Both the position numbers and the translations under genes were made by a program. Source: Ianthella basta (taxonomy: Eukaryota > Porifera > Demospongiae > Verongiida > Ianthellidae). From it: DNA of 64,000 bases. The notes under the pieces are model-generated. The model saw only the letters and a program-made list of their open reading frames with translations, searched no databases and was not told where the DNA came from. Shown here piece after piece: positions 1-64,000 of the stretch. The number at the start of each line of letters is the position of its first letter. Position 1 is the stretch's first letter. The stretch covers positions 7,095,535-7,159,534 of the forward strand of contig OZ025878.1 of NCBI GenBank assembly GCA_964019415.1. Reading direction: 5' to 3'.

Positions 1-241
1 AGAGTGGGTGGTGCATGACCTTAGACACAATTATAATTAATAGTGACATAATTATACTATGTGCCATACACTGCCAGTAACTATACACATCCAATGATGT
101 AATTGTGCATACAAGAGATGGCAAACACCTGTACATACTTCTGTCATGTTGCTTTCCAGTTGACATGACAGCATTTCCCCAACAGCTGCTTCCCAAATAT
201 CACATGACAGCCGCTAACCATGCAGTACACCCTGTACTTCT

Positions 242-1195
242 CAGGGCTGTCGGAGGCAATTTAGAAGTGGTAAGGCCAAAATGTCGCGAGCGAAGCGAGC
301 GAAAAATTTTTTAGCCACTTTTCATTATCATACAGATAATGTTTGCTACGGATCTGTGCCTCAAGAATAGTGATGCCTTTGCTAGCCCAGCATGCACTCT
401 TGATCAGTCAGTAAGTCGTTTTAAGAGGGTTACATAGATTTCACAATGATATCAGTGATATACAGCAAAAAGCAGCTAAATCATGTTTACTAAACGTTCA
501 GCATTGTGTGAAGCTAGATACGTGCCCATGCATAGGCTACACATACGTATATATAGCTAAATTTTAGATACAATAGCTAGTCTTTGATTTAGCTAGCTAG
601 CATTTCAAAGTTGCTAGCTATTATGCAAAATCCTCACCTGGTATCTCTCAGCTCTCTTGGAAAGTTCGAGAAACGATCTTCTTTACACGGAATTGACGCT
701 TAGGGTACTGAAAACCTGCGCGAGGCTGATGAGGCTTGTCACCTATTGTCGGCGTTTCTTAGGTCCACGTGCTTCGACAATGAGAGCATTTTGAATTGTT
801 AAATCACCGTTAAGGGTATAGCGATTCGCTGACGTGTGGTGCTACAAGCCATGCTTCGTAGCGCCAGGTGATGTGGGTCGATTGCCTACGTACGCGCTGC
901 TGGCCTCCATCTTTATTACGTTTTGAATCGATTACGTAACAAAACATGGCGGAAGAAAGGAGCGTGCTTGCAAATCGTGAAGTATTGGACCCTACTTGAT
1001 ATCTCCTGTTTCATTGCATCTGCTAACAACCTAAGATCATTGCTTCTTTGTTTCCTCAACGGCTAGTTAAGGTAGGGTAGGGGCTATTTGGTTTAGTAGC
1101 TAAAAACACTGCTTTTGAAAATTAAAAAAACTGCTAGCTGTTCAAAAAGTGGTACGGCCATGGCCGTACCGGCCGTACCGCCTCCGACGGCCCTG
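242..1195. mobile_element. Non-autonomous DNA transposon with 16-bp inverted ends
   Basis: The ends are imperfect inverted repeats (CAGGGCTGTCGGAGGC at the left; the right end reads CAGGGCCGTCGGAGGC when reversed). The element is flanked by the 6-bp direct repeat ACTTCT at 236-241 and 1196-1201. Units 2 and 3 have the uninterrupted empty site with a single ACTTCT. No transposase is visible; near 945 there is only a very short ORF starting MAEERSV. The superfamily cannot be told from this; a 6-bp target duplication does not fit standard hAT (8 bp) or Harbinger (3 bp). Confidence 0.8.
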
Positions 1196-1201
1196 ACTTC
1201 T

Positions 1202-1730
1202 GATCACACTGCATGCATTACATGCAAAAAGTCATACAGTGGAACCTGTCTAAGATGGTCACTGTGTTGGTCAGCCACCTCTCTATAAACCAGCCAGCCT
1301 AACTGGCCCCAAATAGCACTAAAACATTGCAATCTACCTCTGTAGAGCAGCCACCTTCTCCATACAGGTCAGTAAAAACATGAATATATGTATTGTCACA
1401 CCATTTGAACAGTGTGTGCCAGAACAGCTGTAGTGTATAATTATATTGGCCTCAGCAGCAAATCACAAACTTGTAATACTAATCACGAACACAAGGGATG
1501 GGCTGTTCCTCTGAACATACACACGCCTCCTGCATCAATGTGGTAGCACTAGCCATTATTGACATCATTGTACCTTAGACACTTGTGTCTAATAGTACAT
1601 ATCCGAGTGTACTTCATCTGCTCTGCTAGATGCCACTGATGTATAGTAGATGTATAGCATGTTCATCTTTCCATTCAGAAGCCAATGTTTAAACATTTGT
1701 GAAATATTCCTTCCTTCCTCTCCTCCTCAG
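1202..1730. other. Intronic or intergenic DNA shared by the units
   Basis: No gene is seen. This DNA is shared with 12424-13057 and 24067-24682, including the repeated phrase CAGCCACCTCTCTATAA. By comparison with genes 3 and 4 it corresponds to the intron in front of the fifth Rab-type exon. Confidence 0.5.
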
Positions 1731-2310
1731 GCAATTTGAAGATGCCCATGGTGCTTTAATTGTGTACAACATTGCAGACTACTCATCCTATGAGGATGTT
1801 GCAGTGTGGTTAGACGACCTGAGAATACACCCAAACATCGTCATCATGCTGGTTGGGAATCAGTGTGACCTGAAACATCACCGGGTTGTGTCCACAGAGG
1901 AGGCAAAGGAGTATGCCGAGGAAAACTCTATGATGTTCATGGAAACATCTACCAAGGATGGTATAAATGCGGAGAAAGCATTTCTCAATCTCGTGACAAG
2001 TAAGCACTGCACACTTCACCCCTACACAATTCTGCGGCAGCTATTATGTCAAAAACCTTTACTCATCACACTAAATACACAATGGTAGCAGAGTGAACCA
2101 TATACCCTATATCTCACTGCTATGCATGGCATTGCACACATAATGATACAGCCAAGCTACAGCTGATTTTGATGCACTTTGTATGTAGTGTGTTACCAGA
2201 TGGACTGACATGCAGGTTCCTGCCTCCAACACTTTTCGATTTGTCTTCCTCCGTCTGACCTCATAGAAATGTTTCCGGGTGAGGAAATCGCGTGTCAAAA
2301 AAACTTGTTC
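1731..2310 (+). pseudogene. Relic of Rab11-like GTPase 3' exons (previous gene)
   Basis: The stretch 1731-1999 aligns with the G4/G5 exon of genes 3 and 4, ends at a GT donor, and encodes [18 protein letters not shown] and METSTKDG. The G4 motif NKxD has become NQCD, which would weaken guanine binding, and the first codons of the exon are changed (QFEDA in place of YYRGA). At 2267 there is a decayed version of the last exon, which starts EIY in intact genes. The same relic follows the PTP gene in units 1 and 2. The upstream P-loop exon would lie outside the window. Most likely this is dead 3' sequence of a former kinase-Rab gene. Confidence 0.7.
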
Positions 2311-2601
2311 ACCTTTTTATTATAATGCAAAGTTTGTGTAGCTGTTAAATTGCTTCACGTTATTGCTTCTACACACTTTACTACTGTATGCAATGTTCAA
2401 ACTTGCTGGAATGTTGTTGGATATTATGTATGTGACTATGTTTGCAAATATTTTTAATATCTCCTTTGTATTAAATTTCATGAACAAACTGATGTAATTT
2501 ATGATGATCTGCTGGTAGATGGTGTATATATGTTACGCGCAAACCTCGAACCTGCGCAAAGCTGCAACCTCGGCCATGTGACCGAAAGTAGCAGTTACAG
2601 G

Positions 2602-2628
<27 letters not shown>
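2602..2628. repeat. (TA)n microsatellite
   Basis: A simple TA run of about 13 units. It is absent from the equivalent place in unit 2. Confidence 0.9.
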
Positions 2629-2632
<4 letters not shown>

Positions 2633-2659
2633 TGTGTACACTGTTATACGTATGTACAC

Positions 2660-2990
2660 ATGCATGGCCAGCACACATTGTCAGCACATTTTGCGGATCT
2701 CCTTCTCATTTTTGGTTGGTATTCCACCTACACTTGACACCATACACAGTGTACCAATGCCAGCATTAATGGTGCCTATAGTGAACTCGGCATGCGTTAA
2801 TGTTTGTTGGTCAACCTCAACCTTGCGAGGCCAGGTCCATAAATAAGCCTTGATTGGCATTTATTTTTACAGCATTTGGTGTGAGGTGGATTGCTGGACC
2901 AGAATGCACTGACATATAATGTACTACATGACCTTTGACGTACTGTTCACCAGATCTATGTGGGGGGAAGGGAGGGGGGAGGTACACTTT
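2660..2990 (-). pseudogene. Decayed filamin-type Ig repeat (unit 1 copy)
   Basis: On the - strand this stretch matches the better-preserved copy at 43230-43540. Recognisable pieces are SGEQYVKG, HLTPNAVKI and, further on in another frame, an AEFTI-type strand. The reading frame is broken, so it cannot be a working exon. The identification rests on similarity to the other copies and not on this copy alone. Confidence 0.4.
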
Positions 2991-3349
2991 CAAATCAACT
3001 CTAATTTCATATGTTGACAATGATCATGAAACATAGTAACTTCTACCTCATCCCATTCCAAACTATGACAAGCAACCAGTTCATGATCACTCAATCAATA
3101 CTAGCTATGTAGCTGGCTGTAGATGTGCTAGTCTCATGTGACCAGACCCTTAATCTTCCTGCCATGCAGTTGTGCATATAATCCATCCAATGGTATGCTT
3201 GCACAATACCAGAAAAGGTCTGGCTACATGAGACTAGACTGCACTGCATTGGCTTCATCTTTAACCACCAGTGCCACAATTGCAAGCTGCAGGCATAATG
3301 CTGACCCAACACTGGTAGATATTTGTCACTGTATGATAGCTATATAACT

Positions 3350-3460
3350 AGTCTGGCTCGCAAGACCATCCCAATTACGCCCAGTGCACTTGCAAGGGAA
3401 GGGACATCCCTTCCCTTCTGCACATCTGGCGCTTAATGGGACGGTCTAGCTAGCCAGACT
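3350..3460. mobile_element. Palindromic MITE, AGTCTGGCT ends
   Basis: An imperfect inverted repeat that begins AGTCTGGCTCGCAAGACC and ends with the complement GGTCT...AGCCAGACT. A copy is present at 14603-14712 at the same place in unit 2, so the insertion predates the unit duplication. Its ends resemble those of the palindromes at 3604 and 38881. Confidence 0.65.
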
Positions 3461-3603
3461 ACTATATAACTATCTCTGTTGTGGAATGCATGAGCATAGA
3501 TGCCCAACTGGGTAACGTGCATCTACATATACATTTACTTATATAGCTATGCATGAGGTAAGCTAATAGCTCACTAGTGTATGGTGAGCTACCTAGCTAA
3601 CTA

Positions 3604-3703
3604 CTAGTCTCGTTCCCAGACCCACCTCCGCCGTTCTGCCATTTTTATTTAGCTCTAAATAAAAATGGCGGAACGGCGGAGGTGGGTCTGGGAACGAGAC
3701 TAG
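3604..3703. mobile_element. Near-perfect 100-bp palindrome (snapback MITE), unit 1 only
   Basis: Left arm CTAGTCTCGTTCCCAGACCC, right arm its reverse complement, with a core around ATTTAGCTCTAAAT. Unit 2 instead has about 250 bp of ordinary sequence between the same flanks (about 14850-15115). The palindrome therefore came with, or was followed by, a local deletion. It sits about 50 bp in front of the inferred gene 1 promoter elements. Confidence 0.8.
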
Positions 3704-3750
3704 CATAGACACACACTGGCCCCGGCTAGACTACTGGTAACTGGCCCCTA

Positions 3751-3768
3751 GATTGGAATCCGGAAGTG
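3751..3768 (+). promoter_or_regulatory. Inverted CCAAT box plus ETS-type site before gene 1
   Basis: GATTGG (inverted CCAAT) at 3751-3756 is followed by CCGGAAGTG (ETS consensus) at 3760-3768. This lies immediately upstream of the ATG at 3777 and is identical in unit 2. If this is core promoter, the in-frame ATG at 3753 cannot be the translation start, which supports 3777. The role is inferred from sequence only. Confidence 0.45.
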
Positions 3769-3776
3769 TGCTTCAA

Positions 3777-6700
3777 ATGGCGGAGAAAGCTGAACAGTTA
3801 TCGAAGTTCTCCGGTTTGCTCATCTCGAACGTGAAGTTTACTGACACCGAACTCGGTAGAGGGGCCGACGCGACTGTGTACGCCGTGGAGTGGAATGGCA
3901 CTACGTGTGCTGCCAAGCGTCTACACGAACTTCTACTGGGAGACCATTCCTCAGGAGGAGCGGACAGGCTCCTCGACAATTTTGAGCGAGAGTGCTTAAC
4001 ATGGTCGAAGCTACGCCACCCCGCTGTGGTTCAGTTCCTCGGTATGTATTTTGAGCCTCGATCTCGCCTGCCGGTGCTTATCATGGAGAAGATGGACACC
4101 AGCCTTCGGAGATACTTGGAGGATCACAGCAAGAAGCAATTCCCCCTCCATTTCAAGGTAGTCGTACTTCGTCAAGTTACCCAAGCTCTTGCCTACCTCC
4201 ACGCTCAGAACCCTTCTCTTGTTCATCACGACTTGAGTCCAAACAATGTCTTGCTGAACAAGGACTCTTTCGTGACCAAAGTGACCGATTTTGGGATGAG
4301 CCGAGCCATCAACCCATCCATCCTCACTAGAAAATCCTCCATCAAAGGTACACCGGCCTTCATGGCTCCAGAGGCTTTGCAAGATCCTCCATGTTACAAT
4401 GAGACATTGGACGTCTTCTCCTTTGGCAACATCATCCTCTCCACTCTCACCCATGAGTGGCCCAACCCACTCCCTCCCACATATCTCAAAGGAAGCAAGC
4501 TTGTTCCCCGTAGTGAGCTCCAGCGACGTGAGCGATATTGTGAAATGTTCACTGGAGGAGAGAAGAAATTGTTTTCACCCATTGTCCGACGGTGTTTAGA
4601 GAATGCACCAGACAAGCGTCCATCCAGTGCAGTGCTAGTGGCAGAGCTACAGCGCATTGAGGCATCTACTCCAAAAGGCAGTTCTGAGACATCCGTTCCA
4701 CAAAGTACTCCTGCTTCTGCTCCTGCTAGAAAACCTTTGGCAGAAGAAGGCAAAGTGCAGCAGAAGCCCAAGGGAACAGGTCTGGTGGAGTGGTTTAGAG
4801 GTGTGACCACCAGAAAGCCAGAAGAACCAAAAGCTAGTTCAGAAGGTAATTGTTTAGGTTATTGGTGAGGTGTGACCATTGATCCAATACCAGTAGGGTT
4901 ATTGCTTAACTAGATTACCTCGGCTAAAGCATTTTCTTTCGTACGACTCACAAGGAAAGAAAGGTGAAATAGCCACTCGGCCAGGAATTGAACCCGGGAC
5001 CTACGCTCTATCATGAATGCCCTTATCTGTATTGATTTGCATGTACACACCAGAAACAACAAGCTACTAAGTAATCTGGCTTGCTAGCCCCTACATCAGA
5101 CCCCTGATTGTGCAATCAGGGGCCAGAAGTAGGGGCTAGCAGGTCGGACTAGCTACTAAGCGGACTACACATACTCATAATGACAACAAATTTTGCTCGA
5201 CCAGATCTGTAATACATGTACCATCTTATTGCATTACACACATGTAAACTGTATTGCTCACAGTTAGGAGGTGTTTAGGTACAGTGACCCATTAGCGTAA
5301 AAGTAGTGATTGGTGTTCTCTTCTCTTCTCAATCCAGCCAAGGACACCCAGACAACATCGAGAGAAACAAAGATGACAGCAAGAGTGTTGGAAAACATGA
5401 AGTATGACAACCTTGTCAAAGGTGATGTACAACTTTTGGCTACATTCCCGTGTATGCATGGAATTGCAAAAGAACATGATTTTTAATGTAGCAAAATTTT
5501 TCACATTCCCTTTTGGGACATGACAGGTCATATGCCTAAGACCTGTTTCAATAGCTAAGGGGAAGGTTAATCAATATAATTATGACCAAAAGATAGGTGG
5601 CTAATTGAACTTGATCAGGTGACAAAAGTAAGTGATTAATTTAATGGAAAAATTTGGTATTGCCATGCAAGCAATGAAGTGACCTGCTCACCCCTAGCCT
5701 GGTCCCATACCACATTCCAAACATAAGCAGGGAGCAGCTGTGCTCCTGCTGAGCAACCTTTAGCAGAAGAAGCGAAGTGTAGCATAAGGCCCAGGGAACA
5801 GGCCTGGTGGAGTGGTTTAAAGGTCTGACCACCAGGTGGGGAGGCTCACAGGCAAATGCACCAAAAGCTAGTTCAGAAGGTAACTGGTGAGGTGTGACAG
5901 TATTTAGCACCAGTAAGGGTATACTATTTAACTGGATAGCCTTATCTGTCTTATCTTAATTGCATGTACCTACCAGGAATGTATACAAGCTACTATTAGT
6001 ACAGTAAGTGGAGCTACACAAACTGAGGACAGTTTTATACTCTTCCATCAGCAATGCATGTTCCATTTGATGACTGTTAACTCATCACTTAATTGATTTT
6101 AGCAATTATTCACGCAATAATTTATGTAGGATTTTACATGACACGAGATGACACACATGACATGACTGACATGTTGTGATTATAGTCACTTGATGGTCAT
6201 ACATATCACACCACACTCCCAACACACAGAGGTGCCATCTGGTCCGATCCCCATTAAAGACTTCCCAGAACATGTGAAAAATCGCCACTCAAATGATGAC
6301 TACCTATTCTATGAGGAGTACCAGGTTTGACTGGGGGCAGGGCTGGGGAAGGGTCAAGAGTGGGGAGCAACAGGTACATGTGTGTACTGCATATGCTGTA
6401 GAGACATGCAGGGAGTGGTGCTGTTGTGTGTTCACATCAATTGCCTCCATTCTCACCAGAATGTGGAACCGGATCACAATCCTACCATTGAGGTCTTCAG
6501 GAACCCAATCAATGCAAAGAAGAACCGATATTGCAACGTCTTATGCTGTGAGTGCCTATATCTTACAGAGTGGCAGTGTTCTCCCTAGGCCCTTTCAGCT
6601 TAGCGGGCCACTCTGCCTTTTTCTTCATTTTTTTTATTTTTTTTTATTTTTTTATTTTTATTTTTTATTTTTTTACCTTTTTCTATAATTCAATGTATAC

Positions 6701-9700
6701 TTGTGCTTTTATCAATAAGGTAGTGATGTACAAAATATTGGGACTTGCATGAAACATTTATGGGAAATTGCAAATTTCCCCAAGCCCCCCATGCCTTTCA
6801 ACATTTCTAGGGAGAAGCCTGAGTAGGCAGGCATAGGAATACATATATTATACATAAATATCTACCTACCCTTCCCTTTCTGGCCCTGCCCTTCAGATGA
6901 CCACTCCCGAGTGAGACTGACCCCCACTGAAGGAGCCCCAGGAGACTACATCAATGCAAATTTCCTTGATGTAAGGATTGCATGGGTCTGTTTCCTATTC
7001 ACCTACCACTCAACTATTCCTCCCTCTCCATCCCCATCAGGGCTACAAACAGCCCAATGCTTTCATTGCTACTCAGGGTCCTGTCCGTGACAGCACTGAG
7101 GACTTCTGGCGAATGGTGTGGGAGCAGGACACCCCCACAATTGTCATGTTGACCAAATTTGAGGTGGAGGGACGAAGCAAGTGCCACCGCTACTGGCCTA
7201 CTGACAATGCCTCAACCTATGGCAACATCACGGTTTCTATGCAAGAGGAGTTGGAGCTCTCTGACTACACCATTCGAACTTTCTCTGTCATCATGGTATG
7301 TGTGTAGCATAAATATAATGTATGTGTTTCTCTACTCCTTCTCCCGTTCTCCCAATCCTCGTGATCTGTCCCCTCCTCCTGCCCTGGTAGAGTGGTTGCC
7401 GTGAGGAGCGCATTGTGAGCCAGTTCCATTTCATGAGCTGGCCTGACTATGGTGTCCCCACCCCCCCCACACCCCTCCTCCTTTTCATCCGTCGGGTCAA
7501 GGCCACCCACCCATCTGGTCGCGGACCCATTGTAGTACACTGCAGGTATGTAGGTTCTAGCCTGCTTGTCTCTGAGCTTGACCCACGCAAAGAAATTGTG
7601 AACGTATGTGCATCAAATGATGGGTTCAACTCACAGTTTGATCCATGTGAAATTGGATTATTTGCTATTGCATACTAACATAATATCAGTGGTCGCATGA
7701 CCACTATGTGATGGTCACATGATCACTATGTGACTTTGATTTTCTACCTGCAGTGGCGGTGTGAGCCGAACCGGTGTCTTCATCACGCTGCACACCCAGA
7801 TGTCTCGGATTATTGATGAGCAGTTAATAGACGTGTTTAGTTTTGTACGCAGCATGTGTTTACATCGTTGCTTCATGGTACAGACTATGTCCCAGTACAT
7901 CTTTATACACGACGCCCTTCTGGAGGTCCTAGAGTGCGGGACGACGGAGGTGGCAGCACGAGACCTGCCCAGCCAGTATAAGTTGCTACAGACTATGGAT
8001 GAGAAGACAGGAAAAACTCTCCTGGAGCTTGAGCTGCAGGTGGGGAGGAGAGGGAGGGGTCTGGCAAGTGTTCATACAGTACATTTTGTTTTTGATACAT
8101 CAGACAATAGTCCATAGATGCTGTGCCTGACAAGTGATTGTTCCATTGTTGCCTTTTTCTCCAGCGATTAGGTGAAACCCTCCATGTCAAAAAGCTGCAC
8201 ACAGAGGCAGACAAGCCTCCCAACAGGGAGAAGAACCGCTATAGTGACATCCTGCCCTGTACGTGATGCACTGTGACTCACACACCGGGTACCAATGCAC
8301 ACTGACAGAGACATGCAGACACATGCATGCAATGCATAGTTGCTGGATTCTTACACTGCGGTGTTTTGCTGACTGATACATCAAGCCACCACATCATAAC
8401 ATGGCTCTTGTGCCTCTCATCATTTACAGTTGATGAGAATCGCTGTCACCTGACTAATATGATTGGACTTCGAAATTCGGACTACATCAACGCCAGCTTC
8501 ATCAACGTGAGCTATGGTACTGTATACAGCAACTAATACTATGCCCTCTCCATTCAGCCCTTGTACTCAGCTGCCCAAACACGCTCTCCTGCCTTCTCTT
8601 TCAATCCTCTCTCCCAACACTTACATCTCCTCCCCACATTCCCTTCATAGCGACTTCCACCCTAATTCCTCCCTCTCCCACTGTTTGTCACTCCAGGGCT
8701 ACACGAGGAAGCATGCCTTCATTGCTACACAAGGACCCCTCCCTAACACAGTCAGCGACTTCTGGCGAATGGTTTGGGAGTACAAGTGTGCCAGCATTGT
8801 GATGCTGACCAAGGAGAAGGAGGGCTCTCGTGTGCAGTGCAACCACTACTGGCCCGATCGGACAGACATGTACGGTCTGTTACAAGTGTTCCTCATCTCA
8901 GAGTATACTTGTGCAGAGTACATTGAGCGAGAGTTCAAGCTGTTTGACCATAAGGTGGGTTGGTGGGTAGGCCCTGATAAATAAATAATTTTCTAAATTT
9001 GAGCTTATATTTCCTTTCTCCAATGCTTTCACACACTATCCTCAATGCTTTCAATGAGTATCCATAATTCTCATAAATTACTTGAAAAACTTGTGTTACT
9101 GTGCAAAAGGAGATCATTCAACAATGATTATACTGTAACATAACAGATGTTTGAATGTAGTCCTCAAGAGCACTTTCTTGGTTGCTGTTGAAAGAGTTTT
9201 AGATCTACTTACTCAGTGCCCACTACAAACTATAAGAACTGTAGCATGAAGATTCTGGCTAGGAGAGTTGGCTCACTTGCAGAAAGGTGGACCATAATTC
9301 TCAAAGTTTGCTCAATGCTTGGAGATACTTATAATGCTAAGAAAAATGTCAGCATTATTTATCTGGGCCTATTGGTGAGTGGGTTAGCTGTGGCGGTGGG
9401 CGTGTCTGTGTCATGTACTTATACACATAATTATATACAATAGAGTTTAGTTTAGGATGAAACAGGTGGAAATCACTATGTTGTCTGATTAAGACTGGCA
9501 TGTGTAATGTTGCAGAGATTCAATAACCACTGTTTATCTGCTTGTGACTGTGTCATGTTCATGCATGTGTGTGTTGGCATGGCATGTGATGTCATGTGAT
9601 GTTATGTCATGTTTGTGCTGGCAGTGGTCATGTTCGTGATGTCATGTGAGGTCATGTTTTGTGATGGTGTGCAGGACAAGTCATCTCTCCCAGTAAGGCA

Positions 9701-10906
9701 GTTCCAATTCACTGCTTGGCCAGAGGAAGGCGGAAAGACTCCTGAAAGTGGGACAGATCTCATTGATCTGATTGGTCAGGTGCAGAAGTGGCAGCGAACA
9801 TCAGGCGACAGACCAGTGGTGGTGCACTGCAGGTGAGACACTTGGATACTGCTAGGATACTAGAAGGATACTGTCTGGTTATCAGATGATACATATCACT
9901 ACGAATGATTCCACTACTTATTGGCTGGATATTCCAGTTTACTAGATGGATACTATGTAATACTATGTAAAGGCTTGTAAACAATACAGTAAGTAGCTAA
10001 CTGTCAGAGAGAAGAGAATAACTCAAGATTGACAATCCTTAAGATATTTAATCTTTCCCAGCCTGTGCATTCATTCTTTTGCTTGTACGTGGCATTAAAA
10101 ACGGGCATTTGATTGGGCGACGCAGTGATGTAACTGCAAACATGGCCACTCTGGCAGTGTGCATGTGCCTCGCAGCCAGCCACCTCTTAGACACTCCACG
10201 TTCCTCGAGCAGCTTGAGTCTCCCAGGCGCAATGCGCGCTTGCGCAGAGGTGTGCTGTTATTAATGAGAGAGCTGCTCTGGCTATCGGTACGTGGATATT
10301 TTCTAGCAGATTTATGAAGCGTTGATGAGCATTCATGTAGCTGTAGGTCTGGTTCCAGTAAAACATTTCGACCACGAGGGTCTTCATCAGTTACAAAACA
10401 CTGGAACCAGACCTACAGCTACATGAATGCTCATCAACACTCCATAAATCATTACATGATAGCTATTATGTCAATGTCATCCACACTTTATATGATAGAG
10501 TGTGTCTGAAGTCCACAATGACATTCATATGTGCCCCTCCCCCTATTCAGTGATGGGAGTGATCGTACAGGTACTTACATTGCTCTTGCCAACCTACTGG
10601 ACCGGCTGAAGATGGAGGGAGTGGTAGATGTGTTCCAGACTGTGAGGGCATTGCGCATGCAGCGACCTTGTATGGTCCAGACCCTGGTGAGTGAAGGTTG
10701 TGGATGTGTACAGTAACTCCCATGACATTGATGAAATTGAAGCGTTCCCTTCCTCCTTCGCGCCCTTTCCCATTCCTTTCATCTGCTCACATACCCTAAC
10801 ACCCTCTACCTCCCCACGTTCCATCACACCCCTCCCTCCCCCTCCTCCCACACAGGAGCAGTACCGCTACTGTTACATCACTGTGTTGGAATACTTAGAG
10901 TCTTGA
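3777..10906 (+). CDS. Gene 1: protein kinase fused to two tandem PTP domains
   Basis: Exons: 3777-4845, 5338-5421, 6230-6324, 6460-6547, 6897-6970, 7041-7295, 7391-7545, 7754-8039, 8165-8258, 8430-8506, 8697-8954, 9675-9832, 10551-10686, 10856-10906. They total 2880 nt (959 aa), with GT/AG ends and matching phases. Residues about 20-295 form a TKL-like kinase: glycine loop GRGADATV, Lys47, catalytic loop HHDLSPNN (Asp152), DFG at 171, APE at 197. A 28-residue linker follows. PTP D1 has KNRY, WPD (Asp574), [10 protein letters not shown] (Cys606, Arg612) and QTMSQY; D2 has KNRY, WPE (Glu862) and [10 protein letters not shown] (Cys897, Arg903). D1 should be active; D2 keeps Cys and Arg but has Glu in place of the acid Asp. 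No signal peptide or membrane segment is seen, so it is probably cytosolic. The start at 3777 matches the other paralogues. If the first intron is retained, a kinase-only protein ends 23 nt past the donor. Confidence 0.85.
4965..5035 (-). repeat. Possible tRNA-derived SINE relic
   Basis: On the - strand the sequence reads CCCGGGTTCAATTCCTGG, which matches a tRNA T-arm and B box. No convincing acceptor stem or A box is seen, so this is not a working tRNA. A diverged copy (GGAATCGAATCC on the + strand) lies at the same place in unit 2, near 16385. Confidence 0.35.
5082..5141. repeat. Short palindrome in kinase-linker intron
   Basis: TGCTAGCCCCTAC and its complement GTAGGGGCTAGCA bracket CCCCTGATTG/CAATCAGGGG, giving a 60-bp hairpin. 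A decayed copy is at about 16490-16560 in unit 2. Confidence 0.65.
5740..5879 (+). pseudogene. Scar of a second kinase-tail exon inside gene 1
   Basis: This matches the last about 135 nt of the kinase exon (pieces PLAEE, WWSG, and the nucleotides of ASSEG before a GGTAACT donor). It lies between the linker exon and the first PTP exon. A frame change makes it non-coding. Unit 2 has the equivalent scar at 17196-17339. It suggests that the PTP exons were once downstream of another kinase copy and that unequal recombination removed the rest. Confidence 0.75.
6608..6673. repeat. T-rich tract in intron
   Basis: A long run of T with occasional A or C in the intron between the second and third PTP exons. 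It is missing from gene 2. ORFs that appear to cross it are artefacts of low complexity. Confidence 0.8.
10311..10448. mobile_element. Palindromic element with hammerhead-like core in intron
   Basis: The arms GTTGATGAGCATTCATGTAG and its complement CTACATGAATGCTCATCAAC enclose, read on the - strand, CTGATGA, a GACC/GGTC stem and GAAA, with GGTTCCAGT/ACTGGAACC as stem I. The hammerhead cleavage triplet is not clear, so this copy is probably degenerate. The insert lies in the intron before the D2 signature exon and is absent from gene 2. Confidence 0.55.
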
Positions 10907-12112
10907 CTTGTATGCTAACTTCAAGTAAAGAGGGTATTGTCATTGTTGACATCTTACCATGATGTAAGTAATAGCTTGTTGTATTGTTTAGTAACAATTA
11001 CTACAGATAGGCTTTACTAACTGCTCTGTATCACAACAGTTTTGGAGTGTACGTTTTGTTAATTAATGAATTGGATTGCTTGTATTCCTACACACATCAG
11101 AGCTGTTGCATGGAAGGAACTCATATTGTATGTATTCACCTAGTGTGTAGTCAGTTACATACATAAATACATTGTATATTATACATGTCAGCCAATGTTG
11201 TGTCAGCTGCCAAAATTTGATGCAATAAGATCTTTACCATAGCTAACGACTTCTATTGTAAAGAGAATTATTAATTACTGAGCTTTTTGAATTCATGATT
11301 GTGCACGTAGACTATATACTCACAGCTAGAGGTTGTGTAGGGCCAGCCATGTTGAGGCCTATATGCTGTAGGATCATTTATTTCCTTGCATTCACCATTC
11401 CAGCCAGCCAGCTGCAGACCTTCATAACAGTTTAATTGATAAGCACCTTGATTCCATTATTAATTGGATTACCTATTGTGGCCGGTCGGAATAGTCATAG
11501 GAATCTCTCCTCCATTAAGCTGGTCCAGAGTATATATTTTGGTGAGGCCACAATGCCAGTTCATGCTCCGCTCTCGCCATTGAGCATCCCATGCCAATAG
11601 CCCTTATCCTCAATCGTGTTGGTCACTTCCAGTTGTCAGTTGACTGCAACATAATCAATATCCAAATATCAGACACAGGTGCGTGTGCATACATTATTGC
11701 CCATGCATGTACCTCTGTCTCCTCCCTCTCTCCCCTCCCACACCTTCATTGCCTTCCCACTGATGCACTACTCCGTTGTTGTCCACCACAGGCCCTCCAC
11801 TACATCCTATTCGTACGTGTTTCATATCTGCCATGCTATAGGCTACCACATCTGCATCATGCACTGCTGATATGTATTGAATGGCGTGTGTGTGTGTGTG
11901 TGTGTGTGTACATGTGTGTGTGTGCGTGTGTGTGTCACATAGTCATGCTTCCAATTCATATAGCTATATATTGCAAATGTGCACAGAAGCTAAATGTATA
12001 TGGTTGGAATTTTTATGGTAAAATTATTTTAGCAAATTTTCATAGCTAGATTGTGATTCGCAGAAACATTCTCTATGAACATTGTGTCTTGACCTAATGC
12101 TATATATATAAA
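10907..12112. other. 3' flank of gene 1 with start of Rab relic
   Basis: This is shared with 22135-23732. AATAAG at about 11224 stands where gene 2 has AATAAA. The only coding trace is the P-loop exon relic ending at 11678 (see the Rab relic entry). A GT-rich microsatellite lies at 11884-11934. Confidence 0.5.
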
Positions 12113-13640
12113 AGAGGTGGTGCATGAGCATAGACACAATTAATAGTGACATACGTAACTATACAATGTGTCATACATTGCCAGTAACTATACACATCCA
12201 ATGATTTGTGCCTTTCGCTGGTTGTACTTAGCACAGGGCGGTATACCATTCTCAGAAACAAGCAGTAAACAGCGGATGGTGCAAATGCATAAGAGAGATG
12301 GCAAACACCTGTAGATACTTCTGTCATGTTGCTTTCCAGCTGACATGACAGTATTTGCCCAACAGCTAATTTCCAAATATCACATGACAGCCACTAACCA
12401 TGGAGTACACCCTGTACTTCTGATCGCACTGCATGCATTCCATTCAAAAAGTCATACAGTGGAATTTGTCTAAGATGGTCACTGAGTTAGGCAGCCACCT
12501 CTCTATAACAGTCAGCCTCCCTGGCACCAAAGAGCACTAAAATATTGCAATCTACCCCTCTAGAGCAGCCACCTCTCTATAAATGTCAGTTAGAACTGGC
12601 CCACAGGTGGCTGTCTTAGGCAGGTTTCCCTGTAACACTGTCACATCATTTGGGCAACGTGTATGGGCAGCTGTAGTACAGTGCCCATCAAACAGGGTCC
12701 ACTGTATATAATATGTATTGCCCCTCCATTTGAACAGTGTGTGCCAGAACAGCTGTAGTATATAATTATAATGGCCTCAGCAGCAAATCACATACTTGTA
12801 ATACTAACCACGAACACAAGGGATGGGCTGTTCCTCTGAGCATACACATGCCTTCCGCATCAATGTGGTAGCACTAGCCATTATTGGCATCACTGTACCT
12901 TAGACACTTGTGTCTCTAATTGTACACATATCCAAGTACTTCATCTGTTCTTCTAGATGCCACTGATGTATAGTAGATGTATAGCATGTTCATCTTTCCA
13001 TTTCGAAGTCAATATCTGCACATTTGTGAAATATTCCGTCCTTCCTCTCCTCCACTGGCAATTTGGAGATGCCATTAATGCTTTAATTGTGTGCAACATT
13101 GCAGACTACTCAGCCTATGAGGATGCTGCAATATGGCTAAATGAACTGAGAATACACCCAAACATTGTCATCATGCTAGTTGGGAATCAGTGTGACCTGA
13201 AACACCACCGGGTTTTGTCCACAGAGGAGGCAAAGGAGTATGCTGAGGAGAACTCCGCTATGTTCATGGAAACATCTGCCAAAGATGGTACAAATGTGGA
13301 GGCAGAATTTCTCAATCTTGTGACAATTAAGTAAGCACTGCACACTACGATCACCCCTACACAATTCTGTGGCAGCTGTTATGTCAAGAACCCTTTACTC
13401 ATCACACAAGAGTAGCATAGACAACCATACCCTATCTCACTGCTATGCATGCACACAGTACGATATACAGCCATGCAAAACTACACCTGACTTTGATGCA
13501 CTTTGTACGTAGTGTGTTACCAGACAGATTGACATGCAGGTTCCTGCCTCCAACACTTTTCAATTTATCTTCCTCCCTCTGGCCTCATAGAAATGTTTCC
13601 AGGTGAGGAAATTGTGTGTCAGAAAAACTTGTTGACTTTT
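11600..13640 (+). pseudogene. Relic of Rab11-like GTPase exons behind gene 1
   Basis: Three pieces lie in gene order. First, the end of a P-loop exon closing at 11678: its last about 30 nt match the end of that exon in gene 4, followed by a GT donor. Second, a G4/G5 exon relic at 13058-13330 ([27 protein letters not shown]4 Lys changed to Gln). Third, a decayed last exon near 13590. No start and no intact P-loop are left. The order fits the downstream half of an ancestral kinase-Rab gene left behind after PTP exons took over the 3' end. Unit 2 shows the same arrangement at 23160-24968. Confidence 0.65.
11884..11934. repeat. (GT)n-rich microsatellite
   Basis: An interrupted GT run. The unit 2 counterpart has grown to about 130 bp at 23412-23541. 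Confidence 0.85.
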
Positions 13641-13889
13641 TATTATAATATACAGTTTATGTAGCTGCTAAATTGCTTTACGTTACTGTTTCTACACACT
13701 TGAATACTGTATGCAATGTTCAAACTTGCTAGATATTATGTATGTGACTATGTCTGCAAATATTCTTCATATACCCTTCGTATTAAATTTCATGAACAAA
13801 CTGATGTAATTTATGACGATCTGCTGGTAGATGGTGTATATATAACATAGCGCAGGTTGGAGGTATGCGCGTAACATATATATTTTGTG

Positions 13890-14230
13890 TATGTACACCC
13901 ATGCATGTCGGTATGTGTATGTACACCCATGCATGGCCAGCACACATGGCCAGCACATTTTGCGGATCTCCTTCTCATTTTGGTTGGCACTCCACCTACA
14001 CTGGACACCATGCACAGTGTACCAAAGCCAGCATTTATGGTGCCTATAGTGAACTCGGCATGCGTTAATGTTTGTTGGTTGACCTCAACCTTGCCAGGCC
14101 AGGTCCATAAATAAGCCTTGATTGACATTTATGTTTACAGCATTTGGTGCGAGGTGGATTGCTGGACCAGAATGCACTGACATATAATGTACTGCATGAC
14201 CCTGTGATTTAATGTTCACCAGATCCATGT
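13890..14230 (-). pseudogene. Decayed filamin-type Ig repeat (unit 2 copy)
   Basis: On the - strand, pieces KVEVNQQT, AEFTIGTINAGFGTL and, in another frame, HLAPNAVNI resemble a filamin repeat. Filamin strands typically read AEFTVDTxxAGxGTL and have a VKAYGPGL strand. Frame breaks separate the pieces. It is homologous to 2660-2990 and 43230-43540. A relic, not a gene. Confidence 0.5.
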
Positions 14231-14602
14231 AGAATGGGGCGGGGGAGGGGGGAGGAACACTTTCAAATCAACTCTAATTTCATATGTTGATATTGATCCT
14301 GGAACATAGTGACGTCTACCTCATGCCATTCCAAACTATGACAAGCAACCAGTTCACCCAATCAATACTAGCTATGTAGCTGGCTGTAGATGTGCTAGTC
14401 TCATGTGACCAGACCCTTAATCTTCCTGCCATGCAGTTGTGCATATAATCCATCCAATGGTATGCTTGCACAGTACCACGTGAGACTAGACGTGCACTGC
14501 ATTGACTTCATCTTTAATCACCAGTGCCACAATTGCAAGCTGCAGGCATAATGCTGACCCAACACTGGTAGATATTTGTCACTGTATGATAGCTATATAA
14601 CT

Positions 14603-14712
14603 AGTCTGGCTCGCAAGACCGTCCCAGTTACGCCCAGGGCACTTAAATGGGAAGGGACATCCCTTCCCATCTGCACATCCGGCGCTTAATGGGACGGTCT
14701 AGCTAGCCAGAC
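14603..14712. mobile_element. Palindromic MITE, AGTCTGGCT ends (unit 2 copy)
   Basis: The counterpart of 3350-3460 at the same position, with AGTCTGGCTCGCAAGACC and a complementary right end. Confidence 0.65.
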
Positions 14713-15160
14713 TACTATATAACTAACTCTGTTATGGAATGCATGAGCATAGATGCCCAACTGGGTAGCGTGCATCTACATATACATTTACTTATATAGC
14801 TATGCATGAGGTAAGCTAACAGCTCACTAGTGTATAGTGAGCTACCTAGCTGACTACATGGCTGCATAAGATATAATAATGCAGTGATATCTCTGTCATC
14901 ATGAGTGGCTAGCCAATGCATAGTAATGTAGTTTGGAGACTATACTGTTACTGCTGTGCATGATATAGTCTATTCATATCTTAATACTGCTACAATAGAT
15001 CACTAAAGCTACCATAGACACACGGGTACTTTAAATTATCCAATGGAGTCTCCAGCCCACTTCCCTCCACCATAAGTATAGGCATTGACTGTGTCTGTTG
15101 TCTTTGGTCTATGCATAGACACACACTGGCCCCGGCTAGACTACTGGTAACTGGCCCCTA
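14713..15160. other. Upstream region of gene 2
   Basis: No gene is seen. About 250 bp of this (from about 14850) is missing in unit 1, where the palindrome 3604-3703 stands instead. It may be the ancestral 5' flank of the kinase gene. Confidence 0.45.
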
Positions 15161-15178
15161 GATTGGAATCCGGAAGTG
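15161..15178 (+). promoter_or_regulatory. Inverted CCAAT box plus ETS-type site before gene 2
   Basis: GATTGG at 15161-15166 and CCGGAAGTG at 15170-15178, identical in sequence and spacing to gene 1 and just upstream of the ATG at 15187. Inferred core promoter. Confidence 0.45.
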
Positions 15179-15186
15179 TGCTTCAA

Positions 15187-18100
15187 ATGGCGGAGAAACC
15201 TGAACAGTTATCGAAGTTCTCCGGTTTGCTCATCTCGAACGTGAAGTTCACTGACACCGAACTCGGTAGAGGGGCCGATGCGACTGTGTACGCCGTGGAG
15301 TGGAATGGCACTACGTGTGCCGCCAAGCGTCTACACGAACAACTACTGGGAGACCATTCCGCCGGAGGAGCGGACAGGCTCCTAGACAATTTTGAGCGGG
15401 AGTGCTTGACATGGTCGAAGCTACGCCACCCCGCTGTGGTTCAGTTCCTCGGTGTGTATTTTGAGCCTCGATCTCGCCTGCCGGTGCTTGTCATGGAGAA
15501 AATGAACACAAGTCTTCGGAGATACTTGGAGGATCACAGCAAGAAGCAATTCCCCTTCCATTTCAAGGTAGTCGTACTTCGTCAAGTTACCCAAGCTCTT
15601 GCCTACCTCCACGCTCAGAAGCCTTCTCTTGTTCATCACGACTTGAGTCCAAACAATGTCTTGCTGAACAAGGACTCTTTCGTGACCAAAGTGACCGACT
15701 TTGGGATGAGCCGAGCTGTCAACCCATTCATTCTCACTAGGAAATCCTCCGTCAAAGGTACATTGGCATTCATGGCTCCAGAGGCTTTGCAAGATCCTCC
15801 ACGTTACAATGAGACGTTGGACATCTTCTCCTTTGGCAACATCATCCTCTCCACTCTCACCCATGAGTGGCCCAACCCACTCCCTCCCACATATCTCAAG
15901 GGAAGCAAGCTTGTTCCCCGTAGTGAGCTCCAGCGACGTGAGCGATATTGTGAAATGTTCACTGGAGGAGAGAAGAAATTGTTTTCACCCATTGTCCGAC
16001 GGTGTTTAGAGAATGCACCAGACAAGCGTCCTTCCAGTGCAGTGCTAGTGGCAGAGCTACAGCGCATTGAGGCATCTACTCCAAAAGGCTGTTCTGAGAC
16101 ATCTGCTCCACAAAGTACTTCTGCTCCTGCTAGAAAACCTTTGGCAGAAGAAGGCAAAGTGCAGCAGAAGCCCAAGGGAACAGGTCTGGTGGAGTGGTTT
16201 AGAGGTGTGACCACCAGAAAGCCAGAAGAACCAAAAGCTAGTTCAGAAGGTAATTGTTTAGGTTATTGGTGAGGTGTGACCATTGATCCAGTACCAGTAG
16301 GGTTATTGTTTAACTGGATTACTTCGGCTAAAGCATTTTCTCTAGTACAACTCACAAGGAAGCAAAGGTGAAATAGCCACACAACTGGGAATCGAATCCA
16401 GAACTTAGACTCTATCGTGGATCCCTTAACTGTATTGATTTGCATGTACACACCAGAAACAACAAGCTACTAAATAATCTGACAGTCTAGCCGTAGAAGG
16501 CCAGATTATCCTAATCCTGACCCCGATTGTGCAATCAGGGGCCAGAGTAGGGGCTAGCAGGTCAGACTATAGCTGCGAAGTGGAGCTGCGTATACTCATA
16601 TAAAATGACAGCAGTTTTGCTCGTCCATCTATAATACATGTACCATGTTATTGCATTACACACATGCATTGCATTGCTCATGTTAGGAGGTGCTTAAATG
16701 CAGTGACCCATTATATAACATGAATGTTGAATAGAATTGTTGGCCAGTATACTAAAGTAGTGATTGGTGGTCTTCTCATCTTTCGGTCCAGCCAGGGACA
16801 CTCAGACAGCATCAACGGAACCCCAGATTACAGGAGAGTTTGTAAACGTGAATGTGTTTGGATGCAAAGGTGATGTACAACCATTGGCTACCATTCCTGT
16901 GTATGCATATGCATGGAATTGTGCTTGAATTTTAGCCTAGCAAAATTTTCCACATTTCCTTTTGGGACATGACAGGTCATGTGCCTAAGACCCGCTAGGG
17001 GGGCCACCACAAGGCAATAGCTAAGGGAAAAGTAAATCAACAGATGACAAAAATAGGCAACTAATAGAACTTGATCAGGTGACAAAAGTAACTGATTAAT
17101 TACTTGAGAAAAATTATTATTACAAAGCAATTAAGTGGCTTGTTCATCCCTAGCCTGTTCCTGTACCACATTCCAAACACAACCAGGGAGCAATTGTGCT
17201 CCTACTGAGCAACCTTTAGTAGAAGAAGGCGAAGTGTGGTGTACACCCTGGTAACAGGTTGGGTGGAGTGGGTTAGAAATCTGACCACTAGATAGGGAGG
17301 CTCACAGACAGATGAGCCAATTAAAAGCTAGTTCAGAAGGTAACTTGTTGCCAAGCTGAAAGGCGAGGCAAGTAATCGTGATGCGTTGTCGTCCCCTGTT
17401 TGTATATATGTATGTATATATGTATATCCGTCCCAGTCAACTCGAGACACCTAGATTGTGCAATAGCCAGTGTTCTCCGCAGGCGCTTATGACAACAAAA
17501 CGCTCTACCTGGCCAATCTGCTCAAAACTCCACTTCATCGCTGCACGCTGCGTTCAGATTGCTCTTAACGTCGCTCATTGCTCCAGCAAGGGCTACAATC
17601 CTGTTGGCGATTCCGCTATATTGGCTGACGTCATTTGCCCCGTGTGGCCTCGGGTGCAGCACTAAACGCGCACTGTGGTTAGCTAAGCAGGGACTGGCTT
17701 CCCTGCGCAGCTCCAAATATGTAGGTGCCGATGGGTCTGCTGCCATCCAGTGCTTCGTCTGGCTTGCTATCCTTTCTTTCTGACAGCCAGTGAAAGCAGA
17801 TTACAGTTCTGTTGCCCAAAATGTACTTGCCCTGGCCGAGTTACGCACTTTACTGAAATAGCCAGCTATATACATTCAAGCGAGGCTGGTTGCATTTTAA
17901 TGTATGCCCTAGTTAAAGGATGCTGGTGAGGTGTGACAGTATCTAGTAGCAGTAAGGGTACTATTTAACTAGATTGCCTTATCTGTAAACTTGCATGAAC
18001 CTACCAGAAATACATACAAACTACAATTAGTAAGTGGAGCTACATAAACTGAGGGCAATTTTGTACTCTTCCATCAGTAATGCATTTTCCATCTGATGAC

Positions 18101-21100
18101 TGTTAACTCGCCATTTAATTGATTTTAGCAAATTTTACACACAGTAATTTATGAAGGATGTTAAATGACACAAGATGACATGCATAACATGACTGACATG
18201 TCATGATTATAGTCACTTGATGGTCGTACATATTGCACTACCTTCCCAACACACAGTGGTGCTATCTGCTCCAATCCACATTAAAGACTTCCCAGAACAT
18301 GTGAAAAATCTCCACTCAAATGATGACTGCCTATTCTCTAAGGAGTACAAGGTTTGACCAGGGGGCGGGGTTGGGGAAGGATCAGGAGTGGAGAGCGACA
18401 GGTGCATGCATGTACTGCATATGCTGTTGAGAAATGCAGGGAGTGGTGGTGGTGTGTGCTCCATTCAATTGCCTCCATTCTCACTAGAATGTGGAACCGG
18501 ACCACAGTTCTACATTTGAGGCTTTCAGTAACCCAATCAATGCAAAGAAGAACCGATATAGCCACATCAAATGCTGTGAGTATACCTATACCTCACAGAG
18601 TATGCGAGCATAGGAATACATATATACATAAATATCTATGTACTCTTCCCCTTCTGGCCCCACTCTTCAGATGATCACTCACGAGTGAGGCTGACCCCAA
18701 CTGAAGGAGCCCCAGGAAACTACATCAATGCAAATTTCCTTGATGTAAGGATCACATGGGTCTGTTTCCTCTTCACCTGCAACTCACCCGTTCCTCCCTC
18801 TTCTCCATCCCCACCAGGGCTACAAACAGCCCAATGCCTTCATCGCTACTCAGGGCCCTGTCCCTGACAGCATTGAGGACTTCTGGCAAATGGTGTGGGA
18901 ACAAGATGCCCCCACGATTGTCATGTTGACCAACCTTGAGGACAGGGGACAAAGCAAGTGCCACCGCTACTGGCCTACCTACAGGATCTCAACCTATGGC
19001 AACATCACGATCTCTACACAAGAGAAGCTGGAGCTCTCTGACTACACCATCCGAACTTTCTCCATCATCATGGTACGTGTGTAGCATAAACAAAATGTAA
19101 GTGGGTTTGTGCTGACACTGCAGCCTTCTTTTGCGGCATAGAACTTCTACTACATAGAGCTGTTTGTTTCTACCTGGCATGTCATTGTTCACATTAATTT
19201 TGTTTCTCTGCATCTTTCTCCCCATTCTCCCAATCCTCGCGATCCGTCCCCTCCTCCTGACCTGGTAGAGAGGCTGCCGTGAGGAGCGCATTGTGACCCA
19301 GTTCCATTTCATGACCTGGCCAGACTTTGGTGTTCCCTCTCATCCCACACCCCTCCTCCTTTTCATCCGTCGGGTCAAGGCCACCCACCCCTCTGGTGGC
19401 GGACCCATTGTAGTACACTGCAGGTATGTTGGTTCTAGCCTGCTTGTCTCTGAGCTTGACCCACACAAAGAAATTGTGAACGTATGTGCATCAAATGATG
19501 GGTTCAACTCACAGTTTGATCCATGTGAAATTAGATTATTTGTTGTTTGCATGACTAATATATCAGTGGTCACATGACCACTGTGTGATGGTCACATGAT
19601 CACCATGTGACTATGATTTTCTACCTGCAGTGATGGTGTGGGCCAAACTGGTACCTTCATCACGCTGCACACCCAGATGTCTCGGATTATTGATGAGCAG
19701 TTAATAGACGTGTTTAGTTTTGTGCGCAGCATGCGTTTACGTCGTCTCCTCATGGTACAGACTGAAGCCCAGTACATCTTCATACACGATGCCCTTCTGG
19801 AGGTCCTGGAGTGCGGGATAACGGAGGTGGCAGTACGAGAGCTGCCCAGCCAGTATAAGTTGCTACAGACTGTGGATGAGAAGACAGGAAAAACCCTCCT
19901 GGAGCTTGAGCTGCAGGTGGGGAGGAGAGGGAGGGTCTAGCAAGCACTCATACAGTACATATTGTTTATGATACATCAGACAATAGTCAATAGATGCTGT
20001 GCCTGACAAGTGTTTTTTTCCATTGTTGCCTCTCTCTCCAGCGATTGAGTGAAACCCTCCATGTCAAAAAGCCGCACACAGAGGCAGACAAGCCTCTCAA
20101 CAAAGGGAAGAACCGCTATAGTGACATCCTGCCCTGTACGTGATACACTGTGACTCACACACCATTCACCAATGCACACAATGACACACACTGACAGAGA
20201 GACATGCAGACGTATGCATACAATTCATAGATGTTGGATTCTTAGAATGCAGTGCTTGGCTGACCATATGGCCATAGACCAAGCCACCACATCATGACAT
20301 AGCTCTTGTGCCTCTCATCACTTGCAGTTGATGAGAATCGCTGTCGCATGACTAGTATGAATGGAGTTCCAAATTCAGACTACATCAACGCCAGCTTCAT
20401 TGATGTGAGCTGTGGTGCTGCACACAGCATCTTATACTGTACCCTTTGTGCTCCACTGCCCGAACACACTCTCCTGCCTCTCCCTTCCAATCCACTCTCC
20501 CAACACTTACATCTCCTCCCCTCCTTCCCTTCTTAGCAACCTTCACCGGGACCTTAATCCCTCACTCTCCCACTGTTCATCACTCCAGGGCTACTTGAAG
20601 AAGCGTGCCTTCATTGCTACACAAGGCCCCCTCCCTGACACAGTCGCCGACTTCTGGCGGATGGTTTGGGAGTACAAGTGTGCCAGCATTGTGATGCTGA
20701 CCAAGGAGAAGGAGGGCTCTCGTGTGCAGTGCAACCACTACTGGCCCGATTGGATGGAAATGTACGGTCTGATACAAGTGTTCCTCATCTCAGAGAATAC
20801 TTATTGGGGGCACATCCAGCGAGAGTTCAAGCTAATTAACACTAAGGTAGGTTAGTGCATGGGTGGGACAGCTGTGGTGGTGGGCGTGTCTGTTTCATGT
20901 ACTCATATATACACATAATTAAATACAATAGAGTTGAGTTTAGGATGAAAACAGGTGGAATCACTTTAATTGTTGTCTGATTAAGACTGGTATGTGTATT
21001 AATGCAAAGAGATTCAATAACCACTGTTTATCTACTTGTGACTGTGTGTACTGGCATGTCATGCGATGTGTGTAGAAAAGTGTTTGTCACGTTCTATGTA

Positions 21101-22134
21101 TCTACTGTGTGTATGGCAAGTCCTGGTAACTGGTTGTCATGTACTGTTTGTGTGATGTCATGTGATGTCATGTGATGTCATGTTTTGTGATGGTGTGCAG
21201 GACAAGTCATCTCTCCCAGTAAGGCAGTTCCAATTCACTGGCTGGCCAGAGGAGAGCGGGAAGACTCCTGAAAGTGGGGCAGAGCTCATTGACCTGATTG
21301 GTCGGGTGCAGAGGTGGCAGCGAACATCAGGCGACAGACCAGTGGTGGTGCACTGCAGGTGAGACACTTGGATACTGCTAGGATACTAGAAGGATACTGC
21401 CTGCTTATCAGATGATACATATCACCACAAATGATTCCACCACTTATTGGCTGGATATTCCAGTATACTAGATGGATACTATGTAATGCTATGTACAGTA
21501 AAGGATTCTGTTCAGCTGCTGCACTAAAGGAACGTTTGTGGCCTGCACATTCATTCTTCCATTGGCTGTGCCTACGGATGTTTTTATGTAATGAATGTCA
21601 TTACATGATAGCTATATGTGAATTGATGTCATCCACACTTTATATGATGAAGTGTGACTGAAGTCCATAATGACATTCATATGTGCCCCTTCCCCTATTC
21701 AGTGGTGGAAGTGGTTATACAGGTACTTACATTGCTATTGCCAACCTGCTGGACCGGCTGAAGATGGAGGGAGTGGTAGATGTGTTCCAGACTGTGAGGG
21801 CATTGCGCTTGCAGCGACCTTGTATGGTCCAGACCCTGGTGAGTGAAGGTTGTGGAAATGTACAGTAACTCCCGTGACATTGATGAAATTGAAGCGTTTC
21901 CTTCCTTCTTCGCGCCCTCTCCCATCTCTTTTACCTGCTCACATACCCTTACACCCTGTACCTCCCCACATCCCGTCACGCCCCTCCCTCCCCTCCCCTC
22001 TCCTTCCCCACATCCCATCACACCCCACACACCCTCTACCTCCCCACATCCCATCACACCCCTCCCCCCCTCCTCCCACACAGGAGCAGTACCGCTACTG
22101 TTACACCACTGTGTTGGAATACTTAGAGTCTTGA
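15187..22134 (+). CDS. Gene 2: protein kinase fused to two PTP domains lacking catalytic Arg
   Basis: Exons: 15187-16249, 16792-16869, 18257-18351, 18488-18575, 18671-18744, 18818-19072, 19269-19423, 19631-19916, 20042-20135, 20328-20404, 20589-20846, 21201-21358, 21703-21838, 22084-22134. They total 2868 nt (955 aa); every PTP exon has the same length as in gene 1. The kinase half is intact: GRGADATV, Lys47, [15 protein letters not shown]1 keeps WPD, but its signature reads [10 protein letters not shown], so the arginine six residues after the nucleophile Cys602 is Gln608. D2 reads [10 protein letters not shown], with Tyr899 in place of Arg. Both PTP domains should therefore be unable to bind phosphate normally, while the folds and the cysteines persist. 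A pseudophosphatase role, substrate trapping or early decay are all possible. The reading frame is fully open, which argues against simple decay. Confidence 0.85.
17196..17339 (+). pseudogene. Scar of a second kinase-tail exon inside gene 2
   Basis: The counterpart of 5740-5879: pieces QPLVEEGEV and WVEW, ending in the SSEG nucleotides and a donor. An in-frame stop makes it non-coding. It lies between the linker exon and the first PTP exon. Confidence 0.75.
17348..17912. mobile_element. Unclassified 565-bp repeat, copy 1
   Basis: From TTGCCAAGCTGAAAGGCGAGGC to ATGCCCTAG this is about 90 percent like 41705-42330 by eye. It is absent from gene 1 at the equivalent place, so it moved in after the unit duplication. 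Inside is a splice-acceptor-like CAG followed by a stretch that is open in the other copy. No inverted ends or transposase are recognised. Confidence 0.7.
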
Positions 22135-22449
22135 CTTGTATGCCAACTTCAAGTAAAGAGGGTATTGTCATTGTTGACATCTTACCATGATGTAAGTAAT
22201 AGCTTGTTGTGTTGTTTAGTAACAATTACTACAGATAGGCTTTACTAACTGCTCTGTATCACAATAGTTTTGGAGTGTAAGTTTGTTAATTTATGAATTG
22301 GTTTGCTTGTACTCCTACACACATCAGAGCTGTTGCACGGAAGGCACTCATGTTGTATGTACTCACCTAGTGTGTTTTCAGTCACATACGTAAATACATG
22401 CATATTATACGTGTCAGCCAACGTTGTGTCAGCTGCCAAAATTTGATGC

Positions 22450-22455
22450 AATAAA
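22450..22455 (+). terminator. Candidate polyadenylation signal of gene 2
   Basis: AATAAA lies 316 nt after the stop codon. Gene 1 has AATAAG at the same place. This is one motif only; no cleavage evidence is available. Confidence 0.3.
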
Positions 22456-22592
22456 ATCTTAACTATAGCTAGTGACTTCAATTGTAAAGAGAATTACTGA
22501 GCTCGTTGAGTTCATGATTGTGATCATGCACATACACTACGTATATACTCACAGAGGCTGTATATATAGGGCCAGCCATGTTAACTGAGGCC

Positions 22593-22923
22593 TACCGTAC
22601 AGCGGGAAAATTTCGCGGAAGAAAATTTCGCGATTTTGTTCAAAACCCAACATTTCGCGGTTTTAATTTCGCGATTTCCAACCTCCAAAACATCTCTTTG
22701 GCAGGCAAACTACTAAGCTGAAGGGAATGTTCGAGCACAGAACCGTAAGATTGCACTTAAATGGCTAAACCCACTTCTGCTACGCGGCGGCCATCTTATT
22801 ATGACGTTTGCATATTATTATACCGATGGGTGGAGAAAATTCGCGAAGGAAAATTTCGCGAATTTGGTGAAATCGCGAAAACCGCGAACATTAAACCTCG
22901 CGAAATTTTCCCGCTATACGGTA
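22593..22923. mobile_element. MITE with TACCGTA...GCGGGAAAATTTCGCG ends
   Basis: The terminal inverted repeats are about 28 bp (TACCGTACAGCGGGAAAA at the left; TACCGTATAGCGGGAAAA at the right when reversed). It is missing from unit 1 at the matching place (about 11355). Internal copies of AATTTCGCG recur. No coding capacity. Confidence 0.8.
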
Positions 22924-23159
22924 TATACTGTAGGATCAGCTATTTCTATGCACCATTCCAGCCAGCAAGCCCCTCATTACTATTTAATTGATAATTAAAC
23001 ACTTTGCTTCTATTATTGGATTATCTATTGTGGCTGGTGGGACTGGTTTATGGACCTCTCCTCCATTAAATTGGTCCAGTGCGTCTTGGTAAGGCCACAA
23101 TTCCAATTCATGCTCTGCTCTCGCCATTGAGCATCCCATGCCAATAGCTAGCCCTTATC

Positions 23160-24968
<1,809 letters not shown>

Positions 24969-25299
24969 GTAAGCACTGCACACATCAATCACCTCTACAC
25001 AATGTTGTGCAGCTCAAGTCAACAAAACCTTTACACATTATACTGAATACACAAGGGCAGCAGAGTGAATCATATCCTGTTTAATTCACTGCTATATGCA
25101 CACGGTACGAGACAGCCAAGCTACAACAGATTTTGATGCACTTTGTATGTAGTGTTACCAGGCATACTGGCATGCAGGTTCCTGCCTCCATGCAACACTT
25201 TTCATTTTGTTTCCCTCCGCGCTCCCCTAATGCTTTCCTTATTTGGCAAGAAACCAATTAACATTCGCCCACACTCCCTTTGCTCGGCAAATAAATCAC

Positions 25300-25416
25300 T
25301 TATAACACCTCCTTTTCGGGATGTCGCTGATTTATAAGCACGAGGCCCGAGGGCGCGAAGCACCCGAGGGGCTCGTGCTTATAAATCAGCGACATCCCGA
25401 AAAGGAGGTGTTATAA
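25300..25416. mobile_element. Snapback palindrome, TTATAAC ends
   Basis: Near-perfect arms of about 45 bp (TTATAACACCTCCTTTTCGG and its complement) around a GC-rich loop with GGGCGCGAAGC. It has the same design as 58983-59121 and 61988-62084: a TATA-rich tip, a unique stem and a CG-rich turn. Confidence 0.8.
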
Positions 25417-25531
25417 CTAATACATACATACATACATACATATATATATGAAGTGAGGACTTCTCAGCTGGCTCAGGCATCAGAAAGGGTTGGTTCTCCA
25501 ATACCAGCTTCACAACAGGGTTGAAAACCTT

Positions 25532-25570
25532 GCCGACGTTTCGACCAGATGCTCTGGTCTTCTTCAGGGC
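25532..25570 (-). ncRNA. Degenerate hammerhead-ribozyme-like motif
   Basis: On the - strand: GCC stem I, CTGAAGA (consensus CTGATGA, one change), stem-loop AGACCAGA/TCTGGTC, GAAAC, GTC, GGC stem I. The short GAAAC-GTC helix III is the pattern known from hammerheads of Penelope-like elements and retrozymes. The core change probably abolishes activity. Confidence 0.45.
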
Positions 25571-25699
25571 GAAGATATGTTAGCGCGAGCACCCATCACG
25601 GCTGTTTCGCACCATATAAATTGTGGCATCTTAGTTTTTGGTTTGGAAACCGGAAACACGCGGCGAGACTGAGCTCGAGGTTTAAATGGCAAAAGGGAA

Positions 25700-25965
25700 T
25701 AGGCTTTTACTCCACGGAAACTCTACCAATGCAGAAGAGACGTCGGTAAGCAGCAGAAATTACAGGTTTCCAGTGAGTCCTAGCCTTTAAAGCGTAGTTT
25801 CTACTGCTACAATGGCGAAATTACGGCCGACCCTGGCATCCTTTAATCTTCTCCTAGCGCTCTTCTGCCAGTTTTCACGCTATCGTGCTATACCTTGTAT
25901 GAAATCCCAAGGTGTCTATAACATGACGGTGAAGGGCCTGTTCTACGGCGCATCGCAGATTTTAG
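25700..25965 (+). repeat. Left copy of a 260-bp inverted repeat
   Basis: About 90 percent like 34264-34530 in reverse orientation, by eye. It contains the 55-codon ORF at 25812. The pair encloses 8.3 kb; they may be the ends of one large element or two separate insertions. Confidence 0.75.
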
Positions 25966-25979
25966 GTTACAAGTGCTAA
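25812..25979 (+). CDS. Small ORF with signal-peptide-like N-terminus (55 aa)
   Basis: The protein begins MAKLRPTLASFNLLLALFCQ, a basic start followed by a hydrophobic core as in a secretory signal. It continues through FSRYRAIPCMKSQG to a stop at 25977. A GT donor candidate at 25971 could make this a first coding exon. The other inverted copy (34325-34432) keeps the hydrophobic part with two changes. Function unknown; expression unproven. It may be a captured first exon or chance. Confidence 0.3.
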   Translation: MAKLRPTLASFNLLLALFCQFSRYRAIPCMKSQGVYNMTVKGLFYGASQILGYKC

Positions 25980-26397
25980 TACACGGAGCATCGTATTTCA
26001 CGGCCGTCACAGACATTAGCCTACGCGAATAATTAGCGTCAGCGATTATAATCGGTGTCTAGCTAGTACTACCAATAATTATTATTATAAGCTAGTGCTG
26101 ATGACAGTGGTTCTCAATGACATACATTTAGCATAGAGGAAAACAAATGCCAGGTGCTCAGCTGGGTGTACGTACACACATGCTCTTTCCAATGCGATTC
26201 CAATCCAGATTTCGAACTATTCGACTTGCACTCATTCACCGTATTACTGCACAGTACGTTTCTTTGTGAGTACAACGGTCTTTATCCCATTGAAATTGGT
26301 TAAGGTTAACCCACACTCCGCTCTCCATTTAGCCGGATAGGTGACGTTAATGTTGTACCACCTTTGACTTCAGAAAAGACTTAAGAAAGTAGATACT

Positions 26398-29300
26398 GTA
26401 GATACTGTAGATACTGTAGAAAGTAGAGAGAGTTGAGTCGAAAATGGAACAAGATGGCGGACCGGTGATCGGTGATCGGTGATTTGATCCTAATTTTCTC
26501 CTTACAAGAGACACTACACCTTACAAGAGGCACTAATGCCTTCGTGCTGTCGGTGTAATGCCAGCGGCAAGTGCATCAGTTGTAAGTGTGTCAAAGAAGG
26601 ATCGAGATGCGTAGATTGTCTACCGGGGAGATTAGGGAACTGTTCTAATCCCCCCAGATCCCATTCGATTCAATCGCCAAATGAAGAGACGAGTGTAAGG
26701 ATGGCCGTTGGCAGTATTCAGCTGAGTGATCTACCTACAAACAACGTGGAGGAGCCCAGTAGCACTGACGACGAATCAACCTGCCCCCTGCCACTGCCAG
26801 AGCCCTTCGATCTGCCTCAGTATGATCCCGCGGAAGCCCCGAATTTTGTATGGGGATCGCTGAAAGGAGAACAGTTCTGCAGAAAGATTGATGACTGCTA
26901 TGATGAAATGGTGACATGGAAACGAAACATTTTCAAGGTACCATCAGGCAAGCAGGGGCAGGCCTTTGTCAGGGAGCTTGCGAGACTCTTTAGTTCCTTT
27001 GCTGAGGCTAACTCCATGGAACGGATTGCTCTGAAAGCAGCTATGGTCCTTCCACCTTTGATACTGCAAAAGCCATCAAGTCAGTCAAAAGCAAAGGACC
27101 ATGCCCATTGTATTGAGCGAAGAATGAAGTTGTGGCTCGAGGGGGAGCTTGATAAGCTACTTGAGGAAGTCAGAGCCATACAGTCACGCCTACCTGTAAC
27201 CAGAACAGATGCCAAAAATCAACAAGCACTGCACATTTGCTGAGCTTATGATGGAGGGTAAAGTTCATGCCGCAACACATCTGTTGGACAATAGTGGTGA
27301 AGCTAGATCAAGTGAGCCACTTGGTCTTGATGAAGTTATTGACACCCCAAATGGTTCATGTACTGTCAGAGAAGCCCTGTTGCAGAAGCATCCAACAGCA
27401 CAACCATGTGAACCTTCTACCCTTCTCCCATCCACCAGTGAGACTGCGCTATTCCACCCTGTGATATTTGATGCGATAAATGCCTCCTCCATATGTGCAG
27501 CTGCCTTGAAAACCAAAGGGAGTCATGGACCCTCCGGTTTAGATGCTACAGCATGGCGCCGCATGTGTTGCTCATTTAAAGGATCATCGAAGGAGCTATG
27601 TGAAGCTTTAGCCAAGACTGCCAGAAGACTTGCCAGTGGTCCAATTGATCCCCACCCAATCCTTGCCTTCACAGCCAGTCGTCTTGTGGCACTTAACAAG
27701 TGCCCGGGAGTCCGACCGATTGGGGTTGGAGAAGTGAGCCGGAGGATCATTGGCAAGGCCATCCTCTCAGTGATCTCTGTGGATATCCAGAAGGTTGCAA
27801 GCACGTATCAGCTTTGCGCTGGGCAAAAAGGAGATTGTGAAGCAGCTGTGCATGCCATGAGAAATTTTTTCGAAAGCGAAGAAAATGAGGGGTTGCTTTT
27901 GTAGATGCCACCAATGCTTTTAACACGTTGAACCGGGAAACAGCAATGAGGAACATCCAGGTGCTATGTCCATCATTAGCCAATGTTGTGCTAAACACAT
28001 ACAGACTCCCACCCAGTGTGTATATCAATGGCGAAGCCATAGTTTCAAAGGAGGGTACTACTCAGGGAGACCCCCTGGCAATGAGTATGTATGCCATTGC
28101 AGTCTTGCCTCTGATCTTGGAGCTAGAGAACCTAGCCAAGCAACTATGGTTTGCTGATGACGCTGCTGCCGCTGGAAGACTGCGAACACTGAAGCAGTGG
28201 TGGGATATGCTAGTTGAAAGAGGGCCTAAATACGGCTACTTTGTGAATCCGTCAAAGACCTGGCTTGTGGTCAAGGAATGCCATCTTGAATCTGCCAAGG
28301 CAACTTTCAGTGGCAGTGGAGTCCATATTACAACTGATGGAAAGAGGTACCTGGGATCCTACGTCGGTCCAGATGACATGAAGGACTCATTTCTTCAAGC
28401 CAAAGTCCAGAGCTGGATATTAGAACTGGAGGAACTAACCTTAGTTGCCAACACTCAACCCCACGCCCCATTCTGTGCTTTCACTCATGGGATCGTGAAC
28501 AAATGGAGGTACCTGCTCAGGACTGCTGGACAGACTGAAGACAGTCTACAGCCATTGGAAGATGCCATAAGACACAAGTTTGCCCCTGCTGTAACAGGAC
28601 ATTCGCAGTTTAGTGAGAATGAATGACAGATACTGTCACTTCCAGCAAGAATGGGGGGCTCAGTATCTTCATCCCAAAGGAATTGGCCAAAGAGGAGTAT
28701 GTAAACTCAGTTACAGCAACAGAACCACTAGTGCGAGCTGTCTCTGAGCAAAGGAGAGAGGCAATGGACGAATGTGCAAATGAAATGACAAAAATTAGAA
28801 ACAACATCAAGAACAAGAAAAAGAAGCACATACAAGAGAGGACAGAAGCAATCCAAGACCATGCCTCAGGCAACATGAAGCTGGCAACGGATCTTGCAAA
28901 AGAAACAGGTGCCTCCAGCTAGCTTAGTGTTCTGCCCATTGATGAGTTTGTTTTTTTCTGCATAAGGGAACCTTCTGGGATGCTGTTGCCCTGAGGTACA
29001 GGTGGCAACTGCCCAATCTGCCGAAGACATGTGTGTGTGGCAAGAGTCTCACAGTCGAGCACACATTCACCTGTCCCACTGGAGGACTGCCAACAGTGCG
29101 ACACAACGATCTAAGAGACCTCACTGCAGATCTCATGACTGAAGTATGTCACAATGTGGGCACTGAGCCTGAATTGCAACCCCTGTCAGGGGAAATGTTG
29201 AATGGTCGTTCTGCTAACTATCAAGATGGAGCTAGAGTCGACATCAGGGTAGAGGGATTCTGGGTCAGGTCCCAAGATGCATTTTTCGATGTAAGGGTTT

Positions 29301-29818
29301 TTAACCCATTCGCATCCCGGAACTGCTCCCAGAGCCTCGAAGCCACCTACCAACGCCATGAGAAAGAAAAGAGAAGAAGCTATGAACAGCGCATCCGGGA
29401 AGTTGAACACGGTTCATTCACTCCTCTTGTTTTCGCAGCGACAGGAGGAATGGGGAAAGCAGCCCAGGTGACCTACAAGAGACTGGTATCATTGCTGGCA
29501 ACGAAAAGAGATCAACCATACGGCCAAACGATGAACACCATCAGGTGCATGATCAGCTTCTCCTTGCTAAAGTCCCAGATCAGATGTATTAGGGGTTCCA
29601 GATCATCCAAGGGTCATGCAATCAGGACCCCAATCAATGTGATTGCCAGTGAGGGGCGTGTCCCCTCCATCTAATTTAAACAATGAACTTTAGAGAATGA
29701 CAGATATCTAGAACTTCTATTTCCATTATCATTCTTATATTATATAATTTTTCAGGGCAGTGCGCATGTGTGCCCTATGTATTAGAATAAAAATGAGATA
29801 GTTTGCCACACGGAAAAA
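26398..29818 (+). mobile_element. LINE with restriction-like endonuclease (decayed, full length)
   Basis: A non-LTR retrotransposon of 3.4 kb flanked by a 15-bp target duplication (AAGAAAGTAGATACT, 26383-26397 and 29819-29833), with a short A-rich 3' end. From 26536 the protein starts with a Cys-rich zinc-binding motif (CCRCNASGKCISCKC). Reverse transcriptase follows at about 27500-28600, with DATNAFNTLN, EGTTQGDPLAMSMY and the FADD catalytic box. The 3' part (about 29000-29600) has a CxC...HxxxC knuckle and a PD-(D/E)XK-like endonuclease (ARVDIRV, FFDVRVF). The frame is interrupted about four times, so this copy is dead. Domain order fits the R2/CRE/NeSL-type group; the exact clade is not determined. 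Confidence 0.8.
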
Positions 29819-29833
29819 AAGAAAGTAGATACT

Positions 29834-31083
29834 TCCTGCGGAAACACGTACCGAGCTCGTGGCTCGCGAGCTGCGCCTCGTAGCGCCGTATCTTGGCCGT
29901 TTCTGGACTGATTCGGACGGGTTATGGCTCAAATTGAAGCTCTCAACAAGACACAACGAAGTTTTTCATAGACTGTGCCACAGAAGCGAATGATGGTTTA
30001 GTAGTTTCACTTGAATCTACTGTCTCTCTGCCTTGCATAGATCCTCCAAGACTTAGAGGATCTAGCTGGGCAAAAATCCACTTTTTGCAGAATCAGCATC
30101 CGTAGGAACAAGACTACTGATGCATACTGTGATGATACACCATCACAATAGATGTATATGGGGCTTGCGTACAAGAGATCCTACAAAGTTCTATTTTATA
30201 ACGTAGTACTAATTTCACAATTCATAATAATAACATTGTAGTGCATGATCTGATCTGCATGCATGCCCAACTCTACCAGCAGACTGCAGTTAAGGCTAGG
30301 GCCACTTGTAGAGTTGCAGGGTTGACCGGGTAAGAATTACAATGCAGAAAAATTAAATTGCTGGCATGCAAGGGTGTCGGGATATACCTAGCATTGGTCT
30401 GGCAGAAGTATAATAATGTGCAAAAAGTGTTGGCCTACCCCATCCTGGGAGGTGGGGGCATGCCCGCGGCATAAGTTTGGAATATTACACCTTCTGAGAA
30501 TTTTCCTCAGGCAATATTGAGGTACAAAAGAAGCTTTAGATAGCTACCAAGCATAAAATAGCTACGTATACAGGTTGGAGGTATGCGCGTAACATATATA
30601 CACCCATATACCCCCTCCCCTCCTCCCACCCACACACTCACTGCTTGTAGTAACTGAGCTAGCATCTAGAATTCAATATAGCTATTTCCATAGCTACATA
30701 AATTGCTGGAAGTAGTAGCTAGCTAACACTGTAAAAATGTGAGGCAAGCTTTCTAGGAGTTGGTTCCATTGTGGCTACAACATGTAATTGCATGGGACTC
30801 GTTGCTCTGCAAGTGGAAGCTGCATGTTATGAATACAATATAGAGTAAGCTGGTAGTGCATCCCACTAGACTGCTCAATAATTACATGCAAACGTCATAG
30901 CATTAAGCATACTGCGCATACAGTGAGTTTGCATTGAAGTGCCGGTTTACTAGTCTGTACTTGTAAAACGTCATTGTTACCTTTCAGCCAAGAAACTAAC
31001 CTACCAAGGGAGGGAGCACTGCCTAATTATATACTTATTTAGTTGTGTACTGCATGCATGGCAATAACAAACGAACTTGGAAT
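29834..31083. other. Non-coding DNA right of the LINE
   Basis: No gene is recognised. It continues the element into which the LINE inserted. A 30-bp phrase with GGAGGTATGCGCGTAACATA near 30575 also occurs at 13859 in unit 2. Confidence 0.4.
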
Positions 31084-32588
31084 CACTGCACCAGCTGCCT
31101 TAGTTACCAGAATTGTAAAAGATCTTGTTAACTTGAAATAACAGCTTACTTAACATGGTTTAACAGAGTTGTAAGTTAATTATAACAGACTTGCTTAACA
31201 CTGTTAATCCAAGTAATGAATGTATATAATCATAATTATTCATCATATCAATATTAAAATTCATTGTGCCATATACAAGCTGTACAAATGACTGATTATA
31301 CTGTGGGGTATATATTATGCACATTTGTATGCTGCTAGTACTGTTCTAGCTATGGTGTTCGTGATGGCTTGCAAGCCATTGACAGGCATGAGAACAGAAT
31401 GGAGGAAATTTTGTGTACAGTAAACTGATAGTGAAGAGGCATGACAGCAGATGGAGCCCAATTACTTTGGAATGGTTGTAAGGTAGCTATATTGCTTCTC
31501 AGGTATATATGCAGCCATAGTTGTACTGCATGTGCAGGTCCCTGCGTGCAGGTCAGTATATGTTTGGAGAAGACTATCTATGGGATTCAGATGTGCTTTG
31601 CTGCCCTTATTCATTGTGCTTGAAATAACCCCTGAGTACAGCAATAGTTACCTTCCAACCTTTCCAAACTAAGTGGGCTGTATCTGCTGTACATGCATGG
31701 CATGCCTCTTCACTATCAGTTTACTGTACACAAAATACCCTTCATTCTGTTCTCATGCCTGTCTCCTCATGCCATGTACTATGTATACTTTAAGGCATAC
31801 TTTAGAAACGCTAGCCATCTGCTGTAAGGCCTCTTCACTATCAGCTTACTGTACACAAAATGCCCTCCATTCCGTTCTCATGTCTGTAAATGGCTTGCAT
31901 GCCTCACATACACCATAGCTAGAACAGTACTAACAACATACAAATGTGCATATACCTCACAGTATATTCTCATTCAACTATATGCACACAAATGTACGTA
32001 CATACAGCAGTATAGTAGCTTAAAATCATGAGCTTGCATGTGTGTACTGACTGCAGTGCTGCATTCTACTTTAAATTTGCATTCTGTTATTCGTTCTTCT
32101 ACTCATTTTGTAGCATGCAGAAGTCAGCAATGTATATGATTTGTGTGTGCATGTACACGCAAAAGCACGTGTACACCTTCCTGAAGTCTACATGCATGCA
32201 TGCACAGGATGCATACAGGCAGCTGAATGTCTGCTGTTTGATTAATGCCTGGGAGTATGTGCAAAGCAAATTGTTTATTTATCTTGCAGCATGCAAGCCA
32301 AGATAGGAGCAATGGGCAGTCCTTCATCTTGCTCCAGGCTGAAGTGATTTCCAAAACATTAATTATGTTCCTAGCCTGAAACCTACAGTACATTTGTATC
32401 GTGAGTTTGTATATGTCACCATGAATATCAATATTGATATTATGAATATGATTATACATTCATTACTTGGATTAACAGTGTTAAGCAAGTCTGTTAACTT
32501 ACAACTCTGTTAAACCATGTTAAGTAAGCTGTTATTGCAAGTTAACAAGATCTTTTACAACTCTGCTAACTAAGGCAGTTGGTGCGGT
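31084..32588. mobile_element. Fold-back element with long inverted arms
   Basis: The arm 31084-31420 is inverted at about 31810-32588, with an extra insert of about 440 bp in the right arm. The outer tips are CACTGCACCAGCTGCC and its near complement GGCAGTTGGTGCGGTG. The centre (31440-31800) carries another inverted copy of the TCACTATCAGTTTACTGTAC segment. No transposase is seen. Confidence 0.7.
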
Positions 32589-33826
32589 GAATGGAACGAA
32601 TAGGAATCGGTTTGGGACCGCCACAGCCTAAATGTAGGACCAGTACCATAGCTTTAAACTCATTTCCACAAGCAGAAATGAGCTAGATGGCCGAACATCT
32701 ACATCATATCTACTCCTAAGGAGTTGGGCAGATAATATCCGAATGAAGCTAGTGTGTTGCAGCTCCAGCTACTAAGAAAAATGCAGTTTTCTCTTTTAAT
32801 CGGCGACACAAACTACAAGGTAAACGTTACAAACTAGCTTCAACCAGTTTTAGAAGCCTTCATCTATCTTTTACACTTGGGAACCTTCAAAAAATCACGA
32901 AGGTTGCTTCTCGTCTGTGGAAATCGCTTCGCGTGAACACGGTAGAGGGTGCCATTTTGTTCATATACGCGCCATGTTGTTCAAAGGTACGCGAGGAATT
33001 TGGAATGGGAATCGGTTTGGAATCGCTACTCTTGTACCTATACCTATAGGTACTGATCATGAGGTACCTTGCAGGCAGATGTTTGTTATATGCATGCATG
33101 CTCTTTGTTCGATGAGCTTCTTATTCATGACAACTAAATGTGTAAATATGTATCATGTCTTAAATCTGTATACAACATTTCTGAAAATAAAGTACAGAAA
33201 GATAATGGAACAAGTAATGTCAAGGGTTAGACTTCTTGCATAAAATTATCTATTAGCTGCATGATAATGACTTGGTGAGTGCCATTTCAATGCAGTTCAA
33301 TACTCTGATCCCAAGATGATATCCTGCCCGATCCCAAGATGGCCTGCAGCACAAATGAATCTGTGCAGGAAGAGTGCAGGCACATAACAATAGTAAAACA
33401 GCAACCACAGGTATCACGCGTGCATGAACAACAGACTGTGAAAATTATGGAGGTCAGCAGTAGTGGTCAGTGCTCCCACACAAGCAATTAAAATGGTTTT
33501 GAAATTACATGATGCAGTGCATACTAGCTACATATCTGAACTGCTCCTTAGGATGTCTTTTTGTGACAATAAACTTAGCACTGAGCATTCCTTGAAAGTA
33601 CCATGCACCGGGGGTGGTGGACATGTGTCAATTAACACTTACATATGCACTTTCCTAAGTATAACATAAAGAAGAGTTCACTTGACCATTAGTGTAGTGA
33701 GGAGTGATCAGTGGGTGATTGGGCGTGGGAGGGGTGTCATCTTCCAATGCAGCACACAGTAGTTTAGTGCATGTAATGAAGGCAAGCCTTATGAGATGCA
33801 CTGTACAAGTACACACGTGTATACAT
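32589..33826. other. Non-coding repeat-derived DNA
   Basis: No gene is recognised. The phrase GGAATCGGTTTGG occurs twice (about 32609 and 33009), suggesting a further small element between them. Confidence 0.35.
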
Positions 33827-33874
33827 GCAGGGGGAAGTTAACGAGCTTCGAGCGCAGTACTGACTTCAGTGGGA

Positions 33875-33912
33875 TACAAGACGTTTCGATCCGTAGATCT
33901 TCATCAGTTGTA
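33875..33912 (-). ncRNA. Hammerhead-ribozyme-like motif (left arm)
   Basis: The mirror copy of 34089-34126 on the - strand: TACAA, CTGATGA, GATC-loop-GATC, GAAAC, GTC, TTGTA. Confidence 0.5.
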
Positions 33913-34088
33913 ATACAAAACTTAGGGAAGCGCGACATTAAATAAGGGTGTGTGTGTCATTGAGTGTCAAACGTTTGGCGGGGGGTGATGTAATGGGTGC
34001 ATCTAATTAGGATCACCCCCCGCCAAACTTTTGACACTCAATGACACACACACCCTTATTTAATGTCGCGCTTCCCTAAGTTTTGTAT

Positions 34089-34126
34089 TACAACTGATGA
34101 AGATCTACGGATCGAAACGTCTTGTA
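34089..34126 (+). ncRNA. Hammerhead-ribozyme-like motif (right arm)
   Basis: Stem I TACAA (34089-34093) pairs with TTGTA (34122-34126). The core is CTGATGA (34094-34100), stem II GATC-TACG-GATC, then GAAAC and the cleavage triplet GTC (ending 34121). One extra A follows CTGATGA relative to the consensus. Helix III is minimal, as in hammerheads of Penelope-like elements, which act as dimers. Activity is unknown. Confidence 0.5.
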
Positions 34127-34263
34127 TCCCACTGAAGTCAGTACTGCGCTCGAAGCTCGTTAACTTCCCCCTGCATCGTGAACACGCAGTAATGAACCTC
34201 TACAGTATCACGTGTATACATGTAGCACTACACATAAGCGTCACATGAATTCTCTAATTATAT

Positions 34264-34530
34264 CTGTTGAGAGAGGAAAGCAAATGCGATGCGCCGTACG
34301 GAACAGGCACTTCACCGTCATGTTTTAGACACCTTGGGCTTTCATACAAGGTATAGCACGATAGCGTGAAAACTGGCAGAAGAGCGCTAGGAGAAGAATA
34401 AAGGATGCCAGGGTCAGGTGTAATTTCGCCATTGTAGTAGTAAAAACTACGCTTAAAAGGCTAGGACTCACTGGAAACCTGTAATTTCTGCTGCGTGCCG
34501 ACGTTAATCCCGCATTTCTCCAGTTTTCGT
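34264..34530 (-). repeat. Right copy of the 260-bp inverted repeat
   Basis: Reverse-oriented partner of 25700-25965. It ends about 160 bp in front of the gene 3 start codon. Confidence 0.75.
34325..34432 (-). CDS. Small signal-like ORF, inverted copy (35 aa)
   Basis: Starts MAKLHLTLASFILLLALFCQ and stops after MKAQGV. Compared with 25812-25979 it differs at few positions and is shortened by an earlier stop. The hydrophobic core is kept. Expression unproven. Confidence 0.25.
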   Translation of the reverse strand: MAKLHLTLASFILLLALFCQFSRYRAIPCMKAQGV

Positions 34531-34655
34531 GGAGAAAAAGGAAGCAGAATTTGTGTCTTCTTAGATGGATAGGATCCCAGTTCCAGTTCCCAATTGGCGG
34601 CTATGAATCTAAGTTGCCACTGCGAAACAGCCGTGTGATCACAGCATCTCGACGA

Positions 34656-34683
34656 TTACGTCACGATTACTCCCGCCCCACCC
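34656..34683 (+). promoter_or_regulatory. CRE-like site and GC box before gene 3
   Basis: TTACGTCA (CRE/ATF type) at 34656-34663 and CCCGCCCCACCC at about 34672-34683, ending 10 bp before the ATG. This differs from the CCAAT plus ETS arrangement of genes 1 and 2, so gene 3 seems to use a promoter from the inserted block. Inferred. Confidence 0.35.
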
Positions 34684-34693
34684 TTTTTGCACA

Positions 34694-37600
34694 ATGGCGA
34701 AGAAACCTGCACAGGTATCACAGTTCTCCAGTTTGCTCATCTCGGATGTGGTCTTAACCGACACCGAACTCGGTAGAGGGGCCGACGCGACTGTGTACGC
34801 CGTGGAGTGGAATGGCACTACATGTGCCGCCAAGCGCCTGCATAAGATTCTACTCGAAGACGCCTCGCCGGAAGGAGTGGATAGGCTCATCGGCAATTTT
34901 GAGCAGGAATGCTTAACGTGGTCAAAACTTAGCGATCCCGCTGTGGTTCAGTTCCTCGGTGTGTATTTTGAGCCTCGATGTCGCCTGCCGGTGCTCATCA
35001 TGGAGAAGATGGACACCAGTCTTCGGAAATACCTGGAGGGTCACAGCAAGGACGAATTTCCCCTCCATTTCAAGGCATTCGTACTTCGTCAAGTTATCCA
35101 AGCTCTTGCCTATCTCCACGAGCAGAAGCCTCCTCTTGTTCATCACGACTTGAGTCCAAACAATGTCTTGCTGGACGAGAAATCTTTCATGGCCAAAGTG
35201 ACGGACTTCGGTATGAGCCGAGCTGTTAACCCATCCATTCTCACTAGGAAATCCTCCATCAAAGGTACATTGGCATTCATGGCTCCAGAGGCTTTGCAAA
35301 ATCCTCCACGTTACAACGAGAAGTTGGACATCTTCTCCTTTGGCAACATCATCCTCTCCATTCTCACCCATGAGTGGCCCGAACCAGACCCTCCCACATT
35401 TCTCAAGGGAAGCAAGATTGTTGGCCGGAGTGAGCTCCAGCGACGTGAGCGGTATTGTGAGTTGTTCACTGCAGAAGAGAAGAAACTGTATTCCCCCATT
35501 GTCCAACGGTGTTTACAGAATGCACCAGACAAGCGTCCATCCAGTGCAGTGCTACTGCAGGAGCTACAGTACATTAAGGAATCCCTTACTCCTGTTGTAC
35601 AAACTTCCCAAGCAGAAGATGAAGTGCAGCAGAAGACCACAGAAACAGGCGTGGTGAAGTTCTTCAAAGATTTGACCAAGAGACGCTCACAGATATATAT
35701 TGTAGATGCCCGTTCAGAAGGTACGTACCTTACTGTTGCAATTGGGATGTTGGTAAGGTGTGCATGACATTATCTGGATAGTACCAGTAGGGTTATTGTT
35801 TAACCAGTGCCTTATCTGTAGATTTTATGGCACACACATAATACATGGTAGATAATACCAACAACAGAAAGGAACCAGAAACTTATAGGGAAAATTCCAG
35901 GTTTGTAACTTATTCTGAAACATGATGTCGATTTGCATCACCAAATGGCCGCCTATAATGTTTTAAACACAATTGCAATGTGAACGTGCATTTGGAAGCA
36001 GACATCATGGACAAATGCTGTAGAGGTGAATGCGGGATGTCTTTATTCTTTAGTGAGTGAGTAGTATAATTATGTAAAAGGTCTTTAGCTGCACTATAGC
36101 TTATCCTCTAGTATAGCTTTGTATAATTATGCAGACCTTCTCTTTTATTTTGGCTTATTTGGGGCACCGAAGGCGCCCCTACTGTATGTCCGAATAGAGG
36201 CCCGGGCCTCTATTTCTTTCAAGGGGTTTTTGACCCGGCCTCTATTCGAGCCTGGCTTCTATTTGAGCCCAGCCTCTATTAAAATTGATTCCTGGCCATA
36301 TTTCCTATAATTGTAAAATCTCTAATAAGATATGGCTGTCGCCGATCTGCAGACGCTGAGAAGGCATGAGTTCTCAGAAGTCACCGAGCTCACACTTCGG
36401 TCTCGTTCAACGACTTCCATCTCCCTCACATCGGCTTCTTTCGCAGCTCCACTACGTTTGCTCCATAGCTACCTTTAGCTGCAGGAAGAATTAGCTATGC
36501 AGTGCACTTCTCTACAGACTTGGACATCTCTACTGCAGCAGGAACTTCAGTAGGTCACCACGCGTTGCACTGAATTCGATTTGTACCTAAAGTGTGCACC
36601 TCAGATGCTGAAGAGTGCCAGTATGCGAATTCCAGACCTGGCTTCAATTCAGACCCAGCCTCTATTAACGAATCGCTGCTCGGACCCCCGGCTTCTATTC
36701 AAGCCCGGCCTCTATACAAACATATATGATATATTGTTTTCATTAGGTATTCGTATGGCTTCATGTTTGTATTGTATAATTTCTGTCATTGCAATTAAAT
36801 GGTGGCGCTCACGTCGTTCTTTACATAGTTTAAAATCATCCCTAATGGTTTTTCACTGTCTCGGAATTAAAAGAAATGTGTTCATAAACACATGTAAATA
36901 GAGTGATACTAATAAAAGCCTAACAAAGGACTCTTCTGTGAGATACAGCTCCAATTATCACAGATGGACATTGTAAAATGGCCACGCCCGATGCTCTGTG
37001 TTTGCTAGGCTCAAACTCCTCTTTCTTCATATTTCGCCGTGTATCCAGAGAACGCAAAGTGTTTCTAGAACAGCTTTAAGTGAAAGCATTGCAGTAGAAA
37101 GGTTACCTAACTATTCTCCTGTGAGGTACAGCCCAAATACAACTGAGGTTGAACAGTTGACAGAGACAATAATAACAGAGACAAGCGAATCATGGCATTA
37201 CCACTTAGGGTAGCCTTTTTAGCCAGCACACTCCTCCTCCAGGCACAAAGTAACATGTACATACTCATTCAGAATGTTATGTAGATCAAAAGCATTCAGC
37301 AAAGCATTCTATTGCATCTAGATGTGTCTTTCAGGCCATCAGCAATTAGTGCTGCATCCCCAACTATCTGCACTATTGAACTTGGGAGTTCCTAGCAAGT
37401 AGTTTGAGTTAAAGGGTGCCCCAGAGCCCCACAAGTTTTTTATCTTGAAATACTTGTTGTTACTACTGTATTTAAAAGATGGTTTCCTGAATCCGCTGGA
37501 AATCCCCTCGCTATACCCCTTAGAAACAGGCTGCTAAGTGGAATAAAGTTCTTTATTCATCTCCATCCAGCCGAGGACACCCGTACAACAGTGACAGAGA

Positions 37601-40600
37601 AAGAGCCCAACAGTGACCACAGAGTTGCTGGTGTTGGTAAGTATAGACAAGTGGCCAATCATGAAATATGGCCTGTGCAGCAAAGGTAGCATTATTGATC
37701 TCTCTTCATTTCCTCCAGCCAAGGACATTGATACAACATTTAGAGATGATATGACAGCAAGAAAGTTACAAAGCAAAGGCAAGCAGACCTACTTCTTCAA
37801 AGGTATACATATATATGCAATCTAATTCCTTAAGCTATACCAGTTTCTGTTTCTGTTACCTTTCCGAGTGTAACTGATGAGGTTGACTCTACCTTATTTA
37901 TAGCACTGATGGAAGCACTCGCCTTCGGTACAGTACATATATTAGCGTATACGCTTTAACTTTCACGGGGTTAAACTTTTGCAGTTCACAAGTTTTTGCG
38001 TTTTTTGCAGTCTTACTTTTGCAGTTGTAGAGTCTCAAGAAGGAGAAATAAAGCCTTGTGTAAATATTTGCAGGGTGAAACTTTCGTGGATGGTTGCTAA
38101 TCCGCAAAAACAGTGAGAGTTTAACCTCGCAAAAGTCATGGTACACGGATGCATGTGGAAATTATGTTGGCAAAGTTCACAGTTAAAGATCTTAATTGGC
38201 TGAATGTCATTTTGCAAGCTTGGTACAGTTCTTTATTTGTATTCTGCACTGCTGTAACATAATTCACATGATTTCACACACATAATGTGGGACACCAAAT
38301 AATTTGTGCAGAGCTGCTCATAGTAGATGGCATGCCTTGCTGTTTAATTCATTCATTCAAAGTTTAAAAACTTGAGACTGCGTGTTGTGTGCATAGTGTG
38401 GAGTGACTTTAACAGGTCAACTAACTGGGCGTGGCTGTAGTATGCTGTTATTGCTAAATATGAATAAGGGCACTGTTTTAAAGTTGTTCTGTTCCTCCCC
38501 TCACTCTTTCTTCTCTTCCTCCCCTACCTTCCTTTTGGTAGTTGTTATCGTTGGAGATGTTTCGGGTAAATCCAGTCTTGTGGATCGCTTCATATGCAAT
38601 GAGTTCAGCTATAACCCAGTGCCAACAATTGGACTACATTTCAGGATCAAAAGTGTTGAAGTAGACTCCAAAGAAATCAAAGTCAGAATTTGGGACACAG
38701 GTATGTTATGTATATAGCCATGCATCTTTCTTTCTGCCCTGTTTTCCCAATTCCATTTCAATTGTCGTCCACTACGTACTGTTCATGGATTTTCTGTCAC
38801 CAACCTAGCTGTCATGATAGACTAACACATGCACCACTGCTGCTAATGACCAGTTGATGAGTGTGTGTGTGTGTGTGCATTAGTCTCGCGTAGCCAGACC
38901 GCTTCTCTCCTCCATTTTATATTATGACGTCATCGGTTGGGGAGAAGGGTCTGGTACATTGCCTATGCGCCACTTATGCAGAGACCACCCAGAACTAGGG
39001 GGTGATAATTGCATTCTACACCCACGCGTTACTAGGCAACCGCCTGCCCACAACTACCGGTGTTGCACAAGCTGTGGCAATAAAGGCAATGATTCACTCG
39101 GTGCAGAGTTTTCAGCCTTTGCAGTTCGAGCGATTTCGCTAGGCGAAGCCTTTTCGTAGCAGCCTGCCACACGCCGATCGAGTCGTGGCCTTCATTGCCA
39201 CGGCTGGCGAAACACTGGTAGTTGTGGGCGGGCGGTTGCCTGGTAATGCATAGGCATGGAATGCCATTATTACCCCCTAGTTCCAGGGGGTCTCTGCACA
39301 AGCGGCGCATAGGCAATGTACCAGACCCTTTCCCCTGGAAAGTGGTCTGGCTACGCGAGACTATGTGTGCGTGTGCATCATAATGGACAACTGCCACTTT
39401 CTGTTCCTATAGGTGGTCAAGATAGATACCATGACATCACCAGAATGTAAGTTGACAAGTGTGTGTCTTGGGGGGGGGCACACACTCTACTCCGTCCCCA
39501 CACTCCACCCCCTCCCTACACTCCACCTCCTCACACTCCACACCCTCAACACACTCCACACTCCCTCCCCACACTCCACCTCCCCACACTCCACACCATC
39601 CTCCCCACATTCCACAGTCCACTCCTCCTCCCCACACTACTGCAAACTACACTCAGCTTCCTAAATATCATGATGTATAGACATAATGTGCCACTAGCCA
39701 TGGAATCCGGTTCGTAGTTATGGCTCCCACTCATTCTGCCCAAACGTTAGTTATTCTCACACCCTCTGGCCAGTGTGCAAGGCCAGCTGCAATACATACT
39801 CAATGTGCAGTCTCAGCAGTGACTCACATTTCCAAGGACTGTGCTTTGTGAGTGTGTGCTCACCTGTTTACCCTGTAGTGATGTTGGTGGTATTGGCTTT
39901 AAATGGCATCATTGCACCATAGACACATGTTTATGATTGAATATATCTAAGCACTGATTTGTCTGTCACCAATTTATGGTGGGCGTGGCTTGTGTTCATC
40001 TCAAAATGCAATGTTTTCCACTTGGGGACAAATTTGGAATTTGCAAAAATGTGATCCTACAAATTCGTATACTCACTATACTGTATGTTAGTCAGGTGTC
40101 GCGTGACCCCTCCTCGCAGAAGGGTCAGGTTAAGTCTAATACATTGACTTGTGCAGCACGCCACAATGGTTGGCGTGCCTAATCAGATTGCAGGAAAGGT
40201 GTGAAATTATTATCGCTTGCGTGTTCGCAAATGGCAGCAGATCAGAGCATGGACCAGAGAGTGTTATACGCTGCGACGGAAGCCATCTAGCGCCTTGGTT
40301 ATTCTACCATGAAGCCAGAGCAACTTCAGGGTCATGTCTGGCATCGTTTCTGTGAGGGATGTTTTCGCCGTTTTGCCGACCAGCTTCAGCAAGAGCCTGT
40401 GCTACACGTGTCCTACGACAGTGTTCGGCCTGGTGTTGGCGGTCGAAGGGACATCGATAGTCTTTGCTATCGCTCCTTTGACGGCTATTATGAAAGATCA
40501 GGTAAGTGTCGCAAGCCGTCGCACGTACTTGCGGCCACAAGCGAGGCATAATGTTGTGCAATAATTACATTCCACAGTGCATAATTGCATTCCGTGTGGA

Positions 40601-43009
40601 CAAGTCAATGTATTAGACTTAACCTGACCCTTCTGTGAGGAGGGGTCACACGACGCCTGACTAACTGTATATATGGAGGAATTTCAAGGGGGGCAAGATT
40701 TCAGCAAGTGGGGCAAATACCTCATCTTGCCTTCCCATCCCCTTTCTCCCCTTCATGTACATGCAGGTACTGCAGAGGTGCTGATGGTTGTTTGATTGTG
40801 TATGACATTACAAACCATAGTTCCTATGTGGGTGCTACAGGACGTTTGAAGACAGTGAGAGATCGTACACACCCAGACACCCCAATAATGCTGGTTGGGA
40901 ACAAGTGTGATCTCAAACACCGCCGGGAGGTGTCCACACATGAGGCAAAGGCTTACGCTGAGGAGAACTCCATGATGTTCATGGAAACATCTGCCTGGGA
41001 TGGTACAAATGTGAAGGCAGCATTTCTCAACCTTGTGACAGGTCAGCACTGCACGCATCACCTCTAAACAATGCTATGGCAGTTGTCATGTCAACAAAGG
41101 CCAACTTGCACACCGTTCCAAGGTACTTCTCAGCAGCCAGGCATCACAGGGTCATTGCCACGCAGTTTACGCTGCATGCCTTTTTCTACTTGGCTATCTT
41201 TTTGTCATCATTTCTAGGTAGAACTCGCCACTGCAGTCTTACCCCATATATTGACACTGGTTGCTATCGTACTCTAAACACCTTAAGCCAAGAACTGTCA
41301 GTGTCTATGGGATTTACAACACCTTTGAAGCTGATATAGAGGCCCTTGTGCTTTGTACACGGGCCTCTGAAAAATTGGTTTCCCATGGTTTTCTGAATCC
41401 TGTAGACACCTCAAATCTCGGCCTAACCTAAATTTGTAGCATGCCCGAACAGCTATTGCCACATGATAGTCCTGTGTGTCTTCCTGTTGAAACATCATAA
41501 GGACGAAAGCATTGAAAGATGCCACTGTAACTGTCTTCAAGCTCTGTGCTGATATCTAGCTGCTGATTGGGCTACTCTTCATTACAATTGTTGCAAATTC
41601 ATGCAACGAGTGCCTCATTATTATACTTATTTCGAATCACGTGCACGTCACATGCATTACCATGGTAATGTGGAATAGTGCGATTAATGCACATTCTTCA
41701 CTTATTGCCGAGCCGAAAGGCGAGGCAAGTAATCGTGATGCACCGTCGTCCCCCGTTTGAATATATGTATGTACGTATATATGTATATATGTATATATGT
41801 ATATCAGTCCCAGTCAACCTGAGACACCTAGATTACGCAATAGCCCTGTGTTCTCAGCAGGCGCTCACGACAACAAAATGCTCTACTTGGCCACCATCGG
41901 CCACGAAACTGCTCAACACTCCACTGCACCCTGCGTTCAGAATGTTAACGTTGCCCATTGCTCCAGCAAGGGTTACACGCCTGTTGGCAATTCAGCCATA
42001 TTGGCTGACGTCATTTGCCCCGCTTGGCCGGGAACATTTTCACTGTTCCCTCAGGTGAAGCGCACAACGTGCACTGTGTTAGCTCAGCAGGGACGGGCTT
42101 CCCTGCGCAACGCCAAATATGTAGGTGTCGATTGCCCAGCTGCCATCCAGTGCTTCGTCTGGCTTGCTATCTCTTCTTTCTGACAGCCAGTGAAAGCAGA
42201 TTACAGTTCTATTGCCCAAAATGTACTTGCCCTGGCTGAGTTTTAATTACGCTCAAGCACTGTACTTTACTGAAATAGCTAGCTATATACATTCAAGCGA
42301 AGCTGGTTGCATTTTAATGTATGCCCTAGTAATATTATAAACAGGCAATGCTAGCAGTGGACATGTCCTATATACATTCCCTTTTCATTGCTACTCATTC
42401 TGAATCATTACATTACAACTAAATGACCTTACAATACATACACAGGGTTTACTGGGGGGGGGGGGGGGGGGGGCGGGACTTCTTCCTCAAACATTCCAAC
42501 TTCCCCCCAAAAAATTTACCCAGTTGCTGTTTAGAATTTTCATAGATAGAGTTCTCACCTGGCTGCCAGTATAGCTAATACTAAATCTATGCGTAGAGGA
42601 ATTTATTACATATCATTCACACAAGTTCGGACAAGATGAGTGCAAAAATGTTTCCAGAAATGTCATTTTGCCTCTCAGATGATGTCAGAATCAATCTTAG
42701 GGGATAAGAAATTTTAAATTTCCCTGGGGGAGCAAGCCCGTAGAACCCCCTGGCTCTCACGCTCTCCTTATACTAAAACCATGTTCCCCTCCAAAATTTT
42801 GCATCCTAGATAGAACCATGATACATTACATTGCAACTAAACTACTACTGATGTGCTGATGAACCTAGTGGCATGTCACCTGACAAGCTGATTGTCTGCT
42901 GCCTCCACACTTTTCAATTGGTCTTCCTCCCTCTGGCCTGATAGAAATATACCAGGTGAAGAACTCTCTTGGCCAACTTTACCAATGTTCCGCCAGAAAA
43001 GCTTTATAA
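34694..43009 (+). CDS. Gene 3: protein kinase fused to Rab11-like GTPase
   Basis: Exons: 34694-35720, 37571-37636, 37719-37802, 38542-38700, 39413-39446, 40767-41041, 42945-43009. They total 1710 nt (569 aa) with consistent phases. The kinase domain keeps GRGADATV, Lys47, [11 protein letters not shown] and APE. Two linker exons (22 and 28 codons) lead to a Rab fold: P-loop GDVSGKSS, switch II WDTGGQDRY, G4 NKCD, G5 ETSAW, and a last exon starting EIYQ as in Rab11. The P-loop is one residue shorter than the canonical GDSGVGKS. The C-terminus ends SARKAL without the double-cysteine prenylation motif. Large introns hold a MITE, a RecQ-carrying element and other repeats. The ATG follows directly on the repeat block. 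GTP binding is uncertain because of the short P-loop. Confidence 0.8.
36175..36725. mobile_element. Repeat with CCCGGCCTCTATT motifs
   Basis: GAATAGAGGCCCGGGCCTC near the left and GCCCGGCCTCTAT near the right form inverted ends, and similar phrases recur inside. It lies in the first intron of gene 3. The edges are approximate. Confidence 0.5.
36730..37480 (+). repeat. Dispersed 750-bp repeat, copy A
   Basis: It matches 58195-58975 in reverse orientation over most of its length (shared phrases include ACGCAAAGTGTTTCTAGAAC and GGCTAAAAAGGC-type segments). It lies inside a gene 3 intron. No coding capacity is recognised. Confidence 0.65.
38881..39363. mobile_element. MITE with 20-bp TAGTCTCGCGTAGCCAGACC ends
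   Basis: Perfect 20-bp terminal inverted repeats. Inside them long sub-arms are inverted (TACCAGACCC/GGGTCTGGTA, GCCTATGCGCC). It lies in the intron between the P-loop and switch II exons of gene 3. It is related in end sequence to the palindromes at 3350 and 3604. Confidence 0.85.
39476..39650. repeat. CACACTCCACCCCCTCC-type minisatellite
   Basis: Imperfect tandem units of about 17-20 bp just after the switch II exon donor. The same repeat lies at the same intron position in pseudogene 5 (50030-50335), expanded differently. Confidence 0.75.
40091..40661. mobile_element. TIR element carrying a RecQ-helicase first exon
   Basis: The terminal inverted repeats are about 62 bp (GTCAGGTGTCGCGTGACC at the left; GTCAGGCGTCGTGTGACC reversed at the right), flanked by TA. 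Inside, from about 40231, are pieces MAADQSMDQRVLYAATEAI, RLGYSTMKPEQL, DVFAVLPTSFSKSLCY and APLTAIMKDQ, ending at a GTAAGT donor. These match the start of RecQ-type helicases (Walker A region and SPLxxLMKDQ), with a stop and frame changes. It is either a deleted copy of a helicase-bearing transposon or a captured host exon. Confidence 0.65.
41705..42330. mobile_element. Unclassified repeat, copy 2 (about 625 bp)
   Basis: Partner of 17348-17912. This copy has a 128-codon open stretch (41797-42183, pieces AHDNKMLYLATIGHE and [15 protein letters not shown]) that is broken in the other copy. It is not matched to any family I know. It lies in the last intron of gene 3. Confidence 0.65.
42454..42473. 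repeat. Poly-G run (20 G)
   Basis: Twenty consecutive G in the last intron of gene 3. It could form a quadruplex; the length may be a sequencing or assembly estimate. Confidence 0.85.
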
Positions 43010-44121
43010 CTTTTTTGTTATAATGCCAAGTTTATGTATAGCTGTTACATCACTTTACTGTTTCTACATACTTTAAACTGTATTCAATGTTGTTGGATAT
43101 TATCTGTATGAATATATGTTTGCAAATATTTATTCATTCACTACCTTTGTAATATATGGACAAATGTGATATGCAGATAGATGGCATGCAATGTATATGT
43201 TATGTATATACATCCAGCACATGAATATAGTCATACAATAGGTGGCTTCCCCGGCCCTCCTCAGCTGGCACTCCATGCACCTATGTATCTACCTTGACAT
43301 CGAGCACGCGGTGTCACACAGTGTGTACACAATGCCATATACCAGCATTGGTGGTGTCTATAGTGAACTCAGCACATTTTTGTTGACCTCAACTTCGCTC
43401 TCCCAGCTAGGCCATGCCAGACCAGGTCCATAGGCCTTGACAGTTACAGCATTTGGTGTGGGGTGGATCTTCAGTTTGAATGGACTGCCAGGGATGTGCT
43501 CACCAGCACATCTGGAATGCATTGACATAGTATTGACCATGACCCTTGGGCTTGATTGATATATTGTTTTATGAGAGGGGCAACTTCATGTCAGTCTTTC
43601 CATGTGCTGGCACTGATGCATAGTTCTAACTCATGTCATTACACACTATAAACAGCAGCCAGTTCACTTGATCAATACAGCTAGCTAGCTATATGGCCAG
43701 CTGAACATACAGATAAGTATACTGGTTCTATCTTTAAATTTACCCACCAGTGCCACCATAGATACTGGACATGGTTGAATGCCATGCAGTCAATCTCCTT
43801 AATATGTACTTCCCTGCATGCATGTGTTATTACAGACCCAACATATTGTAGTAGATGTTTGCCACTAGTACTGTATGTAGATATAATTAATGCTATAATG
43901 CTATAATGCTATAATGCAGATATAGCTAGCTATCTCTGTCATGACCTATAACTAGTTAGCTAGCCAAATATAGCAATATACATGTGTATGGTTTCATCTA
44001 CCGCACGTGCACGTGCTGCATACATACATGTTGTTGTATTAGCTACCTGTTGAATGGTACAGCTCACTTCTGCCCGATTGGAGGCAGAAATGTATTTTGT
44101 ATAGACCCGTCCCTTTCGAGA
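43010..44121. other. Intergenic region between genes 3 and 4
   Basis: No intact gene is seen. It is homologous to the intergenic DNA of units 1 and 2 (2311-3350 and 13660-14600) and holds the filamin-like relic on the - strand. GATTGG (inverted CCAAT) at 44076-44081 lies 40 bp before the gene 4 ATG. Confidence 0.5.
43230..43540 (-). pseudogene. Filamin-type Ig repeat relic (best copy)
   Basis: On the - strand: AGEHIPGSPFKLKI, then TPNAVTVKAYGPGLA, then EVEVNKNV and, in another frame, EFTIDTTNAG. This is the order of strands at a filamin repeat boundary (GSPF, VxAYGPGL, AEFTVDTxxAG). Breaks interrupt the frame. Related relics lie at 2660-2990, 13890-14230 and 48050-48170. It marks a former - strand gene or exon next to each kinase gene. 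Confidence 0.6.
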
Positions 44122-47100
44122 ATGGCGGAGAAAAAATCTGATCAGTTGTTCAAGTTCTCCGGTTTACTCATCTCGAACGTGAAGTTTACTGACACCGAAC
44201 TCGGTAGAGGGGCTGACGCGACTGTGTACGCCGTGGAGTGGAATGGCACTACGTGTGCCGCCAAGCGCCTACACGAACTTCTACTGGGAGACCATTCCAC
44301 AGGAGGAGCGGACAGGCTCCTAGACAATTTTGAGCGGGAGTGCTTGACATGGTCGAAGCTACGGCACCCCGCTGTGGTTCAGTTTCTCGGTGTGTATTTT
44401 GAGCCTCGATCTCGCCTACCGGTGCTCGTCATGGAAAAGATGGAAACCAGTCTTCGGAGATACCTGGAGGATCACAGCAAGGAGGAGTTTCCCCTCCATC
44501 TCAAGGTGTTAGTCCTTCGCCAGGTGGGACAAGCTCTTGTCTATCTCCATGCGCAGAAGCCTCCTCTTGTTCATCACGACTTGAGTCCTAACAATGTCTT
44601 GCTGAACAAGGACTCTTTTGTGACCAAAGTGACCGACTTTGGGATGAGCCGAGCCATCAACCCATCCATTCTCACTAGGAAATCCTCCATCAAAGGTACG
44701 CTGGCATTCATGGCTCCAGAGGCGTTGCAAGATCCTCCACGTTACAATGAGAAGTTGGACGTCTTCTCCTTTGGTAACATTGTCCTCTCCGCTCTCACCC
44801 ATGAGTGGCCCAGTCCAGAACCTCCCACATATCTCAAGGGCAGCAAGCTTGTTCCCCGTAGTGAGCTCCAGAGACGTGAACGGTATTGTGAAATGTTCAC
44901 TGCAGAAGAAAAGAAATTGTTCTCACCCATTGTCCAACGCTGCTTAGAGAATGCACCAGACAAGCGTCCATCCAGTGCAGTGCTAGTGAGGGAGCTGCAG
45001 CGCATCCAGACATCTACTCCAACAGGTGGTCCTACAGCTACCTCTACTCCTCAACCTTCAGCAGCAGGTGGCAATGTGAAGCAGAAGCCCCAGGGCCTAG
45101 TGGAGTGGTTTAAAGGTCTGACCGCCAGACAGGGAGGCTCACAGGCACATGAATCAGGAGCTAGTTCAGAAGGTAACTCTATTAGGTTTTTGGTAACTTG
45201 GTGAGGTGTGCCGGTATATATCCAGTACCATGCAGTGTACATGGTTCTATATTATCTATAAAGATATACATTTACATGGTATACATACAAATGAATGCAA
45301 ACTACTAAGTTGAGCTATATATTATAATAGCTACTTAGATTGAGGGCAGTTTGCTCTTCCATCTTCTCTAGATTGTACTGCTTCATTGCTTACAGGTATA
45401 TGGGAGATAGATAAATACCACAGTGTTGCCCATGTTGGTAGTTATAGGCATGTGGCCAGTCATCAATGTTGGCCTGTACTAGAATGCTGTCATTGTTGTT
45501 CTCCCCTATCCTCTATCCAGCCAAGGATACTCAGACAGCATTGAGAGAAGCAAGAGAGTTTGAAAATATGAATGGCTATGTGTTCAGAGGTAACCTACTA
45601 CCTTACGTTACCATTTTTTCTTCCTCCTACCAATCAAGCGTGTTTGCATAAATTGTCTGCATGTGGCTTGCTTTACTATGTACCAATGGAATATAGCATG
45701 CTATTTTGGCGGCGGACATGTCTGGTTTTGCTTTGTAACAAATACGTATACTATAATATCTGGCAAGTCTGAACATGCAAATTAAGTTTTAGAGGGGATA
45801 TATGTTACTAGTAATAAACAGAAGAAATTTGATGGGGTCTACTATGCATGGTTACCCTCATCACAACTGCATCAACTCTCTGTGCCACCACTGTCATGCT
45901 ACCCTTCCCCTCCATCCCCCTCTGCAGTTGTTCTCGTTGGAGACTCTGGTGTGGGAAAGTCTGATCTCCTTTCTCGTTTCACAAGCAATGAGTTCAACCC
46001 AGAATCGAAGTCCACCATTGGAGTGAAATTTGCCACCAAACGCATTGAAGTAGACTCCAAAGAAATCAAGGCCCAAATATTGGACATAGGTTTGTATGCC
46101 CATACATCTATTTCTCCTTCCTCCTCTCTTAGCTTCCGTTCCTTCTCACTACTTCATTATTCTGGAATTACCTGCATGTTAATGTACCTACCTACCAGCC
46201 ATGATATGCATCACTGTTGCTAATACGTGTTTGATGTGTACCGTATTCACTCTAAACATTCGTCACCCCTGGTGCAGTGAAAGTTTCGTCTTTTGAGGCA
46301 ATTAGAGCTGGAATGGAGAAGATCGTCGAAGGTGACGAATATTTAGACTTTTCAGACAAAACATTAGAGCGAAGACGAAACGTACATTAGAGAGCTTTTC
46401 AATATGGGTGTTCCTTGCTAAAATGGTCGCTTTCACGTTAACTGTGCGAACAGCAATGCGAGGCTACCGTCCGAACGAGAAGGATCTGGAGACGATTCGC
46501 GATCACTGAACTCCATTGTCGCACCAAAAGGAAAATGAACGACATACACAGCGTCGAGAAGGCTTGTAGATGGACGGAACAATGGACAAAGAAGAAGGAC
46601 AAAGACAACAGCGAGCGTTGTTGGCTTTATTCCTAGGCTTTGTTTCTTGGCCGTCACAACCATATTGCAGGCATTTCCGACGAATATTTAGAACACTTCC
46701 TGTTCATGACGAAAACTAGAGGCCAATGGCGGAAATTAGAGAGACAGGAAGTTCGTCACGATTAGAGTACACTTGAGCATATTTTTTTCCCCTGACGAAA
46801 ATTAGAATGAGGAATTTTTAGAGCTGATACGGTTTATGTGTGTGGGCGAGTGCATGTCTATGTGAGGGTGAGGGTGTATGATGATGCCAACTCTCACTGT
46901 CTACTCTTGTAGCTGGTCAAGAAAAGTACAGAGCCATCACTAGCGCGTAAGTTGGACGTGTACGCTAGTGTTGATGGATGGGTATGGGAGGGGGGGTTCA
47001 GTACACACATGATTGTATAGTGAATCTAATTATTGCAGCAGTGTTACCATGTCTCCTTATAACTTACTATAGTGTCAATATGTCATCACTCTTGACTCCA

Positions 47101-47837
47101 ATCCCACACCTTCCTCACACAGCTACTACAGAGGAGCCGTCGGTGCTTTACTTGTGTACGACATTGCAAATCCTCTCTCTGTTGAGAATGCAGGGAAGTG
47201 GTTGAAAGAAGTGAGAGACCACGCAGGCTCAAACATCGTCGTCATGCTGGTTGGGAACAAGTGTGACTTGAGACACCTCCGAGCAGTGCCCACGGAGGAG
47301 GCAAGGGCATATGCTGAGAAGAACAATCTGTCGTTCATTGAAACATCTGCCCTTGATTCTACAAATGTGGAGGCAGCATTTCACAACATTCTGACGGGTG
47401 AGCAATGCACACATCAATCACCTCTAGCTATATACACAATGCTATGTCAGCTGTAGTGTCAACAAGACCTTTACTAATCACACTGAATAACAAGTCCAGT
47501 GGAGTGAGCATTTCCCTTGTTTCATTGCTACAAGCATGCACAATACAGTGCAACCAAGCCACATACCATACTGAATTATAGAAGTGACTGATCTTAATGT
47601 ATCTCTGCTATCTCTATGCAAATTAAAGTGTAAGTTTTTTGTGCCATGCAAAATTTCACAGATTTTAAGTCACTTTATGATTTCTTTACCTTCCGTCTTC
47701 ATATGTGACAGTGGCATTAACACTATTCCATTTTCCTTCCTCCCTCTGGCCTGATAGAAATTTACTGGGTGAAGAAGTCTCTCAGCCAACCTGACACTGA
47801 TTTGAGTAGTGACCTGTCTTCCTATGTGATATTATAA
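44122..47837 (+). CDS. Gene 4: protein kinase fused to Rab11-like GTPase
   Basis: Exons: 44122-45172, 45521-45589, 45928-46089, 46913-46946, 47123-47397, 47758-47837. They total 1671 nt (556 aa) with consistent phases. The kinase is intact (GRGADATV, Lys, [14 protein letters not shown]) with a Pro/Ser-rich tail. A 23-codon linker precedes a GTPase that is very close to Rab11: P-loop GDSGVGKSD (Gly378-Lys384), [57 protein letters not shown]. The switch II tryptophan-aspartate WDT is LDI. The C-terminus ends in VIL, without cysteines for prenylation. An earlier in-frame ATG at 43984 adds 46 unlikely residues; 44122 matches the paralogues. It is the least changed Rab of the array. A MITE sits in the third intron. 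Confidence 0.85.
46239..46834. mobile_element. MITE with ACCGTAT...CTCTAAA ends
   Basis: Left end TACCGTATTCACTCTAAACA, right end its imperfect complement (TTTTTAGAGCTGATACGGTT). ACGAAAATTAGA and CGAATATTTAGA phrases repeat inside. It lies in the gene 4 intron before the switch II exon. Confidence 0.7.
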
Positions 47838-48049
47838 TGCCAAGTTGTTGCATCAGTTTTCCCATTTCTGTCACCTAAACTGCACAAGATGTCACTAAAC
47901 CAAAGACTGTTTGAGAATAATCTTGCAAATTTATTTAAGTCATTCCTTCTGACCTTTGTACTGTTTCATGTATAGACTTGATCTGCAAGTAGGTGACATG
48001 TGTGTGTGTGTGGCAGTGTAGCTATAGCTACACCCATGGCCAGCATGTG

Positions 48050-48170
48050 ATATTTGCGGCTCCTCAGTTTGCACTCCACCTTCTATCTACCCTTGACACC
48101 GTGCACACGGATAAACAGCGTTCCAGTGCCAGCATTGCTGGTGTCTATAATGCATGAAACACTTTACAAT
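48050..48170 (-). pseudogene. Filamin-type repeat relic (fourth copy)
   Basis: The - strand reads IIDTSNAGTGTLFIRVHGVKG followed by a stop and then KVECKLRS. This is the AEF(T/I)DTxxAGxGTL segment of a filamin repeat. A short fragment between gene 4 and pseudogene 5. Confidence 0.5.
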
Positions 48171-48239
48171 TGACTTCAACCTCACTCAAATGCCACCAGC
48201 TAGTTAGCTATCAGCTCGATCATCGTGACCTTTGTGAAA

Positions 48240-51052
48240 ATGGCGGAGAAACCTGAACAGTTATCAAAGTTCTCCAGATTGCTCATTTCAAACGTGGTCT
48301 TCACTGACACCGAACTTGGTAGAGAGGCCAACTCCAACGTCATTAATATTTTCCTGTTTCTGAATTGTACCATCAAGAGGTTCTGAAGAAGTTGGACACA
48401 AGACCTGCCTTAGTATTACAAGCGCTGATGGAACCACCTGCCTTTGGTATACATTAGTACATATGATTGTTGGTATATGAAGAACTGTTTTCTGGTCTAC
48501 CACTGCAAAACTTGTTAAAACATTATCGTATGTTAAGCACATATCCTTCATTAGGCACACATATTTCTATCCTGCCAAAGCTATAAGTGCTTGTGCTTAA
48601 CAGCTAATCGCTACGGTATGTTTTTATTGCTAACTATAAAAGGGCACTTTATGAAATTGTTCTATCCCTCCCCTCACCCTTCCTTCTCTCCCTCTCCTAT
48701 ACCTCCCTTTATGTAGCCGTTCTCGTTGGAGACTGTTCAGGTAAATCCAGTCTCATGGATCGCTTCATACACAATGAGTTCAGGTTTGACACAGTGCCAA
48801 CAACTGACTTCATGAGCAAAAGTGTTGAAGTAGACTCTAAGTAATCAAAGTCATGATTTGGGACACAGGTGTGTTATAATTATATATATCTGTTCATCTT
48901 TCTTTCTTTGCTGTTTTCCCAGTTCCATTTCAATTCCTTTCCGCTAGCTCTGACTGTTCATCAATCCATGATTTGGAATTTTCTGTCACATGCACCACTG
49001 CTGCTAATGACCTGTCGCATGTGGGACATGGCTATGTAAACAATGCGCAGCCGATTTTGACCTAAGTATTGTGGCTAATATCTCCTAGCAGTTTTGCTGG
49101 ATCTGAGCGGAAGAAGCACCGAACGGAAGCCAAGGGACCGCTCTGTAACACTGTGAATAAGCGTTGTTAATAATACTTTTGTACATCGAAGAATACCGTC
49201 AATTGCAAAGCCACTGAAACAGCAGTAAATGCCGATGTCGCTATCGAGGAAAAGTCACAGCCGCTAGAGAAAGTTGTTAAAGCAATCCGCTGACAACTTA
49301 TAGCAAGAAAACTATCACAACTTGTTGGTGTTCAAAATGTCGGGTCACATAACTCTAGATAGGAAGGATGCGCAGCATTATGCCTCATGCAAAAGCTAGA
49401 GAATTTACTTGACTAACCATTTCAGTGTTCAGTTCGACAAGAAGCCTTCTCATCGACAGCGACACGACGTTTTTCTGAAAGTACAAGTTGAAAGCCTATT
49501 AGCATGTGATCTCACGTGATATTCTCGTGACATTTTCGGAAAATGGCTGACAATCGTTGTGTGCTTCCCGTGATTCGACGGTTCCGCTCGAACGATTCGA
49601 TCAAACTTCTGCGATTTGGCTTCCTCCGTCTTCAAGAACGTACGTAACAGCGAAACACTACATTTTAAGGCCATTTCGCCATTACCTTTTGTCAAATCAC
49701 GCGCATGTCACATGACAACGCTCGCGTAGCCATGGCAACACAGGAATTCACACCTTTCAGGTGTCATACTTCCTTAAGTAAACAAAACAGACATGTCCCA
49801 CATGCGGTTGATGAGTGTGTGTGCGTGCATGTGTAAGTCATATAATATAGACAACTGCTACCTTCCGCCCTGTAGCTGGTCATGAAAGCTTCCATGACAA
49901 CACCAGCACGTAAGTTGGCAACGGTGTGTGTATTGGGAGGGGAGCATACATTATAATTTCGCATTTGTAATGTTAATCTCAATTCTCTTTATTTCATCAT
50001 CATTTCCTCTCTTCACCCCTTTATCCCACACTTCACATCCTTCTCACCCTCCACCCCCCACACTTCACCCTCTCCCTACATTCCACCCCCTCCCCACACT
50101 TCACCCTCTCCTCACACTCCACCCTCTCCCCACACTCTACCCCCTCCCCACACTTCACCCTCTCCCCACTTTCTACCTCCTCCCCACATTCTACCTCCTC
50201 CCCACACTCCACCCCCTCCCCACACTCCACCCCCTCCCCACACTCCACTCCCTCCCCACACTCCACCCCCTCCCCACACTCCAACCCTCCCCACACTCCA
50301 TCCTCTCCCCTCACTCAACACCTCCTCCCCACACTACTTCACACTACACGCAGCTTTCCAAATATCACAATGTATGCACACAATGAGCCACTAGCCGTGG
50401 AGTTTACTAGTGGCTCCCACTCATTCTGCACGTTTCCAAGGAGTGTGATTTGTGAGCGTGTGCTCACATGTTTACCCTGCAGTGAAGTTGCTGGTATTGG
50501 CCTTAACAGCGTCATTGCACCATAGACACGTGTTTATGCTCGTACTTGTCTAAGCACTGATTTGTCTGTCACCAATGTGTGGTGGGCGTGGCTTGTGTTC
50601 ATCTCAAAATGCAATGTTTTCCACTTGAGAAAAGTTGGTCTTTGTGAAAATTTGATCTTACAAATATACCTACTATACTGTACATGTGGAGGGATTTCAA
50701 GAAGGGGCAAGAGTTTAGCAAGTGGGGGAAATGCCTCGTCCTGCCCTCCCACCCCCTTTACTCCCCTCCATCCACAGGTGCTACAGAGATGCTGATGGTT
50801 TTTTGATTGTGTACGACATTACAAACCATAGTTCCTATGCAGATTCTGCTAGATGTTTGGAAACAGTGAGACGTCTTACACACTCACGCATCCATACAAT
50901 GCTGGTTGGGAACAAGTGTGACCTCAAAGACTGCCAGAAGATGTCCACAGATGAGGCAATAGTTTACACTGAAAGTTACTCCACAATGTTCCTTGAGACA
51001 TCGGCCAAAGATGGCACTAATGTAAAGGCTGCATTTCTCAATCTCATAACAG
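48240..51052 (+). pseudogene. Pseudogene 5: truncated kinase plus Rab-like exons
   Basis: The kinase exon stops being similar after about 100 nt ([15 protein letters not shown] to ELGREA). Further exons follow: P-loop exon 48717-48868 (GDCSGKSS, one residue short as in gene 3, with a deletion and an in-frame stop), switch II exon 49876-49909 (AGHESFHD) and an intact-looking G4/G5 exon 50778-51052 (NKCDLKD, ETSAKDG). No last exon was found. Intron content matches gene 3, from which it was probably copied. A kinase protein cannot be made. A Rab fragment is conceivable but unlikely. Confidence 0.75.
50030..50335. repeat. CACACTCCACCCCCTCCC minisatellite
   Basis: About fifteen imperfect units of about 20 bp after the switch II exon of pseudogene 5. 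It is the same repeat as 39476-39650. Pro/Leu- and Gly/Glu-rich ORFs here are artefacts. Confidence 0.85.
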
Positions 51053-51490
51053 GTCAGCATTGCATATATCACCTCTAAACAGTGCTATGGCAGCTGTCAT
51101 GTCAACAAAGACCTTGCTCAACACAAAGTCACTGATGATGCAAGTGTAGCAGAGCGAACTGTTAGCATGTGAGGCCTGTGCACTCAAACCAATATGTCTT
51201 CCTATCTAATATACGTATATATAAAGCTGAAAGTGTCTGTCTGTCTGTCTGTGTGTCTGGGATATGCGCACACATTACTCTGTTTTTGTGTTTTACAAAA
51301 AAATACATTTTATCTGGGAGATCTGAACATTTGGTGAATTAGAGTTGATATTAAAGAAAGTTGAAGTTATGAGAAAGTTGATCATTCATTTGTTGGGGCT
51401 GTTCACTGCACATGGTTACCCTCATCACAGGTACATGAACCCTCTGCTCTACCACTGTCAGGCCACCCTCCCTCCACCTCCTTGCTGCAG

Positions 51491-53108
51491 TTTTTCTCTT
51501 TGGGGACTATGGTGTGGGCAAAACCGATCTTATTTCTTGCTTCACACGCAATGAGGGGATAAGCTTAAAAATTGGAATAAACTATGCCACCAGAAGCATC
51601 GAAGTAGACTCCAAAGTATAGTCAAGGCCCAAATATGGGACACAGGTTTGTATGTCCATGCATCTCTTCTTCCACTCCTTTATTATATTAATTATATGGA
51701 TTTACCTGTATGTTAATGGTATATACCTAGCTATACCTACCTGCCATTATATATTCACCACTGCTGCTACTGACATGCTGATGAGTGTACATGTGTGTGT
51801 GCATGTTTATATGTTTGTGGGGGAGGGGGAGGGGGGTAATTGCATGCATATGATAGTAGACAACATTCATTTTCTGCCCCTGTAGCTGGTCAAGCAAGAT
51901 TTAGACGCAGCCACATTGCGTAAGTTGGCAATGCTGTATTGGTCAGGTGGGAGACTGATTAGTACACATATGGTTGTGTAAAGTCTAATTCTAAATAAAT
52001 AACAGCTGCTGTGTTACAGTAGTACCATGTTCCTTATGTAAAGCTGGGCGGTATGGAAAGTTTCATTCCAGTATATACAATATTCCGGTATACAGTATGC
52101 CAAAAATATCACAGCATACCAGTATGCAGTCTGCTCTTGTATAGGAAAGATATGACACTTTTATTGAAATCCATCAGCTGGCTTAGCCTGTATCACAATA
52201 AAACTGTTTATATGGGACATGTTGGCAGATTGGTGATCTGGTGCATGAGACACAAGGTGCTAAGTCAAGTGATAATGGGATGTCCCAAGCTAGCCCAGGC
52301 AAGGCACCAGATTTTCAGTGGTTTTGCGTAAGCACTCACATATGAACTTGAAGTTTGTAACACGTTAGAGGGATTTTAGAAGGGTTCAAAGTTTAAGCAA
52401 TGGGGTGAATCCTTTCCTCAGCTTCCACCCACGGAATTGCATCATTCCTCCCCCACACTCACACCCTCCCACACCTCACTCCCTCCTCCCCACACAGTTA
52501 CTGCAGAGGAGCCGTTGGAGCTTTACTTGTGTACGACATCACAGATCACCTCACTTATGAGAATGTGGAGGAGTGGCTGGAGATGGTGAGAAAAGGTGCG
52601 GACTCAAACATTGTATTAATGCTGGTGGGGAACAATTGCCACCTGAGACACCTCCGAGCAGTGTCCACAGATGTGGCAGAGGCTTTTGCAAAGAAGAACC
52701 ATATGATGTTCATTGAGACATCTGCCGAGGATGGTACAAATGTGGAGGCAGCATTTCTCAATCTCATAACAGGTCAGCATTGGCATTTGCACACATTAGC
52801 TCCACACAATGCTGTGTCAGGTGTCATGTTAAAAAACCTTCATGCACTCATCACATTGTCAGTTAATACACAGTGGTAGCAGAGTGGACCTTTCCCTATT
52901 TCGCTACCAGACATACACAGAACAGCACAACCAAACTACTACAAATGTAACAACTCTTGTTGATGCATGTCACCAGACAGACTGGCACGCAGGTTGCTGC
53001 CTCCAACACTTTTAAAATTGTCTTTCTCCCTCTGGCCTCAAAGAAATTTACCGGGTGAGGAAATCTCATGGCCAACTTGACCAATGTTCTGCCAGAAAAA
53101 CATTATGA
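51491..53108 (+). pseudogene. Pseudogene 6: Rab11-like exons without kinase
   Basis: Exons: 51491-51645 (GDYGVGKTD, then a frame break near its end), 51886-51919 (AGQARFRR), 52498-52772 ([13 protein letters not shown]4 changed to NNCH, ETSAEDG), 53044-53108 (EIYRVRKS to a TGA). It resembles the Rab half of gene 4, but no kinase or linker exon precedes it, and G4 has lost both Lys and Asp. Probably a dead partial duplicate. Confidence 0.7.
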
Positions 53109-54949
53109 CTTTTTGTTATGCTAGTTAAGATTACATATGTATACGTTACTTTTCTGTTTCTGCACACCTTATAGAATTGTTGTTGAACATTATGTATTTG
53201 GCTACATTTAATATTATGATATTATAGTATTACCCTTTTTTCTTTGTATATTATTATAATTATATTATGACTTGTGAACAAACTTATAGTTTATGATGAT
53301 CTGCAGGTACATAGATGGTATTGTGTTTGGCAGCACAATTTGTGCATGTGCACGTGGCTAGCTAATTAATATGCATGGTTGAAATTGCACATGACTGGAA
53401 CCACCCTTTACTGTGAACGTTGTGCATGAAGTTGAATGGCACTAGATACATGTGCTGCCAAGCACTGCACGAACTGCTACTGGGAGACCATTCCACTGGA
53501 GGAGCGGACAGGCTCCTCGACAATTTCACGAGTCATGGTCGACGTTACACCACCCTGCTGAGGTTCAGTTTCTTAGTGTGTATTTTGAACCTCGCTCTTG
53601 CCTGCCAGTGCTTGTCACGCATGGAGAAGATGGGCACCAGCCTTCAAACATACTTGCATAGAGGAGTTCCCCCTCTCCACCCTTACCCATACCCATGAGT
53701 GGCCCAACCCAAGCAAGACACATATGTCAACGGCAGGATAGTTGTTGGCTGGAGTGAGCTCCAGTGACGTGAGCAGTATTGTGAAGTGTTCACTGCAGAA
53801 GAGAAGCAAATGTTTTCACCAGTTGTCCAACAGTGTTTAGAGAATGCACCAGACAAGCGTCCATCCAGTGCAGTACTAGTGGGGGAGCTACAGCGCATTG
53901 AGGCATCTATTGGCCACACATGTACAATACTCCTGCCTCTACTCCTCAACCTTCAGCAGCAGGAGGCAATGTGAAGCAGAAACCCCAGGGAACAGGCCTA
54001 GTGAGGTGGTTTACAGGTATGACAACCATATGGGGAGGCGCACATGAATGAACCAAAGCTAGCTATAGTTCAGAAGGTAATCAAGGTAACTTGGTGAGGT
54101 GTGACAGTATGCCTTGTACTGTATATAGCAGGTTTACTGGATAGCCTTAAACTTAATTGTGGATATTCTGAATTATATACATACTTGAAATACAAGTTGT
54201 TAAGTGGAGCTACTCTGCATTGAGGGCAAGTTTACTCTTCTATCTGCAGTGCCTGTTCCATCCAGTATAATTATATATGGTTATCATGCTAATTAACTGT
54301 ACTGCAATATATATTGTTTATTGTTAGGAGGTAGATACAGTAACCTATAATTATTTCCATAAATGTTGGTCAGTACAGACAGGTAGTCATTACTGTTCTC
54401 TCCTCATCTTCTCAATATATCCAGCCAACGATATTCAAACAGCGTTGAGCGAAGCCAGGATGATTATGATGATAGCAGGAGGGTTAGATGGTCAACTCAA
54501 GCCTGACTATATATACATAAATTATTAATTCACTGATAAACTACAACTTTATATAGGGTAAGACCATTTTGCGTCAACTTCAGCACTGCTACATTGTTTT
54601 CAGTTATAGGTCTTGTGAACTAAATATTTCATAATTTTTTATGACATATAAATTGGGCAATGCATGTCAAATTTGGAACCGGAGCCATTGTAAAGTGGCA
54701 GCGTACTGGACTTTCCTGTTTGCCAGCTCATAATCACCTGTCTGCATATAAGTTGTGTATACTCAAGAACAATATTGTTTATAGAACTTGCTCACTCCAC
54801 CGAGAATATTGAAATAGACTCCGAAGTGATCCGTACCAATATTTGGGACACAGGTATAGGATTGTATGTCCATGTATACCTCTTCTTCTCCTACTCTCCC
54901 TTCCATCTTCGATCACTGTCTATCACCTCTCTCTCTCCTGTCAACTCTA

Positions 54950-54995
54950 TCATTCCTCCCTCCCTTCCTTCCTCCCTCTTTCCCCCTCTCCCTCC

Positions 54996-55034
<39 letters not shown>
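54950..55034. repeat. CT-rich simple repeat
   Basis: CCTCCCT blocks running into (CT)n, in an intron of pseudogene 7. Confidence 0.85.
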
Positions 55035-55036
<2 letters not shown>

Positions 55037-56081
55037 CTCTCATGTGTACATATGATAATAGACACCTTCACTTATTGCTCCTGCAGCTGGTCTAGAAAGA
55101 CATAGGGAGTTACTCTCCATGTAAGCTGGCAGCATTACCTATCCCACTCATCCTGCATAAACAGTATTATAGCTCCTCACATCTTTTGGGCAGTGTGCAA
55201 GTTCAGCTGTAATACAATGCCACACTCGATGGTCTCAGCAGTGACTCAAACACAATGGGCTGTGCGTTCTGAGCATACATGCACACACCATTTTCAATCC
55301 CTGAACTGACTGTGGTGGTACTGACCATTAATGGCATCGTGCAGTGTAGACACATGCATGTATCTCTGATCTTATATATCTAAGCACTTCATCTGTTTTG
55401 TCCAATGCCACCAATGTATGTATAGTGGGTGTGGGAAATATTATATATATAATATTATATGTTATGCACATCCTGCCAAAATTGCCGACTATATATGGCA
55501 CTATAAATAGATGGATTTCAAGAAGGGGACAAGGTGGTTTAAGATAGTGGGAAAATGACCTATCCTCTCAATGCACCCTTTCCTCCCCTCCATACACACA
55601 TACTAAAGAGGTATAGTGTTGGTGTTTTAATGGTGTATGACATTACAAACCGCAATAGCTATGAGCTCGAGGGTGTTATGATGCTTTTGAAGGAGATGAG
55701 ATTTTGCGCGCCCCCAAATTTTGTCATCATGCTGGTTGGAAATAAGTGTGACCTGGAAGATACCTGAGAAGTGTCCACAGAGGAGGCAAAAGTGTTTGTC
55801 AATGAAACTCTGTATTATTCTTTGAAACATCAGCCAAGGATGTTACTAATGTGGAGGCAGCGTTTCTCAATCTTGTGACATGTATAAGCACTGCACACAT
55901 CATGCACCTCTACACAATGCTGTGGCAGCTGTCATGTCAACAAAACCTTACTCATATCACACTGAATACACAAGGGCAGCAGAGTGCAATACTTTACTAT
56001 ACTATACTTACAATACTGCCTTACTACACTACACTACACCACACCGCACCACACTAAACCACACCACACCCTATATACCTT

Positions 56082-57510
56082 CACAGGGTCGTTATACCTG
56101 GAAACCGCTAACATGGCCGCTAAATTTGCACCTTTTTGAAACATTATATTCTCGCTCTCTGAATGATTCTACGAAAAACGAATGGCAGGAGAAGGAAGTA
56201 TGATCTTAGCTTTATCAGAAAAGTCAGTCGGCGCAACGGAGAAAGCTTGGATAAAGATGTTTGAAGGTGTTGAAAATGGCACACTCGCCGACATTCAGAG
56301 CAAAACCGGCATATCTAGACGACGCCTGAAACACACGTAGCTACGCTGGTTAGGTGTAGGAAAATGCAAAGTTTCAGAATCGACTGAGAACTGGGCACAT
56401 ATGCATCTGTTCGCAGAGAAAATAAAGAAAAACACCTTTTTGGTAGTAATTTTGCCACAATTCGCACGTTCAAATGTTATTTTCTCGAAAAGAGACTACA
56501 GCATACTTCTGTTCTCAGTCGAATATGAAGGTATATTTACTACTAAACACGATGATGTGCAGCACACTCACCAAGACGGGGCTCTAAGTATGCCGGTTTT
56601 TTATACAAAATTTCCTGAACAACAAACCGGCCATTGTGATGACGTCAACAAACGTCACTTGCGTTATCGACTAGCAATGTGTTAAAGGGAAGTTAGGACG
56701 CCGCTCGTCAACCGAAGTGCAGCAGATCGAGGACAGTATCTGTTATTGTTGTCAGGCCTACAGAACTGGAAGAGTATGATTTAGTAAAGGTACGTTGGGG
56801 TGCATCCATGTGTGCCACATTACACGCTGCCTAAGTCACCGCACAGCTTCAATTCACGCGTTGTCTCCCTCCACGCTCTGTCTCCTTCCACGCGCTGCCT
56901 AACTCCACACGCAGCCTCAGTCCACGCGCTGTTTTAGTCCATGCACTGTCTCACTCCACACACTGCCTCATTCCGTACGCGACCTTACTCAACACACTGC
57001 CTTTCTCCACGCGCTGTCCCACTCTACGTGCTACGTACGTAGCTAATTTAACACAGTCTCATTCGACGCGCTGCTTCGCTCCACAAACATTTTCTCATTC
57101 CACACGCTGTCTCGCTCTACACATACTCAGTACCAACTTGATTTATGCTGTAGACAAATACTGGAATACAGAGAATAACTTCATTGGGCAAAGACTCTTG
57201 TGTGAGAACTGTAGCAAGTGCTTATCTGCTTTGTAAGCACTCTAGCATAGGGCTAGTCTGTTGTGTGAGTACTTCGAAGTGCTGGTGTGTTGTATAAGCA
57301 CTCTAGCTGCGTTTTGGTCTATTGTATGAGCACTCTAGCTGAGTGCTGGTCTGTTGCGTAGGCTCTAGCTTAGTGATGTCACTTGTGACATCAGTGATGT
57401 CATTCGTGACATCACTAAGTTTCTCCCTCCGAAACTGTTAATGCAAGGAATTTAGCGGTTATCCACACCTTTCACTTAAAGTACAGGTTTCCTGGTATAA
57501 CTACCCTGTG
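56082..57510. mobile_element. 1.4-kb TIR element with inner minisatellite
   Basis: The inverted ends are about 25 bp (CACAGGGTCGTTATACCTGG at the left; CACAGGGTAGTTATACCAGG reversed at the right). Near the left end a 46-codon ORF (56201-56341, starting MILALSEKSVGATEKAW) and a 94-codon open stretch (56401-56685) may be remnants of an element protein. The first looks like a short helical DNA-binding segment, but no family is recognised. At 56840-57125 units around CTCCACGCGCTGTCTC repeat. The superfamily is unknown. Confidence 0.6.
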
Positions 57511-57608
57511 TTCTGGTTGACAGGGGTGAGCTGAGAGGAATCACTGACATTCCCATATTGGCACAACCTCTGAATGTGATATGAACGTTAGAGGTACAGT
57601 GAAAAGTA

Positions 57609-57830
57609 GGTGTGTCAAGGGAGTGGCAGGTGGGTGTGTCAAGGGAGTGGCAGGTGGGTGTGCCAAGGGAGTGGCAGGTGGGTGTGCCAAGGGAGTGGCA
57701 GGTGGATGTGCCAAGGGAGTGGCAGGTGGATGTGCCAAGGGAGTGGCAGGTGGGTGTGCCAAGGGAGTGGCAGGTGGGTGTGCCAAGGGAGTGGCAGGTG
57801 GGTGTGCCAAAGGAGTGGCAGGTGGATGTG
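57609..57830. repeat. 24-bp minisatellite, about 9 copies
   Basis: The unit GGTGTGCCAAGGGAGTGGCAGGTG is repeated about 9.25 times with few changes. The period is a multiple of three, so every frame is open. The resulting repetitive ORFs on both strands are artefacts. Confidence 0.95.
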
Positions 57831-58194
57831 TCCATCAATGCTGACCTGTTCCAGGTATGAGTGGCAGTTGGTCAATTGCAAGCCGCTTTTATATACCTTT
57901 TTCATTACTGCACACACAGTACAATGCAGCCAAACTACAACTGCTGCTGCAGGCACTTTAAATTGTAGTGTGTTGCCTGACAGGCTGGCAGTTTACCGTT
58001 TCCAACACTTTTTAATTTGTCTTCTCCCTCTGGCCTGATAGAAATTTTGGGCGAAGAAATCTTGTGGCCAACTTGAACAATGTTCCCCCAAATAACACCC
58101 TGTATTATAATGCCCAGTAGCTAGCTATGTGTATGTGGTTCATCACTTTACTGTTGCTGTGCACACTTAGCTAGCTAGCTAAACTGTAAACAAG

Positions 58195-58975
58195 TATTTC
58201 GAGTTAAAAAACTCGTGGGGCGCCAGGGCACCCCTGAACCTCAAACTACTTGCTAGCAATTTCCCCATGTACATTCAGTAAATCAGATAGTTGGGGGTAC
58301 AGTATTGTTGTTGGCCTGAAAAATACATCAAGATACACTAGACCGTTGGGTTTGCAAGAGTTTCAAGTCTCCAGAGCAGCCAGTCATATCCAGTAAAAGC
58401 ACCCCTACCAAGCTGTCAAATGTTTGTCTACTGCTTTTTGATCTATATGACATTCTGAATGAGCAATTGTTACTTTGTGCCTGGAGGAGGAGTGTGCTGG
58501 CTAAAAGGCTACCCTATGATGACTCTATGAGCGAATCATGGCTATAATTATGTGTCATGACTCGCTGGTCTCCCATTATTGGCCTACGGGTCACTAGACT
58601 TCTGTTGTATTTAGGGCTGTATCTCGCAGAAAAGCAGTTAAGTAAGCTTCCTACCACAATACTATTACTTAAACATGTTCTAGAAACACTTTGCGTTCTT
58701 TGGATACACGGCAAAATCTAAAGAAAGATGGCTTTGAGCCTAGCAAACAGAAAGCGTCGAACGCGCGGCCATTTTACAATGTCCGTCAGTGATAATTGGA
58801 GCTGTATCTCGCAGAAGAGACGTTCCTTAGGCTTTTTATTAGTATCACTCTATTAACACATGTTTATGACCACATTTCGTTCGATTCAAACACGGCGAAA
58901 TGTCGTTAGAGAGGATTTAAAGCTTTGTAAAGATTGACGTGAGCGCCGCCATTTGCAATGACAGAAATATATATA
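58195..58975 (-). repeat. Dispersed repeat, copy B
   Basis: Reverse-oriented counterpart of 36730-37480. Both end near a CCATTT...GCAATGACAGAAAT segment. Confidence 0.65.
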
Positions 58976-58982
58976 TGTAATA

Positions 58983-59121
58983 CATATAGTACGGTAGGGA
59001 GGTCTATAGCCGATATATAGGACCGAGGCGCTTACATATTTACCGAGGCGCGAAGCGCCGAGGTAAATATGAGCGCCGAGGTCCTATAGAGAGGCTATAG
59101 ACCGACCTACCGTACTATATG
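58983..59121. mobile_element. Snapback palindrome, CATATAGTACGGTAGG ends
   Basis: Arms CATATAGTACGGTAGG and complement, then GGTCTATAGCC/GGCTATAGACC, with an inner hairpin ACCGAGGCGCGAAGCGCC. Same design as 25300-25416. Confidence 0.8.
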
Positions 59122-59124
59122 TCT

Positions 59125-59967
59125 TATATAGTATGGTGAGTGCGCAACAGGAACGAACCTTCTGCAGCAATATCGAGCCCAGACCTCTCCGGCGACGACG
59201 CCATTTGCATTCCATAAGCGCCTGCATTACGTCACTGATCCTTCTGGAACGGGCTACGGCACCATTGCATTCAGTAGACGCCTGCGTGACGTCACAATAG
59301 GCTTCAGGGGCTGACCAATGAGAATACTGCGCGCCTATTGGCAATACGCTGACCAATGAGATTACAGGGAACCGAATTCAAAATAATGCACAGTCAGCAG
59401 TTTTGGTTGTGGCCGTGACAGGGTGCTGGACGGAGAGTTTTGAAAACGCTTCTTTTCTGGCAGAACACCGACTTCGATGCGGACTCAGAACTAGAGGGGA
59501 CAATTTTAACCACATTTGAGAGCTTTCGACGATATCCAGCTGGACTTTGTTATCGTCATCTGAAAGAGTCGCTCAACGGACCGTGTCTGCGCGTCTTCCA
59601 CGCCATAGTTTCGCGCAACAGAGGCGGACTCAGTGCTCGGTTCCTAGAATACGTCCCTTTACGCATGTATCTTGTTCAACTGACTTTCCTTCGTGCGATG
59701 ATTTTTAGCGGTCGCGTTTTTTCTTGGAGCGTCAAGATCCTCCGCAGCACTGATTGTCACGGCCACAGTGAAATGGTAAGACTGCTTCGTCTGACAGTAC
59801 GCACATTTGGCTCTGTGTTTATTACATTCCTTCCTGATATCAGACCTGTTGCGCAATCACAGCTTTGATATCGTGATATCAGACCTCTTTTCAGGTCTAT
59901 ATCACATATATAGGACCACTTGCCAATGCTTAAATCCCTATAGTTGCGCAATCACCATACTATATAT
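59125..59967. mobile_element. TIR element with TATATAGTATGGTGA ends
   Basis: The inverted ends TATATAGTATGGTGAGTGCGCAAC and the near complement GTTGCGCAATCACCATACTATATA enclose 0.84 kb. A 142-codon open stretch (59440-59868, starting MKTLLFWQNTDFDADSE) has no recognisable domain and may be chance. It adjoins the palindrome 58983-59121. Confidence 0.6.
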
Positions 59968-60455
59968 ATATATATATCACGACTGCAATCAATTTCCAAG
60001 GACCCCCTAGAGTATCTTAAACTGTGTCAAAGATTTAGTGTGTGTATCCAGAACTTCAATTGTGCTTCAATTTTAGGATGTAGTTCTTCATTTTGACATC
60101 TTTAGGACTGTCTCTGTTAGGGTTAGAGTTGTTTTTGATTTCTTTAGGACTGTAGCCGTTTGAGTTAGTGTTTGCCTGTAGTTGATGGACTCGGTTTTGT
60201 GTTATTTCCTGTAATAATATAAAAAAATACATATATATAGACCACCACCAGTGCAAGTTACAGTGGCACCAGCACCATTCGCACCACTACATGTGCCAGA
60301 AAGAAAATGCGCTCAATGGCTGAAGAAAAAGACCACCAGCGCAAGTTACAGCCGGTCAGAACCTGCACCGCCGCCATTGGAGTGCACGCTGCAGCAAGCA
60401 AATGTAAGCTTGCCTAAGGGCATGCCATTGAATTGAGGGTGCATGGGAAGAAATT

Positions 60456-60800
60456 TTGTGACTAATTAAGCAATACTGCTAATGACATGAGCAAATTGGT
60501 CATCTAACTACATCCACTTAGTATCATGACTTAGCAGGGCTGGGTCGGTAAGATATGCAATGAATCTCATTTTTCTGGGCCATTTTGCAACTAATTAAGA
60601 AATCCTGCTAATGACATGAACAGTTGGATTATCTGGCTAGGTCCATCAAGTGTCATGACTGAGCGGGCCGGGCCAGTTGAATACATCATACACCTCACAT
60701 ATGTCGGCCATTTTGAGACTAATTAAGAAATCCCGCTAATAACATAGGAAGGTGCACCACTTGGATATGTCCACCAAGTTTCACGTCTCAACGAGCCAAG
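60456..60800. repeat. About 128-bp tandem repeat, 3 diverged copies
   Basis: ACTAATTAAG recurs at 60461, 60590 and 60718. Each is followed by A(T/C)(A/C)C(T/C)GCTAATGACAT-like text and a later CATGACT(T/G)AGC-type segment. Spacing is 129 and 128 bp. It looks like old satellite-type DNA. Confidence 0.8.
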
Positions 60801-60891
60801 TTGCATTAATATACAAGATAACACTATGCATCAATATAAATGCACCATACATTAAGTGTTATGCTATGCACATTTATATTAGGATTTTGAA

Positions 60892-60915
60892 ATATATATA
60901 TATATATATATATAT
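60892..60915. repeat. (TA)n microsatellite
   Basis: A TA run of about 12 units. Confidence 0.9.
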
Positions 60916-61058
60916 GGTTTTTTTTTCTTGACATCATATTATATACAGATACATAGTGCAGGTTGAAATGTTGTAATGATGTGATGACTAATAACAGAGT
61001 CAAAGTAATTAATAGGCAGTGCACAGCACCACCTATGCAATGTCTGAATAGTAATTAA

Positions 61059-61440
61059 TTGTCAAGTAAATTACATTGTTCCATGGTGCCCAGCACCGAG
61101 GCAGCGTTGCCTCTTTGTAGGGCAACTGATATCTGCTGGATCATGTGGCACCGGGACATCAAATCCCCTGTGACTCGAATAAACCGCCTGCCCAGTTCAG
61201 TGAAGAATTCGCGAGCCCCTGAGCCAAACACACCAGATGTCTCGACCGCCAGTGGGGCCACATGGTGAGTCCTAGCCAGCTCCGCGTATTTTACAGTCTT
61301 CTTGGCCTCGGCTGCAGCCGCCACCGCTCCTGCCTCTCTTGTTGACAACACCATATGGGAGACTGCATAGGTGTCGGGGCAGGTCACATCCCAAACGAGG
61401 GTGCGACCTGCTTGCCATGGAGTGATGGTAACCCCATATA
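61059..61440 (-). mobile_element. LINE 3' fragment, endonuclease-like C-terminus
   Basis: The - strand reads TPWQAGRTLVWDVTCPDTYA, AEAKKTVKYAEL, VAPLAVETSGVFG and VALQRGNAASVLGTM, to a stop at 61055. This arrangement (VWDxTCPDT, KxxKY, AVETxG, LQRGNA) is a C-terminal region I associate from memory with reverse-transcriptase ORFs of some invertebrate LINEs; it may be a PD-(D/E)XK nuclease. It is 5'-truncated at a TA-rich tract near 61440. It is unlike the 3' end of the LINE at 26398, so a different family. Confidence 0.5.
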
Positions 61441-61987
61441 TATGGTGGTATATATATATATATACTCCGTTGCCGGGGCAACCGCCGGGATATAACTGCA
61501 ATAAGAAGCCGTTTTTTGTATAACTGCAATAAGAAGCTATATACTGCACAGGGGCGATTAAATCCTGATATCACTGCCCAAATATGGAAGTTGTTATTGA
61601 TAACAACGAAGGTGTCAAATCACACCAAAGCACATACGTACAAATGCAGCAACCTGCAGTCAGCTTCAACTTTGCGTGGCTTTGGGAGGCCCCGCAAAGC
61701 ATTGAAAAGGAGAATACTTCCCTCCATCATGCTGCAATCAATGCACGCAAGCCAACAACGTACAGCGCTCCGTAGCCGAGCTAGATAAACCATGTACGCG
61801 ACCCGCCCAGTGCCAATCACTTAACTGGCCCCTTAGAGTGTTGCTCCAGGGGCTTAACGTAAGGCAAAAACTTCATAGCACTTGCGAATTCAACAAAACT
61901 TGGCAGCCGCTCTTCAGAGCTGTCGTCCTGGAAGAAGCCCGCCTTTCGAATAAGAGCCTAGACGCGCTTAGGCGGAGTATATATCAC

Positions 61988-62084
61988 TTATACCACGGCG
62001 CTGAGGTGTATATGGATTTTAGACGCACTCGCCCTCGGGTCTCGTGCGTCTAAAATCCATATACACCTCAGCGCCGTGGTATAA
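61988..62084. mobile_element. Snapback palindrome, TTATACC ends
   Basis: Arms TTATACCACGGCGCTGAGGT and complement around CTCGCCCTCGGGTCTCG. Third member of the snapback group with 25300-25416 and 58983-59121. Confidence 0.8.
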
Positions 62085-62095
62085 CTAATACATAT

Positions 62096-62735
62096 ACCAC
62101 CAGTGCAAGTTGCCAAGGGTAACCACCCCAAGTGCAGGTAGAGTGTTTGTGCTATGTATACACCACCACCACCCACCACCACCACACAGTGCAAGTTGCA
62201 AACCGGGCACCAGTATTGATTGGCATGCAGTGGGGGACCACTATGAATGCAAGTACAGTGTTGGTGCTAGTCGAACAGCACAAGTTGGAGCAGGATGCAG
62301 CAACAGGTATGCAACTTGCACTTGGGCACTATATGTGAACCGTGTTCTGCCCAAGTGCAAGTTGCATACCTGTTGCTGCATCCTGCTCCAACTTGTGCTG
62401 TTCGACTAGCACCAACACTGTACTTGCATTCATAGTGGTCCCCCACTGCATGCCAATCAATACTGGTGCCCGGTCCCCCTGACCTTCAGCAACTTGCACT
62501 GGTGGTTTTTTCCTTCCTTCAACTAGCGCAAACACTCTACTTGCACTCAGGGTGGTTACTCTCGGCAACTTGCACTGGTGGCCTTGTTCATAGAAGCACT
62601 GGCGCATATACTGCATGCGCACATTGCAACTTGCACTGTGTGGTGGTGGTGGGTGGTGGTGGTGTATACATAGCACAAACACTCTACCTGCACTCGGGGT
62701 GGTTACCCTTGGCAACTTGCACTGGTGGTTTTGTT
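62096..62735. repeat. Nested palindrome built on GCAACTTGCACT motifs
   Basis: The inner arms 62202-62328 and 62348-62474 are perfect reverse complements over about 127 bp with a spacer of about 19 bp. The outer arms (62096-62190 and 62622-62735) are inverted but separated by other text. GTGCAAGTTGC or its complement occurs about ten times. Related phrases lie at 60245-60350. Confidence 0.85.
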
Positions 62736-63479
62736 CCTAGTAGCACTTGCACATATACTGCATGCTCAGATTGTAACTTGCACTGTGATGGTGGTGCATG
62801 GTGGTGGTAGTGGGGTCATGGAAGTGGTGCCATGGGATAGTAGCATGTGGTGGTTGTATAATGTTGGCTGTACATGTATTTGTATGTGGCAGTCAGTGCT
62901 GGCAGTTGTGCACTTGCGCGCTAGCTTGCCTTTGGCAGGATTCTGTACAAATACCCTATCACCATTTGTCTCACCATATGTGAATGTGGAAGTCAGTGGT
63001 GGTGATGGAGCACTTGTAAGAAAGCTTGCCTTCAGTGGTGAGTGTGCCAGTGGGTAAGTGAAGAAATGCAAGGTGCACGCACACTGGAAGTGTGTGGTGT
63101 CTATGCATATGGCTATATTTATGCATGTGAAATGCCACCATAGCTAAAGTCTATGGTGCAATACACACTACGGAAAGCTGTAGTGTACAGGCACATACGC
63201 AATGAGCCGCGTGGGAGTTTATTTCTTTCACCGAATCAGGCAAGCACAGCACAGTGTTAACCCAGAAGAGCCTTCATCCAGTAGAGCGCATTGACTCGCG
63301 GCAGGCCAACTTGCGCGAGAACGCTCCTGCTTACCGTATACGCGTCCGGGTGGAAACGTCCCACGTTATTAGGTCATTGCAGAAAAAAATGGCGGACACA
63401 GCGTGGTCTAGAGCAGCTGATCGTATTTGATTCAGGAGACTGTACAAATCTCTTATCTGTTATCTGTTTCAAGTCGATC
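62736..63479. other. Non-coding DNA before second LINE
   Basis: No gene is recognised. It includes GTGGTGG-rich text, and its last part (about 63340-63479) is probably the 5' untranslated region of the element starting at 63480. Confidence 0.35.
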
Positions 63480-64000
63480 ATGTCCTGCTGTAAATGTAAC
63501 AGAAATGGTACCTGTGCAGGATGCAAATGCGCCAAATCGACCAAAAGGTGTACGAGTTGTTTGCCGATGAAACTGAATAACTGTCAGAACAGAGATCGAT
63601 CAAATCATCCAACGTCGCTGGAGATGCAGGAGAGTTTAGGCGGCCCAGAGAATGAAGAGGCTGGCCTTCCACTCGGTGGTAGATGCGGCAGAGAAGTTGA
63701 ACCAAACGAACGACTGGATTGTCTTGAAAGGCTGCCAGAACCTGAAGAACCTAACTTTGTTTGGGGAAACGATCTGCCTGGTGACATATTCTGTGACAGA
63801 GTTAACAAAGCTTATGAGGAGGTTGTCCATTGGCGAAGGAATGTCTTTCTATTACCCTTTGGAAAAGTGTCTAAGGCCTTTGTACAAGAATTAGCTGACC
63901 TAATGCAAGCTTTTGCGCAGAAGACCAGCTTGGAATGCATTGCTCTGAAAGCGTGCTTCCTAATGCAAACCCTGCTTTTGCAAAAGCCCGGTGCAAAGAG
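63480..64000 (+). mobile_element. Second LINE, 5' part of ORF, cut by window end
   Basis: Open from ATG 63480 to the last base (173 codons). It starts MSCCKCNRNGTCAGCKCAKS, the same Cys-rich N-terminal motif as the LINE at 26398, and later matches it closely: PNFVWGN, FCDRVNKAYEEVVHWRRNVF, ECIALKA. Being open over this whole length, it may be a younger copy. The reverse transcriptase and endonuclease would lie beyond the window. Confidence 0.75.

Follow-up and report, generated by a model that had tools for sequence, protein, structure and literature searches.

The question raised by this locus is whether two neighboring sponge genes encode single proteins in which a protein kinase is joined to a Rab11-like GTPase, or whether separate kinase and Rab11 genes stand there side by side. 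A sequence-only reading of the window, that is, of the whole 64-kb stretch of DNA analyzed here (contig C11, positions 7095535-7159534; source genome of 209 Mb in 96 contigs), had described two intact genes, numbered 3 and 4, in which the same phase-1 kinase exon is joined to all Rab11 exons down to the one that starts with EIY. Judging from exon anatomy and sequence similarity, we consider it rather probable that genes 3 and 4 encode two-domain proteins of a tandem family, each with an N-terminal TKL-type non-RD kinase, a short linker, and a Rab11-derived GTPase, which arose from heads joined at a phase-1 intron. Outside the window, the cluster was covered at 6890001-7090000, 7091501-7095534, and 7169501-7208500 of C11 and over the whole of contig C45 (16 kb); counts for the C11 cluster leave out 7090001-7091500 and 7159535-7169500. 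Copies are named by their head (K, kinase; C, CARD; R, head not found) and their position in kb, with K3 and K4 standing for genes 3 and 4, and K45a and K45b for the copies on C45.

Two gene models that join a kinase to a Rab11-like GTPase

Both genes could be rebuilt exon by exon as the sequence-only reading had them, with each of the junctions it gave falling exactly on a GT-AG site of fitting phase (Table 1). The model of gene 3 comprises 7 exons and 569 aa, and that of gene 4, 6 exons and 556 aa; both run from ATG to stop with GT-AG introns and without internal stops, so that both chains are open, as had been claimed. The Pfam matches of gene 4 are Pkinase (6.6e-34) and Ras (7.1e-59). Gene 3, for which the Pfam and PDB searches were made with a 572-aa model that has 3 extra residues before EIY, matches Pkinase at 9.6e-34 and Ras at 3.4e-50, and the top PDB matches of its Rab half are Rab11B and Rab11A (5.8e-50, with the same 3 extra residues in the tail).

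The description of the genes as intact holds for their open frames and has to be qualified for the GTPase half. The P-loop of gene 3 is one residue shorter than GxxxxGK[ST], the remaining G motifs being in place, whereas gene 4 combines a canonical P-loop with the switch I Thr, DIAGQ, NKCD, and ETSA. The tail of gene 3 has a single cysteine, 8 residues before the C-terminus, and that of gene 4 has none; because both tails fall short of the prenylation cysteines, we refer to these proteins as Rab11-derived rather than as full Rab11 proteins. In the linker of gene 4, a different in-frame ATG is found (NMNGYVFR).

Table 1. Features of genes 3 and 4 and of their neighborhood (positions in the window unless a contig is named)
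Feature	Position	Strand	Remarks
Gene 3 exon 1	34694..35720	+	whole kinase domain (Pfam Pkinase); ATG start; phase-1 donor, GAAG before and GTACGTAC after the border
Gene 3 linker exon 1	37571..37636	+	66 bp, phase 1-1; CCAG at the upstream and GTAAGTAT at the downstream border
Gene 3 linker exon 2	37719..37802	+	84 bp, phase 1-1; TYFFK end; old ATG kept
Gene 3 P-loop/switch I exon	38542..38700	+	P-loop GDVSGKS
Gene 3 switch II exon	39413..39446	+	34 bp; GGQDRYHDITR
Gene 3 NKCD and ETSA exon	40767..41041	+	
Gene 3 last exon	42945..43009	+	EIYQVKNSLGQLYQCSARKAL, then stop
Gene 4 exon 1	44122..45172	+	kinase domain; phase-1 donor
Gene 4 linker exon	45521..45589	+	69 bp, phase 1-1; old Rab11 ATG deleted
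Gene 4 P-loop exon	45928..46089	+	canonical GDSGVGKS
Gene 4 switch II exon	46913..46946	+	34 bp
Gene 4 NKCD and ETSA exon	47123..47397	+	
Gene 4 last exon	47758..47837	+	cysteine-free tail
Canonical Rab11	C11 6897425-6903318	+	left array end; tail CTCKKT
K7099	kinase exon 3777..4845; linker 5338-5421; later Rab exon ~13059	+	P-loop exon not found
K7110	kinase exon 15187..16249; linker 16792-16869; Rab exon ~24785	+	Rab exon frame-broken; P-loop exon not found
Mostly decayed neighbors	48240..55877	+	kinase fragments 48240, 53435-53911; linker remnant 54421
Rab exons among these neighbors	48719, 50785, 51517, 52499, 54781, 55621	+	

A one-strand array with kinase and CARD heads

The two genes are part of a larger pattern. 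The window lies inside an array of 310 kb, in which copies resembling Rab11, a gene of vesicle traffic, follow one another on one strand beside a canonical Rab11 gene, so that the claim of two fusion genes stands as far as both are present but has to be widened, the pattern running array-wide and including the CARD as a second type of head. On C11, the cluster holds 10 whole-domain kinase exons, 13 CARD exons, 25 P-loop exons (decayed or partial ones included), and 31 later Rab exons (broken ones included), all on the plus strand. After each of the 10 kinase exons, Rab exons come ahead of the next head, namely, a P-loop exon and a later exon in 7 cases and a later exon alone in 3, and the 2 kinase copies on C45 both have P-loop and later Rab exons; recurring for 10/10 kinase exons on C11 and 2/2 on C45, the kinase-then-Rab order exceeds chance. 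In the 3 loci with a later exon alone, the P-loop exon was sought twice and not found, 1.5 kb of one locus lying outside the search. The set of three exons for the G domain, including the switch II exon of 34 bp, is present in half of the 12 kinase copies (K3, K4, K6904, K7170, K7199, and K45a); K3, K4, K6904, and K45a also have the last exon, and a pattern search found none in K7170 and K7199. Stops or frameshifts affect several array copies. A Rab exon of the kinase type, used as query, gave 102 matches, and of the best 29, 25 are in the array, 3 on C45, and 1 on C2; the array is not the sole place with similar Rab exons, because an exon on C20 matches the query at 54% identity over 68 residues.

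The catalytic residues are conserved in the kinase heads: K47, E72, D152, N157, and D171-F172-G173 are invariant in all 14 aligned kinases, and in all 14, HHD replaces HRD, which makes them non-RD kinases, a kind common in innate immunity. By the ranking of PDB matches, the head is probably a TKL-type kinase: CTR1, IRAK4, TAK1, and RIPK2, all of which we take to be TKL members, are among the best. A predicted kinase structure was set aside as too poor (pLDDT 53). The family is large, with 118 matches scored among 812 candidates in the genome, and kinase exons outside the cluster have 65-74% identity to gene 3. Two relatives that were read elsewhere on C11 have a similar kinase followed by a coiled coil, a phase-0 donor, and then, as the C-terminal half, the frame of an NHL propeller (PF01436 at 8.6e-24 by Pfam in one of the two). 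A search of genome contigs and viral contigs with the kinase alignment confirmed no relative.

The second type of head was recognized as a CARD, a domain employed in innate immunity, by profile and by predicted fold. Of the 13 CARD exons in the array, 12 were scanned, and 10 of these match PF00619 at E<=0.01; the CARDs of C6985 (25.3 bits) and C6937 (27.4 bits), taken alone, pass the Pfam cut-off of 23.9 bits, and the CARD within the full C6957 protein (21.6 bits) falls under it. In a profile search, the closest solved relatives are the CARDs of CARD8, Apaf-1, and NOD1, at weak E values of 0.014-0.024; the alignment used 12 of the 13 exons, with C6971, which has a stop in codon 4, left out. 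The modeled domain has the six helices of the death fold, and the prediction aligns best to the caspase-9/Apaf-1 and CED-4 CARDs. All 13 exons are on the plus strand, and minus-strand rows of one array search were dropped prior to counting; 11 have the P-loop exon of a Rab11 copy as the next element downstream, 0.6 to 9.5 kb away. C6957 is a complete copy of 299 aa that ends in CNCN, and C7033 is interrupted by a stop. Genome-wide, this type of CARD has at least 150 matches.

The proposed join at the phase-1 intron and its alternatives

Intron 1 of the canonical Rab11 gene is a phase-1 intron and immediately precedes the G domain. The donors of the head exons are in the same phase, in 11 of 12 kinase copies (K7190 is without a donor) and in 12 of 13 CARD copies; because kinase and CARD exons both join with phase-1 donors, this intron appears to be a port through which new heads are added. 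Moreover, 8 of the 12 kinase copies have, ahead of the P-loop position, an exon whose end resembles that of Rab11 exon 1 (EYDYLFK or a variant, then a phase-1 donor) but whose start is a splice acceptor at the site of the former Rab11 5' leader; a similar CTGTCCAG is present at that site in the canonical gene. By alignment, we identify this linker as the old Rab11 first exon made internal; its counterpart in gene 3, linker exon 2, aligns with canonical Rab11 exon 1 and with the exons of 7 other kinase copies and is identified on the same grounds as a remnant of it. A linker was sought and not found in K6904, K7083, K7088 (where part of the locus was outside the search), and K7199; in K6904 and K7199, the direct join of kinase to Rab stays open. 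An exon with splice sites that is related to the first linker of gene 3 (tblastn, 1.6e-4) lies between CARD and P-loop in C7033, and because this is a CARD copy, the likeness hints that heads may have been swapped onto pre-existing linkers. In the reading that we prefer, duplicated Rab11 genes would have acquired kinase or CARD first exons upstream of them, and these exons would have been spliced at the phase-1 intron directly before the Rab11 G domain, with the old first exon turned into an internal linker in many kinase copies and some copies joined without one.

A different account, which we hold to be quite improbable, keeps the genes separate: a kinase gene and a Rab11 gene would have been duplicated as a tandem pair, and the in-frame joins would be leftover splice-like sites. 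The single strand of the array is on its side, because with all members on one strand, linked duplication alone suffices to make kinase and Rab exons alternate; so are the kinase frame, which hits a stop beyond the donor, the 3 kinase loci on C11 where no P-loop exon was found, the old ATG, kept in 4 of the 8 linkers (K45a, K45b, K7099, and gene 3), and the other in-frame ATG of gene 4. Yet, the old ATG is lost or deleted in the remaining 4 linkers (K7170, K7190, K7110, and gene 4), and frame, acceptor, and donor persist there nonetheless. In the alignment, the linkers, at lengths of 87, 84, 78, and 69 compared to 60 for the canonical exon and 96 for a donorless remnant, are all stop-free multiples of three, and the phase-1 donor of the kinase exon fits the Rab11 intron, whereas the two relatives with an NHL propeller use phase 0. 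Furthermore, K6904 is complete, its frame passing directly from kinase to Rab and ending in the Rab11-type tail CTCRNT. The kinase-Rab11 fusion is the best fit to this gene anatomy, although the splicing of kinase to Rab exons is predicted from gene models, and the earlier proposal of a fusion has to make room for separate products as well: a kinase-only protein is possible because the kinase frame continues beyond the donor to a stop, and a Rab-only start is possible in genes 3 and 4, because an in-frame ATG sits in both linkers, and likewise in any copy with such an ATG.

Two further explanations accept the joins and question the GTPase. In one, which appears unlikely to us, the array is decaying, most copies, including gene 3, are without a working GTPase, and selection acts on the kinase alone. 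In the other, to which we likewise assign a low probability, the Rab half has become a surface for oligomerization or targeting that no longer switches with nucleotide. Selection on the Rab half is relaxed: pooled NG86 pN/pS is 0.32 for the kinase exon versus 0.59 for the later Rab exon and 0.65 for the P-loop exon, with 0.79 for the linker, a contrast that decay of the array would explain, as it would the many copies with broken or missing Rab exons and the altered P-loop of gene 3. However, the ratios of the Rab exons are below 1, and all these values are pooled over paralogue pairs, which are non-independent and among which gene conversion could have depressed the kinase value. Within the linker, the ratio is 0.52 in the first 10 codons and 0.89 in the 3' part (the latter from 6 of 8 copies, gene 4 and K7110 excluded), and in the kinase tail, it reaches 1.0 (8 of 12 copies, the other 4 excluded). 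Relaxed selection, decayed copies, the possible internal starts, the short P-loop of gene 3, and the cysteine-free tail of gene 4 also weigh against the fusion reading itself. A loss of switching would be in line with the shortened P-loops of gene 3 and K7083, with the change of NKxD to NMCD in K7190 and K45a, and with K45b, where the place of switch II is taken by a weak match, GRERFADINK, in which Gln is replaced. Against both explanations stand gene 4, K6904, and K7199, in which the G motifs (GxxxxGK[ST], switch I Thr, DxxGQ, NKxD, and ETSA) are canonical and, as bears on decay, the frames are open.

The ancestry of the Rab halves was addressed with a tree of 24 sequences, 22 array copies with human RAB11A and RAB14 as the sole outside Rabs, in which stops were replaced by X in 3 copies. 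The canonical copy, human RAB11A, and gene 4 form one group (support 99/97), gene 3 is in a clade with R7144 and 4 more of the kinase copies (96/90), and 7 of 9 CARD copies group with R7000 (84/73); K6904, K7083, and K7199 are unplaced, and a single origin of the kinase group is weakly supported (60/1). Human RAB14 is the neighbor of the gene 3 clade (88/83); by sequence, this position does not favor simple descent of the clade from Rab11, and it is possibly a long-branch effect. The exon borders, the linker remnant, and the PDB ranking favor Rab11 descent of the gene 3 clade.

Kinship with known systems and possible roles

Kinases and small G domains are combined in one chain elsewhere. The ROCO proteins (Roc-COR; LRRK2 and Dictyostelium Roco4) likewise contain a kinase and a Ras-like G domain, but here the G domain is matched far more strongly by Ras than by Roc and has the exon borders of Rab11. 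ROCO membership was considered and rejected, there being no COR among the Pfam hits of gene 3 (E<=1) or gene 4 (E<=0.01). DAPK1, too, with its N-terminal kinase and death domain, has kinase and Ras-like G domain in a single chain. Rab11 itself (RAB11A/B) has the G domain, the exon phases, and the EIY-starting last exon in common with the array copies, which differ by the added N-terminal kinase or CARD and, in genes 3 and 4, by tails unlike the cysteine tail of Rab11; pairs of cysteines do occur in the tails of K6904, the canonical copy, and, as CNCN, C6957. In the large Rabs, RASEF/Rab45 and Rab44, the Rab forms the C-terminal part of a longer chain, as in the array, but EF hands and a coiled coil are carried there in place of a kinase or CARD. 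The array kinase resembles IRAK/RIPK-type TKL kinases, and the array CARD aligns with the CARDs of adaptors, namely, those of Apaf-1, CED-4, MAVS, and NOD1; we know of no kinase or adaptor of these kinds that is joined to a Rab.

The protein product, activity, location, and immune role of the fusions are what we infer from these models. If the genes are expressed, a Rab GTPase would control or address kinases and CARDs: through Rab effectors, the Rab11 half may steer the kinase or CARD to Rab11-type vesicles, and its nucleotide state may control their local crowding, in the manner of the induced proximity that operates in IRAK, RIPK, and CARD pathways. Cysteine tails like that of Rab11 persist in only some copies, so that part of the family may be membrane-bound and part soluble. 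Because the CARD is the alternative head, our best guess, drawn from domain kinship, is immune-type signaling in which the Rab11 half would serve as both address and switch; this would make the array a candidate immune signaling system and kinase-Rab11 and CARD-Rab11 proteins, if real, an unusual kind of signaling protein. A more ambitious possibility, tentative and on the unlikely side, is a lineage-specific innate signaling family, in which kinase-Rab11 and CARD-Rab11 partners would unite non-RD kinase and CARD assemblies via a Rab11 switch and vesicles, with the phase-1 intron as the port of exon shuffling.

Because kinase relatives, canonical Rab11, intermediates, and finished fusions share one genome, the steps of exon shuffling can be directly read and tested here: phase matching, loss of the start codon, and conversion of a first exon to a linker are on view, mostly within the one 310-kb array. 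The shuffling of LRR exons in the ROCO genes of brown algae, described as candidate immune receptors (PMC11378527), provides a useful parallel to the capture of heads by Rab11. The kinase-Rab11 chimera was unfamiliar to the sequence-only reading, and the portions of the literature searched, a scope that excluded the bulk of subscription papers and general protein databases, indeed describe neither a kinase-Rab nor a CARD-Rab chain. Other reports on sponges give 26 Rab or Rab-like proteins in Suberites domuncula (PMC5793068), 39 CARD genes in Dysidea avara (PMC12909245), and, among the genes that LPS regulates in Halichondria panicea, mostly downward, GTPases and serine/threonine kinases (PMC8242945); LPS exposure of this sort would be a setting worth searching for genes of the kind described here.

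Two minor observations concern the wider scans of the sequence. A tRNA scan and an Rfam scan of the 64-kb window gave no matches. A silicatein-like peptide has 10 matches in the genome, and the 2 that were read are both of the cathepsin form, CGSCWAF.

Apparent CARD-headed Rab11 copies

CARD exons and Rab11 copies in the 310-kb one-strand array on contig OZ025878.1 (C11) apparently make up CARD-Rab11 genes, as read from the sequence, one of which, C6957, yields a complete gene model of 299 aa. Phase-1 donors are present on the CARD first exons lying 5' of Rab11 copies (C11:6.93-7.07 Mb). The Rab halves of two such copies, at C11:6986534 and, 77 kb away, C11:7063372, are identical, which suggests a recent segmental duplication; in the latter copy, the place of the CARD donor lacks GT[AG].

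Related exons across the genome

At least 150 CARD exons of the array type occur on C3, C4, C5, C8, C17, and other contigs, against 39 CARD genes reported for the sponge Dysidea avara (PMC12909245), a rough comparison. Repeated Ras-superfamily exons also cluster in five regions elsewhere, and a Rab11-like copy outside the array has similar exon borders.

Coordinates of CARD, Ras-superfamily, and Rab11-like features
Feature	Contig	Position	Examples
CARD first exons (stretches L010-L026)	C11	6.93-7.07 Mb	L018:5281-5586, L015:7348-7653
Ras-superfamily exon cluster	C17	2.27-2.70 Mb	
Ras-superfamily exon cluster	C6	2.64-2.74 Mb	
Ras-superfamily exon cluster	C9	2.19-2.22 Mb	
Ras-superfamily exon cluster	C3	4.50-4.56 Mb	
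Ras-superfamily exon cluster	C4	0.49-0.50 Mb	
Rab11-like copy	C2	14048552-14050144	

Kinase exons and gene 3 introns

The non-RD kinase exons form a very large family, located mostly at C11:0.14-4.5 Mb (stretches L035, L036). Scoring gave 118 matches that share at least 65% identity with gene 3, a kinase-Rab11 model; both members read outside the cluster (n=2) are kinase/coiled-coil/NHL genes. Two intron stretches of gene 3 (38888-39365 and 40095-40665), apparently flanked, by eye, by inverted repeats, have a MITE-like look.
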